From Volutella citrinella (lineage: Eukaryota > Ascomycota > Sordariomycetes > Hypocreales > Nectriaceae), in the NCBI GenBank assembly GCA_034401135.1, contig JAWZSP010000005.1, positions 1,488,001-1,552,000 on the forward strand: a DNA stretch of 64,000 bases, read 5' to 3'. Within the stretch, counting starts at the first letter, position 1, and each line of letters opens with the position of its first letter. A model generated the notes under the pieces. That model was not told the DNA's origin and did no database searches. It saw only the letters and a list, made by a program, of their open reading frames with translations. Position numbers and translations under genes: made by a program. Shown in pieces: positions 1 through 64,000 of this stretch.

Positions 1-3000
1 GTTGGCCTCGAGCCACGTCTCCATGCGCTCCCTCACGCTCTTCATGGACCTCAGCACGGGCATCTTGCCACCGTCCTCGGCTGCCACAAAGGAACCCGGG
101 TTGAGCAGGAGGTCGAAGCAGTCGGTCCAGATGTCCGTCTGCCAGTACCTCTTGAGGCTCTCGCGGATCTTGTACTTGCGACCCATCTTGCCGAGCCCGC
201 CTTGGTCGCTGCGCACCGTCTCAATGTACTTGCCAAAGAGCAGGCAATGGACGACGCCGGCCAGGCCGTGGTAGTCAATCTGCCACGTCCAGGGCCTCCC
301 CTCACGCATCTCGGCGCAGTCCTGCGCCGTCGTCTTCCAGTCGGCGATGAACTCGACGTCGGGAATAAAGGCGCGCATGTCGATACCGCGACCGAAATCG
401 ATGAGGACGACGCCGCGCGAGGACCAGCCACCGCTGCCGTCTCCGTGCCACTGGCTGGCGAGGCTATGCTCTCCTCCTGCAGCGCCCGCGTCGAGCCGGA
501 GCAGGCAGTTGTCGACCTTGAGGTCGCCATGTAGCACGCTCTTGGCGTGCAGAGCCTCCACGGTACGCAGCAGCTCGATGGTGAAGAACATGGCAAGCTG
601 TTCGTCCATGACGCCCGAGGGTTCGGCCCGGAAGAAGTTCACAACGTCAAGCAGCGTGCCATACGGGTGGTAGGGCAGGAAGAGGAATGCCTCATCCTTG
701 TAAAGATGCATCTCGTGTGCATACGAGAGCGAGGCAGAAGCGCGGTGCTGCGGACCGAGGCGAGTATGAGCCACCCGCATCATATGGAACTCCCATGGCG
801 TGGGGGGCGATTCCATCTTCAATGCCTCGACCTGGCTGCGGTGATTGACAGCAAAGGCTCCTCGTCCCATGGTTGCAACTGCATTCTCGTCGTTCTCGGC
901 GGCGCCGTCGGGGGCAGAGTTCTCAACCAGGTAGACAGGGGCGAAGGCACCGGCGCCAAGCTCCCTCTTGACCGTGTAGGTTGATTCGCCATCGGGAAAC
1001 TCGATGAGCACGGGGGCAATCGCCGTTGCCGTCTTGTCGGCACCGTTCTTGGTTGCCTTTGTGAGGGCTTTGGCAAACTTGCGAATCTCGCCGCCGCGAC
1101 CGTATGGCTCTGTCTGGCGATCGTAGAATCCAGAGTAGGCGTTCAGAGGCGGCTGCATCTTGGAGATGATCTCGGCACGGACAGCCTCGTCAACAGGGTT
1201 GCATTGGGCATCCTTTATGATGGGGCCCTTGGCGGGGATCGTCTTGCCGACTGGCCCTGTAGCTGCTTTGGGAGCCAATGGCCCAGAGGGTTTAGGCGGA
1301 GGCTGAGCATCGTTCACGATTTCGCGTATCGGGCTGCTCATCGGCTCCAAGTCGGAGCTCGAATCGTGCACCATGGACGACCCGTCTCGCTTGCACGGGG
1401 TCTTTGAGGAATCATAGCCGTCAACGTCCACATCCAGCGACACCTCGGTTCTCTCAGCGATGGGCGTCATAAATGGAAGCCGGTTGTTGGCCACTTCGGC
1501 CGCATCTCTAAACGGCCTTGTTGGCGCCTCATAGTCTTCTGGAGGCACGGGAACGAAGATGGTACGCGTCCTTGGGCTCGAGTGCTCCGAATCACTCTCG
1601 CCATCGCCTTCGTCTTCCTCACCTGCACTCTCTCCATTTGCCGGCTGGTCGTCGAATGACTGCGTCGGATTCTGCTCTGGGATGCTGGTGTCGATCAGAT
1701 CAGATACCTGCGTATTGTCGTTCTCGACTTGGGCATCATCGTCACCGTCGAGTCTAGGAACGTGCCTTCGTGTGGAGAAGTCGGACCACTCGCTTACGCT
1801 CTTCACGTCGGACGTTTCGTCATCGCCCGCATCGCTGGTAGCATCAATCTGCCTGGTGGTGTTGGTTGTACTCTCGGCATCCGTGGTGTAGTCACCGTCA
1901 CTCTCATAATCGTCTTCGTCATCGCCGCTCTCCTCATCATCATCATCAGCCGATTTCAGGGGAGCATTGAAGATTTCGTAAATTTCATCAGTGGCGGCCT
2001 TGGTGTGGAGGGTCATGGTGGGCTCTGAAGTGTTCTTCTTGCGAAGCTTTGGCCTCGAGGGAGAATCAAGTTTCGCTTTGACTGTGTCATGCGTAAGTAC
2101 ATCGCGATCCTTTAGAGTATCGTTGATGGCTTGGCGGCACTTACTGATTTGAGTCTCGTTGACCTCCATCATCTTCTTCTTTCTTCCGGATTTAGACGCA
2201 CGAGGCGGCTCGACAACTGCTCCGTTCTCGTCATATTGCGAAGAGTCTTTGTGGATGACGAGCTTCTGCATGATGCCGTTGCTAATTTCCTCGATTTCAC
2301 GCAATGGGGCCACGGGTTCGGGCACGAGGCTCTCATCAAATGACTCGTCATCCCACGAGCAGTCGAGCCAGCCCCGATTCGACGCCATGATCTCTTCAAA
2401 ACTCAGCTCGGTTCCCTGCTCCTCGGGAGTGGGGTATATGGCAGCTAGATCGACAAAAACGCGCTCTTTCTTGCCCGTTTGGGGGTGAATGGAGATCTGA
2501 TGCTTAGATGGCACAACAACCAAGTTCTGAATTTGAGCAAGAGACTGCAAGTACATCAACGCCAACACAGCCAACCATTAGTCCCATCATCATCAACATG
2601 AGGCGGATATGGTAAGGAGCCATCAGCTTACCGGATCCTTAAAAATTGCCATCTTGCCACCGGCGGGCTTCTTTCCTCCCGCCTTCAGGGTTTCGCCCGC
2701 CCACGGCTTTGCCTCCATAACGTTCTCCTTCTTTCGGTCCCCAAGAGATCCAATCGTGTCCCATCCTTTCGATCCAGCTCCCATAGATGACATTGCTGAT
2801 GGCTTGGCCTCGGAGTCGGAAAAGATGGCCATCTTTGACTTTGCTGGCCTTGAGCTACCACTAGCGGCGGCGCGGGCTGCTTGAGGGTCTGAGGGCCTCG
2901 CGGCGGCAGAGAAAGGATCAACTTTTGCGGCTAGCGCAGGGCGCACAGTGGGCAGAGCCGGCGAGGAGGGTTCCGCAAGGGCCTCGGGCTGCTGAGCAAC

Positions 3001-3612
3001 CCGCTCTTCAAACTCCTTGAACTTGCGGATCAGTCTCTGGACGGGCCGGGCTTCTCGCTCAATGCCCATTTGGTAGACCTCCTCTGCCTGTGCCCACCGC
3101 GATGCGCCCTCGAGCCATTCGGCGTATTCCTCGTAGTACAACGCGAGGCCTTCGCCGATGGCCTGCCGCGAGAGAAACACATATGTCTCCCGCGGGGCGT
3201 CTGAAAACCAGTGGATGTAGTGAATCCAGAGCTTGAGGTATCTCGGGTCATTCTTGTACTGCGCCGATCCTATAAATGCCTTTGTTGCCCTCTCGAGAAG
3301 AGTGTGAAGCTGTGACTGAGGCGTCGCTTGGGCTGAAGGATAGGCATCCAAGGTCCAGCGCACATATCGGTCGAAAATATCCAGGGGATCATCCGACTCG
3401 GCCAGGTTCTCGACCTCGGCTTCGTATTCGGCGCGGATGCAGTCATTGACGTTTCTTGTGTCTGAAGGCGTAGGTGTTGCCAGCTTGTGGAGCGGGGATG
3501 GAGAGTATAGTTGGGCAAGCTTCTTGGCCGATCGGCCTCCAGGCAGAGACTGGATGTTCTCTTTCTGGCCTTCGATCAGATCGAAGTCGATGAGGTCGTT
3601 TGAGGGCGCCAT
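1..3612 (-). CDS. BUB1: Spindle-checkpoint kinase BUB1 with Mad3 features (3' end cut by window edge)
   Basis: Exons 3612-2632, 2544-2145 and 2081-<1, with introns 2631-2545 (GTAAG...TTGCAG) and 2144-2082. About 1154 residues are visible; only the last few tens are missing. The N-terminus has a KEN box at residues 17-19, then a Mad3/BUB1 region I TPR domain (about 60-210). A second KEN lies at 295-297, between two MAIF[SK]D motifs (261-266 and 321-326). Exon 2 carries the Mad3/BUB1 region II core ELSFEEIMA. Near residue 666 is an MTPIAERTE segment typical of BUB1. The C-terminal kinase domain (from about 825) has GAGAFAPVYLV, ALKMESPP, the catalytic loop HGDLKVDN and DFGRG. By family knowledge, it acts at unattached kinetochores, phosphorylates H2A and supports Cdc20 inhibition. 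The start codon at 3612 has a good context (CAAGATGG). Confidence 0.95.
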
Positions 3613-4349
3613 CTTGCGCTACGCTGCTTTTCCTGGCTGGCGAGAACCAGAACAAGAGAGCAAAGTCGGGTATTGCTGGCGATGTTGCTGTTGTTAGTGG
3701 GTGGTAGACAGGATCAAAACGTGGGGCGTGTTTTCCCCTGTCGTTATGTTGATGTCGCCAAACATGCTAGCACTTTGAAGAAGGTTGCTGTAGAAACAGC
3801 CACATGTGGCGCATGCTCAAGGTACCAACCCCCCCAGTTGGCTCACAAGCCACACACCACAAACCAGCCTACCTCAAAATAGACGAACAAATGGGGTGTG
3901 TAGATAATCTCATGTATTAATGCCTAGCCGGAGCAAGCGCGTCTTGATAAAAGCGTTACGTAGTGTCGATGTTCAATTGTGATAACCATGAGTCACACCC
4001 ACCATGACTAAAACATCATGAAGATTGAAAGGCACCCGTATCTAGACGAGCATGGCCATACACGTCAAATGTGGGTGAATTGATTGGCACAGAGCTCCGC
4101 CGGCCTTTCCTTTCACGAAAGAGGCGAGGCGCGGGGCAGCCGAGCGTGGGAGCGCGTCATTTGGGACTCAAATCGTGGGATTTCTCATTGAAACTAGCTA
4201 TGAGCGGCCGTGGCCCTTGAAAACTTTTCTGCCTCATTACTTTCCGCTTTTACTTCCTGGTATCCCAATCCCCACACATTCTCAAGCTGAGGACCCATAG
4301 ACATAAGTTTTTTTTTTTTTTCATTTCGATTTCGTAAGCCGGCACCTTT
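3613..4349. other. Intergenic: BUB1 upstream region and enolase 3' UTR
   Basis: No gene is visible. The part next to 4349 should hold the enolase 3' UTR. It includes a run of 14 T at 4308-4321, read as A14 in the enolase transcript about 30 nt after its stop. The part next to 3613 is the BUB1 promoter; no clear TATA or known operator was seen. Open frames here are short and look non-coding. Confidence 0.7.
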
Positions 4350-8059
<3,710 letters not shown>

Positions 8060-8942
8060 CTAGAAACGCTCCTTCATCCTCGCCGCCACTGTCCTCAGGT
8101 TGCCGTAGACCTTTCCGGGGGGCTTTCCGAGAATCAAGCTCACAACTGACTCTCGCGCCAGATGAATGTTCTTGAATCCGCCGAGAATGTGAATCTTGGA
8201 GTCGGCCAGCACAATACGGGTTCGGCTCGCATTTTCAATGGCAAACTTCGTCTTTCCATCTTTGCCCGCAATTCGTCCGATGGCTCGGGCCTGGCTATCG
8301 CCGTGCATGGTTCGCACGTCCTTGATCTCAAATGTCTCGATATAGAGGTCGTCGAGTCGGAGCAGAGCGATAGCATCGTCAACATCAAATCCGAGTGTGA
8401 AGGCCTTCAAGAAATCCTCTCCCTTCTGGATCGCACCCGAGTCGACAGTGTGTTTGGATGTCCTCAGCTCGACCGTCTTTCGCTTGATATTCATACGGCA
8501 TTGAAGCTTCAGGTGTTCGACGAGGGGGGGATAAATGGTAGGCCAGGCCTGCTTCAAGGGCGTCATTCGATGGGGTGGGATAGGGACTTTGCGAGTCTCG
8601 ACTCGAGTAGCGGGGTCCTTCAAGATAGTTAGGCAACGAATCATCAGAGTCAAACCCATCAAGCTGAAGTCTTACAATATCCTTGGCGGGCGCAAATCGG
8701 GGACGGCCTTCCTCATCCACGGCCATCTCGTCCTCGCTGTTCTGCTCAATGGGCACTACAACGCCAGCATCTGCGGGAAGGGAATCGGGCGCATCCAGCA
8801 AAAATTCGTCCTCATTCTCTAACGACTTAATTAGAGCGGTCCACACGACGGTCTGCAGCAAAGTTTTACCTGTCTCCGGGAGTGGAAGGTTTTCGGCGAG
8901 CGGGGTATCATCCGCTTTCTTTAAGGCAGTTGGTGCCGGCAT
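8060..8942 (-). CDS. PNO1: KH-domain ribosome assembly factor Pno1/Dim2
   Basis: Exons 8942-8870, 8818-8676 and 8617-8060 give 257 residues. Intron 1 (51 bp, GTAAAA...TTAG) is a multiple of three with no stop, so a 274-residue read-through form is possible. Intron 2 is 58 bp, with CCTAAC near its end and an AAG acceptor. The N-terminus MPAPTALKK and the acidic region are family-like. The C-terminal half has tandem KH folds, with RKVPIPPHRMTPLK, the KH core GRIAGKDGKTKFAIE and the end RESVVSLILGKPPGKVYG. By family knowledge, it binds the 3' end of 18S rRNA in pre-40S particles, recruits Dim1 and regulates Nob1 cleavage in nucleolus and cytoplasm. It is divergent from the Mdm31 gene. Confidence 0.95.
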
Positions 8943-9474
8943 CTTGACGATAGTCCAAGGAAATCTCTGGAAAGGAGTGGTATCGGGCAGGAGCACTGTA
9001 ATGCCTACCTCGGGTGTTGCGACGGCGTGGGGCGAAAAAGTCGTGGCTGTTTGAGGATGGTTACTTCCAAGGGCACAAAGTTGTCGACGACGACCAGTGG
9101 GTGGGTTTCTGCGCCGACTTTCACACACCGATCAGAAAATTTGTGGTTGCTTATCGGGCCTTATCTATTGGTCAGCCCAGTGCCGCTGCGCCGTCGCGTC
9201 ATGGAATTGGATCCTGCCAGGGAAGTACCTCTGTACGTGAGCCTCAGGGAGCGGGTCGACTACGCATTACCAGCCAATTGCTAGAACTTCATGCGCATTA
9301 CAACCTCTAGCTACCGTCCACTAAAGCCAACCACCTGCCTCGACGTCGACACGCGCGCCGCCGCCGCCGCCTCCTCCCAATCTCTCTACCCCCGACTACA
9401 TCTCGAGAACATTGATCCAACCCAAACCTCCAACAACCTTGTCTTCTTGTCAGCAGACATCATGTGTTGCAAAG
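8943..9474. other. Divergent promoter between PNO1 and MDM31
   Basis: This 532 bp gap separates two genes read outward. No recognised operator was found. The MDM31 side ends in a CT-rich leader (about 9360-9460), with a six-codon upstream frame just before its start. Confidence 0.6.
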
Positions 9475-9482
9475 ATGGCTAA
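9462..9482 (+). promoter_or_regulatory. Six-codon uORF overlapping the MDM31 start codon
   Basis: An ATG at 9462 opens a frame of six codons (MCCKDG) that stops at 9480-9482, inside the second codon of MDM31 (ATG at 9475). A ribosome using it would pass over the main ATG and stop five bases after it. This layout can lower translation or require re-initiation. It matters only if transcription starts upstream of 9462, which cannot be seen here. Confidence 0.5.
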
Positions 9483-11748
9483 AGGCGTCCCCTCCTTTCT
9501 GCTTAGGCGCCGCCCCGGGATAGCCGTCATCTCTTCCAACATCTCTCCAGCTTTGCAACTTATTGCATCTAGGACCGAACAGCGGCTTATCACTTCGAAC
9601 ATCGCTACATCCCGTACGGGCCAGCTTGTACAGAGCCAGTTTCTTTGGCCGTTGTGTGGCGGAAGAGAAAGACAGTGGATTGGTGTCACGCCCTCGGCAC
9701 AGTCACGCCCATGGCTCACATCTGCGGAATCACCGCTCAAACAACGAACTGCCTTTTCAATATCTGGAAATCCTGTGGGCCAATTCTCTAGAGCATGGAC
9801 ATATCAGCAAAGATTCTACAGCAAAAATGCCAAGGATGCCAAATGCGCTTGCGGCAAAGACTTGCCAGAGACTCACCACCCAGGCAAGACATCAAAAGAA
9901 ATACATGACGCAAGACCATTAGATTCCAAAAACGCTCGGGATACAACGCCAACGCCTGATTCTCCCTCTATCAAGCGAAATGCATCGGACTCCGACTCGG
10001 AGTCATTTTCCTCCTCGGTTACGAAATACTTACACCTTCCCCACCTCCCGAAGATGCCGCACCGTCCAACGAAGGAGGAGCTGCTGGCCGCGGCCACTGG
10101 ATTCTGGCAGAGGATGAAGGTTCGGTTCAAGTGGATGTCCATCAGGAGCATGCGGCCATGGAACGCTGATGAATGGGGGGCTTTCGTCTCCTGGTTCATG
10201 CTGGGCCACATCGTCTGGGTTCTGCTTGGCACGACAACCTTCTTCTCCCTGGTCATTTTCTCCATCAACACCGTATTTGCACAGGGTAAGTTAACTTGTT
10301 TGACTTTCATGAATATAAAACCATTGCTTCGGATGCACTAACAATAAATAGAAACCCTCGCCAAGTGGGTTGGCGACTACTTGACGAAATCCGCAGGCAT
10401 TACTGTCATCTTCGAGTCTGCCATCGTTCCAAAGTGGGGCGACGGTGTCATTTCCTTTCGGAATGTCTTTGTATCTCGTCGCCCCGGGCAGGCCAAGTCT
10501 TTCGTAAGCAAGGGATCATCAGACGATGCCGCCGTTGCTGCAGCTGGGCGAAAGACCCCAACCGACGATGCCTCTGTTGACGAAGACGATGGGAATTACA
10601 CCCAATTCGATGTGACTATTGCCACAGTCAACGTCACGCTCTCATTCCTCAATTGGTGGAATAGCAAGGGACTACTCAAGGACGTCGAAGTCAAGGGTGT
10701 GCGAGGCGTCATCGATCGCACTTCGGTTGTTTGGTCACAGACCCAGGTCGACCCTCTCTCATACCGTCACACGCACAATCCCGGCGATTTCGAAATTGAG
10801 AAGTTCAAAATGGAAGATCTCTTGCTCACAATACACCAGCCGGGAGGCTTTCGACCCTTCTCAGTCAGCATATTCTCATGCGAATTGCCGCAGCTCCGGA
10901 AGCAGTGGCTATTTTACGACTTCCTCTCCGCGAACCACATGTCAGGTTCCTTTGACGGCTCTCTATTTACCATCCACCCTCGGCAGGTTCATGGAGTCGT
11001 TCCCAACTATGATCAAGTTCCCTCTCTGAGCCTTGGGGATCCCAAAGCGTGGAAAAAGTTCAGCAGGATTCGCATTGATGGGCTAAAGATCGACCACCTC
11101 AATCGTGGAGTTGACGGCCCCTTTGGTTGGATCTACGAGGGCAATGTCGATATTGTGACCGACATTATGTTCCCCGCTGACTCGGATGAGGGAATCACCA
11201 AGGTCATGGCCGATTTCTATGACCAGCTGGAGGACATCGTCATAGCCAACAAGCATCGATTTCTGCGGAATGTAACGGACAACACGCCCGCCCTCCTTAC
11301 CTCGGGACACCTTTCAGACTCATCTGGCCAATCCTTCGATAACGACGAGCCTACCCAGGGTGAGACTTCTGATGACGACCGCCGTTATCTCATCATGGAT
11401 CTTCGCATCCACTTCAACGACGTCAAGGCTGCCGTCCCCATTTTCACCAAGGACATGTCCTATGTGAACCAAGCGCTGGTTCGCCCAATCGTAGCGTACA
11501 TCAACGCCAAGAAGACATACATCCCAATTAACTGTCGCATCGTGAAGCGTGCAAGCGATTTCGACGGGAGCTGGTCAGTCTTCGATTGTGGTTTGATGAA
11601 CGACATGTCTGCCGAGACGTACGAAGCCGTGGCAAAGGATGTCGAGGACCAACAAAGCCGAGTTCGCCGATTCAAGAAGGTTGGCTTTTGGACTCTCTCC
11701 TTGGCCGTCCATGCCCTCTTCATGGGTATGGCGGGCAATGTGGTCTGA
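9475..11748 (+). CDS. MDM31: Mitochondrial inner-membrane protein of the Mdm31/Mdm32 family
   Basis: Exons 9475-10285 and 10352-11748 (66 bp intron GTAAGT...CACTAAC...ATAG) give 735 residues. The first ~115 residues are rich in R, S, T and A without acidic stretches until 'ERQ', fitting a mitochondrial presequence. A hydrophobic segment at about 237-268 (FVSWFMLGHIVWVLLG...) and a short C-terminal one (about 716-735) are membrane-spanning candidates. Between them lie conserved family blocks: WVGDYLTKSAGITVIFESAI, NWWNSKGLLKDVEVKGVRG and WIYEGNVDIVTDIMFP. In yeast these proteins sit in the inner membrane and support mitochondrial shape, distribution and cardiolipin-linked functions. The chosen start has the context AAGATGG; an upstream TTG extension is not credible. 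Confidence 0.93.
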
Positions 11749-12790
11749 TGGCCTCATCGGCTCACGCAACTACTCTACTCAACCGTTTGATTATTTAATG
11801 ACGCACCTGTGGGATAGACAATGGCGTTTACAGGGGAGCCATGTTATAAAGGGAATTCGTTGGGCGTTGGACGGCAGGCGTTTTGTAAGCTGGTGGTGTA
11901 TTGACTGGAGTTTTTATGGCTGTTATGGACAGGCCAGGATGATTATGCTTCGAACACCAAGTGAAGCCCCCCTCGATCACGTCGAGCCTGGCATCATGTT
12001 TATGGAGGGACAGCGGGGCTTGCCAGTGGATGACGAGATAGATACCCTTGCTGTCTTTGTATTGAACAGGATTTTCTACTGGAACCATGTGCTTTGCCGT
12101 TTTTGGGTTTAACAAGGCGTCCCGCGTCCTTTGCATGAGATGAGTCCGTGTCTGAGGCCAGAGCCTAAATCGTCCCACACTGCCATCAAACGTTTTACAA
12201 TTTGTGCACACACATGGGCCCCGTTGGACAACAATAAACAAGTCGGGTAAAAATCAAAGCATTGCTTTTTATAGGTGTTGTTGCTCTAGATATCCCCACG
12301 GTCAAATCTGCCGCGGATGCTATAGAAAAGAGCCAAATCTAAACGCCTTGACAGATGATCATTCGCTCAAAGGGGGCGCCAATACGTCTGTCTAGATTCG
12401 CTGTCCCAAGGCTCCTAAGCTCCTGCCGGAACCAACAAACTATTGCGTGCTTTCGCAGGCAGCTTGGTCCATACCCATCAAATCAGCCCCGGTCTTCCTC
12501 TCCCACTTCAATCTCGGCGGAGCGTGGTTTCGGCGGTGTCGTGACTGCTGTTTGCGGAAGGCCAGGCCCTCTGCTACTACCGGCGAAGCGGATCAAGTGG
12601 CCGCAACTCGCCTGGAGAAGCATGGGGCAAACTGTCCAACACCTCCTGAACCAGTAAAGTGTTTGGAAGAGGAGGAAAGGCTGCCAGCCTCTGCGGTCGA
12701 CATAGAATACGCTCACATGAAGTCGTCACTGGGTAATATCGCGTTAGCATCGGTTCTGCGGGATTATTGTCTTCCGACATGTGTTTCCAC
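11749..12790. other. Convergent 3' regions of MDM31 and HCR1
   Basis: No gene is supported. The stretch lies between two stop codons and should hold both 3' UTRs. Open frames of 60-150 codons occur on both strands but show no recognisable family, no consistent codon bias and no start context. No repeat was seen. Confidence 0.65.
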
Positions 12791-13830
12791 TTACTCGCCA
12801 AAAGCGTCATCGTCGTAGGCCTGAGTGTCTGCGACGTTGGCACGGGTAGCCACAAGCGAGGTCTTGGTCTTGGCGGCCTTGGTCTTCTTGCCGCCCTTGT
12901 CAGCAGCCTTCTCTTCCTTCATCTTCTCGTTGCTGAGAGCAGTCAGGCCACTGGCGAGCTTCTTGATCTGCTCGCTGGGCATCTCGCGGGCAAGCTGCTT
13001 GGCGAAATCCTGAAGGAAAAGGCTGTACTGGGCCTTCTTGGCGTTGGCAGAGATGAGGGGAGCAAGGGTATTTCGGAGAGCTTCGAACTGAGCCTTGGTC
13101 TTGGGGTCGAAGAGGGGCAGCTTGCTGATATCGACGGTGCTGGAAGGGTCGTCGCTGTTGACGGCAACGGCGGTGATAGGCCTGGCCTTGGCGCGGTTGG
13201 CGCTGATGCCAATATCACCAAACATGTCGGCGGCGTGGGCAAGATCAGCCTCCTGCTCGGTGCGTCGGAGACGCTCTCGGCGCTCGGCCTCGGTCTCCTC
13301 GATCTCGTCATCGGCATCCTCATCCTCAGCCTTGCGGCGAGCACGATCGGCCTGGTGCTCGGCAATACGCTGGCCCTTAGGCTTCTTGTTTGCGGCGGCT
13401 TCAGCAGCGGCCTTGGCCTTGGCCTCGGCGGCCTTCTTCTCCTTTTCGCGCTCTACTTCGGAGTCTTCGGCGGCGTCCCAGGAGTCGAGAACCTATCGAG
13501 AAGACGGCCGTTAGTTACCAAGGGCCCGGCCTAGGGAGCTTCGACGGCCAGCGTGGACTCACGTCACTGTCATCTTCCTCGTCATCGAACTTGCGACGGC
13601 CGGCAACAGGGGCAGCTGGCGAGCTAGAGCTGCTGTCGCTGTCCTCGTCGTCTACAAACTCATTGTTAGCCGACCCGCATATCTTTGGGATTCGGGAATC
13701 TGCATCAAGGCCGTTTCCCCGAAAATCAACAGCCTCGGCTGGGCTAATCTGAGATAGATCCAGGCGGGAAGGCAAACATGGATAGGTTGTAAATGAATGC
13801 GCACTTACCCCACTGCTTTTTGGGAGGCAT
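12791..13830 (-). CDS. HCR1: Translation initiation factor eIF3 subunit J (Hcr1)
   Basis: Exons 13830-13809, 13651-13563 and 13492-12791 give 270 residues, typical for eIF3j. Introns are 157 bp and 70 bp, with phases that join exactly. The first exon codes only MPPKKQW. The protein has the family order: an acidic N-terminus (DDEDSDSSSSS...DDSDVLDSWD), a K/E/A-rich central helix (EREKEKKAAEAKAKAAAEA...), then the C-terminal half with DMFGDIGIS and FLQDFAKQLAREM. By family knowledge, it is a loosely bound eIF3 subunit that binds the 40S decoding centre and aids start selection, termination and recycling. It runs convergently to MDM31. Confidence 0.95.
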
Positions 13831-16059
13831 GGTGTCGAGAGCAAGAAATGGTTGTGGAGGGGTTTTTGCACGAGATGTTTGCAAGTACCAGGGGAGGCAG
13901 AGAATCCGGGAGGTGTGCTAATCTGGGCGAACAGATGCAACCGAGTCTCTCGATGGTGGTTGGATCGGGAGAAGGAGGGTTGGAGAATTTCGTCAGGCAC
14001 AAAGACACTTACGGGCACGCAAAATGTCGGCGGGGGCGGGGGTTTTCGCGAAGAGGGGCAGCAGACGTGCCAGGCAATGCGCGCGCGCTGGCGCTCCACC
14101 AGACACCAGACACCACCGAGAGCGTGGCAGTGGCCACCACAGTGAGGCGAGAGAGTGTGTGAGCGTTGTTAGTCCGCAGGGAGACGCACTCGCCACGGGC
14201 GCATTGTAGCGAATCGCGCAGGGGAGATCATTCTTCCAATGTGACGAGTGGTATGCATCGCGGATGGGCGGCTGTGACATCAAGAAATCGCTTTTGTCAT
14301 GTGAAGGTCCGTCCGTTGGTTCTATGCGAACAGAGCCACCCGAGACTTGGACCTCTAGGTTTCGCGGGTCGTAAGTCGTGAGCTGAATGCGGGCTTTTGC
14401 CCGTCACACGTCATTGTCTTGCCCGAAGCGCGCCGACGCCTTGACAGTGGGGGTGCGGCCACGTCAAATATCGCCAGGAATACCGTAAATAGAACAACAA
14501 GGCTAGGAAAAATTGTAGCACCTGCTTGGGGCATTAAAAGGACCCGTCGAAATGGCAATGGCAATGGCAATGTCAATCAAATACGGTCTTGGCCTTGATT
14601 GCTCCACCTCATTTGGCAAGCCATGCTCAATGCTTGGTGTAGGTTAGCATGGCCCATATGACAGGGAGGGAGGTCCTTCACCAAGAACAACAGAGATGCC
14701 GTATCTCTTTTACGGTTGAGGTTAATCTAAATAATTGGGATGCAAATAACTAGATCACTTCGTCTACCCCGAGCGGCCAGAGCGTGGTTATGCCTGACAT
14801 TTCGTCTCCGCATCGCCGTTCAAATGTCCTTGACCCACCGTCGGCGACACAGTGAGTCACGAAATATGCTCAATGCAGCAACTTGGGACTACCTTGCAGC
14901 GCAATTACCACATGCCGAGATCCGTGACATCCGAAGGCATCTGGGAGGGTGTTCAGGCCGTTGGGATTTGAATACAGTGTTTCAATGCAGCCTCAATTGA
15001 CGTTGCGCCAACGGCTACATCTCCTCTGGCGGTGATGCCGGGTTTGTAAGTGGCGTTTGGACATCGGCGAAGCAGCATCTCCGGACATGTATTCTCTGTA
15101 CAACGACGGCCAGGGACGTGCCTCGTATCGGAACCTGTCCCGAGAGAGTGCCGTACCGTAGATTCCAAATTCCTACTTCCATGGATTCACACGCCATCAC
15201 ATCGGATGACTTTGTCGTTTTCCCAATTATGCCTAAACCCCGAACCAGAGCCCCGATCAAGTCGATTTGGTCCATCGCCAAGAGCTACCTGGTCCCCTGG
15301 ATATGAACTGATACTTATCAAGCTAATTACCTACCAACGCTGCTAGCCTCCTACGATGCCAACTCCCACCCAGTGGAGGGGCAACCCCGTCTTGCCCGTC
15401 CAACCGTTCGCCCTCGTCCGGCTTGTAGCGGCCGCCGAAATTGCCTAATCGGGACAATGGTGACTGAATTGGAAGCCCTGCCTTGCCAGCCCTTACCCAC
15501 GCTACCACTGGCTTGGAAGCTCCAGACAGGCTTCCTGGTCGCGGGCCCAGATGGCGGGACTGGCAGCTGCAACCCTCAGCGCTGTCAACAGGGCAAGAGG
15601 GGGGGGGGAGTTCTTTTTCTGGTCTCCTGACATGACGGAGCCCCAGCCAACAAGGCCTAAAAAAAATTTCTTGTTGCTGCTTGGGCGCGTGCGAGAGATT
15701 CAAGGCTGAAAAGGTCCGACAGCGCCCGGGAGCGGGAGGCGTTGTCCGCACAGTGCTCCCGGATCCTCCCGACCGCGTCCAAGGTGACGGGGCTCACGTG
15801 GGCCTCATGCGAACGCCAGATCAATCGCCGATTCATTGCCCTGGGGCCCTGCTCTGTAAGCTGGGCACGGCTATTGGGCTGCTGACTTCTCAGGATCGGC
15901 CGCGGAGATGGATACCCTTGACTTGACACTGTGAGGCGTCTCATCTCACCTTTCGCAATCCGAACCGTCTTCGTGCCTCGCTGCTCGCCCTTTCGTATTG
16001 TGACTGCGTTTTTGTCAGCGCAGGGGGCAACGTGCCCAGCATGCATTCCCATATCCGCT

Positions 16060-16072
16060 CGGCCCCAACCGG
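16060..16072 (+). promoter_or_regulatory. CGG-N7-CGG element, probable alternative-oxidase induction motif (AIM)
   Basis: Two CGG triplets in direct orientation are separated by exactly seven bases (CGG-CCCCAAC-CGG). They lie 46 bp upstream of the TATA box and about 200 bp upstream of the alternative oxidase ATG. In Neurospora crassa, aod-1 induction is known to need two CGG repeats 7 bp apart, bound by the zinc-cluster factors AOD2 and AOD5. The match in spacing, orientation and position is seen directly; binding is inference. Confidence 0.65.
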
Positions 16073-16117
16073 GAACACCCCCACGGCGTGTGCGTTATGG
16101 TAACTTCAAGTCGTAGA

Positions 16118-16125
16118 TATATAAG
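16118..16125 (+). promoter_or_regulatory. TATA box of the alternative oxidase gene
   Basis: TATATAAG lies 150 bp upstream of the AOX start codon and downstream of the CGG pair. It is the clearest TATA element in the window and fits an inducible promoter. Confidence 0.6.
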
Positions 16126-16274
16126 TACGCTGGGCGTCGTAGACCTTGGGCCAGTCTACCATTCCAATCGGCATAGATCCAATTAGATCAAGCTTTACAG
16201 CCTATTCCCATTATCATCATCCTCAAACAATATCTCCTCTCACTCTAGGGATAACTAGTCCCTCCCTCATACTC

Positions 16275-17500
16275 ATGCTCTCAACTCACATCCAATCGCA
16301 CGCCAACGCCTCGAGGCAGGCCGCCCAGCTGGGCAAGACGGCGGCACTGGGCTACATCCGTGCCACGTCCTCCTCCTCGGCGTCATCTCTTCTTACTCGC
16401 CCTGCTGCGCTTCGGCTATCAGCCGCTGTTGCTCAACAGCAGGCACACGCCCGGTGCTTTTCCACCACTCGGCCTGCACAGCTCCGCGACTTCTTCCCTG
16501 AGAAGGAGACAGCACACATCAAGACCACCAAGGCCGCTTGGCCCCATCATGGATACACGTACGATGACATGATGGCCGTTGTCCCTGCCCACCGCACGCC
16601 ACGAAACGTCGGCGACTGGACCGCCTGGAAGATTGTCCGGTTTGCCAGGTACATGATGGACAAGGCGACGGGAATGGACCGCGAGCAGCAGGTCGACAAA
16701 AAGAACCCAACGACTGCCATCGCAGCATCCAAGCCTCTCACCGAGGCCCAGTGGGTAAGTGGCAAGAGAAATAACCCAACAATCCGGATCGTAATCAATG
16801 ATGAGCTAACAGTGAACTTTCACAGTTGATCCGATTTATCTTCCTCGAAAGTGTTGCTGGTGTTCCCGGAATGGTCGCCGGAATGCTGCGACATCTCGGC
16901 AGCTTGAGGCGAATGAAGCGAGACAACGGCTGGATCGAAACCCTCCTCGAGGAGAGCTACAACGAGAGAATGCACCTGTTGACCTTTATGAAGATGTCTG
17001 AGCCTGGATGGTTCATGAAGATCATGATTTTGGGAGCCCAGGGCGTCTTCTTCAACGGCCTGTTCCTCTCCTACCTGATCTCGCCCAAGATTGTGCACCG
17101 CTTCGTCGGCTACCTCGAGGAGGAGGCAGTTCACACCTACACCAGGTGCATCAAGGAGATTGAAGACGGGCACCTTCCCAGCTGGAAGGACCCCAAGTTT
17201 GAGATCCCCGATATCGCCATTCAGGTAAGAATGAGCCCCATCGCCCCCGATTGAACAATGCCCCAGGACAAGGCTGACTAGAGACCAAAGTACTGGAACA
17301 TCCCCGAAGGCCACCGCACCATGAAGGATCTCATCCTCTACATCCGCGCCGACGAGGCCGTCCACCGTGGCGTCAACCACACACTGGGCAACCTGAACCA
17401 GCGGGAGGATCCGAATCCCTTCGTCAGCGAGTACAAGGACGGCGAGCCCCCCAAGCCCGCCCTGAAGCCTTCTGGATACGAGCGCCTCGATGTCATCTGA
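16275..17500 (+). CDS. AOX1: Mitochondrial alternative oxidase
   Basis: Exons 16275-16754, 16826-17224 and 17291-17500 give 362 residues, normal for fungal AOX. Introns are 71 and 66 bp, both in phase 0. A long basic presequence (about 1-70, ending near CFSTTRP) targets mitochondria. The diiron ligand motifs are all present: [30 protein letters not shown] and [12 protein letters not shown]. Two hydrophobic interfacial helices precede and follow the second motif. The enzyme oxidises ubiquinol and reduces oxygen to water at the matrix face of the inner membrane, without proton pumping. It is usually induced when the cytochrome chain is impaired. The promoter carries a TATA box and an AIM-like element, consistent with such induction. 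Confidence 0.97.
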
Positions 17501-20500
17501 AACCAACCAAGCTGCGCTTGGGAGGCTGCGGGCATCGTGGCTCATCGCGACCACCCCTGCAGCACGAGCTTGTACGAATATGGTGTGTTGTGTGGTCCAG
17601 TGGAGAAATAATGGAAACCCGGGACTGAGATGAGAGTGTGGCGCGGTTGATACCATTTAGAGAAGGCGTTTACTGGCCCCCATGGCGCCTTGGTTGAATC
17701 TGGGGTGTTTTGTTGGTTGTGTCTTACTGACTCTTTGATTTACTGCTTATACCCAAAGCTAGCCCTGGGGCTCAGAATCCCAACTCATGATAGGCGAGAA
17801 TTGTCCTCGTCAGACAAAAATAGAATAGAATGTTTCTTCTGTTTCATGACATGACAGACCACCTTGACTTTTCTCTCTTTTCTCTCTCTCTGCCGGCTTT
17901 CTGTTGCTCCGTTGGCATCACCACAACTCGCGCGAAACCAGGCGGCCCAAAACTATGGAACCGAGGTGGACAAGAGAGCCGATAGGAGTCACACCCTGAA
18001 ATCACACTGTAGCACTGCACACAGCTCCAGCGGTAGTTGGGCCGGCCCATGCGAACGGAATGTAGCAGTGTGGCCACAGGGCCTGCCTTTTGGGGCCTGC
18101 TGCGCCTCGGCAAGGTAATGGGGCAACTCCATCGCGTGCCCTTTGTTTCGCTTCAGGATTATGCATTGTCAGGATGAATGATCTGCGGTTCTAGCGGACG
18201 GTGGTTCTAGGATAGCGGCTGGCTCTCCAGAGAAAAATGGAATTCCGCCCGGCTGCCCGTGGAAAGTTGCAACTGTTGTCGTCGACAACTACCTTATTGT
18301 CAAGCGGTGATGGCACCAAATTAGTGTACTATGTACTACTTAGTGGGGGTCTCTCGGTGCAGTGCTGATGAGGACAGCCCACTGTTCTATTTTTAGGACA
18401 CGCTGGCTTAAGCTTCTTTTCGGGGCTCTGCGCATCGCAGCGCGGCAGCATGCGTTCTAGTGCAGCACCTGCGTTGATCTCTGTTGCTTCACCGCATCTG
18501 GGGATAATTATGGCTGGACCATCTGAGAAGGAACTAGGTGTTCTCTTTCCCCCTTCTCCTAGAACCACGCCCTCTGAAAATCTGCCTTGTGGCAATCCTC
18601 GCAGTGAATGTTATACACAGTCTCGGTGCTTATGAGGATCCTAGACAGGCCTGCAAGGCTGAGGCTGTGCAGCGTCAGAACGCGCGACCAACACGACGGA
18701 TCGTCATGCTTAGTGCTGGGAATACAGGCAGCGCGGATAGCTGAGTGGACACTTTCAACAACATTGTTCCATAGCGTCGTTGGATGGCAAAGTAAGTGTT
18801 GCCCATATCTCGTCACTCATCACGGCATATTGCTCCGCGCCTATCCCAATTGGGCGCGCTGTTGGCTAAGCCACCCGTCCCCAGTCAAAGTGGGCAGGGG
18901 AAGATGGGGGCCAGATCTCCGGACCCTACCGTGTCTGGCATTGTCTGGTAGTATCGCTCAAGCATAGCGCAGTTGCAGACTGGGATGCAGCGTGTCGACG
19001 CTGGTATCAGTCTTCGACGTGTAGATGGTCGGTTTCATCTTCTTGTCGAGGCGCGCTACCTGGGGCGGTTCGGTGTGGCAGTGCCGCAAGAAAGGCGGAA
19101 GGATGACGGGTCCAGGGCAGGGTCCCATTTGTCTCATCGGCTGGTATGAGTTACTCCGACTAGCCTATGAGCAGTAGCTAGTAGCAATGAGTCCAGCTAG
19201 TACCATTAGCATAACCATTCGGAGATGGGAGGTGAGACAAAAGTGCTTGAGGTTCCATGTCGGAGGTTGGGCCGGGCTGTGTCTGCGCCTCAAAGATTCT
19301 GTGACAAGCATCAGTCCCCTTTCTATGGGGCCGGTACCCACTCAGCGCGTGCATTTCGGATGTTTCATGGCCAGAGGGGTCGAGTGAATCAAGCGAGGCC
19401 AGCGCCAAAGCGCTCGCTGTGACAAACGTCCATGCTATCCAGTCAGATGATGGCCTCAGCTTGCCGGGCGCCCAGCTCGTATGAATCTGCGTGAGTGTGT
19501 GTGTGTGCGCGCGCGCAAGATGCTTGTCGAATCCGAGGCCATCAAGTCATCAGTCAGCCATGATCGGATTGCACATTCTTCATAGAGTCATGCGAGTTGT
19601 TCTCCCAGCGGTACGCCCGCTGAAGTCACAGTCAGCTGTCTGCCGCTTCACTTTCATGTTCTGGGGCGAAAGTCGTGGGCTCGAAACATGTCGAGTCCGT
19701 GACTTGACGGCCCGGGATGATGAGCAATAGTCGTTGGCACGGCCCGCGATTGATGATCCATCGTCTCCATCGTCCGGGTCACAGCCGCAATGCTGGGTGC
19801 ATCCTCCTAGCCGACATGTGTATGTGGGCTAGTGTATGGGGTAAACCTGTTGGTAGCGGTAATTAAGCCATAGCAGCTGAAGCGACAAGCATCTGAAGAA
19901 CTTCATGCAGAGTCCCGAGTGAATGGGCACCATGCAACAGGCCACCCAGCTCACAGTCATTTCCACACGAGCCCGGCGATGCTACCAATCCTGGCCATGG
20001 TGCGGGCAGCCTCTTGCTCTCGTTACCTTTCGTAGGCGGGCGGGAAGCCTGTCAGCTGGCGGTGAACAGCCCGTCATCAGGATGACGGGTTGCAGCAAGC
20101 GGACGTCATACCAAGGCGTGGCCTGGGTCTCATTCTGTCGCGTCCAGTCCAACTTGCGCATGAGTGAGTTGCGTTCGCCCAATAGATAAAAACTAAGGAC
20201 CACTAATCTAATACTACAAAGTAATTGACTGCCACTGTCATGTTAAGGCAGGCACCTAGGTGTAGCGACTGACCCCAATGCAAACTATCAAGCGAGAGCA
20301 GGCGGCCGGGGGCGACCAGCCATGGCCCCTAGTGCTGGGAGCATGTGAGACTCGGGAGCAGATTTGGGATAATTTTAGCAGGTGCCAGCTACCTAACGAC
20401 CCCGCTTGCCCGTCTCCCCGCTTTGCTGTCGACTCTCTGTTGCCCACTAATTAGACAGCTCCTCGCTGTCACTAACAATCTTGCTAACGATCAGAAGCAC

Positions 20501-21741
20501 GAGGTATTAGACTCCATATTATTGAACGCACCTGGCAAAGGCGGGTGTCTGCGGACGGCGGAGTAGCTAGCTGGGCTCCAAGTCCACGCCCCCCAATCTA
20601 CCACCCACCCCGGTCACGTTGCGGTCAAGGGCCCGCAAGCCTCCCGGCGTCTATTTGCTCAACCTTGAAAGGTTGCGACAGCACAGCCTCGTTTCCAACC
20701 GCCCTAAGATCCAACCTGTGTTTTTGGCGCCCCATCTTGCACGCTCTGTCGCAGCCTCTTGTCGCCTCGGCGGGTCCAGTGCCGTTCCTTTTGCCTGCGT
20801 GAGCTTTCATGCCCGACCCGTTTGCTTCGGGATGCCCCAAGCAGCCCCGAGTAACTCAGTTGGCTCGCCCCGGCCCAGTGTGGTCGGTACCTGGTACTCT
20901 GGTACATGTGGTCCATGTCCGATGCGCGCACCACCCATATCGTTGATGGACAGAGAGGCGCCTGATGATGTGGTCCTCCTTCCACCCAGGGTCTAGCGAG
21001 AGGACCTGGCAGGGAAGCAACGTATCTCATTTGGAATTGTGGTACTTGGGAGGTTCTTTTCCATGGTGCACAGCTGGGCAGATATGCAAGTACTGGCATG
21101 TAGCGCGTTCATGTGGCTGCTTCTCTTTCCGCCGCAACACAAATGCGGCTGTCGAGAAGCCCTGGCTGTTGTCGGCTGGTCCTCACCCAGCGGCAGCGCC
21201 TAGAGCGAGTACCGGAGGTACCTGGCCAGCCCACACTGGCGCTCGGCTGGGCCAAGTACCAGACTGCCAGTCGACGCCCCTCTACCAGCCCAAATACCCG
21301 CTATAACTGGACCGCGTGCCGCCGCATAACTGTCGTCCCGCTTCTGGTCCATCTAATCCAGCCTCCGCATCGCAGCCCACCGCCCGCCCGCTCTCCATCT
21401 ACTCCCATCCAATCTCCCTCTGCTCATCCTCCTCCCACTCCGCGCACAAAAACCGCCGGTATCCCAGATCCCATCACCAGCCCTTGCCACAGCGACCACG
21501 CAACCCATCGCGCCGTCGCTGCTTGATCCCAGCTGCCCTTGCCCGGTGCGCGCGCATACACGCCCCCTTCCTGTCACTCATCCGCGCGTCCAACCGCCGC
21601 CGAGACAGCCAGGACCCTCCCCCCGCTCGCTGATTTGATTGCATCACCCTGCCAGCGCACAGCCCCTCAGCATCGCCACGGTGCCGTGCCTGAAGGCTGA
21701 CTTGGTAGTCTGCCTCGTCTGCTTCTAAACTCGGCAACATC
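17501..21741. other. 4.2 kb gene-free stretch between AOX1 and CRZ1
   Basis: No supported gene. Short open frames occur on all six frames but have no family features. Visible items are an alternating GT/GC tract (19495-19516), a perfect 9-bp inverted repeat (20070-20089) and repeated 'ggatgacgggt' copies near 19100 and 20080. No transposon ends, target-site duplications or long repeats were seen. The last ~400 bp before 21742 are C/T-rich and lack ATG close to the start, as expected for a CRZ1 leader. A long regulatory region or an unseen non-coding transcript is possible. Confidence 0.55.
20070..20089. repeat. Perfect 9-bp inverted repeat with 2-nt spacer
   Basis: CCCGTCATC is followed by AG and then its exact reverse complement GATGACGGG. 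The 20-nt element is symmetric enough to be a dimeric factor site or a small hairpin. It sits in the middle of the AOX1-CRZ1 gap, far from both genes. Confidence 0.5.
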
Positions 21742-23929
21742 ATGGATCAACAAATTCAACGCGGCCGGTCGCCCTCGGCCGGTCACCAGCAGCCTCATAT
21801 AAACCAATCTCACTCCCCATCGCCGAGCCCATACCCACCAGGTAATGAGTCGTCGATAGGTCTCGGTCTTGCTCTGGATCAATCTGCTCAGCAGCCCTTC
21901 GGCGCCAACTCTCCATTCGACTCTTTCAACTCCAACAACGGCCTGTCACAACCGTCGCAAGACCAGTCATTTGGCCAAGCCACTCTCACTGACAACGTCG
22001 GCTTCGATCCAAATACCAGTGCAGCCGGTTTTGCTCAGGCGCAGCCAGCTTACTTGTCGCCCAACCTCAACGACGGCGCCGACTTCTCGCTATTCCCGCC
22101 CCCTTCTGGACAGGGCGATCAATTTAATGCACCTCTGTTTGATCAGTCGATGAACCCAAACGACATCGGCAGCATGACGTCGCCTCAGACACATCACTCT
22201 CCGACCCCTCCCCACCTCCTCCAGCCCGACAGCCACCAGACTGGCTCTGGCCAGCATTCGCCCTCCTTCAACCACTTCTCCTCGCCCTCTGGCGACCACC
22301 CGCGGCATGCTTCGCTCGGCCCCGAAGCTGCCTTGCTCCCGAACCAAATGACGGACTGGACTCAGCCCCAGTTCCAGACGCACCGCCGTACTCCTTCCGA
22401 ATATTCGGATATCTCGTCTGCTCCGTCGCCGAACCTCGTCAGTGCCGATGCCTTTGATGATATTGGAGGCCATTCGCCCCACCACCGCCCCTCGGACGGT
22501 AGCCTCTACCAGGAAGTTCTTGGCATTGGCAACTTCTCCATCTCCGATCCTCAGGTCGGCAGCCCTGGGCACCAAGGCCGGAGCCCCTCCCACAGTCCGG
22601 CTATCAGCCCCCGCATAATTCCGCAGCAGATGCCGGATATGGGCCAGCAGCAGCAGAGCTTTGGCCTTGCACCGATAAACAATGCATTCGGAGCCCCTTC
22701 ACCCTACTCGATGTCTGATATGCAGGCTCCGGGTGCCGTTGAGGCATTCCCTACCTTGCAAACTGGTGGCCCCGACATGTCACAGATGGCTCCCCCGGCT
22801 ATCAACATTGACTTGGCGCCCAACAATGGCCATCTCAGCGCGTTCGAAGGGCACAAGCCGCGCCTGGACCAGGATTCATTGACGCCCCCCGACAGAGGTA
22901 TGTATCTGCACCAGCCGACTGTTGTGTGTCCCTTCTAACTTGTTTCTTGGTATAGGCCGCGTCAGAAACCGCCCTCGTGCTGTCACAGACCCATTCCACC
23001 CCGGTGGCGGTCTGCTCAACCGCCCCATCGGCGCGAACAGCCTCTCTCCTTCATTGGGCTCTGATCTCTCAGCGCGATCCGATGCCTCCAGATCATTGTC
23101 GCCCCTCGATCGCCAGGCGACAGCCTCACCCTCGCGGAGACGTCAATCTACGTCGGCCGTCCCTCCTAATAACATGCTTGCGCTTCGCTTGGCGAACCCC
23201 GAGTACCAGAACGACCAAGAGGGTGGCCCTTCGAAGCGTGTACAGAAGCACCCAGCAACCTTCCAGTGCACCCTATGCCCCAAGCGCTTCACTCGGGCCT
23301 ACAACTTGCGCTCGCACCTGCGCACGCACACGGACGAGCGGCCGTTCGTGTGCACAGTATGCGGGAAGGCCTTTGCCCGACAACACGATCGCAAGCGACA
23401 CGAGAGCTTGCACTCGGGCGAAAAGAAGTTCGTGTGCAAGGGCGATCTCAAGGTGGGCGGCCAGTGGGGATGTGGTCGCCGCTTCGCCCGAGCTGATGCT
23501 CTGGGACGGCACTTTCGGTCTGAGGCTGGCCGAATCTGCATCAAGCCACTCCTCGACGAGGAAATCATGGAGCGGCAGCGGCAGTGGCAGGAACAGCGCA
23601 TGCAACAGAACATGTCACAAGGCCTGTCACCTGCTGGGCCTATGACTATGGATCCTTCGGGGTCCTACCCCGTTGATGCTAGTGGCAACTATATGCTCCC
23701 CGCTGCCTTGCTGGCGCAGTATCCTGTCCTGGCCCAGATGAACTGGTCCGCGCCCGATACGAGCAGCGGCATGGACGACGATGTGAGTGGGCGATCGTCG
23801 TTTGATGCGAGTGACTATGACGAGAACGAGGAAGGAGGCTATGTCAGCGGCCCTGGAACCGGATATGGCGACGGTGGAGTGAATCAAGCCTATGACATGG
23901 GATATACCAGCGACTTTGGAGGGCGCTGA
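21742..23929 (+). CDS. CRZ1: Calcineurin-responsive C2H2 zinc-finger transcription factor (Crz1-like)
   Basis: Exons 21742-22897 and 22956-23929 (58 bp intron with CTAAC) give 709 residues. The first ~470 residues are Q/P/S/N-rich and disordered. PAINID at about residue 352 matches the calcineurin docking motif PxIxIT. The DNA-binding part (about 486-580) has two canonical fingers (CTLCPKRF...HLRTH and CTVCGKAF...RHESLH) joined by TDERPFV. A third, degenerate finger ([17 protein letters not shown]...GRH) follows, as in fungal Crz1. The C-terminus is rich in D/G/Y. By family knowledge, Ca2+/calcineurin dephosphorylates the factor, which enters the nucleus and activates calcium, cell-wall and ion-stress genes. 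Confidence 0.93.
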
Positions 23930-24745
23930 TCAACAGGTTTCCATCCATGGGACCTGGCAACGCGACCACGAATATCAGCTTCGGCTTTGTGGCTTTTAGA
24001 GGTCTCGTCGACCATTGTCTTTGTTTCAGCGGCGTTGATCCACCTCATTGTCCACTCGACATAACTTCTCCCTGCCCTGCACCACCGTTCCTCAACGCAC
24101 TCTCGTTTTCTTGTTATCATTTTCCTGCCTGTCTCGTCTGGAAGATTTTGGACATGGCATTTCACTGGACGGACTTGGGTGGCGCTGAGATGGGTTTGGG
24201 CAAAGAGTTATAGGGGATTCGGATGATCATCCGAAAGGTCTTGTTGAGTTTTTATTTATTGAAATGTGTTAGGATGGTCCGGGGATAGACGGCAACTGCG
24301 TATAGATACCAACCTTAGTCTTTGATCATTTCGCTCCCTTCCCTCGTCGGGGTTTATATTTTATCTTCTCAGATGCCTTTTTCTTTCTCCACCTTGGTTG
24401 GCCAGAGGTGATATCCCGGATGAGTTGTGCACTGCAATATGGCTCCTGTTCCCAAAGGGCATTGATTATTTGCTCACATGACTTCAGTTGACCTATCCTG
24501 ATGGCTTTTACACAACCCAGCCATCCATGTACCATGAAGAGGACATGACTACTAGTAATAACACGACGCTAACCAGACAACTCCCAACGCCTCGCGAGAG
24601 ACTCCCAGGCCTCTTGTTGGGTTTGCAAATAATGCAACCTGCGCCAGCCCAAGAACAAAGTACAGATGAAACTACACATACAGCAATGAGCAATTCCGAA
24701 GGTCGAATTGGTACCGCCACCACTATCTGGGGTTGAGCACCAGGC
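23930..24745. other. CRZ1 3' region converging on the DUF7053-like gene
   Basis: No gene is supported. The 816 bp lie between two stop codons, so they hold the CRZ1 3' UTR and the 3' UTR of the gene on the other strand. A T-rich part (24240-24380) could hold polyadenylation signals. Confidence 0.6.
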
Positions 24746-25336
24746 CTAAGTCGACGACTTGGGCTGCTGCCATTTGTGAGGCGGTCCTCGGTAGTCCTGC
24801 GTGACCTCATTGACGATGCTTGCACACATGTCACTGTGGTTTCTCAGGGTGGCCGCGGTGATGAAGGGCATGAGGAGGGAATTTGCCTCGATGGTGACGC
24901 GCTCGTGGAGCTCATAGTCGTCGGACTCGAAGGCGACGGTGCTACAGGTGCTCTCGGAGCCGGCGGGCGAAGCCGCCATCTGCCTGGGGCGGACGGTGAA
25001 CTCGGACCAGAGACTGATGCCCGCAGGGGCGTTGACGCGCCGGCGGACGCCGGTCGGGGTGGACTGGAAGACACATGAGTGGGCATGCTGGCGGACGAGC
25101 CCCGGCACCATGGCGATGGCCTCGTGGACGCTGAAGGCGCGGACCGAGGGGTCCCAGGGCCCGAAGAAGGGGTCGTTGGCGATGAGGTCTTGGCCAGCGG
25201 GAATCTCTTCGAACCGGGTCATGAGGGTGTCATGCCGGATGAAGGGGACGAAGGAGTGGATGGCCATGAGGACGAGCCGGGGGGGAACGTTGCTGGGGAT
25301 GGAGACGGACAATTCCAGATGGCGTTGCGTCCGCAT
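24746..25336 (-). CDS. DUF7053-like fungal protein
   Basis: A single exon of 196 residues starts at the ATG at 25336 (MRTQRHLELSVSIPSN); a GTG four codons upstream is not a credible start. The layout resembles the fungal DUF7053 family: an N-terminal 'SIPSNVPPRLVLMAIHSFVPFIRHDTL' type block (split here for length: SIPSNVPPRL, then MAIHSFVPFI), a central APAGISLWSEFTV segment and a C-terminal ELHERVTIEANSLLMPFI helix. That fold is thought to be related to START/polyketide-cyclase-like proteins, but no reaction is known. The family name comes from memory of its pattern and should be checked. No signal peptide or membrane segment is seen. It is convergent with CRZ1 and isolated from its next neighbour by 5.4 kb. 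Confidence 0.7.
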   Translation of the reverse strand: MRTQRHLELSVSIPSNVPPRLVLMAIHSFVPFIRHDTLMTRFEEIPAGQDLIANDPFFGPWDPSVRAFSVHEAIAMVPGLVRQHAHSCVFQSTPTGVRRRVNAPAGISLWSEFTVRPRQMAASPAGSESTCSTVAFESDDYELHERVTIEANSLLMPFITAATLRNHSDMCASIVNEVTQDYRGPPHKWQQPKSST

Positions 25337-28300
25337 GCTTCCTCCCACCCACAGGTCCGGTTCCCGCTTTCGAGGCTGGGCCCCTACTGATGGATGTAGA
25401 GACCAAGGTTCTCAGCTGGCAATGAGGCTTGATTCGACAAAGCCGGCTGGAGTCGAAGATGGGGTGGTGGTGCCTGGCGACGCCGAGTCTAGCCGGTTTG
25501 CTGGGCCGAGTGACAATGTGTGGCCGTACGGACTCTGCGGGACGACGTTGGGTAGCGAAAGACGAGATTGATGGCGAAACTGGTAGCCAAGGGACGCTGC
25601 TACAGGATTGCATGGTTCCAAACATGCGAACAGGCCCCCGTTCTCCCCCAGGGCGGCCAGGCTGAGATGTCGTGTGTGGAGTTAGGTACCTAATTAGCGC
25701 GCGTCTGAGTCGCACCACCGGATTGGAGTTTTAGGGTTCAACGAGTTGAAGGTTAGGGGGGTAATTATGGCTCGGCTGTTGAGGCGTGGAGAGCTGGTGC
25801 ATCCGGGCATGTATTGTACAGCGGCTGGCGATGGATCTTGGGTTCCATGTCTTTACAGCGGACATCGCGGGGGTTTTGAGGGCGGGCTGTGAGAGCCTCG
25901 GCGCATGGGCAGACGGTATAAAACGCGGCTACCGGCATCTTGATAGGCTGGGGCTGGGCTGGGCTGGGAAGTTGGCGGGACTCACGGCGCTGATGGCCGA
26001 GAATGACGACGGCCACAGACGTCCAGGTTACCTCCCGACATTGCTACGTCTGCCCCAAAGCCCATCGCCACTGGATAATATTTTCTGGTGGCAATCTGAC
26101 GTGCTTCAAGATGCCGAGGATGCCCGGCGAAGCACCGTCAGTCTCGGTGACGCATTGGATGTCGACTCCAAAGTCCGCAGCGCAGCAACGTCAGCAGCCC
26201 GATGACGAGGGAAATTCTACCCAGCGCTGGCGCTGGTTTCAAGGGTGTCTTCATGCTAGCGATCACGGACGGGGAGAAGAGTTGTCTTGAATGCAAGGCT
26301 GTACTAGAGTTATTAGATCCGTGGACTTCAGTCGCAAGCCGTGCTAGTACCGGCGTCTGAACCACGGGCTTTCATAGAATCCTATGGAGAACGGGCTGCG
26401 CTGTCTGCCATTCGGTGCGTCGGCATTCGGTGTGAGGCTGCAGGGCCCTGCATGGCGTTTGGCATGAGGGTCCGTCGCTGCAATGCTTTGGAATCTGGCC
26501 CAATGACGGATGTATTATTTTAGCAGTGCAACAACATTGGCTTTGATGGGACAGATGGAGCGCACTAATGATGATGGATGCCGCGTGGAAGGGCTGAGAG
26601 AGTGCCCGGCTAATAATAACTACCATCTTTTGCTGTGCGCTGTATCACAGGCATGACTGCTGATGATGTAGCTCAGGTACCTAAGATCCTATACCTTACT
26701 GGAAATCCACTAGGGGATTGCAGAATGCAGATCCATGTTATAGCCGTCGCCGCGAGAAGCCTCATCCCGCCACGTCGGGTCTGAAGGCGCAGTGAACAGA
26801 ATCTACACCCCTAGCCCGTCGTTTCAGCAACAGTGATTGCTCCAGCTATGCAGTGCCAGCCTTGGCTGGTCGGTGAGCGGCATGAACCCGATCACGCCGT
26901 AAGATGGCCCTCGCTGCTCGCTGTCTTGTGCCACGTCAAGGCGCGCACAAAACGCTGTGCTATAACACTGCTGCGTATACGTACCGCCTTAGCGGAAGGA
27001 GCAGCGACGAACCGGATTGTCCACGGCTCGATCTCGGCCAGAGCCTAATGAACCGATCCAGCTAACTAATAATAATTACAGGTGTCAAAACAACGGCAGG
27101 GTAACCTAGTTTGCCCGTCCGATGACGAAACCACACTCCCTTCGGGTCTGACCGCTACTGGGACGTTGGGCACGGCACCCGGGCACTGGGGCAACGAGGC
27201 ATTGACAGCATGTCATGTCCGGGCTGGGGCGAAATGCGGGCGAGCGGCAACGCCTCGTTCTGGCGCTGCCGAATGCTCCGTTGCCTGAGGTGGTTGACGG
27301 AGGTGCTCCGTGCATCAGAACGGAGGGAAACTGTTGACTGTTGCGGGCTCTTCCCCTGTGATGGACTGGTCAAGATGCATTCTAGGCCGCGTGGGAGCCG
27401 AGGCGGTGAGAGGTTGGCGATGCCTGTTCGGGACAGCGTGCGGGACGATGCGTGAGGCTAGAGTGCTAGCCACACCAGGGCCCTTCTGAGCATGGCTAGT
27501 TCCCGGCACCTCTATGCAACTCGGCCGCGCTGCCCCGCCTGGCGGCGCATGGTGGGGTGACGCCGTGACGGAGGGGCACTTGGATCACCAGCAACCCGGA
27601 GGACTCTTGGTGCCCAGTGAGTCACCATGGCGCGGATGCTGTCCTTGTACGTAGTATGTCCTTGCCTGGTGCAACTTCTCGTCAATCGCTGGGGCTAGTC
27701 GCCATGTGGTTCCCGAGGGTAGCGAGCCACTGCCGCATGTTCGCGTGCGCACCTCGAGCAACGGATGTTGAAATGGAGCCGAACAATCGCTTGAGTGCAC
27801 TCCGCGGCCTTGAGCATCATATTCGAATTCAAGCGATGAGCGAGACCGTCCCGCGGACCAGCCCACACCAGAGCGGAACGTAACGATGCGCTTCCTCCTG
27901 GAGCGTCATATCTCAATGCGTCCAGCGTCGTAGCAATCCGACTGTGAAGTGTCTGTTCGTCCATTCTTGCAGGGCCCTTGACCCGCTGCCCCACAACCCT
28001 GCAAGCATTAGGTTGGCGGCTTGTTGATGTGTCGCTGAAGAGTCGCGTTGTTGGAGCGACGCAGATGTGCCAGCGAAAGAGAGACTCGGCCAACTGCACC
28101 AGGTAGGCGTGGGATCTTCTTGTGGGAGTAGTCCAGAATTGCGCACCTAGCCACGAGATGCCACAGACAGAGAGAGACGAGATGACCCTGTATGTAATTA
28201 GTGGCTCGCTGCATCATCATGCATGCAGGTCACCACCCCCCCAAATGAGGGCCGCATCCAAAGACGCACAGAGTCTGAATAGTTGTTCGCCCTGATACCG

Positions 28301-30755
28301 AGCATGCCGGAGGGATCTTTCTTCGGCAATGCCCTTCATTTGAGGACTGCTTGATGCCTTTCCGTACTCGTTGCTGGATTCTCAGCTAACGCGGGACGCA
28401 CACTGAGGGAAAAAGCGAAAATGCAAGGGGGTCACCCCGCGTGATGTCACTCTCATCCAACGACCACTCCAGGGTCGCAGGCTGCAGCAGCTCGGAACCG
28501 AATGGGGATGCAGGTAATGTGTACGACATCGAGGACAAGAGATCCCTGGCCTTCTAACTTAGCAATGTCTGTCTAGACCTGGAGGGCGTGTACAGTAGAA
28601 TCTCGATATGCAGCTGCGCCTTACGCCGTCCAAGCTCTAGTTGTTGTCCATCTCAAGGAGGCCAAAGGGCTCAGAGACAACGCAGAGGTGGAATAGGCGT
28701 ACAGTAGCTGAGTTTTAGCTTGTTCCAGGAGCAGGAGGCTTGTCGTCCAGACCCCCTTCAAACGAAGGGGCTATCCTGGCCATGGGCACACATGGCAGAA
28801 AACCCGTTCATGCGTTGGACACTCTGCTGAGCACTGTTGCCCTTCAGGAGGAGGCTCCCAAGGGCTCTGTCAAGGGAGGGACAGGGGGTTGGAGTTAGGG
28901 GGGAGAGGAGGGAGGGGCAAACGCGGCTCAGACCAGGAGAGAAACAGATATGCATGCGGACGAGAAAGAGGCTTTGGTACAACCTTGCAAGGGCGCTGAT
29001 CTGGTCTAACCGTGCGAGCATTTGATACCACCAAAGATGATGGGATCAGTGATGGGATCCGCGCTGGTTGGCTGTGCCAGCGGCCGTGGGCTGGAAGGAG
29101 TCGACGTTCGTTGGGCAGGTCTGGTGATGGATATGCGGGCGGGCTAGGCCAATCCACGCGCCCCACCCCCGGGCAGAAGCCGCCTGGGCTCAGACCCAGG
29201 GCTGCGAATTCGATGGAGGCGTCGATGCATCCATCAAGACGCCCCGAGACATTAAGTTCAATGCCTGGCTTGCTGGCTGGCTAAGGCAGGTAGGGTCCCG
29301 CCGCACGGTGGAGGAAGGAATTGATTCGTCCCGTGTGGAAGGTGTGAGTCTTGACGGACGGATACCTGTGGGCTACATATATGCTTGGTCCGCTTCCCAA
29401 GTACCTCGCTCGCGAGCCTTGATGATGCTTGCCCGACTGCTGCTCATCTCATTTGCTAGGGCTGTCTCTTCCGTCACGACAGCGACAACCGAGAAAGAAA
29501 GAAAGTACCTATCTGGGACGAACTGCCAGCCGTTGCGGAGCCCGATTGTGGCTCGCGAATAATCCCAAACCCCCAAGTGACAGGGGAAAAGAAGCAGCAG
29601 CAGAAAGCCAACCAAGGGCATTACACGGCATCCCCCTCGATGCTGTGCTCTCGCTCATTGCTGTTTGACAATTGACCGGGCACTCCCAATCACACTCGTT
29701 CACCAGCTTACACAAGGGCTCGTGACCAAACACCAAGCCTGCGAGGTACACATCCGGCCCCCCCCCCCCCCAAAGTTGCAAATGCAAATTGAAAGCTGAG
29801 CCCTGACCGTATGTTGAGACAGACCGCACAAGGCACGGCCTACCTGATTTGCTCCAAGTCGCCGTGGGTTGCATTGCGCCAGGTGCGACAACCGACACTC
29901 GACTGGCCAGTGAGCCATCCCATCAGCCAAGTCGGCAGCGTCATTGGCCGACTGCTGCACACCACCGCCTCTCTGGGCCAAAAAAATTTCCTCTCCTTTT
30001 TTTTGTTCCGCCAGAGTAATTACTCCTGCTATAATTGCATAGGGCGAGGCCATCCCTCATTTCTCGTCGACGTCAATTATTCCCACCAAGAGGCCAGTGT
30101 CAGTCCTTTGGCGTCTGGCTCGGCGAGTTCATCGTATGAGCAGCGCCCTGCACCAGGCGAGTTGAGAGCATCAGCGCCCGACGAACAAGGGTGGCTGGTC
30201 CTAAAAAGCCAAGCACTGCGCTTGCAATCCATCAATCAATCAGGCGCCCGCCCACCCCGAAGCCAGGGTCTTTTGAAAGACACCCTGCGTGACCCTGGAA
30301 GCCATCACCCCGGGCCGTCGACGACGCCTTCAATTCCCCGACCTCGCCAATTTCTCAGTCCCTCCCGCACCAACACGGCACAATATTTTGTTCCTGGACA
30401 ACAACATTTTTTTTTTGGTCGATACAGATATACCCCGCGACACTGCATCGCTCCCTGCGCAGACGTCGTTACCGCGCAAACGTTTCCATAACAACCACTC
30501 GACTTATTGGCGCTTGGGCTTGGCGGGCGACTCGACTTGCCAGTACCCCTCCCCATACGAAAATCTTCCCCATCGCCGACACCCGAGGCCGGACGGCGAT
30601 ACCTTGCTCGAGGGTCTCTGAACCCGTCTCCCCGCGACACTTTGGTCGACCCGAAAGCAGTTGCGCCCCATCCTCACCTAGTCGCGCCGTCTCTTCGTTC
30701 GCAGCTTCCATGATTGCGGCATCGCTACGTCTTCGTACGAGCTCCGTCTTTCACA
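25337..30755. other. 5.4 kb gene-free stretch
   Basis: This is the longest stretch without a supported gene. Candidate frames (for example 29811-30491 +) lack start context, codon bias and family features. A quadruplex-type GGGCT repeat lies at 25950-25968 and a run of 14 C at 29758-29771. The last ~400 bp (30300-30755) are C/T-rich and look like the leader and promoter of the giant gene. No transposon ends or tRNA were found. The stretch may be long regulatory DNA, or it may carry a gene too divergent to recognise. Confidence 0.5.
25950..25968 (+). repeat. GGGCT tandem repeat with quadruplex pattern
   Basis: Four G runs are separated by two-base CT loops (GGGG-CT-GGG-CT-GGG-CT-GGG). This fits a canonical quadruplex motif. 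It lies about 600 bp upstream of the DUF7053-like gene. Confidence 0.55.
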
Positions 30756-33700
30756 ATGGCCGCGGCCGAGGTTTTGGCGTTCACCGACAACTGGATAGGA
30801 AGCGAATATGGCTGGCCAACGACCCGGCCTTCGCCGACTTGGTGGGATGAGCGCTCGCTGCAGGCGCAGCTGGGCTTGATCGCCCATGCATGGATGCTCG
30901 ATTGCAGCACATTCCAGGTACGTGGTTCATGTGCTTCTTTGCGCTGCCCTGTTTCTTGCACCTGCATCGCCGTTTGGTCGATGCGACGCAGCTTAATGGC
31001 TGGAGGTTCTGGCGGGTGGCGTCTAGCCGTCGGCCCGTTGGACCACGAGTGCGAGAGGAGGGAGGGGGGGAATGCTTGGTGCCACCCAACCCGCCTGGCA
31101 GCTTAGAACCTTAATCCCGAAGCTTGGTTATCCATCTGACATGGACTCTGACCATAGAACCTACGAGCCTCCGATTCACATCAAAATGCCACGAGGAAGC
31201 CTTTAACGGTCCCCGAAATCTACCCGAGACGATCTCGCCACCTCCCATCGCACCCCGAATCTTGCGCGACTCCAGACTCGGTAATGGACCCGAATCACAA
31301 TGACAGCCACGCCCAGAGACGTCTTCCAACACAGCTGACTTCCGCCCCGCCCCCTCCCTCCCGCGATTCGACGCAACGCCGCCATCGACGGACGGATGGG
31401 CTCCTGAGCGACCCTGCCTCAGACCTTTCTGTGGATTTCAATTCACAAGAGGGCTTTTACAGCGCAGCCAAGAAGAAGAAGCAGCCGGCGAAGCATCTTC
31501 CCCCGCCTCCCCCGGCCCCACCGCCTCCACCGGCCGACGACGGCAACGCCAATGGCGGCAGCGGCGCTGGCGGAGACCAGGACACTGGCAATGATGCCGG
31601 TGGAGCCGGTGATGGTAATGGCGATGGCGACAAGGACAAAGGCAGTCTCGACGATGCGTGGGGCAGCTTCTCCACGGCCAAGTCAAAGAAGAAGACTGGG
31701 GGACTGCCTGAAATCCCCACTAATGACTTTGGCGCCGATTCATTCCACGAGATCAAACTAGGCGACGATTCGGCAGGTAAGCTGGATCTGGGGCTTGGGC
31801 CTCCAGAATCGAAAGGCGGTTTTGGTTCTTGGGGGGCAAAATGGAGTACAGGTGGTAGTGGATGGGATTGGCCTGGAGGAGGAGGGGGTGGTGGTGGTGG
31901 AGGGCCTGACACCACGGTAGCCGCCGCCGAGACGAAGAGCGGCGGTGATGACAACCCCTGGGGTGCAAAGGGCGGGAAGACAAAGAAGACCGGCAAAACC
32001 AGCATGTCGTTCGGCGCCTTCGATGAAACAGAAGAATTGTCTTCTGAGGAACCGAAGAAAGCAGAAAAGTCTGACCCCTGGGGCTTCTCTGCCGTCAAGA
32101 AGGACACCAAGAAGGGCATGTGGGGTGCCGACAATGAGGAAGAAAAGAAAGACTCGATTGGCGAGAGCGACCCCTGGGGCTTTGGATCATCGTCGAAAAA
32201 GAAGAATGTACCCGATGCGGCGCCGGATGCTCCAACGGACACCGATTGGCTAGGTTCTGGACCGCCGAAAGGTAAAGATCTGAAAGACAAAATTAAGAGC
32301 TGAATGGAACGTACTAATGGTTTGTTAGCGAAGAAAGCGACGGATGACATATGGGATACGTGGGGGATATCGAAAAAAGACCGCACGAAGAAGAAGGGCA
32401 TCATTGACGAGTTCGACCACCCAGAACCTGAACCTGCAGCCCAAGCCCCCCCGCCAGACGATTTGTGGGGAGGTTGGTCGTCGTCAAAGAAGGACAAAAA
32501 GTCGAAGAAGCCGTGGGGCGAACCCGAAACAGTTCCCGAGCCAGCGCCAGATCCGCCAGAGAGTAAGACGGAAGATGATTTTTGGACCACGTTTGGCACC
32601 TCAAACCCAAACAAGAAAATTGAGCCAGTGGCCGAGCCAGTCGTGGAGGAGAAACCCGCCAGCGACGGCTGGTCGTCCTGGGGTCTCCCCAAGAAAGGTA
32701 CGGAAACAATCCCGCGACTCGTGAAAGATCCCAATGTTAACAATGGAGAAGTAACAGCCGAAGATGGCTGGGGTTTGTGGGGCAAGACGAAGAAGGCTGC
32801 CGCTGATTTACTACAGTTAGATGACCCTCCTCCAGCCGTACCAGATCCTGTTGATGCTGGCGGCGACGATTTTTTTAGTAGCTGGACTGCAGGTAAGAAG
32901 GGCAAGACCAATGCTCAAGTCACCGAAGAACCGAATGACGATTTCTGGGGTTCTGTCGGGAAGAAAGGGACCAACGGTGAGATGACCCAACCTGACGATG
33001 CGTTGGATCTTGTGGATGGTAAAGTTCGAGGCAATGATGGCTGGGGCTGGACTTCATGTAACCCAACGGAAAAGTCTGCCTCTCAAGTTGGCGCCTTGAC
33101 TGACCTCCCTACTCCAGCGCCAAACCCCCTTATATTGACTGTTACTGAACACCGAGAGGCAGATGGACCAGACGTCGCCGAGGCAGAAGCACAAGCCGCC
33201 AAGGAGGCCGAAGCGCAAGCCGCCAAGGAAGCCGAAGAAAGGGCCACGAGAGAGGCGGAAGAAGCCGAGGCAGCTGCTGAGGAGGCTGAATTGGCCACCT
33301 TGACAACGAAGAAGCTCAGGAAAGGGAGGCTTCTTAAGAAAGAAACCGACCGGTTCAACATCCTCACCGAGAATTCTCGAAAGCGAGCAGAGGCTCGTGC
33401 TGTTCGCGAAGCTGAGGAGCAAGCCGCCAAGGAAGCCAAGGAAGCCGAGGAGGCAGCGGCGGCAGCAGCAGCAGCTGAAGAGGCCGCAGCAAAAGCTGCA
33501 GAAGAACAAGAGGCCGCTGCGGCCCTGGACAAGGAAAACGCAGAGATTGCTGAGGAAGAAGCTGAAATCGCCACCTTGACAGCGAAGAAGGCTAGAAGGG
33601 GCAAGCTTCTGAAGAAGGAGACCGAGCGGTTGAACCTCCTTACCGAAAAGGCTACTAAGAGGGCCGAAGAACAAGCTGCTAAAGATGCTGAGGAGCAGGC

Positions 33701-36700
33701 GGCAAAGGAAGCTGAAGAAGCCGCCGCCGCCGAGGTCGCTGCAGTAGAAGCTGCCGCCGAGGCCGCCACTTCCGAAGAAGCCGTTGCCGCAGAGGCTGCC
33801 GCCGCCGAAGAAGCTGCTGCTGAAGAGGCTGCTGCCGCACAAGCCGCCGAGATCGCCAAGGAGGAGGAAGAGCTAGCGGCTTTGACAGCTAAGAAAGCTA
33901 AGAAGGGCAAGCTTCTGAGAAAGGAAACCGAACGATTCAACATTCTGAGCGACAAGGCCAAGAAGCGAGCAGAAGAACAAGCTGCCAAGGAAGCTGAGGA
34001 ACAAGCCGCCAAAGAGGCAGCTGAAGCTGCCGCCGCCGAGGAGGCTGCCGCCGCCGAAGCTGCTGCAGCTGCCGAAGCCGAAGCCGCTGCCCAAGCCGCT
34101 GCCCAAGCCGCTGCCGAAGCCGAAGCCGCTGCCCAGGAAGCCGCCGCCGAAGCTGAAGCCGCTGCCCGAGACGCCGCCGAGGCCGAAGAAGCTGCAGCCA
34201 TCGCCCAAGAAGAGGAGGAACTTGAGCAGCTCAAGGCTAAAAGGGCGAAGAAGGGCAAGTTGGTCAAGAAGGACATGGACAGGCTCACTGTGTTGGTTGG
34301 CAACAAGGTCAAACGGGCCCAAGCCAAAGCTGCCAAGGAGGCAGAGGAGGCCGCAGCAAAGCAAGCTGAGGAGGCTGCTGCTAAAGAGGCTGAGGAAGCC
34401 GCAGCTCGTGAAGCAGAAGAGGCAGCAGCCCGCGAGGCTGAACAAGCTGCTGCCGCTGAAGCAGCTGCCGCCGAGGCTCTTGAAATAGCCAAGGAGGAGG
34501 AGGAGCTTGCTTCTCTAACCGCCAAGAAGGCCAAGAAAGGCAAGCTGGTTAAGAGGGATGCTGACCGCTTCAACCTATTAACCAGCAACGCTACCAAACG
34601 CGCCAAGAAAGCGGCCAGAGAAGCTGAAGACGCAGCGGCAGCTGAGGCAGCCGAGGCCGAAGCCGTCCCTGCCGAGGGAGAACTGGCTGATGTCGTTGCC
34701 GAGGAGGCAGCGGCGGAACCAGGTGAAAGTCCGGCAGACGAGCCTGTCGCAGAACCGAGTGAGGACAATGGCGAGGCCGAGGCCGCAGCTATCGCTGAAG
34801 AGGAAGCCGAACTGGCTGCGCTCGAGGCCAAGAAAACAAGGAAGGGCAAACTTGGCCGGAAGGACTTGGAGAGATACAATGTCCTCACCGAGAAAGCCGC
34901 CGAACGCGCGATCAAGGAAGCCGAAGAACAGGCTGCCAGGGAAGCTGAGGCCACTACCGATGAACCACCAGTTGAAGATACCCCTGAGGAACCTGCAGTT
35001 GATGTTGATGCTGAAGTCGATGCTGAAGTCGAGGCTGAAGTCGAGGCTGAAGTCGAGGCTGAAGTCAAGGCTAATGCTGAGGCTGAGGCTGATGCCGATG
35101 CTGATGCAGCAGAGGCAGCAGCACGCGAAGCAGCAGAGGCAGAGGCTCTTATTGCAGCCGAGGAGGAGGAGGAGGAGCTAGCGACTCTGACTGCTAAGAA
35201 GGTAAAGAGAGGAAAACTCAAGGGCAAAGATGCAGATCGGTTCCTTCTCCTGACGGACAATGCTGCAAAGCGAGCCGAGAAGGCTGCCGAGGCACAAGCC
35301 GCTAAAGAAGCTGAGGAAGCAGCCGCCAGGGAGGCCGAGGAACAAGCAGCGAAAGAGGCTGAAGAGGCCGCTGCTCGTGAGGCTGCTGAAGCTGAAGCTG
35401 CTGAGATTGCAGTAGAAGAAGCCGAACTAACTTCCCTTGGTGCAAAGAAAGCCAAGAAGGGGAAGCTCAAGGGCAAGGACCTTGAACGGTTTACTCAACT
35501 GACACACAAGGCTGCTGAAAGGGCGAAGGCTGCCGAGGAAAAAGCAGCAAAGGAAGCTGAGGAAGCTGTCACCCCTGAGGTTGTAGAACCCGAACCTGAA
35601 CAACCAGAGCCAGAGGAACCTCCTGCCGAGGAAGAGCCAATTCCCGCTGAAGAAGAGCCTGCTCCTGCCGAAGACCCTCCAGAGGAGCCACCTGTTGATG
35701 AGGATGCTGCTATTGACGAAGCAGCAGAGGCCGAGAAGGCCGCCCTTATTGCAGAGGAAGAACAAGAGCTAGCCGACCTGACTGCAAAGAAGGCTAGAAA
35801 AGGCAAACTCGGGAGGAAGGATACGGAGCGAATGAACATTCTCACTGAAAACGCAGCTGCCCGAGCAGAGGAAGCTGTTGCTGCTCAGGCAGCCGCTGAG
35901 GCAGCGGAGGCCGCTGCTGCGGAGGCCGCCGCTGCTGAAGAAGCTGCCGCGAAAGAGGCCGCCGATGCCGAAGAAGCTGCTGCAAAAGAGGCCGCTGAAG
36001 CGGAGGCTGCTGCTGCTATTGCTGCTGAAGATGAAGAATTGGCATCTCTAGCTGCGAAGAAGGAGAGGCGTGGTAAATTGACCAAGAAGGACACTGACCG
36101 CTTTAACCTCCTTTCCGAAAAGGCGGCCAAAAGAGCAGAACAAGCTGCAGAGGAGCAGGCTGCTAAGGAGGCCGAAGAAGCTGCTGCTAAAGAAGCTGAG
36201 GAGGCAGCTGCCCAAGAGGCTCTTGACGCAGCTGCGGCTGAAGAAGCTGCTGCAAAGGAAGCCGAGGAAGCTGAAAAGGCAGCACTGATTGCCGAGGAGG
36301 AAGCTGAACTGGCAGCCTTAGCAGCAAAGAAGGCAAAGAAGGGCAAGCTCAAGGGCAAAGACGCAGACAGGTTTCAGCTCCTAACTGACAATGCAGCTAA
36401 ACGAGCTGAGGACCAGGCCGCTGCTGAAGCTGAAGCCATTTTAGTAGAGGAAGCAGAAGCAGCGCCTGAACCTGAACCTGAAGAGACTGGCCCTGAAGAG
36501 GAAGATCCGCCCGCAGAGGAACCCGCGGATGATCCTGTCAACGAGGAGGTGGAGGAAGCTGATCAAGAAGCCGAAGAGCAAGCAGCCAAAGAGGCGGCTG
36601 AGGCTGAAGCGGCAGCTCAAATCGCGGAGGAAGAGCAAGAGCTGGCAGCACTGTTGGCCAAGAAAGAGCGAAAAGGCAAGCTTGGTCGTAAGGATACAGA

Positions 36701-39700
36701 GAAACTTAACATCCTGACTGAGAACGCTGAGAAGCGCGCCCAGGAGCAGGCAGCAGCTAACGAAGCTGAGGAAGCTGCTGCTAGGGAGGCAGAGGAAGCT
36801 GCAGCAAAGGAAGCTGAGGAAGCTGCAGCAGCCGCTGCTGAAGCCGAGGAACTCGCAGCTAAGGAGGCCGAGGAGGCTGCAGCCGCAGAGGCTATTGCTC
36901 TAATCGAGGAAGAGGAAGCCGAACTTGCATCGTTGACTGCTAAGAAGGAGAAGAGAGGAAGGCTTAAGGGTAAAGATGCTGACAGGTTCCTTCTTCTCAG
37001 CGAGAACTCAGCGAAAAGAGCCGAGGAGAAAGCTGTAAAGGAGGCTGAAGAGGCTGCTGCTGAGGAGGCCGCTGCTCAAGAAGCGGCCGAGGCTGCTGAA
37101 GCCGCCGCCGCGGCTGAGGCAGAGGAGGCTGCCATAAAGCAGGCAGCTGAGGCAGAAGAGGCCGCCGCGCTTATTCAGGAGGAAGAGGCAGAACTTGCTG
37201 CACTGACCGCTAAGAAGGCTAAACGGGGCAAGCTCAAGGGCAAAGATGCCGACAGGTTCCTTGTTCTCAGCGATAATGCCGCAAGACGTGCCGAGGAGGA
37301 GGCTGCAAAAGAGGCTGAGGCCCAGGCAGCAGAAGAGCCCGCAGAAGAGCCTGAAGAAGATCCAGCGGCTGACTTTGACGATGGCGATGACGACGACGAC
37401 GCCGAATTTCAAGACGCGGAGGAGGATATTTCCCAGCTCGAAGAAGTCGATGAGATTGCTGACGCCGAGGCCGCTGCAGCCGCCGAGGCAGAGGAGGCGG
37501 CTGCAAAGGAGGCTGCTGAAGCTGAGGCTGCTGCTGCTGCTATTCAGGAAGAAGAGGAAGAGCTCGCCGCACTCAATGCAAAGAAAGAGCGCAAAGGAAA
37601 GCTTGGCCGAAAGGATACAGAACGGTTCAATGTTCTGAAAGAGAATGCTGAGAAGCGAGCCGAGACACAAGCTGCCAAGGAAGCCGAAGAACAGGCTGCT
37701 AAAGAGGCCGAAGAGGCTGCCGCCGCTGCCGCCGCTGCCGAGGAGGAGGCCGCAAGGGAAGCTGAAGAGGCCGCCGCTGCCGCCGCCGCTGCTGCTGAGG
37801 AAGAGGCCGCAAGAGAAGCTGCAGAGGCAGAAGCCGCCGCGCGGATTCAGGAGGAAGAGGAAGAGCTCGCGACACTCACTGCGAAGAAAGAAAGGAGGGG
37901 CAAGTTGGGCCGTAAGGATACTGAAAGGTTCAATGCCCTGTCCGAGAGTGCCGACCAGCGAGCTGCAGAAAAAGCTGCCAAGGAGGCCGAGGAACAAGCT
38001 GCAGCGGAAGCTGAGGAGGAGGCAGCGAGAGAGGCAGAAGAAGCTGCCGCGGCTGCCTTGGCCGCCGAAGAAGCCGCCGCGGCAGAAGCTGCAGAGGCTG
38101 CTGCTGCCGCAATCGCCCAGGAAGAAGCAGAGGAGCTCGCCGTACTTGCCGCGAAGAAGGCCAGGAAGGGCAAATTGGGCCGCAAGGATACAGAAAGATT
38201 CAATGTTCTGACTGACAATGCGGCCAAGCGTGCCGAGGAGCTTGCTGCTAGAGAAGCTGCCGCCGAGCCTGAGGATGAGCCTGAAGATGAGCCTGAAGAT
38301 GAGCCTGAGGACGCTGATGACGATGGTGACGAGGGGGAGGAAGAAGCCGAGCCTGAACTCTCGCCTGAAGAAATCGAGGAGATTCTAAAGGCGGGTGAAA
38401 AGGCGCCTGAAGCGAAAGGTGATGAAGAAGCCGACGAAGAGGCTGGCGAGGAGGCTGATGAGGAGGCTGGCGAGGAGGCTGATGAGGAGGCTGATGAGGA
38501 GGCTGATGAGGAGGCTGATGAGGAGGCTGAAGAGGAGGATGCAGAAGCCGATGTGGAAGCTGATGCTGACGACGCTGATGCTGCCGATGAGGAGGAGGAC
38601 GCACCTGAGGAGGCTTCGGCAGATGTTGAGGCGGAGGAGGTGAAGGAAGTGGAGGAGGAGGAGGAGGACAAGGAGCCAGCTGAGGATGCTGAGGTCGAGG
38701 CCGAGGCAGAAGAGGCTCCGAAGGAGGCTGAAGCACCAGCTGCCGAAGATGAAATCATCGAGGTTGTCGATATGTCTCCGAAGAAGCCCAAGAAGAGAAA
38801 GGGCAAGTCGAGGTCTGCAAACGATGCGCCAGCTCCACCGCCGGTCCCTGATCCACCGACCATGGACGAACCTTTGACGCCGCCACCTGAGCCTCGGTCA
38901 TCCAGAAAGGAACGACCCAAGATCAGTAGGGAGGGCAGTTCGTGGGGTACCTGGACTGCCTCAGCTCCCCGAGAAGAAAAAAAGAGATCATCCAAGTCCA
39001 AGTCGAGCAAGACGCCCAAGCGGGAAAAGGAAGACAAAGTGTCCTCCAAAGGCTCGTCATCCGACAAAGTCGAGAAAACTCCTGCGCGCTCGCGAGTTGC
39101 TGGCCTCTTCAGCACCCCGCCAATTACCAGGTCGGCATCAACACGTGAGAAAAGAGGCGGCGGGAGCAGCAAACGACGCCACTCAAGCGCAGCTGAGGGC
39201 CTGGCATCGCCAGCTCCCGAAGACATGCCTGACAAGGCTGCCAAGATATTCGGCGTCGAGGAGTCGGGAGATCGAAGGAGATCACGGAAGCCTCGGTCAC
39301 GAGAGGATGAAGACATTGTCATGGTTGGTGCCAACGGTGAAGCTGCCGAAGCCGCACCTGAGAGGGCTCGCCGTCGGCGAGCTCGGCGGTCCCCTGAAGA
39401 AGATATTGTAATGGTTGACTCGGGCGGCCCTTCTGACACGCCGCTGAAGCCAAGCTCGTCCAGTGCGAAGAAGTCGGGCTTCTCTAGCCTGTTCACTGGC
39501 CTGATGACACCAAAATCAGAACGACCAGACCCTCTCAGGCGACGAAGTACATACGCAACGACTGATGACGAAGCCCGAGGAGCAGACATGACGGATCCCG
39601 ACCGCGAGGCGCGTCACGCTGCGCGACGGGCAAGGCGTGCCGAACGAGGAGCTGCTGGCCAAGGCTATGAGGATGACGAGACTCGACGTGCCAGGGACGA

Positions 39701-40469
39701 AGCCAGACGAGAGAGGCACAGGCAGCGCGAAGGGGAGGATGATGCCCGCAGACAAGCAGACAGGGAGGCACGACGGGCAGAGCGACGAGCCGCGCGGCAG
39801 CGAGAGGAGGATGAACGGCGCGATGAAGAGGAGCGAGAGGCGCGCCGAGCTGAACGCCGCCGGATCCGCAAGGAGAAGGAGGAGGCTGCGGCGATGGCTG
39901 CGGCTCCCGAAGTCGAAGACGAGGAGGCTCGCCGGGCAGCCCGGCGTGAACGCCGCCGATCCCGCCAAGTCGACGGTGGCGAGGAGGATGAAGAAGAGCG
40001 TCGTCGTCGACGCGAGGCTCGAAGAGCGGCGCGGGCGGCCGAGGCCGAGGGTGAGGACAGCGGCCGTTACAGAAGGCGTCACACAGAACCCTCCATGGAT
40101 GACTACGGGCAATCACGCCGCTCACGACGCCGCGACGAAGGCCGCGACGAGCCCCGGGAAGAGACACGAGGCCCCGCGTGGCCTCACTCGGGCACGTCAT
40201 CCTGGGTCAACCAGGTATCGGATGCGCCACCGCCTCCCGACGAGGGTGGGCAGACTGAGGAGGAGCGGCGGGCCCGTCGCCGGGCCGCCTATGGCGACGG
40301 AACACCCGATGACACGGACGATCAACGGCGACGTCGGGCGAGGCGCGAGGAGCGGGAGCGAGAGCGGCGCTCCGAAGGCAGTGATGAGCGCTACTATCAA
40401 AACCGTCGCAGCTCGACATTTGTGGACTCAGCGCCGAAAACCAGCTGGTGGAAGAAGCTTGCTGGATGA
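30756..40469 (+). CDS. Giant Ala/Glu/Lys-rich repeat protein with WG motifs, function unknown
   Basis: Proposed exons are 30756-30917, 31158-32271 and 32329-40469, giving about 3138 residues. The second intron (57 bp, GTAAAG...TACTAATG...TTAG) is well supported. The first (240 bp, GTACGT...CTGAC...CATAG) joins in phase but is less sure; ATG 31284 is the alternative start. Residues 1-54 are W-rich and look folded. Residues ~150-700 carry about 14 WG/W motifs set in acidic and KK-rich context. Residues ~740-2400 hold 17 copies of a helical-hairpin repeat with a conserved KGKL turn. These are followed by an acidic block (2400-2560), a basic stretch KKPKKRKGK (about 2578), S/P-rich spacers, a long R/E-rich helix (2850-3005) and the end WWKKLAG. 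No catalytic motif, signal peptide or membrane segment is seen. A scaffold or tether is a guess; I do not recognise the family. Confidence 0.75.
33280..38250 (+). repeat. 17-copy protein-coding repeat array
   Basis: Seventeen units start near 33280, 33550, 33855, 34203, 34488, 34793, 35153, 35408, 35751, 36020, 36291, 36624, 36902, 37171, 37541, 37844 and 38111. Each codes a core of the form EEEELAxLxAKK-xxKGKL-xxKDxxRFNxLTxxAxKRAE, followed by an Ala/Glu linker (EAEEAAAKEAEEAAA type) of varying length. Unit spacing is 255-370 bp. Cores are conserved at the protein level but diverged in DNA, so the expansion is old. Some linkers carry newer 12-bp tandem repeats (35010-35070 and 38440-38530). 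Confidence 0.9.
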
Positions 40470-40648
40470 TGAATGGACGAGAGCATTTACATGGATGTAT
40501 CATTGGAGCGAGCGAGTTTCTTTTTGAGTGTCTTGGATATTCGGACCTGGCTGTCAACGATGTAGATGGCTGCTCCTGGTTCCGGGAGTGGGTTCCCTTT
40601 GGTTGGTTCCTACTCGAACACTGTGCGCTGGATACGATTGGACTCTGG

Positions 40649-40677
40649 TTTTTTTCTTTTTTTTTTTTTTTTTTTTT
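40649..40677 (+). repeat. Long T tract (T7-C-T21)
   Basis: A 29-nt T-rich homopolymer lies in the expected 3' UTR or terminator zone of the giant gene. Its exact length is likely unstable and may be uncertain in the assembly. Confidence 0.8.
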
Positions 40678-41516
40678 GGACATGGCCATTGCATTTGGAG
40701 GATAGCATTGCAGGCAGGACGGGCACGCACACTTCATGTATTTCTAGACCGGGAGGCGGCGCCTCGACTAGAACAATGGTGTTGAGATCAAGTGTTGTAG
40801 GTTTTACCAGCAGTGTTACCAAGTATTAAGTTAGCATAGCAGTATGCCGCTTTCTCTGTCCCAAGTTCCTTGTACGGGATAGTTGGTACTCCAGCCTTTT
40901 ATCATCCTAAGTCAGAACGTATTAGGAGAATAGACGGTTGTTGAACTCGTCAAGTCTGTGCCAGAGTGACTTGTCCAGTGTTGGGGGCCATGTCCTGTCA
41001 TGCATGCCTGGGCGAAGTCTTGTTTCAGCTTGACGAGGGATGACGGATTTGAATCCTTTCGTTATTGAATTTAGGATCCCCAAGCCTGGAGGTCAAGAAT
41101 CAATTCGATAGCTCTCGCCAGTCTAAAAACAGTCAGATAGATAGACCACCCATTCGCAACGAGAGTAATTGGATTACAGGCTACCAAAGTCCTCTCCGCA
41201 TTTCACTTGCGCATTCCCTAACAATTCAAATGGTGAATGCAAGACGTCGCCTTGTCTTGTCAATAGAAAGGATATCAGCATTGGGGGTGGTGAAGGACTG
41301 GACCCCTGGAGTTCATCGCTAGGATACCCGCAGCGCCCCCTGTAAACGGACCCCAATCTGGATTCTGCGCCCCGTCCGCCTCCGGAGCAATCCAATTACA
41401 AGGATTTCCGGGCCATTCCCATTTCACTACGGGGCGCCTCCACTCCACTACCACCATTCTGACCCGGGCGCACAGGGCTGACAAGAGGGACACCTAAGCT
41501 GGTGACGACTCAACTC

Positions 41517-41561
41517 ATGAGCGACAACAACACTGAAGCCGGCAGCTACGACGGATGCTGA
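41517..41561 (+). promoter_or_regulatory. 14-codon uORF upstream of the golgin gene
   Basis: An ATG at 41517 opens a short frame (MSDNNTEAGSYDGC) that ends at 41561, 68 bp before the golgin ATG. It would be a translated leader frame only if the transcript starts upstream of 41517. Confidence 0.35.
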
Positions 41562-41629
41562 GTTGACCGCCTGATCGACCAACCTCACCCGCACTTGACT
41601 CTGCCTGGAAGAAGAACATAGCTTCTGCC

Positions 41630-44523
41630 ATGGCCGCGCCTGGCAAGTCCACGGGCGGCGGCGGCTGGGGCTCGTTCCTCTCCCAGGCTGCCGCCGGCCT
41701 CGAATCGCGACTCGACAATATGCTCTACGACGATGACCCTTCTCAAGGCCAGCGACAGAAGCAGAAGTCGCAGAAGAAGCCGCAGGAGAAGCCGCAGGAG
41801 AAGCAGGACGAGAAGACGGGCCCTGCATCGACAACGACGACCAAGCAGCAGCCTGCGCCAACCGCAGCTCCGACTGCCTCGAGCAAACCCTCCACCGGCA
41901 ATCGCGCAAACGATCGTCTCCAGGCCCGACTGGCCAAAGCTGTCGCCGCTCGAAATGCGGGCGGAGCCGCCTCGCCCTCGCCTCGCAGCTCTGTCGACCA
42001 GCCCAGCCCGACATCAACTGCCCGAGCTTCGCTTGACAAGGAAGTCAAGGATAAGGAGACCAAAGATGCTTCTGTCGGCGCCGAGCTCCCCGCCGGAGCT
42101 TCCAAGGAGTCCTCTGCAGCGAAAGATTCTTCAAAGGATGGCCCGGTCGAGAAAGACACCACAATGGACGCACCAACAGCGTCTACTGACGAGACGGGCT
42201 CCAGCAAAGACGGCAAGGCTGATGCTGATGATACCAAAAACGACGGCACCAAGACCAGCGACACCCCAGAGGGAGTAACAGTTCCGGACAGCTCTTCTCC
42301 CAAGGAAACCGATAAGCAGGCTAGCGAGACCACCCCCGACACCGCGATCGATTCGACGCCTCCATTACCGATAACCACCTCGACCCCCGACCCAGCTCCA
42401 AGGAAGGACGCTGACAGCGAAGATCCCGTAACGGCGGAGCCTCTACCAAAAGACCCCCCCCCTCCACAAGACACTGATCCAAGCCCCTCACCTGCATTGC
42501 CTCAACCTGATGCCCAGCCGGTGAGCCAGGACCCCGAGGGCCACAGGGCCCAACACCAAGAGGAGATACACGAGTACATGGAGCGCATAGATTCCCTCCA
42601 AGCCAAGCTGCAATATCTCTCCAAGGCAGCTGCAGACTCAGCGAAGAAAGCGGCTGCTTCAGCACCGGGGGGAAGCACCGAGCGGAAAATGGCAGAGAAG
42701 GATGAGAAGATTGCTCTCCTCCTGGAGGAAGGTCGTAAGCTGTCCAACTCGGAGCAGAAATTTCGAACAGGCATCCGTAAACTACGTGCCCAGCTGGCGG
42801 AGAGCGAGAAGCAGCTTGGCGAGGCTAAAAAGGAAACTGAACGAGTTGCGTCCGAGGCCAGCACCTTACGCGGCCGCCTGGATGGCCGCGAGGCACAAGA
42901 GAAGCAGGCCTCCGAGGTGCGCAAGGCGAGCGCAATTCTGCAAAAGGAGATTGATAATCTGAAGGCTGAGAGTGCAGCCAAGGACGAGACACTTCGCCGG
43001 AGAGAGAAGGAGTTGAAGGAGAAGGCAGAAAAGGCAGAGCTTGCCAGTGCCGAAGCGCACAAGAAAGCAATTGCGGCAGAACAACAGCGACAGAAGGAGC
43101 TCGAAGGCACCATCGCCAACCTGCGATCGGACAAGGAATCGCTGTCAGACAAGGCAAGGCTGGATGCCCTTGAGTGGCAGGAGAAGCTGGACCGCGCGGT
43201 CGAGCGTGGACGAACCGTGGAGGAGGAACTCAAGCTTGAGCTGCGAGCAGCCGAGACGAAGCTCGAGGCCATACGCGCAGCTGCCGAGGAGGCCACGTCT
43301 GGCTCATCAGGAGAGTCGCAAGTGAAGCTAATTCGGCAAATTGAGACGCTGCAGTCCCAGTATGCTTCCGCGAGCGACAATTGGCAGGGAATCGAGGCCT
43401 CCCTACTTGCCAAGGTGTCTATTCTCGAGAAGGAGAGGGATGAAGCTCAGCGACGAGAATCGGAAATGCGGAAGAAGGCCCGCGATTCGGTAAGTACCAA
43501 GACATTGATTGCCCTAGACATACGCAGCAGTAGGTTCTATTTCGAACCATCGCTTACGCTCCACGATAGGCCAGTCGCTGCAGGCGTCTCGAGGATGAGC
43601 TGCAAGAGGCCACCACAACACTGGGCACTGCTCAGCAAGAGCTTGACATCTGCCGCGAGCAGCTCGCCACCCTGCGTACGCAGTCCAAGTCGACCGAAAC
43701 GGCCCTGGAACAGGCCCGTGCGGACCTTGAGAAGCAGCAGAGGCAGGTAAGCCGAGACTTCACCGTTGAGGCGGACCGGCGGCAGTGGGCGGACGACGTC
43801 TCCGGCGCTATGTCCGGCAAGGGCCAGAGCAGGCCAGAGTCGCCCATGATGTCAGTCTCTCGCACCTTCAGCTCCGACCTAATGGGACTCAACGTGCCGG
43901 GACGAACCCCGCGACGATCCCCCACGCCTGGAAGCATCCCGGACACCGGTGCCGAGGGCATGTTCTTCGGCCGCCGCCTCTCCAGTCAGCCCCCGATCCG
44001 GCCAAGCATCCTCTCCTCGACGGGATCTGCTATCCCGCCGCCGCCCATCTCCCCATTCGAGCCTCTGACCGAGTCGCCGCGAGCTGCGTCGCCCACGGTG
44101 CCCGATCGCGACGATGAGCTCGATGACGGCGGCCCGTCCTCGCCCCGCCACGTGGCGCAGGACATGATTTCGGTATCTACGGTGGGTGCCGGGCCGTCGG
44201 TGCAGCTCGTGGAACGGATGAGCGCTGCGATCCGGCGGCTCGAGGCTGAGAAGGTGGCTGCCAAGGAGGAGATGGCTCGGGTGTGCGGCCAGCGGGACGA
44301 GGCCCGGGCCGACATTGTCGGCCTCATGAAGGACTTGGAGGGGGCCAAGTCGGCGACCACCCGGGTCGCGGAGCTGGAGAAGGAAATGACGGAGATCAAT
44401 GCGAGATACCAGACGACTTTGGAGATGATGGGCGAGAAGAGCGAGCTCGTCGACGAGCTCAAGGCAGATGTGCAGGATATGAAAGAGATGTACCGCGAGC
44501 TTGTGGAGCGAACTGTCAAATGA
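41630..44523 (+). CDS. Golgin with C-terminal TMF/TATA-binding-type domain (Sgm1-like)
   Basis: Exons 41630-43489 and 43570-44523 (80 bp intron, phase 0) give 937 residues. Without this splice the frame runs into a stop at 43750; the splice restores the heptad pattern. The first ~20 residues (GGGGWGSFLSQAAAGLESRLDNML) are a short amphipathic segment, given here only as the motif GWGSFLSQ. A disordered S/T/P/K-rich part (20-290) follows, then a long coiled coil (about 300-720). After a P/S-rich linker, residues 820-937 form the coiled-coil TMF_TATA_bd-type domain (ERMSAAIRRLEAEK, ELKADVQDMKEMYRELVE). By family knowledge, TMF1/Sgm1 golgins bind Rab6/Ypt6 at the Golgi and tether vesicles. The name rests on domain layout, not on a search. 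Confidence 0.85.
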
Positions 44524-44720
44524 ACCCCTGGGATATTATAGATTTAGATCCCCTGCGAACCTTGCGCCGTCGGTTCTCATGTTGTTTCCCCTTTTCTTAT
44601 TCTTCTTCTCTCCCTCTCCCTCTTCTTCTTCCTCTTTCCTCTTCCTCTTCCCCTTCTTCTCCCTCATCGGGCATCCGTTTCACCCTTCACAACTCTTCTA
44701 CATGATGGCTGTATTTCTAG

Positions 44721-45898
44721 CTACCCGGACAGTTCAATGCCCTCTCGCTCGGCACCCTGTATCACATATTTGCGCACCTTTTCGAAAGTTAGACGGAGTT
44801 CTTTTTTAGGAGCGATGGGGAAATCAAGCGGCGGAACAGCACGGGTTTTGAATATATCATCTCTCAATGTACTCACCTCTTTATCTGGGGCAAGGTCGAT
44901 GGCGAGAGCGTCTTCGCCGTTCTTAAGCGTGAAATCCGCCCCTTCCTTCAAGAGGGCCACGGCCGTGTCTCCTAGTGCAGCGGATTACTATTTTCGCCCA
45001 TCAAAGAATGGGACTGCAGCTGGTCTTACCATGCCCTTCAGCAATAGCATGGTGGAGAGGAGTGTATCCCTCGTCATCAGTGGGGTTCAATGGACTCCTG
45101 TTCTTCAACAGGAGCAGGACCATCGGCGTAGATCCGACGGCAGCTGCGCGATGGATTGGGTATTGGCCTCGCCGGTCACGAACTCGGGTGGATGCAGGAG
45201 GCTGGCTTTCGATGAGAAGGCGAGCGGTGTCGAGCTTCATTTTGGAGGCAACGAAATGCAGGGCAGTCTAGAGGGAGCATTAGTGGCAAGTGATGAATGG
45301 TGAGACGGTGTAGAGCGCCCCATTGGAGGCATAGTACCTGTCCAGCTGAGTCTAACAGCCAGAGTCAGCTTGGTGGTTTCATAATGGGAGCTTACGACCT
45401 CGCTTACTTTTCAGGTTCACATCCGCGCCTTTCTGAAGGAGGAGCTTCAGGACGGGCTCACTGTCAGGGACACTGGCGGAGATCATGAGAGGGGACCATC
45501 CGCTGCCATCCTATGGGACATTTTAGCTCCTTATCAAAGTACACGAGAGTTGAGTCTACCTGTATATCTGCGTCGAAGCTTCGCTGATTTGCAAGGAGCA
45601 TAACGATGTCTAGGCTGTTGGATGAGGCTGCCCAGTGGATGGGATACCGACCATCATCATCTTTTTTCTGGGAGAGTTTTGGATCGTTCTTCGATTTGGA
45701 GTTAGTACAGACACAATTTTTCGTTGTCCAATCTCATTTTTGTACGCCATACCTTTAGGAGCCCTTCTGCAACCGGAACTGTGCTGGGGTTAGACATCTC
45801 ATTCTTGAACTGGAGACACCCGAAGCTGGAGAGGACATACCCCGCCCTTCTCGAGCTGCTGTATGTAGCGGGAACCGGTCTTCCTCATTGCTATTCAT
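44721..45898 (-). CDS. NAS6: Proteasome assembly chaperone Nas6/gankyrin (ankyrin repeats)
   Basis: Eight exons: 45898-45841, 45778-45753, 45688-45560, 45510-45408, 45351-45338, 45267-45030, 44971-44877 and 44777-44721. They give 239 residues, the gankyrin length; all phases match. The seven introns are 49-99 bp. The protein is a chain of ankyrin repeats: FPLHTAAREGR, YPIHWAASSNS, SPLMISASV, TALHFVASKMK, YPIHRAAAVGS, TPLHHAIAEGHGD, ending DLAPDKEVRKYVIQGAEREGIEL. The last intron (99 bp) is stop-free and in phase, so a form 33 residues longer is possible. By family knowledge, Nas6 binds the ATPase Rpt3 and chaperones assembly of the 19S base. It is convergent with the golgin gene, only 197 bp away. 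Confidence 0.92.
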
Positions 45899-46655
45899 TG
45901 TAAATGAACTAAATGGAGACCGTGATATCCGATTCTTACACAAAAGCTGCGAGATGATCTGGAGAATTCGGGGAAAGATGATTATGCACAGGCGGAATTC
46001 GGTTTCTTCAGGTCGATGGAGCTTGTAAGTGTAGTAGGCAGGGAGCTACTGACGTAGGCCGGCTCGCCAATGCGCGACCTGACAGTGGATCCATTTTTTC
46101 TCGTAGGATGATTGGCCGTCAGTCGACCTTTTGCCGATCCCATCAAATGTCGGCTGAAGCAACGAGTTTGGCGGTTTAAGGGACTGCAGTCGCATTTTAC
46201 GGAGAGCTAGTGATGGGTTTTGGTTTTAGAGTTGATTCCGTGAATTCGATTTTAAAAGTGCGTGCTGATGCCGAATCCATTGTACTAAGACGAGCCCACA
46301 CCCATCAACTCTGATTATCAACCAGTCAAGCTTGGCCTCACACTGACTCCCTACAATTGGCGTCCATCATAGCGTACAATTAAAACTCCTAAGCATTTAT
46401 ACACTGGAAAGGGCTTAACTGTAGAATAAAATCACAATTCTTACCAAATCTCTACCCATGTCGAACAGATTCGCAGTCTGGTGAGCATCGCAAGAGTCAC
46501 GTGAAACGCATACCCATTTCGCTTGTGGCGCCAGCGCTGATGCGCCACACACGGCTACTCAGCCTTTTGAAGCAGGGGCTGTCCAGCACCAACTTTTTAT
46601 CAGCCGTCGCGATCTCCACGTCGGGCCTCACCATAACCACCACCAGAACCCTGCC
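45899..46655. other. Divergent promoter between NAS6 and PRP46
   Basis: No gene is supported in these 757 bp. It should serve both outward genes. It is more A/T-rich than its surroundings (46180-46480). No GGTGGCAAA-type proteasome element was seen. Confidence 0.6.
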
Positions 46656-48184
46656 ATGGAGACACCGCAGATCCCCCAAGATGCTCTGCAGCTGAGCTCA
46701 TTGGCCGCGCAGAATGCCACAGCTACGCGCAGCCTCTTCATGCACGGCGGGCCCGTCCCGGAGGCCAAGCGACAGAAGCTCGACGACGACGACGCGTCCA
46801 AAGACCCGGTGCTAAAGCGACGGTTCCGCGCCGAATATGCCATCGCCGAGTCCCTGCCCCCGTCAATTGAGGCAAAGCTCCCCTCCAAGCAGCCGGGAAA
46901 GAAGCTTGTCAAGGCCCAGCGGCCTGGTGCGCCGAACCGACCGGCCCAGAAACTCCTCGAGGGCGCGCCAGGCTCATCTTCCCGGGCGCCCCCATCGACA
47001 TCTACCAACGGCGACCAGCAGGAGATGAGCCTGACAACCAGAGGAACGGCGATGTTCACACAACCAAAGCCAGAATGGCATGCGCCGTGGAAGCTGATGA
47101 GGGTCATCTCTGGCCACTTGGGTTGGGTGCGCAGTCTTGCCGTTGAGCCTGGGAACAAGTGGTTCGCCAGTGGCGCCGGTGACCGCACCATCAAGATCTG
47201 GGACCTGGCGACGGGATCGCTGCGGCTTACCCTCACCGGCCACATCAGCACCGTCCGCGGCCTGGCCGTCTCCCCGCGACACCCATATCTCTTCTCCTGC
47301 GGCGAGGACAAGATGGTCAAATGCTGGGACCTTGAGACGAACAAGGTCATTCGCCACTACCATGGCCATCTCAGCGGCGTATACACGCTCGCCCTGCACC
47401 CTACTCTAGATGTCCTCGTTACGGGTGGTCGAGACGGTGTGGCTCGAGTTTGGGACATGCGAACCCGCAGCAACATCCACGTTCTTTCCGGCCACACGCA
47501 GACTGTTGCCGACCTTGTATGCCAAGAGGCCGACCCTCAGGTCATCACCGGCTCTCTTGACTCGACTGTTCGACTGTGGGATCTCGCCGCCGGCAAGACG
47601 ATGGGTGTTCTGACCCACCACAAGAAGGGTGTGCGTGCGCTGGCTACCCATCCCACCGAGTTTACATTCGCAACCGGAAGTACCGGCAGCATCAAGCAGT
47701 GGAAGTGCCCCGAGGGAGCCTTCATGCAGAACTTTGAGGGTCACAATGCGATCATCAACACGATGAGCGTGAACGAACAAAATGTCTTCTTCACAGGAGG
47801 TATGTACAAGCGCACTCCCTCATCTGAAGAGAAGAGTCAGGATTTAACTGTTTTTCCTTAGGTGATAATGGATCCATGAGTTTCTGGGACTGGAAGACTG
47901 GTCATCGCTACCAATCTCTTGACACTACTGCCCAGCCTGGCTCACTTGACGCCGAGGCTGGAATCATGAGCTCCACATTTGACCGCTCAGGATTGCGTCT
48001 CATCTGTGGCGAGGCGGATAAAACGAGTAAGTCGAGCTTCTTCGTCTTTTGGTCAATTGTCTTTTTGGTCTGGCAAAGCCGCTAACAATGTCGTCCAGTC
48101 AAAATATGGAAACAGGACGAAACCGCTACGGAGGAGACTCACCCGCTGGACTGGAAACCGAGCCTGGCGCGTCGAAAGTTTTAA
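46656..48184 (+). CDS. PRP46: Pre-mRNA splicing factor Prp46/PLRG1 (WD40)
   Basis: Exons 46656-47799, 47862-48026 and 48099-48184 give 464 residues; introns are 62 and 72 bp. A disordered N-terminus (about 1-145) precedes a seven-blade WD40 propeller. It starts [19 protein letters not shown], with repeats ending [48 protein letters not shown] and KIWKQDE. The short C-terminal tail [13 protein letters not shown] is typical of this family. By family knowledge, it is a core Prp19-associated (NTC) protein of the active spliceosome in the nucleus, binding Cef1/Cdc5. It is convergent with ORC1, with stops 134 bp apart. Confidence 0.97.
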
Positions 48185-48318
48185 GGGGGCTAAGCAAGGA
48201 GCATCTATTATAATAGTGAGATGCCAAAGGACCAAATCTGGCACATCGCTCTACGAAACGCTTCAACAACTAAACCGTCTGCAACGGCATTTTCTTACGG
48301 CCTGTACAACTTCCTGAA

Positions 48319-50727
48319 TTATACACCGATACCCAAGGCTTTTAGATCCACATCGTCGCGGAGAGCCATCTTCACCTCGTCGTCTGCGATGGCCAGTCGC
48401 AGTTTGCTTGAACGTTCGGCCCGCTGCGCCTCGAGGTTGATGAGGCCGGCAGCTACCAGGTCAAGAGCAGCCGTATGGACGTGTCCGGGCCGCGACATTG
48501 GGCGCTGTCCACTCGTCTGCGTCCCCTTGAGGCTGCCTGCCAGTACCTGGGCCATACCCGGCAAGGCCGGCGGCGCACGGAGGTAAGCTCGGTGGATCTC
48601 ATCGAGTGTCTCGCCAAACGTGGTCTCTGCGAGACCAGTTCGCCGCATCCGAAGCAACAACGCTGCCATGAGCAGCTTCGACAATAGTGGCAGGCCACGG
48701 AGGTGTTGTTGAATTGGATTAGTCGTAGCCTCGTTGATGGCCTTTTTAATTGTACCAATGGTGACACGGCCTGCTCGACCCAGACCCTGGGGGTCCTTCT
48801 TGCTGGGCGTCGCTGGGTCGCCTGGCACATCTGCTTCGGCAAGCTCAACTGCGCGGCGACAGATATCAAGAGCTCTGCGTGCGTCTCCGCTGACCGCCGC
48901 AACTTTTCGACTAGCGAATTGAATAGCATCCGGATCTACGATATTACCCGGCACGCCCTCCAAACGTGACTGAATAATCTTCATGAGCTGCTCGTGGTTA
49001 TACCCGGGAAAAGTGATTCGAGTGAGGCCTGTTTGCGCTGTCAGAACCATTCTCATCCAGTGCAACACGCCAAGTGAATACATACCGAGTCGACTGCTGA
49101 TTTTGTTACTCAGCGTTCTTTCCGGAAGATCCATTGTGTTGGCCACGGCGAGGACAATCAGGCGGCTGTGGCGCAGTGTCGGCCAGTTGAAAAAATTATA
49201 CATGACCGCTTGGTTTTTGGTGACCAGTTGGTCAAGTTCGTCCATGAGAACAACACATGGAATTCTTCGCGGGCTGGGGTTACTGAATTCACGCTCCAGG
49301 AGATCCAAAGCCTGGGCAGGGCTGGCACGTTGCCCCTTTAGCGCTTCCCAGAGAAGGGTGTACGACTGATGCGGATCCGTGATCTTCATGCCATTGATCT
49401 CGACAAAGATGAAATCGTCGAGTTCATCTGACCCCACTGCTTCTTCGAGTCGTGATATCACCTCTCGAACCGTCGCAGTTTTGCCCGTTCCTGGTGTACC
49501 AGATATGTAAATGCAGTTGCCGGTTCCGTCCGAGATGGCGGCCTCCAAGTGAGAATAAACCAAAGAAAACTCCCCTTCTCGGCATGGGAGGCTAGTCGGC
49601 ACTGAGGAAACATGAAGGCGGTTTCTGGCGATTTGAAAGGGCGACGAGTCAACGTGACTTGGTGACAGCGTCCTCGTGGCCAGGGGGGTGAACTCTAGCC
49701 GTTTGCTGGTGCTCCTAGGGAAACGTCAAAACAGGCAACGGATGATGTTGGTTTGTCAGTACACACCTTTTTGAACGGGATCCCGGTTCCGTTCGGCGTG
49801 ATTGAGGTGTGGCTGCTGCTCTACGACCAGTCTTTGTCGGTGTTTGCGGGGGGTGGTAGGCCGCATCCTGGGGCTCCGGGCTCCGGGCCTTTCGACGACG
49901 AGTTGCCTTGGTGCCTTCCTTGACCATTTCTATGAGGCTGTAAACATCGTCTCTCCCATGGTAGATTTCCTCCCAAATAAACTCGTCGGTGTATGTAGCC
50001 GTGCGGGTATTGCAGGCACGCCTGCAGACAAATGTCTTTCCCAAATCAGGAGATTGTCGAGGAATGCGGCCAGTCGGGTAGGCGGACAGGAAGGCATCGA
50101 GCGAGGTAACCTTAGCCTTGCCGTTAATCGATGCTAAGGGGTTGACATCCCATGACGGTGAGATGTACAGCTCGTTCTGTAGACTTGTCAGCTGCTGTGC
50201 CCAGAAGCGGCGAGAAATATCGGAATGATACAGACCCAGTGATAGTCATTGCGTTTCTTGTCCTTATTTCGAATTTCCTTCTCGGTTGAAAACCACATAA
50301 AGTTGGCCGCTTTCTCGCCGTCTCCATCGTCTTCGACAAACTCGCAGATAATGGCCACCCAGGCCTCGTTAGATCCATCGGCTTTAAGAAGCACACAATC
50401 ACCAATGAAGCATTCGAACTGGCCGATTCTTGCGCCCACGATTTTATCGCCCGTCACTTTTCGTCTCTTCCGTTCGTTCTGAGCTTCATCGTCTCGATCG
50501 GTAGCTGGGGTATTGTAGATCCACTCCCAGGGAATATCGTCGTCCCCAAGCTCATCGTCAGAGTCATCCCTAGATACGCCGGGTAAGGATCTTTGCGCTC
50601 GTCGGATGGGCCCAGCGGCCTTCACTTCTGAAGAAATGGGCGCCATTAAGACGTTTGCGCATGCGGTGGCATACAAGAGGTTTCGACGCGACCGGGAGAC
50701 GCGACGAACAGAGCTTCTAGAACCCAT
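48319..50727 (-). CDS. ORC1: Origin recognition complex subunit 1
   Basis: Exons 50727-50236, 50176-49767 and 49714-48319 give 765 residues. Introns are 59 bp (unusual GTCTGT donor) and 52 bp. The N-terminal half carries a BAH domain (about 75-230; IGQFECFIGDCVLLK, AWVAIICEFVED, NELYISPSWD). A basic linker (KATRRRKARS...TKTGRRAA) follows. The AAA+ domain has Walker A GTPGTGKT (about 373-380), Walker B VVLMDELDQL (about 456) and sensor-1 VLAVANTMDLPER, then a winged-helix C-terminus. ORC1 binds nucleosomes and origins and provides the main ATPase of ORC in replication licensing. The start at 50727 is the first ATG; a second ATG 27 codons in (MAPISSEV) is a possible true start. Confidence 0.95.
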
Positions 50728-51183
50728 GTATATAACGAGGTTATGCAGTAAACCGATATTTATCTCTCATTCCCCCTTCCCCCCTCCGCCATCACTTCCT
50801 CCGTATAATGCCGTGTCAAATTCGAATTCACAAAGTCAAATAAAATGAGTAATATTGGTAGCCTCCCTTTTAAATTCTGTGCTCTTTTTTCTGTCGGTGA
50901 ATCGGTGGGGCTTCCCGATGTGAACTGCAGATGTTACTGGTCATGAAGTGCAAACGGAAGGAAGTGACATGCAACCGTGGTTGGCACCTGAGGCCACAGG
51001 CCATTGCAGCAAACAAACATCGTAGAAGGGAGACTGCTTTCTGGAAATTTCTTTTCTTTCTACGAAGCGTCACCTTGAACAAGCACACGTTACATTGACT
51101 CCTACCCAGCCCCCACGCTTCCTCAGCAACAGACAATTGAAGCCTAACGTCGGCTTGGCAACTATTCACGTCTTTCCAAAAAC
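50728..51183. other. Divergent promoter between ORC1 and the DUF7905-like gene
   Basis: No gene is supported in these 456 bp. No clear operator such as an MCB-type ACGCGT was seen close to ORC1. Confidence 0.6.
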
Positions 51184-52849
51184 ATGCACACCCCCAAACG
51201 GTTTAACCAGTCTCGCCATCGCGTAGGGGGGGCTTCTTCCGGCAATGCGAATGAAATGGGTAGACAACCGCAAAAGTTCGCGAAGATGAAGTCCATGGCA
51301 ACAGCGAAAAGCATGGATGAATATGAACGCCAAAGAGAGCGTTTGCAAAACGACTGCAAGTATTTAGGGTCACCACCTTCGGATCAGAGCTTGATTAGCG
51401 TGCGTATATCCTCAGAAATCATTGTCACTTGGACGTCTTACAATTGACGCCAACAGGTGCGTCTCGTTCTTCCGCAAGAACACCTACTCCCCTCTCGTCT
51501 AGAAGACCCAAAGTCCCTCGACGAAATTCGATCCACTCATCAGGTCTACATTACAAACGTAGCGGCAAATGTTCTGCAGATACAAGGGGCCTCCATTCTA
51601 CGTCTGCAGAAGGCGCTTCAAGCTGTCAACTGGGTCATCCATGACATGAGGCTGTCAAACGACCACCCCACCACTCGCTTTATAACCCAGACACCCACAG
51701 GAGCCACGCCGACCAACATGATCAAATACGCGATCAACAGTCGGCCTCAGTTCAGGTCGATGAAACAAGGTGTGAACATTTGTGCTTTCGATGACCAAAT
51801 GCAGCGTCTTTCTGGAGACATTTCTACTGCAGGCAGTGCGTTGATGTCGCTGAAAAAGGAGATGAGAATGCGCATCAACTTTGGGCACATCATAGTCCGA
51901 AAGAAGAAAAAGGGATCTGGAGAAGAGATTACCCAGGACCAGTTCGCTCAGATTATGAAAGCATACTCAATTCGTGGTGGTGCAAGCCTGGAGACCGGGT
52001 CAGTGGCTATGGTCATCCCTCGGGCACCTTCTGATATCGAGCAGGCTTCACGATATTGACCAGGCTGAGAAGGCACTTGGCTTCCTCACGGACTCAAGCA
52101 AAGGCGTTTGGGATGGGGTACAGGAAATCACCCAAGCAACAGAATTGGTACTCCAGCTCCAAGACTCCGAGATAACTGCTGATTGTCCCTCCATCTTGGG
52201 ACGTATCCCAAGACTTTCAATGGTCAGGGCGAAAACGGTGGAGGAGTGGCCGCGACTGAACTGGACCTTTGCTTCCCCAGAAATGTAGGTGGAACCGTGG
52301 ACCCGCTCCCAACAAACCACCCATTCATTGACTAACTGCTCCATGAACAGCGAGCTCGACTGGAATCTGAGAGTCGATGCATGGGAGCCTATTGACACGC
52401 CAACAGACTTCCGAGACCTTGCCAAGATGATCACTCTAAAGTTCGATTCCAACCAGCAAACCACAGCGGCTGCGATTAAGTTTCCTGAGCTTCGACCGGT
52501 GAGGCTCGGCAGCGTAGCCGACCAAATCCAGGGGATGAAACTGAAAACCACTACATCAATCCCTTTCCAGTCCAGCCCCTACGTCATTGAGATCAGCGTC
52601 ACAAAGAGCTGGGAGGGAGCCCAGATCAGAAGCGAGCCTGAGGTGACATGGGGAATCGAGGTTTACGGGAGGCACTGGGATGAGAGCATCAATAACAGCA
52701 GGCGCCGCGAAGGAAACGACAGGACAGAATGGGATGACGTTCTGAAGGAACTGTGGCCAGGCGAGGAGCCTGACCTTCATTCTAGGTTTGCCGGGTTTCT
52801 TCGAACAGTCTTGGACATCCAGGCCATCCTGGGTAGAGCGTGCGACTGA
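51184..52849 (+). CDS. Conserved fungal protein, DUF7905-like
   Basis: Exons 51184-51399, 51457-51998, 52045-52284 and 52351-52849 give 498 residues. Introns are 57, 46 (GTCAGT donor, very short) and 66 bp; phases agree. Features are a basic N-terminus, a YERQRERLQNDC helix, a possible RNA-binding-like block (VAANVLQIQGASILRLQKAL) and conserved RPQFRSMKQGVNICAF. These are followed by KKEMRMRINFGHIIVRKKKK, LDWNLRVDAWEP and a C-terminal β-rich domain (PYVIEISVTKSWEG, TWGIEVYGRHWD). The pattern fits fungal DUF7905 proteins, whose role is unknown. The family name is from memory. No signal peptide or membrane segment. Cytosolic or nuclear location is a guess. Confidence 0.8.
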
Positions 52850-53002
52850 TGCACGAACAGTACTACATTGGGCAGCAAATGTTGGGGCCCTGAGTGGTAC
52901 CCTGCCGAGCTTCCCCGGCCTCTTTTTTGTCCTTGCCGAGGGTTTTGTGTCTTTCTTCTCTCTTCATTTTCCTTGCTTTTAGCCAACCGCTTACGGCTGT
53001 GG

Positions 53003-53693
53003 CTACTCGTCCTGCTCGCCTTGAGCAGCCATCATTTTCCGTCGGAGGACTAGAGAGATGATTAGCAGGTCGGGCTCGGTCGTTCGTGGGAGACACTTAC
53101 CTTCTTCAATCGACCGAACGTTCTGCTGCTTCCTTGCCACGATAAGTTCCAAGTCCTTAAGATTGGTGCCTAATTCCTCGACCTTGGTCTCGTAGAATTG
53201 CTCGGCCGACTTCAACTTCTATCGAGGGGTCAGCACCACGGCTCACGACTGGCAAAGATTATCCCGACCTTTTCGATGAGAAAGCCAGTCCCAACGTCCA
53301 CAAGCACTTTATCGGCGTCGGCAAGCTCTCCCTTGACATATAGCGAGTTGGTCAAAGGGACAAGCACGGAGCGGGAGCCTGTCACACGGCAGTCAGAGAT
53401 CTCGTTGCGCGTGTGCATGTCGTGCTAGCGGCAATACCTTCGGGGGCGGCGGCGCGGAGCTGGACGCATCGGAGGCACTCCTTGAATTTGTTCTGGGCGC
53501 CGTGGAGCTGGGCGAAGGACGAGGTCAGATGCTCGAGCTCCTCGTCGAGCTGCTTCTTCACCTGCGCCAGCTGCTGCGGCTCGAGAGTGTCGAGGTTGAC
53601 TGCGATTTGAGGGGCGAAGCTGTCAGTAGCTGCTGCAAGAGATGTCTCGAGGGGTTTCCGGCTTTACTCACTCGTTTCTTGCTTCCCCGCCAT
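53003..53693 (-). CDS. PFD5: Prefoldin subunit 5 (Gim5)
   Basis: Five exons (53693-53672, 53599-53438, 53378-53269, 53218-53101, 53049-53003) give 152 residues, the normal prefoldin-α length. Introns are 72, 59, 50 (donor GTCGGG) and 51 bp. Two long helices (LEPQQLAQVKKQLDEELEHL and SAEQFYETKVEELGTNLKDL) flank the β-hairpin region SRSVLVPLTNSLYVKGEL...DKVLVDVGTGFLIEK, which is diagnostic of subunit 5. Prefoldin captures nascent actin and tubulin and passes them to the CCT chaperonin in the cytosol. The gene is convergent with the DUF7905-like gene, with stops 153 bp apart. Confidence 0.95.
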
Positions 53694-54212
53694 GATTAGA
53701 AGTTGGCCGGTTTCTCAAGTTGCGATCCGCGCAGGCAGTTGGTGGTGCTCCCCGCCATGATTCCGCTTGGTAAATATTATGACGCGGGGTTGTGAAATTC
53801 TACTAGCGGGGATTTACCTTTCGCAAACTCACCCCCCTGCCTGCCCACCAACGACAAACCATGTCTCTGCTCGCTCGCCCAAATGATGCCAATCGGCCAG
53901 GGAAGTATGGGCACAGAAACCGAAAAATTAAGATTTAGTTCTTCTTGTGAGAAGTCCAGCTCTGGCTCTATTTGGCCCCTCAGGGTGCATACAAGAAACT
54001 TCACCAGCTAGGCAGATACAAACTAAATAGCAGCAACAAGCCAACTCTGTCTTCTGGGCTGCTCAACTGTGATGATGACTCCTGCCGAACCTTGCCAGTT
54101 AACCTTAGTTGGCCCAAAAAACTAAGATAAATTTCATCGCTTGTTATACGGGGAGATATTGAGTACATGATGTATGCCACTGTAATCCTACACATTGCTG
54201 GAAACGTCCACT
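53694..54212. other. Gap between PFD5 promoter and prolyl-tRNA synthetase 3' end
   Basis: No gene is supported in these 519 bp. The right part should be the synthetase 3' UTR and the left part the PFD5 promoter. No repeat was seen. Confidence 0.6.
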
Positions 54213-56301
54213 TCACAGCTTCGCCAACAACCCAGCGACGAAACCTGGGAGGGCATCGACGGAGACGTTCTCTTTGACCGAAAGTCTGCGGCATTGCACC
54301 TCACAAGTCCCATTCTGCTTCCAGGATTTTCCCATAATCACCACGACCGGGTAGCCTACCATGTCGGCATCCCGCATCTTCCATCCGAAGGCTTGCTTGC
54401 GATCGTCAAGAACCACGTCCAAGGGAGGCTCCGAGCCGTGTGAGGCTGCAATTTTATCATATAGCTCAGCTGCCTCCTCCCCCAAGCCAGGGGTGGGGAT
54501 GATGGCGACCTCGAATGGCGCAATTGCCCTTGGCCAGTTCAACCCACGTTCGTCGGCCAAGATCTCAGCAACAGCTCCAAATATCCGCGAGACCCCCACG
54601 CCGTGGCATCCCATCTGCACAGGCACGCGGCTACCTGGCGTCAAGCCCTCTTTGGATGCCTCTGGGAGTTCCGTCTGCGGAAGCGACACGTACACCTCCA
54701 AGGGCTCAGAGTACCGAGTACCGAGGTGGAAAGTGTGACCAACTTCCAGGGCACGGTGGACTTTCAGAGCCCCCTCTTCGCATCGGGGACACCCATCGCC
54801 GTCTGCAATTCGGACCAAGTTCAGGGGCATTCCATCTTTATCCTTCTCGACAAACAATTGTTCAGCTTCGTACTGCTGTAGCCCCTTGGGAAGGAGACCG
54901 AGGTCTGCATTGAACGTTGTGGAAGCTGAAGTGAGTCTCGAGTCGACCACATTGACGACCTTGGCCTTGCCTCCTTGCAGGAGCTGTTCCCAGAACGGCA
55001 GGGCACTGTCAATACTTGTGTCGAGCTCTGGAACAGCCGATTTGAGAGCATGGAGATTCGGTCCCTCCCCAGCTGGCCCATCCTGGGTTTGCGGGTACCA
55101 TGCATTTATCAGGGTTTGCCTATCCTTCGAAACACCGCGCCATACGCGGATCCCGTCATTTGGCGGCAGACTCCCAGCAGTCTGGGGGGGGGGGCGGGCA
55201 GTGGCCACCTCATCATTTGCTGTGTAACCACATGAACCGCAGCTTACCACTGTGTCCTCGCCAACAGCGCTGGGCATGTGATACTCGTGGCTGAGATTGC
55301 CGCCCATGTCTCCGGAGCTTGCTTCCGCGATGAGATATGGCAGTTTGAGCTCGGAGAAGAAGCATTTGTATGCTGCTGAGATTTCCCGATACGTCTCAAT
55401 AGCGGCCCCGACAGTCAGGTCAAAGGTGTACAGATCCTTCATTAGAAATTCGCGTGAACGTAGCAAGCCATGACGAGGGCGACGTTCATCTCTGTACTTG
55501 CGTGCTGCCAACCATTAGTACAAAGATGTGTCCAACAAGGGCGGGAGTAGTCGCACTAATTTGGTAGAGCCGGATGGGAAGTTCCTTGTACGACTTGAGT
55601 GTGTTTGCTACCAATGTGGTGATCTCCTCTTCGTGGGTGGGGGACAGAATAAGAGGCACCTCTTTGCGGTCCTCGAGGCGGAAGAGCTTTCGAAATTAGC
55701 ATAGCCGTTCTGACACTGGGCACTTGCAGGCGTACCTCCGAGGCCACCAAGTCAAGCCGGCCAGTCTTCCTCCACAGCTCCTGAGACGAAATGGTGGATA
55801 GCGAAAGGCGAGATGCACCTATTAAGGAAGACGAGTAAGGTTAGTGGCGAGGAATAGTGTGACAGTTGGGATGAGGCACGAACCCGCAGCCTGCATGTGC
55901 TTATCCAGTAGCTTCTCTATCTTGTCTTGCACTCGCAGACCCAATGGAAGGAATTGGAAAATTCCAGAGTGTGCCTGGTGGATCAGAGTTAGGGTTATCC
56001 CCACAGCCTTGTTGGATATCACGAACCTGGCGCAGGAAGCCGGCGCGAACGAGCTTGCCGTGTCCAGCTGGATCGGCTAGTTAGCATTCATTTTCCCTGA
56101 GCATTTGGAGCTCTTAGGCCTGGACGTACACTCATCGTCGCTGGCAGTGATGCCTCCGGTGGGAACCCAAGTCGAGGACAAGGTAGATCTGGCCAATGCG
56201 GTTCTCGTAGCTGCTGAACTCGTGAGGGCTCGAAGCTGTGGTGGGATCACGCTTGTCGACGCAACGGCGCCAATCGCCCGCGACAGCCTTGGTCGCAGCA
56301 T
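54213..56301 (-). CDS. Prolyl-tRNA synthetase, mitochondrial (class II)
   Basis: Exons 56301-56130, 56067-56027, 55974-55884, 55818-55736, 55686-55557 and 55504-54213 give 602 residues. Introns are 62, 52, 65, 49 and 52 bp. The N-terminus (MLRPRLSRAIGAVAST...) is a basic mitochondrial presequence. Motif 1 surrounds FQFLPLGLRVQDKIE. TxE-type ILSPTHEEE follows. Motif 2 is [27 protein letters not shown], split here as [10 protein letters not shown] and LLRSREF. Motif 3 is MGCHGVGVSRI. An anticodon-binding domain ends the protein (FEVAIIPTPG...). The enzyme attaches proline to tRNA-Pro for organelle translation (AIM10 type). A run of 11 C in the coding strand (55194-55184) makes the frame sensitive to sequencing error, but the frame is open on both sides. 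Confidence 0.95.
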
Positions 56302-56662
56302 GTCGAACGGAGCTACCAAGATCTCAATGCCACCTCTTGTTCACCGTGTATCATTTCCACAGCTATACGAAGGATGCCAGGACAACGGTTGCTGGTATTG
56401 CTCATCCGATAGTGGAAGCAGAAACCACAAGCAGCTGCTCGTGACTGGTGGAGCCGGCCAGCTTGAAGAAGTACAGTGGGTCAATGGCTCAGGTTGCGCA
56501 GCGTATTAGCGCGGTCAAGTGCGGGTAGCCGCCATAAGCGCGCATGGTGGGGCTCTGATAAAAGGTCCACCACGATAAGAGAAAAAAGTTGGGAGGAGCG
56601 TATTCGCTTGAGATTTTGCGACTGCCATTTTCATCCCGACCTCAACCACCGACACTTTGACA
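56302..56662. other. Divergent promoter between prolyl-tRNA synthetase and NOC1
   Basis: A 361 bp gap serves both outward genes. A five-codon frame (ATG at 56544) lies upstream of NOC1 and would be a uORF if transcribed. No ribosome-biogenesis RRPE or PAC element was recognised. Confidence 0.55.
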
Positions 56663-57145
56663 ATGCCCAAGCCTTCCAAGAAAGGCAAGGCCCCCCGTCG
56701 GTCGCAGGACGGCAAGGGACTCGATGACAATGCTCTGAGCCAACTCACCGCCAAGATTGACCAGAACCTTGGTTCCAACGACCACCAGCATAAGCGCAAG
56801 CAGCCGCCCACCAAGGCCACTGGTGAGCAGCATCAGAAGCGCCAGCGCAATTTCCAGGGCGCTGGACCGGAGAAGAACTCGTCAAAGGTCTCAAAGGAAG
56901 CTCTTTTGGAGGAGATCAAGGCGTTGGGTGGCGACGAGAAGGACCTGGAACTCATCCAGGACATTGACTCGGATGACGAAGAGTACGCACAGGGATCCAA
57001 GGCGCCTGTCGAAAAGAGCCTCAAGGATGAAATTGCGGCTCTGTCCAAGCAGCTTGGCCTCGCCGAGGTTGAGCTGAGTGAAGCAAGCGAGGAAGAGGAC
57101 GAGGATGAGGAGCAGGCCGACGAGGATGCCGACAGCGATGAGATG

Positions 57146-57190
<45 letters not shown>

Positions 57191-59838
57191 TTCCAGGATG
57201 AAGAGGAGAAAGCCCCTAAGAAGGACGCCAATGCACCCACCCTCCCCAAGATCCCCGGTCTCGTAAGTTGGTTCCCGGAACAAGGCCGGAAGCCCTGTGC
57301 TAATCTGGTAGACAGATCTTTGAGCCGAGGGCGGACTGGCATGCTGCCGACGTGGCAAAGCTACCCACCCCATCCAGCGATGGCCCCGGCGGCTCGTACA
57401 AGGGATCCATCGACGCTCTCAAGCAACACGCTGAATTCCTTCTGGGTCAAGATGCCGCCAAGTACCGCGCCAGTGTGTTTGCGTCGTCCTCACACAAGTT
57501 CTTGTCGACCATCATGTCATCCGGTACCCTAACTGACAAGGTTTCTGCTCTCACGTTGGCGGTGCAAGAGTCCCCCGTCCACAACATCCGGGCCTTTGAC
57601 GCACTCATGAGCCTCGCCTCCAAGAAGAGCCGAGCACAGGCAATTGGTGCCATTGGCGCCCTGGTCGATCTCTTGGGGCCCGGTACCCTGCTACCCTCGG
57701 AGCGCCGCCTTCGAACGTTCCAAACCCAACCTGGTCTCCTAGGCACACTACAACGGTTCGGGAGGGCTACTTGGGCTCCTGGAAACCCGCTACCCGGAAA
57801 GATAACCGAGTCTCATCTGATGGCATGGATTTACGAAGATTGGCTGAAGGAGACTTATTTCAAAATCATTCAGCTTCTTGAAACTTGGTGTTCTGACGAA
57901 ATCGAGTACTCTCGAACGAAGGCGCTTGATTTTGTCTATGGTCTACTCAAGGAGAAGCCCGAGCAAGAAACTAACCTGCTTCGTCTGTTGGTGAACAAGC
58001 TTGGCGACCGCGATCGCAAGATTGCCTCGCGTGCTTCGTATCTCTTGCTGCAGCTGCAGAACTCGCACCCGGGCATGAAGCCGATCATCGTGCGCATGGT
58101 GGAACAAGAGATTTTACTTCACCCCTCCCAGGACCACAGATCAAAGTACTATGCCATCAACACTCTCAACCAGACGATTCTAAGCACCAAAGAGCCTGTC
58201 GTTGCCGAAGCCCTCATGCGAATCTATTTCGACCTTTTTGTCATCATTCTCAAGCAGGGAAATCTCGGTGTTGTCCTCACGGGGGGCAATTCTGACGCAA
58301 AGGAGCCTCCCAAGAACGAGAACGGAAGGAGGTCAAGAAAACCACACCGCAAGCCTGGCGTGAAGACGGCCTCGGAACAGGAGACCGAGACAGCTGACAA
58401 GCTCGTGTCTGCCATTCTCACGGGTGTCAACCGTGCCGCCCCTTTCGTTACCGGCAATGAAGAAATGTGAGTGCGATGCCATGTTGAATTTTGTGTGCTC
58501 TGTATCTAACTTATTTCTGCCAGCATGGACAACCATCTCGATACCTTATTCAGGGTCGCTCACTCAGCCAACTTCAATACCGGCATCCAGTCGCTGTTGT
58601 TGATTCAACAGATTTCCTCATCCAGAGGCTTAGCCAACGACCGCTTCTACAGGACTCTCTACGAATCGCTGCTCGATCCTCGACTTGTGACGTCTTCCAA
58701 GCAGGCGCTGTATCTCAACTTAATCCTTCGATCCCTCAAGAACGACGTGGACAGTCGGCGGGTCAAGGCCTTTGCTAAGCGAATGATTCAGATCGCGGGC
58801 CTACACCAGCCTTCGTTTGTTTGTGGCCTTCTATATGTGGTTGGACATCTTCGCGAAACCTTCCCTGACCTCAAGACGTTGCTTGAGGAACCCGAGGAAT
58901 CCGTCTTCGATGACGAGCCGGCCAGTGACCGACCCGTCTATGACGGTCGAAAGAGAGATCCCGAGTATAGCAACGCCAACCGCAGCTGCCTCTGGGAACT
59001 GGTAAGTTCAACCCGCCGCGGGTGTAAATGACGAACCCTAACGCCCTCTCAGATTCCTATGCAAGGACACTTCCACCCGTCCGTCACCGTTTACGCATCT
59101 AACCTACTAGTACCTAATGACAAGGCTCAAAAACCCGATCTCGACAGCCATTCCCTCATCAGGTTCTTGGACAAGTTTGTGTACCGAAATGCCAAGTCGA
59201 CCGATTCTTCCAAGGGTGTCTCGATTATGCAGCCGCTCCGAGCGGCCAAGGATCTCGGGGACATTTGGCTGGGAACCAGGGGCGCCGCGACTACATCACC
59301 CTCTGTCAACACGTCCGCATTCTGGAAGAAGAAGGCCGAGGACGTTGCTGCCGAGGATACCTTCTTTCACGAATACTTCCAGCAGGTTTCCCAGGAGAGC
59401 AAGGATTCGAAGAAGAAGAAGGCCGCCACGGCCACTGGCGATGACGAGGATGAGGATGCTCAAGAAGATGAGATCTGGAAGGCTCTGGTGTCTACGAAGG
59501 CCGATATTGACGGTGGTGACGACGACGGTTCTGATCTCGGCTTTGACGATCTGGATGACTCGGATATGGCATCAGAAGCAGGATCTTCCCCCGCCTTGTC
59601 ATTGGATAGCGACATGGATGACGACGACGATATGAGCGTCGATATTGAAGGATTCAGTGATGAAGAAGAAGGCGGAGTGGACCTCGTCGCTCCCGTGCTC
59701 AGTGACGGGGAGGGCGAAGCCGAGGCCCAGGACAAGAAGAGCAAGGCCAAGTCCAGGCGCAAGCAGCTCAAGGAGCTGCCCATGTTCGCGTCTGTGGATG
59801 ACTACGCGGAGCTCCTAGCGAACGAGGAGGACATGTGA
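56663..59838 (+). CDS. NOC1: Ribosome biogenesis protein Noc1/Mak21 (CBF domain)
   Basis: Exons 56663-57262, 57316-58466, 58524-59001 and 59053-59838 give 1004 residues, close to yeast Noc1. Introns are 53, 57 and 51 bp. The N-terminus is lysine-rich, then acidic with 14 consecutive Asp (57146-57187). The central part is a HEAT-like repeat region (LTESHLMAWIYEDWLKE region, WIYEDWLKETYFK; SRASYLLLQLQN; SKYYAINTLNQTIL). The CBF/Mak21 domain follows (about 590-770: LFRVAHSANFNTGIQSLLLI, PMQGHFHPSVTVYASNL). The C-terminus is acidic, ending DDYAELLANEEDM. By family knowledge, with Noc2 it escorts early 60S precursors in the nucleolus. Confidence 0.97.
57146..57187 (+). repeat. GAC microsatellite coding Asp14 in NOC1
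   Basis: Fourteen perfect GAC codons stand in a row. Perfect codon identity suggests recent replication slippage, so the length may vary between strains. Confidence 0.95.
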
Positions 59839-59978
59839 GAGGGACGTTCAAATCTGCGAGCGTTGTGAGGATGAATGTAGATACAGGACGTGCTGGTGAT
59901 GAGGCCTGGCCACCCCCTCCACCCTGCAAAAAGTAGAGAAGCAGAGCAAAAACCGGGCGACAAAATTTAGACCTTTTT

Positions 59979-60544
59979 TTACGTATCAAACCACTCTAGC
60001 TCGTCGCTGCCGTCGAAAATTGCCCTGTACTTCTTATCGCCGCTGGGCTCCTCGCGCTCCTCGGTGTGGATGCAGTGCAGCTTGGGCTTATCATCGCCGC
60101 CGGGGACAAATGTGCGGAAAAGAACGTAGGCAGGGCCAGAGTCGGGAAGAGCTGGGATGCGCAGCTTGCCGAAGATGTGAATGCCGTACGCGGATATGGC
60201 GACGCGGACGGACTCGACGTTGTGGGTGTCAAAGTCGGTCAGTTGTCGGTCTGAGAGGTCCTTGACCGCGGCAAAGTACTCTGGCTCGTGCTCTGCGAGG
60301 CCTGTTAGCATTGGAGTCCGGGCCGGGTCGCGATCAGCTGCCCATGGGAGCAGAGCTTACTATTGTAGTCGTGTCGAAGGTGGACGAGAGTCTTCTTCAG
60401 CTCAGGGAAGATCTCGGAGAAGACGGTGATGGCATCCTCCTTGGGGGGGTGGGCAGGGCCCAGGTCAACAGTCTCTGCAGTCGCCTATGATTTGTGTGAA
60501 TAGCTGCTTAAATTCAGCATTCCCGGGGCGATGAAACATACCAT
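59979..60544 (-). CDS. Small conserved hypothetical protein with an ATG-only first exon
   Basis: Exons 60544-60542 (the start codon alone), 60484-60361 and 60292-59979 give 146 residues. Introns are 57 bp (GTATGT...CATAG, directly after ATG) and 68 bp; phases agree. The protein starts M-ATAETVDLGPAHPP, has an amphipathic helix (ITVFSEIFPELKKTLVHLRHDY) and then a β-rich part (VESVRVAISAYGIHIFGKLRIP, AYVLFRTFVPGGDDKPKLHCIH), ending SDELEWFDT. No family is recognised. Conserved-looking hydrophobic spacing and clean splice signals support a real gene. No signal peptide or membrane segment. It is convergent with NOC1, with stops 140 bp apart. Confidence 0.8.
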
Positions 60545-61188
60545 GGTAGGCTGGTCGTGCTCTCTTGATGCTGGTGGGGTGTAAGCCGAATAGTAGATTG
60601 TACAGCTAGTGCTAGTAGTAATGAATAAGTCGACGAGAATCAAGTAGGAGGGACATTGCAAGAATAAACGTCAACAGGACGAATGACTTTATTTATAGAC
60701 CTCCAAGCTCTCCCCGCAATCAAGGTAAAACGTTACAGAAGGGGCTCAATGTCGTCAGCTCCCGCATTGATCGCTGATTTCTTGCACACTTGCTGGCCGC
60801 CAGCTGCTCTCGTTGGACAGAGCCAAACAGGCCAACGTCACAGGCGTTTGCACGTCATGCACAAACCAGGGTGCCAGGCGCCACACATAAAGTTACATGG
60901 CAGTTGGAGAACTATCCGTATGTGCACAGGTGCCGCACTGTATCCACAGGTGCGCCACTGTGGCTGGGGCCTGTCAGCCGGTTTACCTTGCGGGTTCCTG
61001 GCAATCAGTGGCACGCACCTCGGTTCGCTTAGTTGCACATTCAGGGGGCCGACGGCTGATATTCATCAAGGCGAGCGCTGTTTGCCGCGGCTGTGGCGCA
61101 CTGCCGATAAATCTATGCAATCGGGGGCTGAAAGGAATCATCTTCCTGAAGGACGAGGAATAGGGGCATACCGAAGGCAGGAAGCAAC
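60545..61188. other. Divergent promoter between the small hypothetical gene and the thioesterase
   Basis: No gene is supported in these 644 bp. The frame 60683-61228 (+) has no family features and overlaps the thioesterase start. No recognised operator was found. Confidence 0.55.
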
Positions 61189-62174
61189 ATGTTCTCACAG
61201 CAGCTCAGTCGCTCCGGGCGCCATGTAGGCCAAGCAGCCAGGCGGTTGGCCCGACCTATGCAAATTCGAAGCTATGCAGCCCCAGGTAAGTGAGGCGGCG
61301 CTGGAATCATCCCGGCACTTACACCGTGTCATGACCTGGCCTTCTCACAAGATACAGCTTCCGAATCTGGCTCCAGCGGCAGTGGGCGACGGGCTGCCTC
61401 AACGGTGCTCCTGGGCCTCACTTTTACAGGCGTGGGAGCCGTCGGCATGTGGTACGTGATGCACCAGAATGGCATGGGCTTCCACTCGGACGAGGCCAGC
61501 TTGAAGCGGTTCAAGCCCAGTGACGATGAGGCCCGGCGGGTTGAGGAAACCATCGAAAAGCACCCTCTGGTTGCAGAGCTGCGTAGCAACCCCAATTACA
61601 CCGAGTCAAGGCCACACCTGAAGATGCCAACGTCCGTTCGTGAGCAGAGCTTGACTGGCGGGGCCCTGATGGGACCGGGTATGATAGTGGTGCCGCCGTA
61701 CGCATGGGTCGAGCCTGAGGGCAAGTCCATGGTTTCGGTGTGCTACATTGGCGATCAGCTCTGTGGCCACCCAGGCATCGTGCACGGCGGCTGCCTGGCG
61801 ACGATGCTGGATGAGGGTCTTGCTCGATGCTGCTTTGGGGCCCTGCCGCACAACATTGGTGTCACGGCCAACCTCAACATCGACTACCGCAAGCCGACGC
61901 CGAAAAACAGCTACCTGGTCCTGCGGGCCGAGACAACCAAGGTCGAGGGCCGCAAGGCGTGGGTCAAGGGCCACATCGAACTCCTGGCCAACCCCGGAGA
62001 GAAACCGACGATTCTGGCTGAGGCGACGGGGCTGTTTGTTTCGCCCAAGTATGCAGCTGTAAGTTACCGAAGGGCGACCCATTTCCCAAACCCAGATTGC
62101 CGAGAACAAGGCATGATGAGAATCGATGGCTAACACAGGGGGTGCGCTTCCAGATGATGCCGCGCATCGGCTAA
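61189..62174 (+). CDS. Mitochondrial hotdog-fold thioesterase (PaaI-like)
   Basis: Exons 61189-61285, 61352-62058 and 62139-62174 give 279 residues; introns are 66 and 80 bp. The N-terminus (MFSQQLSRSGRHVGQAARR) is a basic mitochondrial presequence. A membrane segment follows at about 48-68 (VLLGLTFTGVGAVGMWYVM). The hotdog domain (about 150-275) has the active-site pattern GHPGIVHGGCLATMLDEGLA, with the catalytic acid in MLDE, then NLNIDYRKPTPKNSYLVL. The last exon codes only GVRFQMMPRIG. Related fungal proteins are anchored in mitochondria and are thought to hydrolyse acyl-CoA; the substrate cannot be told from sequence. Without the last splice the frame would continue to 62133 with an unlike tail. 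Confidence 0.88.
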
Positions 62175-62944
62175 ATTGGTGGGGAAAGAGACGACTCGGA
62201 GGCGATGATGCCATATGTACTACGTTAGACAGTAGAGCGATTTATTAGACATAGACGCAGGTGTGGCCCAATCATAGAGTGGAGTTTCGAGGATTGCCGC
62301 TGAAGACTTCATGGGGAGGATGGAGGTTCGGGACTCGGGGACAGGACTCGCTAGGAGAATGGGGGGGGGCGGCAGTGGCGGGGGGGCCGACTTCCGGCTC
62401 ATGAGAGGACGGCAGGAACGCTGGGAAGATGTGGATTAGACGGGTACGAGCCGTTGCAGTGTGTGGCCACGCACGTTGGAGGTACCGGACCCTGGCTTGC
62501 ACAGAAGCAGCTTAACAAGCCGCGGGCATGCCATGTGCGCCATCGAAGACGCCATATTTCGCAAGATCCAACTACTGCAAGGCTTTTCTCACTGCGTCCA
62601 CTGGCGACCAGCCGTACGTGGTGCCCGCCGTGGCCAGTCACTGCGCATTGCGTGCGCACCCGGTGTCCAATTTCGCTCGATGTGATTTGCGCATGTCCGT
62701 GGGATGCCAATCATGCCGTCGCTACTCGCTAGTTCGTTTAATTGTCGCAGCGTCGTCACTGCCGCGCACTCTAACAGGGCAGAAGCGAGGCTGGCCATGT
62801 CCTGGGACACTACACTACGACATCTCCCCCACCACCACCGAAAAGCCTTTCCTTCCTCCTAGACAAGCGCCTTTCGTCTTTTCACTCCTCTTCTTGCTTC
62901 CTACTTGATACCGTGTAATTCCATCCCACGAGAATACCCTCACA
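62175..62944. other. Thioesterase 3' region and APS kinase promoter
   Basis: No gene is supported in these 770 bp. A CYS3-type palindrome is at 62205-62214, and G homopolymers are near 62360-62385. The last ~130 bp before the APS kinase start are C/T-rich, like a promoter-leader region. Confidence 0.6.
62205..62214. promoter_or_regulatory. CYS3/Met4-type sulfur-control site (ATGRYRYCAT)
   Basis: ATGATGCCAT fits the Neurospora CYS3 consensus ATGRYRYCAT at all ten positions. It lies 731 bp upstream of the APS kinase ATG. CYS3 is the bZIP activator of sulfur assimilation genes. The match is direct; binding is inference. Confidence 0.45.
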
Positions 62945-63814
62945 ATGGCTACGTTAGTATTTCCTCACTCTCTGCCCGGCCCCTTGGCTTGTTGAACCCA
63001 GCCCTGTCTCCTTCAGACGACTACCCCTCCTCAGTTAGGGGTCCCTCGTCCAAACTACCCCGCCATGGCCTCGCGCAATCGCACGCGGAGAGCCTTCACT
63101 GCGACGGACGGGGAGGGAAGGGATGGTCATGAGGCCGCACAACTGGATAATGGAATCGCTAGCTGACAATTGGATCGCTACAACAGCAACATCACCTGGC
63201 ACCCTTCCCTCTCCCGCAAGGAGCGTAACGAGCTCCGCGGCCAGCGCGGCTTGACCATCTGGTTCACTGGCCTCTCCGCCTCGGGCAAGTCGACCGTCGC
63301 CACGGCTCTCGAACAGCACCTCCTCCACCTGGGCGTGACCTCGTACCGCTTGGACGGCGACAACGTCCGTTTCGGCCTCAACAAGGACCTCGGTTTCTCC
63401 GAGGCCGACCGCAACGAGAACATCCGCCGCATCTCCGAGGTCGCCAAGCTCTTCGCCGACTCCTCCACCGTCGCCCTCACCTCCTTCATCTCCCCCTACC
63501 GCGCCGACCGCCAGATTGCCCGTGACCTGCACGCCCAGACTGCTCAGAACGGCGACGAGCCCATCCCCTTTGTCGAGGTCTACGTCGACGTGCCCCTGGC
63601 CGTCGCCGAGCAGCGCGACCCCAAGGGTCTCTACAAGAAGGCCCGCGCTGGCGACATCAAGGAGTTCACCGGCATCTCTGCCCCCTATGAGGAGCCTCTC
63701 AACCCCGAGATTACCATCAAGACTCACGAGAACTCTGTCGAGGAGTGCGTTGCTCAGATCGTCAGCTGGCTGAACGAGAAGGGCTACCTGCCCGCAAAGG
63801 CTGCCCAAGCGTAG
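62945..63814 (+). CDS. MET14: Adenylylsulfate (APS) kinase
   Basis: Exons 62945-62952 and 63187-63814 give 211 residues. The first exon holds only MA plus two bases; the intron is 234 bp (GTTAGT...CAACAG). The enzyme phosphorylates APS to PAPS with ATP, the second step of sulfate assimilation, in the cytosol. Visible motifs are NITWHPS, the P-loop [47 protein letters not shown] and the lid region [17 protein letters not shown]. All key residues are present and the length is normal. Codon use is strongly C-biased, like enolase. The start context is CACAATGGC. Confidence 0.97.
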
Positions 63815-64000
63815 AATGCTATTTTTTTTTAGAGAACATGAAGAAAATGACATCAAGGCATTGAAAGAATTTGGATATTACTGTCATTGCGCTCCCAGTC
63901 TTCACTCCTGGGCATGATGGGTAGATAGAATACAGGCGTTAATCGCATGCGCATCTTCCCTCGCCTCCACAGATTCCTCCGTCTAATCATCAGGGAAACT
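63815..64000. other. APS kinase 3' region at the right edge
   Basis: The last 186 bp hold the APS kinase 3' UTR, with a T-run just after the stop (63823-63831). No further gene start is seen before the window ends. Confidence 0.6.

Follow-up and report, generated by a model that had tools for sequence, protein, structure and literature searches.

The middle of a giant protein of Volutella citrinella carries 17 predicted helical hairpins, and the same hairpin unit was found in the Leashin of the same genome. Leashin tethers Woronin bodies, organelles that plug wounds, to the pores between fungal cells. Judged from sequence, this sharing is new here, and the giant belongs to an unnamed protein family of filamentous ascomycetes. 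We tentatively propose that the giant is a docking scaffold, which would gather Leashin by like-with-like hairpin pairing, either at the septal pore or at the cell cortex.

The coding gene lies on the + strand at 30756..40469 of the 64,000-nucleotide stretch of DNA analysed (the window). Its spliced model (exons 30756-30917, 31158-32271 and 32329-40469) gives a product of exactly 3138 aa, 53% of it repeat region, in line with the earlier note's ~3138 residues, half of them repeat. Exon 1 (30756..30917, +) encodes the conserved N-terminus MAAAEVLAF...LGLIAHAW and, like the beginning of exon 2, matched the N-termini of homologues, e.g., P0012. Intron 2 (32272-32328, 57 bases), which removes an in-frame TGA, rests on splice signals and on comparison with homologues rather than on RNA. 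It falls inside a low-complexity Trp/Lys-rich segment (31446..33257, +) with repeated DDxWGxxGxxKKxKK-like motifs, where residues 151-735 hold 24 Trp. After the repeat there is a segment very acidic in composition (38250..38732, +; Glu 42%, Asp 16%), followed by the C-terminal part (38733..40466, +), conserved in the comparison with homologues and mostly of low complexity. Its short motifs include STPPITRSASTREKR (39111-39155, +), WPHSGTSSWV (40179-40208, +) and the terminal TSWWKKLAG (40440-40466, +).

The neighbouring downstream frame (41630-43750) bears TMF_DNA_bd (TMF1/Sgm1 golgin) and is a separate gene in the window. The homologue P0003 is annotated as a single protein including TMF domains. 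This gene model probably joins two neighbouring genes, and would thus be evidence of conserved gene order, not of common function.

All 17 cores claimed in the earlier note, with their fixed pattern, were recovered in one open frame (33270-38234). They lie on the + strand at 33270..33389 (core 1), 33546..33665 (core 2), 33852..33971 (core 3), 34200..34319 (core 4), 34485..34604 (core 5), 34791..34910 (core 6), 35157..35276 (core 7), 35406..35525 (core 8), 35748..35867 (core 9), 36018..36137 (core 10), 36288..36407 (core 11), 36621..36740 (core 12), 36903..37022 (core 13), 37173..37292 (core 14), 37542..37661 (core 15), 37845..37964 (core 16) and 38115..38234 (core 17). The spacing from start to start is 249-369 bp, against the 255-370 bp first given. 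Positions with Glu, Leu, Lys, Gly and Arg are constant across all 17 units, and the strict pattern EL..L..KK..[KR]G[KR]L fits 16 of them; core 2, an EIATLTAKK variant, reads EIATL instead. Between the cores there are linkers of 43 to 83 residues. Proline is absent from 11 of the 16 linkers, and the other five (linker 5, 34605..34790, +, and the similar linkers 6, 8, 11 and 14) contain proline as well as acidic runs, a composition that suggests disorder.

AlphaFold2 predicted a helical hairpin for a single unit (37530-37694, core 15), with helices at residues 2-22 and 27-54 (pLDDT 88, pTM 0.60), the KGKL turn joining the two. For three units (36597..37331, +, cores 12-14) helices were predicted at residues 2-26, 31-120, 126-210 and 216-244, with a pLDDT of 91 and a pTM of only 0.40, so that the packing of the units is without a confident prediction. 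The two proline-free linkers within this stretch were modelled as continuous helix, so that the helices run for 90 and 85 residues from one turn to the next. The linkers vary in length, as stated before, and are more than filler. The amphipathicity of core helix 2 exceeded that of shuffled sequences (z 5.5); that of core helix 1 did not (z -0.2). Together with the selection pattern described below, the models support a folded hairpin.

The cores differ at the DNA level and agree at the protein level. Mean amino-acid identity over the 136 core pairs was 0.63, with 0.12 predicted from composition alone. Codon positions 1, 2 and 3 agreed at 0.73, 0.78 and 0.35 (random for position 3, 0.26), and synonymous sites were saturated (pS 0.84, pN 0.24). 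This combination of 63% identity and saturated synonymous sites indicates that the cores are old protein units under selection at the protein level. Recent tandem duplication was ruled out, none of the 136 pairs having a pS <0.5. A profile from the 17 cores found 147 units in the window protein and its 23 homologues (24 sequences), 11 of the homologues having been picked partly by words in common with the repeat region. The same profile found no unit among 24 reversed and 120 block-shuffled sequences.

These results bear on the explanation that the repeat is Ala/Glu/Lys low complexity, in which a motif recurs with neither fold nor function. The composition of the repeat region is indeed extreme (Ala 34%, Glu 24%), and with the seed profile the HMMER composition filter lowered the number of passing homologues from 20 to 18 of 23. 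The codon-level selection and the empty reversed and shuffled controls rule out low complexity alone, as the earlier note had argued. The predicted hairpin and its conservation across orders and two gene families speak against it as well, and we regard this explanation as close to refuted.

The statement that the unit belongs to no named family was borne out in Pfam, NCBIfam and PDB. In Pfam, the 2721-codon ORF gave no family above the curated cut-off, and the 17 units gave just three families (E 0.044-0.094, one unit each). Neither the Spectrin repeat nor any other Pfam repeat family exceeded its cut-off, and PTHB1_pf and other candidates were dropped for the same reason. NCBIfam had no match to the hairpin unit. 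By sequence, PDB gave one row at E 0.1, none with the 17-unit profile and two with a wider profile (E 1.5 and 8.4). By fold, no PDB match clearly exceeded generic helical pairs, and those to D-63 (1skv) and the endophilin BAR were too weak for use. Among bacterial, archaeal and viral contigs there was no confirmed relative, using patterns built from the window units, which distant relatives could escape. Open-licence papers yielded no description of the unit or the giant, and nothing useful on rigid helical spacers. The long continuous helices and hairpin turns of the model resemble those of spectrin-like and coiled-coil tethers, and the giant may work like a spaced rod, as elongated helical scaffolds do. 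It differs from these tethers in having no Pfam match above cut-off and none above chance in PDB, in its modelled helices of 90 and 85 residues and in the variable length of its linkers.

The 23 homologues of the giant occur in Sordariomycetes, in Podosphaera (Leotiomycetes) and in Cercospora (Dothideomycetes). Hairpins were found in 20 of them, 1-23 per protein, and were undetected in the other three. An earlier, partly out-of-register profile had detected 11 of the 23 with the composition filter on. The weakest homologues were P0022 (E 2.9e-9) and P0023 (E 2.7e-4). The searches, for giants as for Leashins, scored only the candidates with most words in common. Ten giants were counted as Diaporthales, six by name and four by their placement in a tree drawn without three of the 24 rows (P0003, P0006, P0013).

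Searches of the 45-Mb genome found the hairpin in at least two genes other than that of the giant, a 7469-aa ORF on contig C1 and a frame on contig C9, the latter without a known tie to septa. The hairpin of the 7469-aa ORF (C1:3716835-3717002, minus strand) was recovered at 64% identity (E 1.6e-10), and in a second search at 75% (E 3.9e-15). The last 454 residues of this ORF gave 288 homologues, many of the 120 listed being named involucrin repeat protein. The start points of LahC288 and LahC219 from Aspergillus fumigatus, taken from the primer table of PMC5345055, lie 289 and 221 residues from the ORF end. The homologues and these distances, which place the conserved C-terminal domain correctly, identify the ORF as Leashin at the sequence level.

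The hairpin was detected in 11 of the 120 retrieved Leashins with widened profiles and in seven with the seed profile, the own-genome copy being additional; in the other 109 no hairpin was detected. These counts are partial (120 of 288 matches, candidates of ~1833-5833 aa) and biased towards window-like copies, because the profiles started from the window units and took in homologues only later. Reversed Leashins gave no match with two widened profiles and one weak match (E 0.043) with the seed profile. Hairpin number ranged from one to five, in several lineages. All eight Leashins of a Diaporthales clade (four by name, four by tree placement) had two each, and two of the five Nectriaceae rows, P0024 (3413 aa) and P0025 (2865 aa), both short models, had none.

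The Leashin copies of the own genome and of Diaporthales resemble the giants of the same lineage. Among giant cores, a short-turn form was found in 73 of 103 from Diaporthales and in 7 of 86 others; among Leashin cores, it was found in 16 of 16 from Diaporthales and in 0 of 8 others. Among the top-12 matches of the Diaporthales Leashin cores, 182 of 192 were in Diaporthales giants (165 of 192 when the turn was masked), against a background of 103 of 189. No clean lineage match was seen for the Leashin cores of Fusarium and P0092. The matching could reflect past sequence exchange between the genes instead of co-evolution.

Such exchange is part of another explanation, about as likely as docking, in which the hairpin serves purely as a structural spacer. 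Rods and hairpins would set length and stiffness, and the unit would have been exchanged because both proteins are long, repeat-rich and acidic, with no contact between them. A copy number of 1 to 23 among the homologues is expected for a length-setting element, and the accessible text of PMC2690989 describes the central region of Leashin as an acidic, poorly conserved, tether-like linker. The own Leashin core is also closer to the own giant cores (52-77%) than to the two Leashin cores from Fusarium (45% and 41%), which looks like exchange. However, agreement between the own Leashin core and the 17 giant cores at third codon positions was only 0.17-0.45 (closest, core 2, 0.38), which rules out recent copying into Leashin; any exchange would be old, both copies having since been kept at the protein level. 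Nor would a pure spacer need to fix Glu, Leu, Lys, Gly and Arg throughout the 17 units when its linkers vary in length, and the genome searches found the hairpin in three genes only, a lower bound.

It is unlikely, though it would account for one unit in three otherwise dissimilar genes, that the hairpins bind a common third partner (for instance, a membrane, a protein of the cytoskeleton or a receptor at the septum) that would co-locate the giant, Leashin and the C9 product. The turn region of the hairpin is basic and set between acidic stretches, as such binding would also explain, but no candidate partner is known.

The giant is not itself Leashin. Both are very long, repeat-rich proteins of filamentous ascomycetes, Leashin being known as Lah, LAH-1/LAH-2 or 'involucrin repeat protein', but they are separate genes. 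The C-terminal 561 aa of the giant matched only the giant itself in the genome, and no entry appeared both among the 23 giants and among the 120 listed Leashins. The septum-targeting C-terminal domain of Leashin, with its membrane span (LahC288), is not present in the giant, whose N-terminus looks by eye unlike that of Leashin, where the Woronin-body (WSC) binding region lies. The Neurospora Leashin repeats described in the accessible text of PMC2690989, LPVDEDLDLLPALPES and PEEVELPASP, are different sequences. The septal pore proteins SPA (Neurospora) and SPP (Aspergillus oryzae) share with the giant long low-complexity regions and a filamentous-ascomycete distribution, but were defined by observed septal location, whereas the giant is known here from sequence alone; a hairpin chain is not described among them in the part of PMC10023807 consulted.

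The docking scaffold proposed above would have low-complexity ends with short conserved motifs, and a middle of alpha-helical Ala/Glu rods linked by the 17 helical hairpins, with five flexible Pro/acidic breaks between. The hairpins would be docking units pairing with hairpins of the same kind; by binding those of Leashin, the giant would cluster this protein at septal pores or at the cortex of the cell. The location at septa began as a guess in the earlier note, as part of an elongated scaffold, and the presence of the unit in Leashin lends it indirect support. Contact between giant and Leashin would not be universal, since the hairpin was undetected in 109 of 120 Leashins and 3 of 23 giants.

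In a broader and rather speculative version, the hairpin would be a like-with-like septal docking module and the giant a multivalent hub (up to 23 hairpins in homologues), clustering Leashin and setting Woronin-body tethering. The hairpins of both proteins would co-change within a lineage to fit each other, and could unfold singly under tension as a force buffer for the tether, which is described as elastic in the accessible text of PMC2690989.

The giant family has no entry in the searched libraries, although it is spread over Sordariomycetes, Podosphaera and Cercospora. Which further components belong to the tether that links Woronin bodies to the septal pore is not settled in the literature, as far as the accessible text of PMC2690989 goes. 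A predicted folded unit common to Leashin and the giant would offer a concrete, testable partner and contact surface.

The giant gene was modelled on the plus strand with three exons (30756-30917, 31158-32271 and 32329-40469), encoding 3138 aa, with splice sites inferred from sequence. A 2721-codon ORF encloses the last exon. Intron 2 (57 bases) keeps the frame, and a TGA at 32301-32303 is taken out by its splicing. The model is supported by the N-terminus (MAAAEVLAF..., KPLxxP), which was found again in homologues, e.g., P0012. Acidic-Trp-Lys motifs (DDxWGxxGxxKKxKK-like) were repeated across the N-terminal part (31446-33257), with similar ones in homologues.

Directly downstream lies a TMF1/Sgm1 golgin gene (41630-43750). 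The Ophiocordyceps polyrhachis-furcata homologue P0003 has the giant and TMF1/Sgm1 annotated as one protein, with a UniRef name derived from the TMF part. This public record (L249_7375) is probably a fusion of two adjoining genes, and because it joins both, their order is probably conserved. Ordinary neighbours include a Mad3/BUB1 region (2623-3612), an MDM31/32 mitochondrial protein (9412-11748), an ORC1/Cdc6-like ATPase (48319-49602) and a class II tRNA synthetase (54213-55511).

The giant carries 17 hairpin cores (33270-38234, plus strand), and the repeat region covers 53% of the protein, in agreement with the earlier note, which described a 17-copy repeat filling about half of ~3138 residues. 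The irregular spacing it reported (255-370 bp) was of the right order, the computed start-to-start range being 249-369 bp. Residues shared by all 17 cores are, in helix 1, two Glu, one Leu and one Lys; in the turn, Gly and Leu; and in helix 2, Leu and Arg-Ala. Over 136 pairs, amino-acid identity averaged 0.63 (0.45-0.82), and agreement at codon positions 1, 2 and 3 was 0.73, 0.78 and 0.35. pS was 0.836 and pN 0.242, with no pair (0/136) having a pS <0.5. The codon-position agreement, the pS/pN values and the lack of recent pairs argue that the copies are old and maintained by protein-level selection. At E < 0.01, the 17-core profile detected 147 units in the giant and 23 fungal homologues; 24 reversed and 120 block-shuffled control sequences yielded no hit. 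Codon-level selection and empty controls bear out the earlier view that the conserved turn and fixed positions are not simple low complexity.

A folded hairpin, also proposed earlier, was predicted by AlphaFold2. The single unit, modelled with the other 16 units as alignment, gave two helices (2-22 and 27-54) joined by a turn (pLDDT 88.0, pTM 0.60). For the adjacent cores 12-14, aligned with 14 other overlapping three-unit stretches of the giant, the predicted helix (2-26, 31-120, 126-210 and 216-244) was broken only at the three turns (pLDDT 91.2, pTM 0.40), suggesting helical rods. A high pLDDT is unsurprising in Ala/Glu helices; the turn and the single-unit pTM are the informative parts of these models. 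Amphipathicity exceeded that of shuffles in helix 2 (z 5.5) and in proline-free linkers (z 6.4), and not in helix 1 (z -0.2). The linkers are 46% Ala and 30% Glu, and 11/16 lack proline. The other five (5, 6, 8, 11 and 14) have proline and acidic runs, splitting the chain into cores 1-5, 6, 7-8, 9-11, 12-14 and 15-17.

Two overlapping searches (13 + 21) gave the 23 homologues of the giant, including Diaporthe, Cytospora, Gnomoniopsis, Ophiocordyceps, Hypoxylon, Nemania, Durotheca, Monosporascus, Podosphaera, Cercospora and Sclerophora. C-terminal motifs were common to 13 aligned rows, and WPHSG was found in 15/24 family rows, some being incomplete models. At E < 0.01, 20/23 homologues had 1-23 hairpins each; the three exceptions, P0021 (Podosphaera), P0022 (Cercospora) and P0023 (Sclerophora), had no hairpin. 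With the HMMER composition filter on, hairpins were detected in 18/23 (seed profile) or 19/23 (widened profile). The unit had no match above chance in the profile libraries and solved structures searched, so that, as noted earlier, no named family was found for it. Fold searches returned generic helical pairs only, and no description of the unit was found in the openly licensed papers searched.

Hairpins also occur elsewhere in the genome. A single-core search recovered the full set of 17 copies in the window and, beyond them, a strong copy on contig C1 and two weak copies on C9. One more C9 copy came from two further searches, which revealed no additional gene; all these counts are lower bounds. 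The C1 copy (residues 4891-4944; 67.1 bits with the seed profile) lies in a single uninterrupted 7469-codon frame (C1:3709266-3731672, minus strand) with Pro-Glu tandem arrays and many Lys-rich clusters, e.g., SKKEKKKKKKKAK. We identify this frame as Leashin from its sequence, because a search with its last 454 aa matched 288 proteins and, among the 120 listed, many bear the name involucrin repeat protein; the start points of Aspergillus fumigatus LahC288 and LahC219 (primer table of PMC5345055) map 289 and 221 residues before its end; and the MDREQRQ motif is identical. Those 454 residues are 85% identical to Thelonectria olida, and group with it and Fusarium in trees, which makes a Nectriaceae origin of the genome probable. 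LahC288 binds the septal pore rim, according to PMC5345055. In PMC2690989, Leashin is presented as the tether of Woronin bodies, and its centre is said to be poorly conserved; the C1 hairpin falls within that centre. The C9 copies, three and diverged, are in a 332-codon frame (C9:1959073-1960071, minus strand), with RRWL, GRWL and RRWF turns instead of KGKL. Frames beside it gave no Pfam match above cut-off; those on the minus strand may be further exons of this gene. This gene has no known septal tie, and may point to a wider use of the unit.

Among 120 Leashins retrieved of the 288 matches, 11 had hairpins with the widened profiles and seven with the seed profile; reversed Leashins gave no match with two widened profiles and one weak match with the seed profile. 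Fusarium P0026 and P0027 had one hairpin each, P0092 five, and P0071, P0073, P0074, P0077, P0078, P0086, P0088 and P0091 two each. The latter eight form an exclusive clade among the 120 (support 1.0; 100/100 among 34 rows), whose named members, three Cytospora and one Gnomoniopsis, are Diaporthales. In 8/8 the units are 129-172 residues apart and 2503-3171 residues from the C-terminus.

In two lineages, Leashin hairpins match those of the giants by lineage. A turn shorter by about four residues was found in 73/103 Diaporthales giant cores versus 7/86 others, and in 16/16 Diaporthales Leashin cores versus 0/8 others. The top 12 giant cores per Diaporthales Leashin core were from Diaporthales in 182/192 cases (165/192 with the turn masked), against a background of 103/189 giant cores. 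For the Leashin core of the window's own genome, 12/12 best matches were in the window's giant (17/189 cores), with the turn kept or masked. Its identity was 52-77% to those cores, and 45% and 41% to Fusarium Leashin cores, with third-codon-position agreement of 0.17-0.45 to the 17 giant cores (core 2, the most similar, at 0.38). Leashin cores from Fusarium and P0092 lacked a clean match in a giant set without named Fusarium. The within-lineage match and saturated synonymous sites would fit co-evolution as well as an ancient exchange with later constraint, and do not separate the two.

As a long helical scaffold, the giant is of a familiar general kind; what is new, to our knowledge, is the unit and the fact that Leashin carries it as well. 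The hairpins may dock with one another, and through them the giant would contact Leashin, which would place it at the septum.
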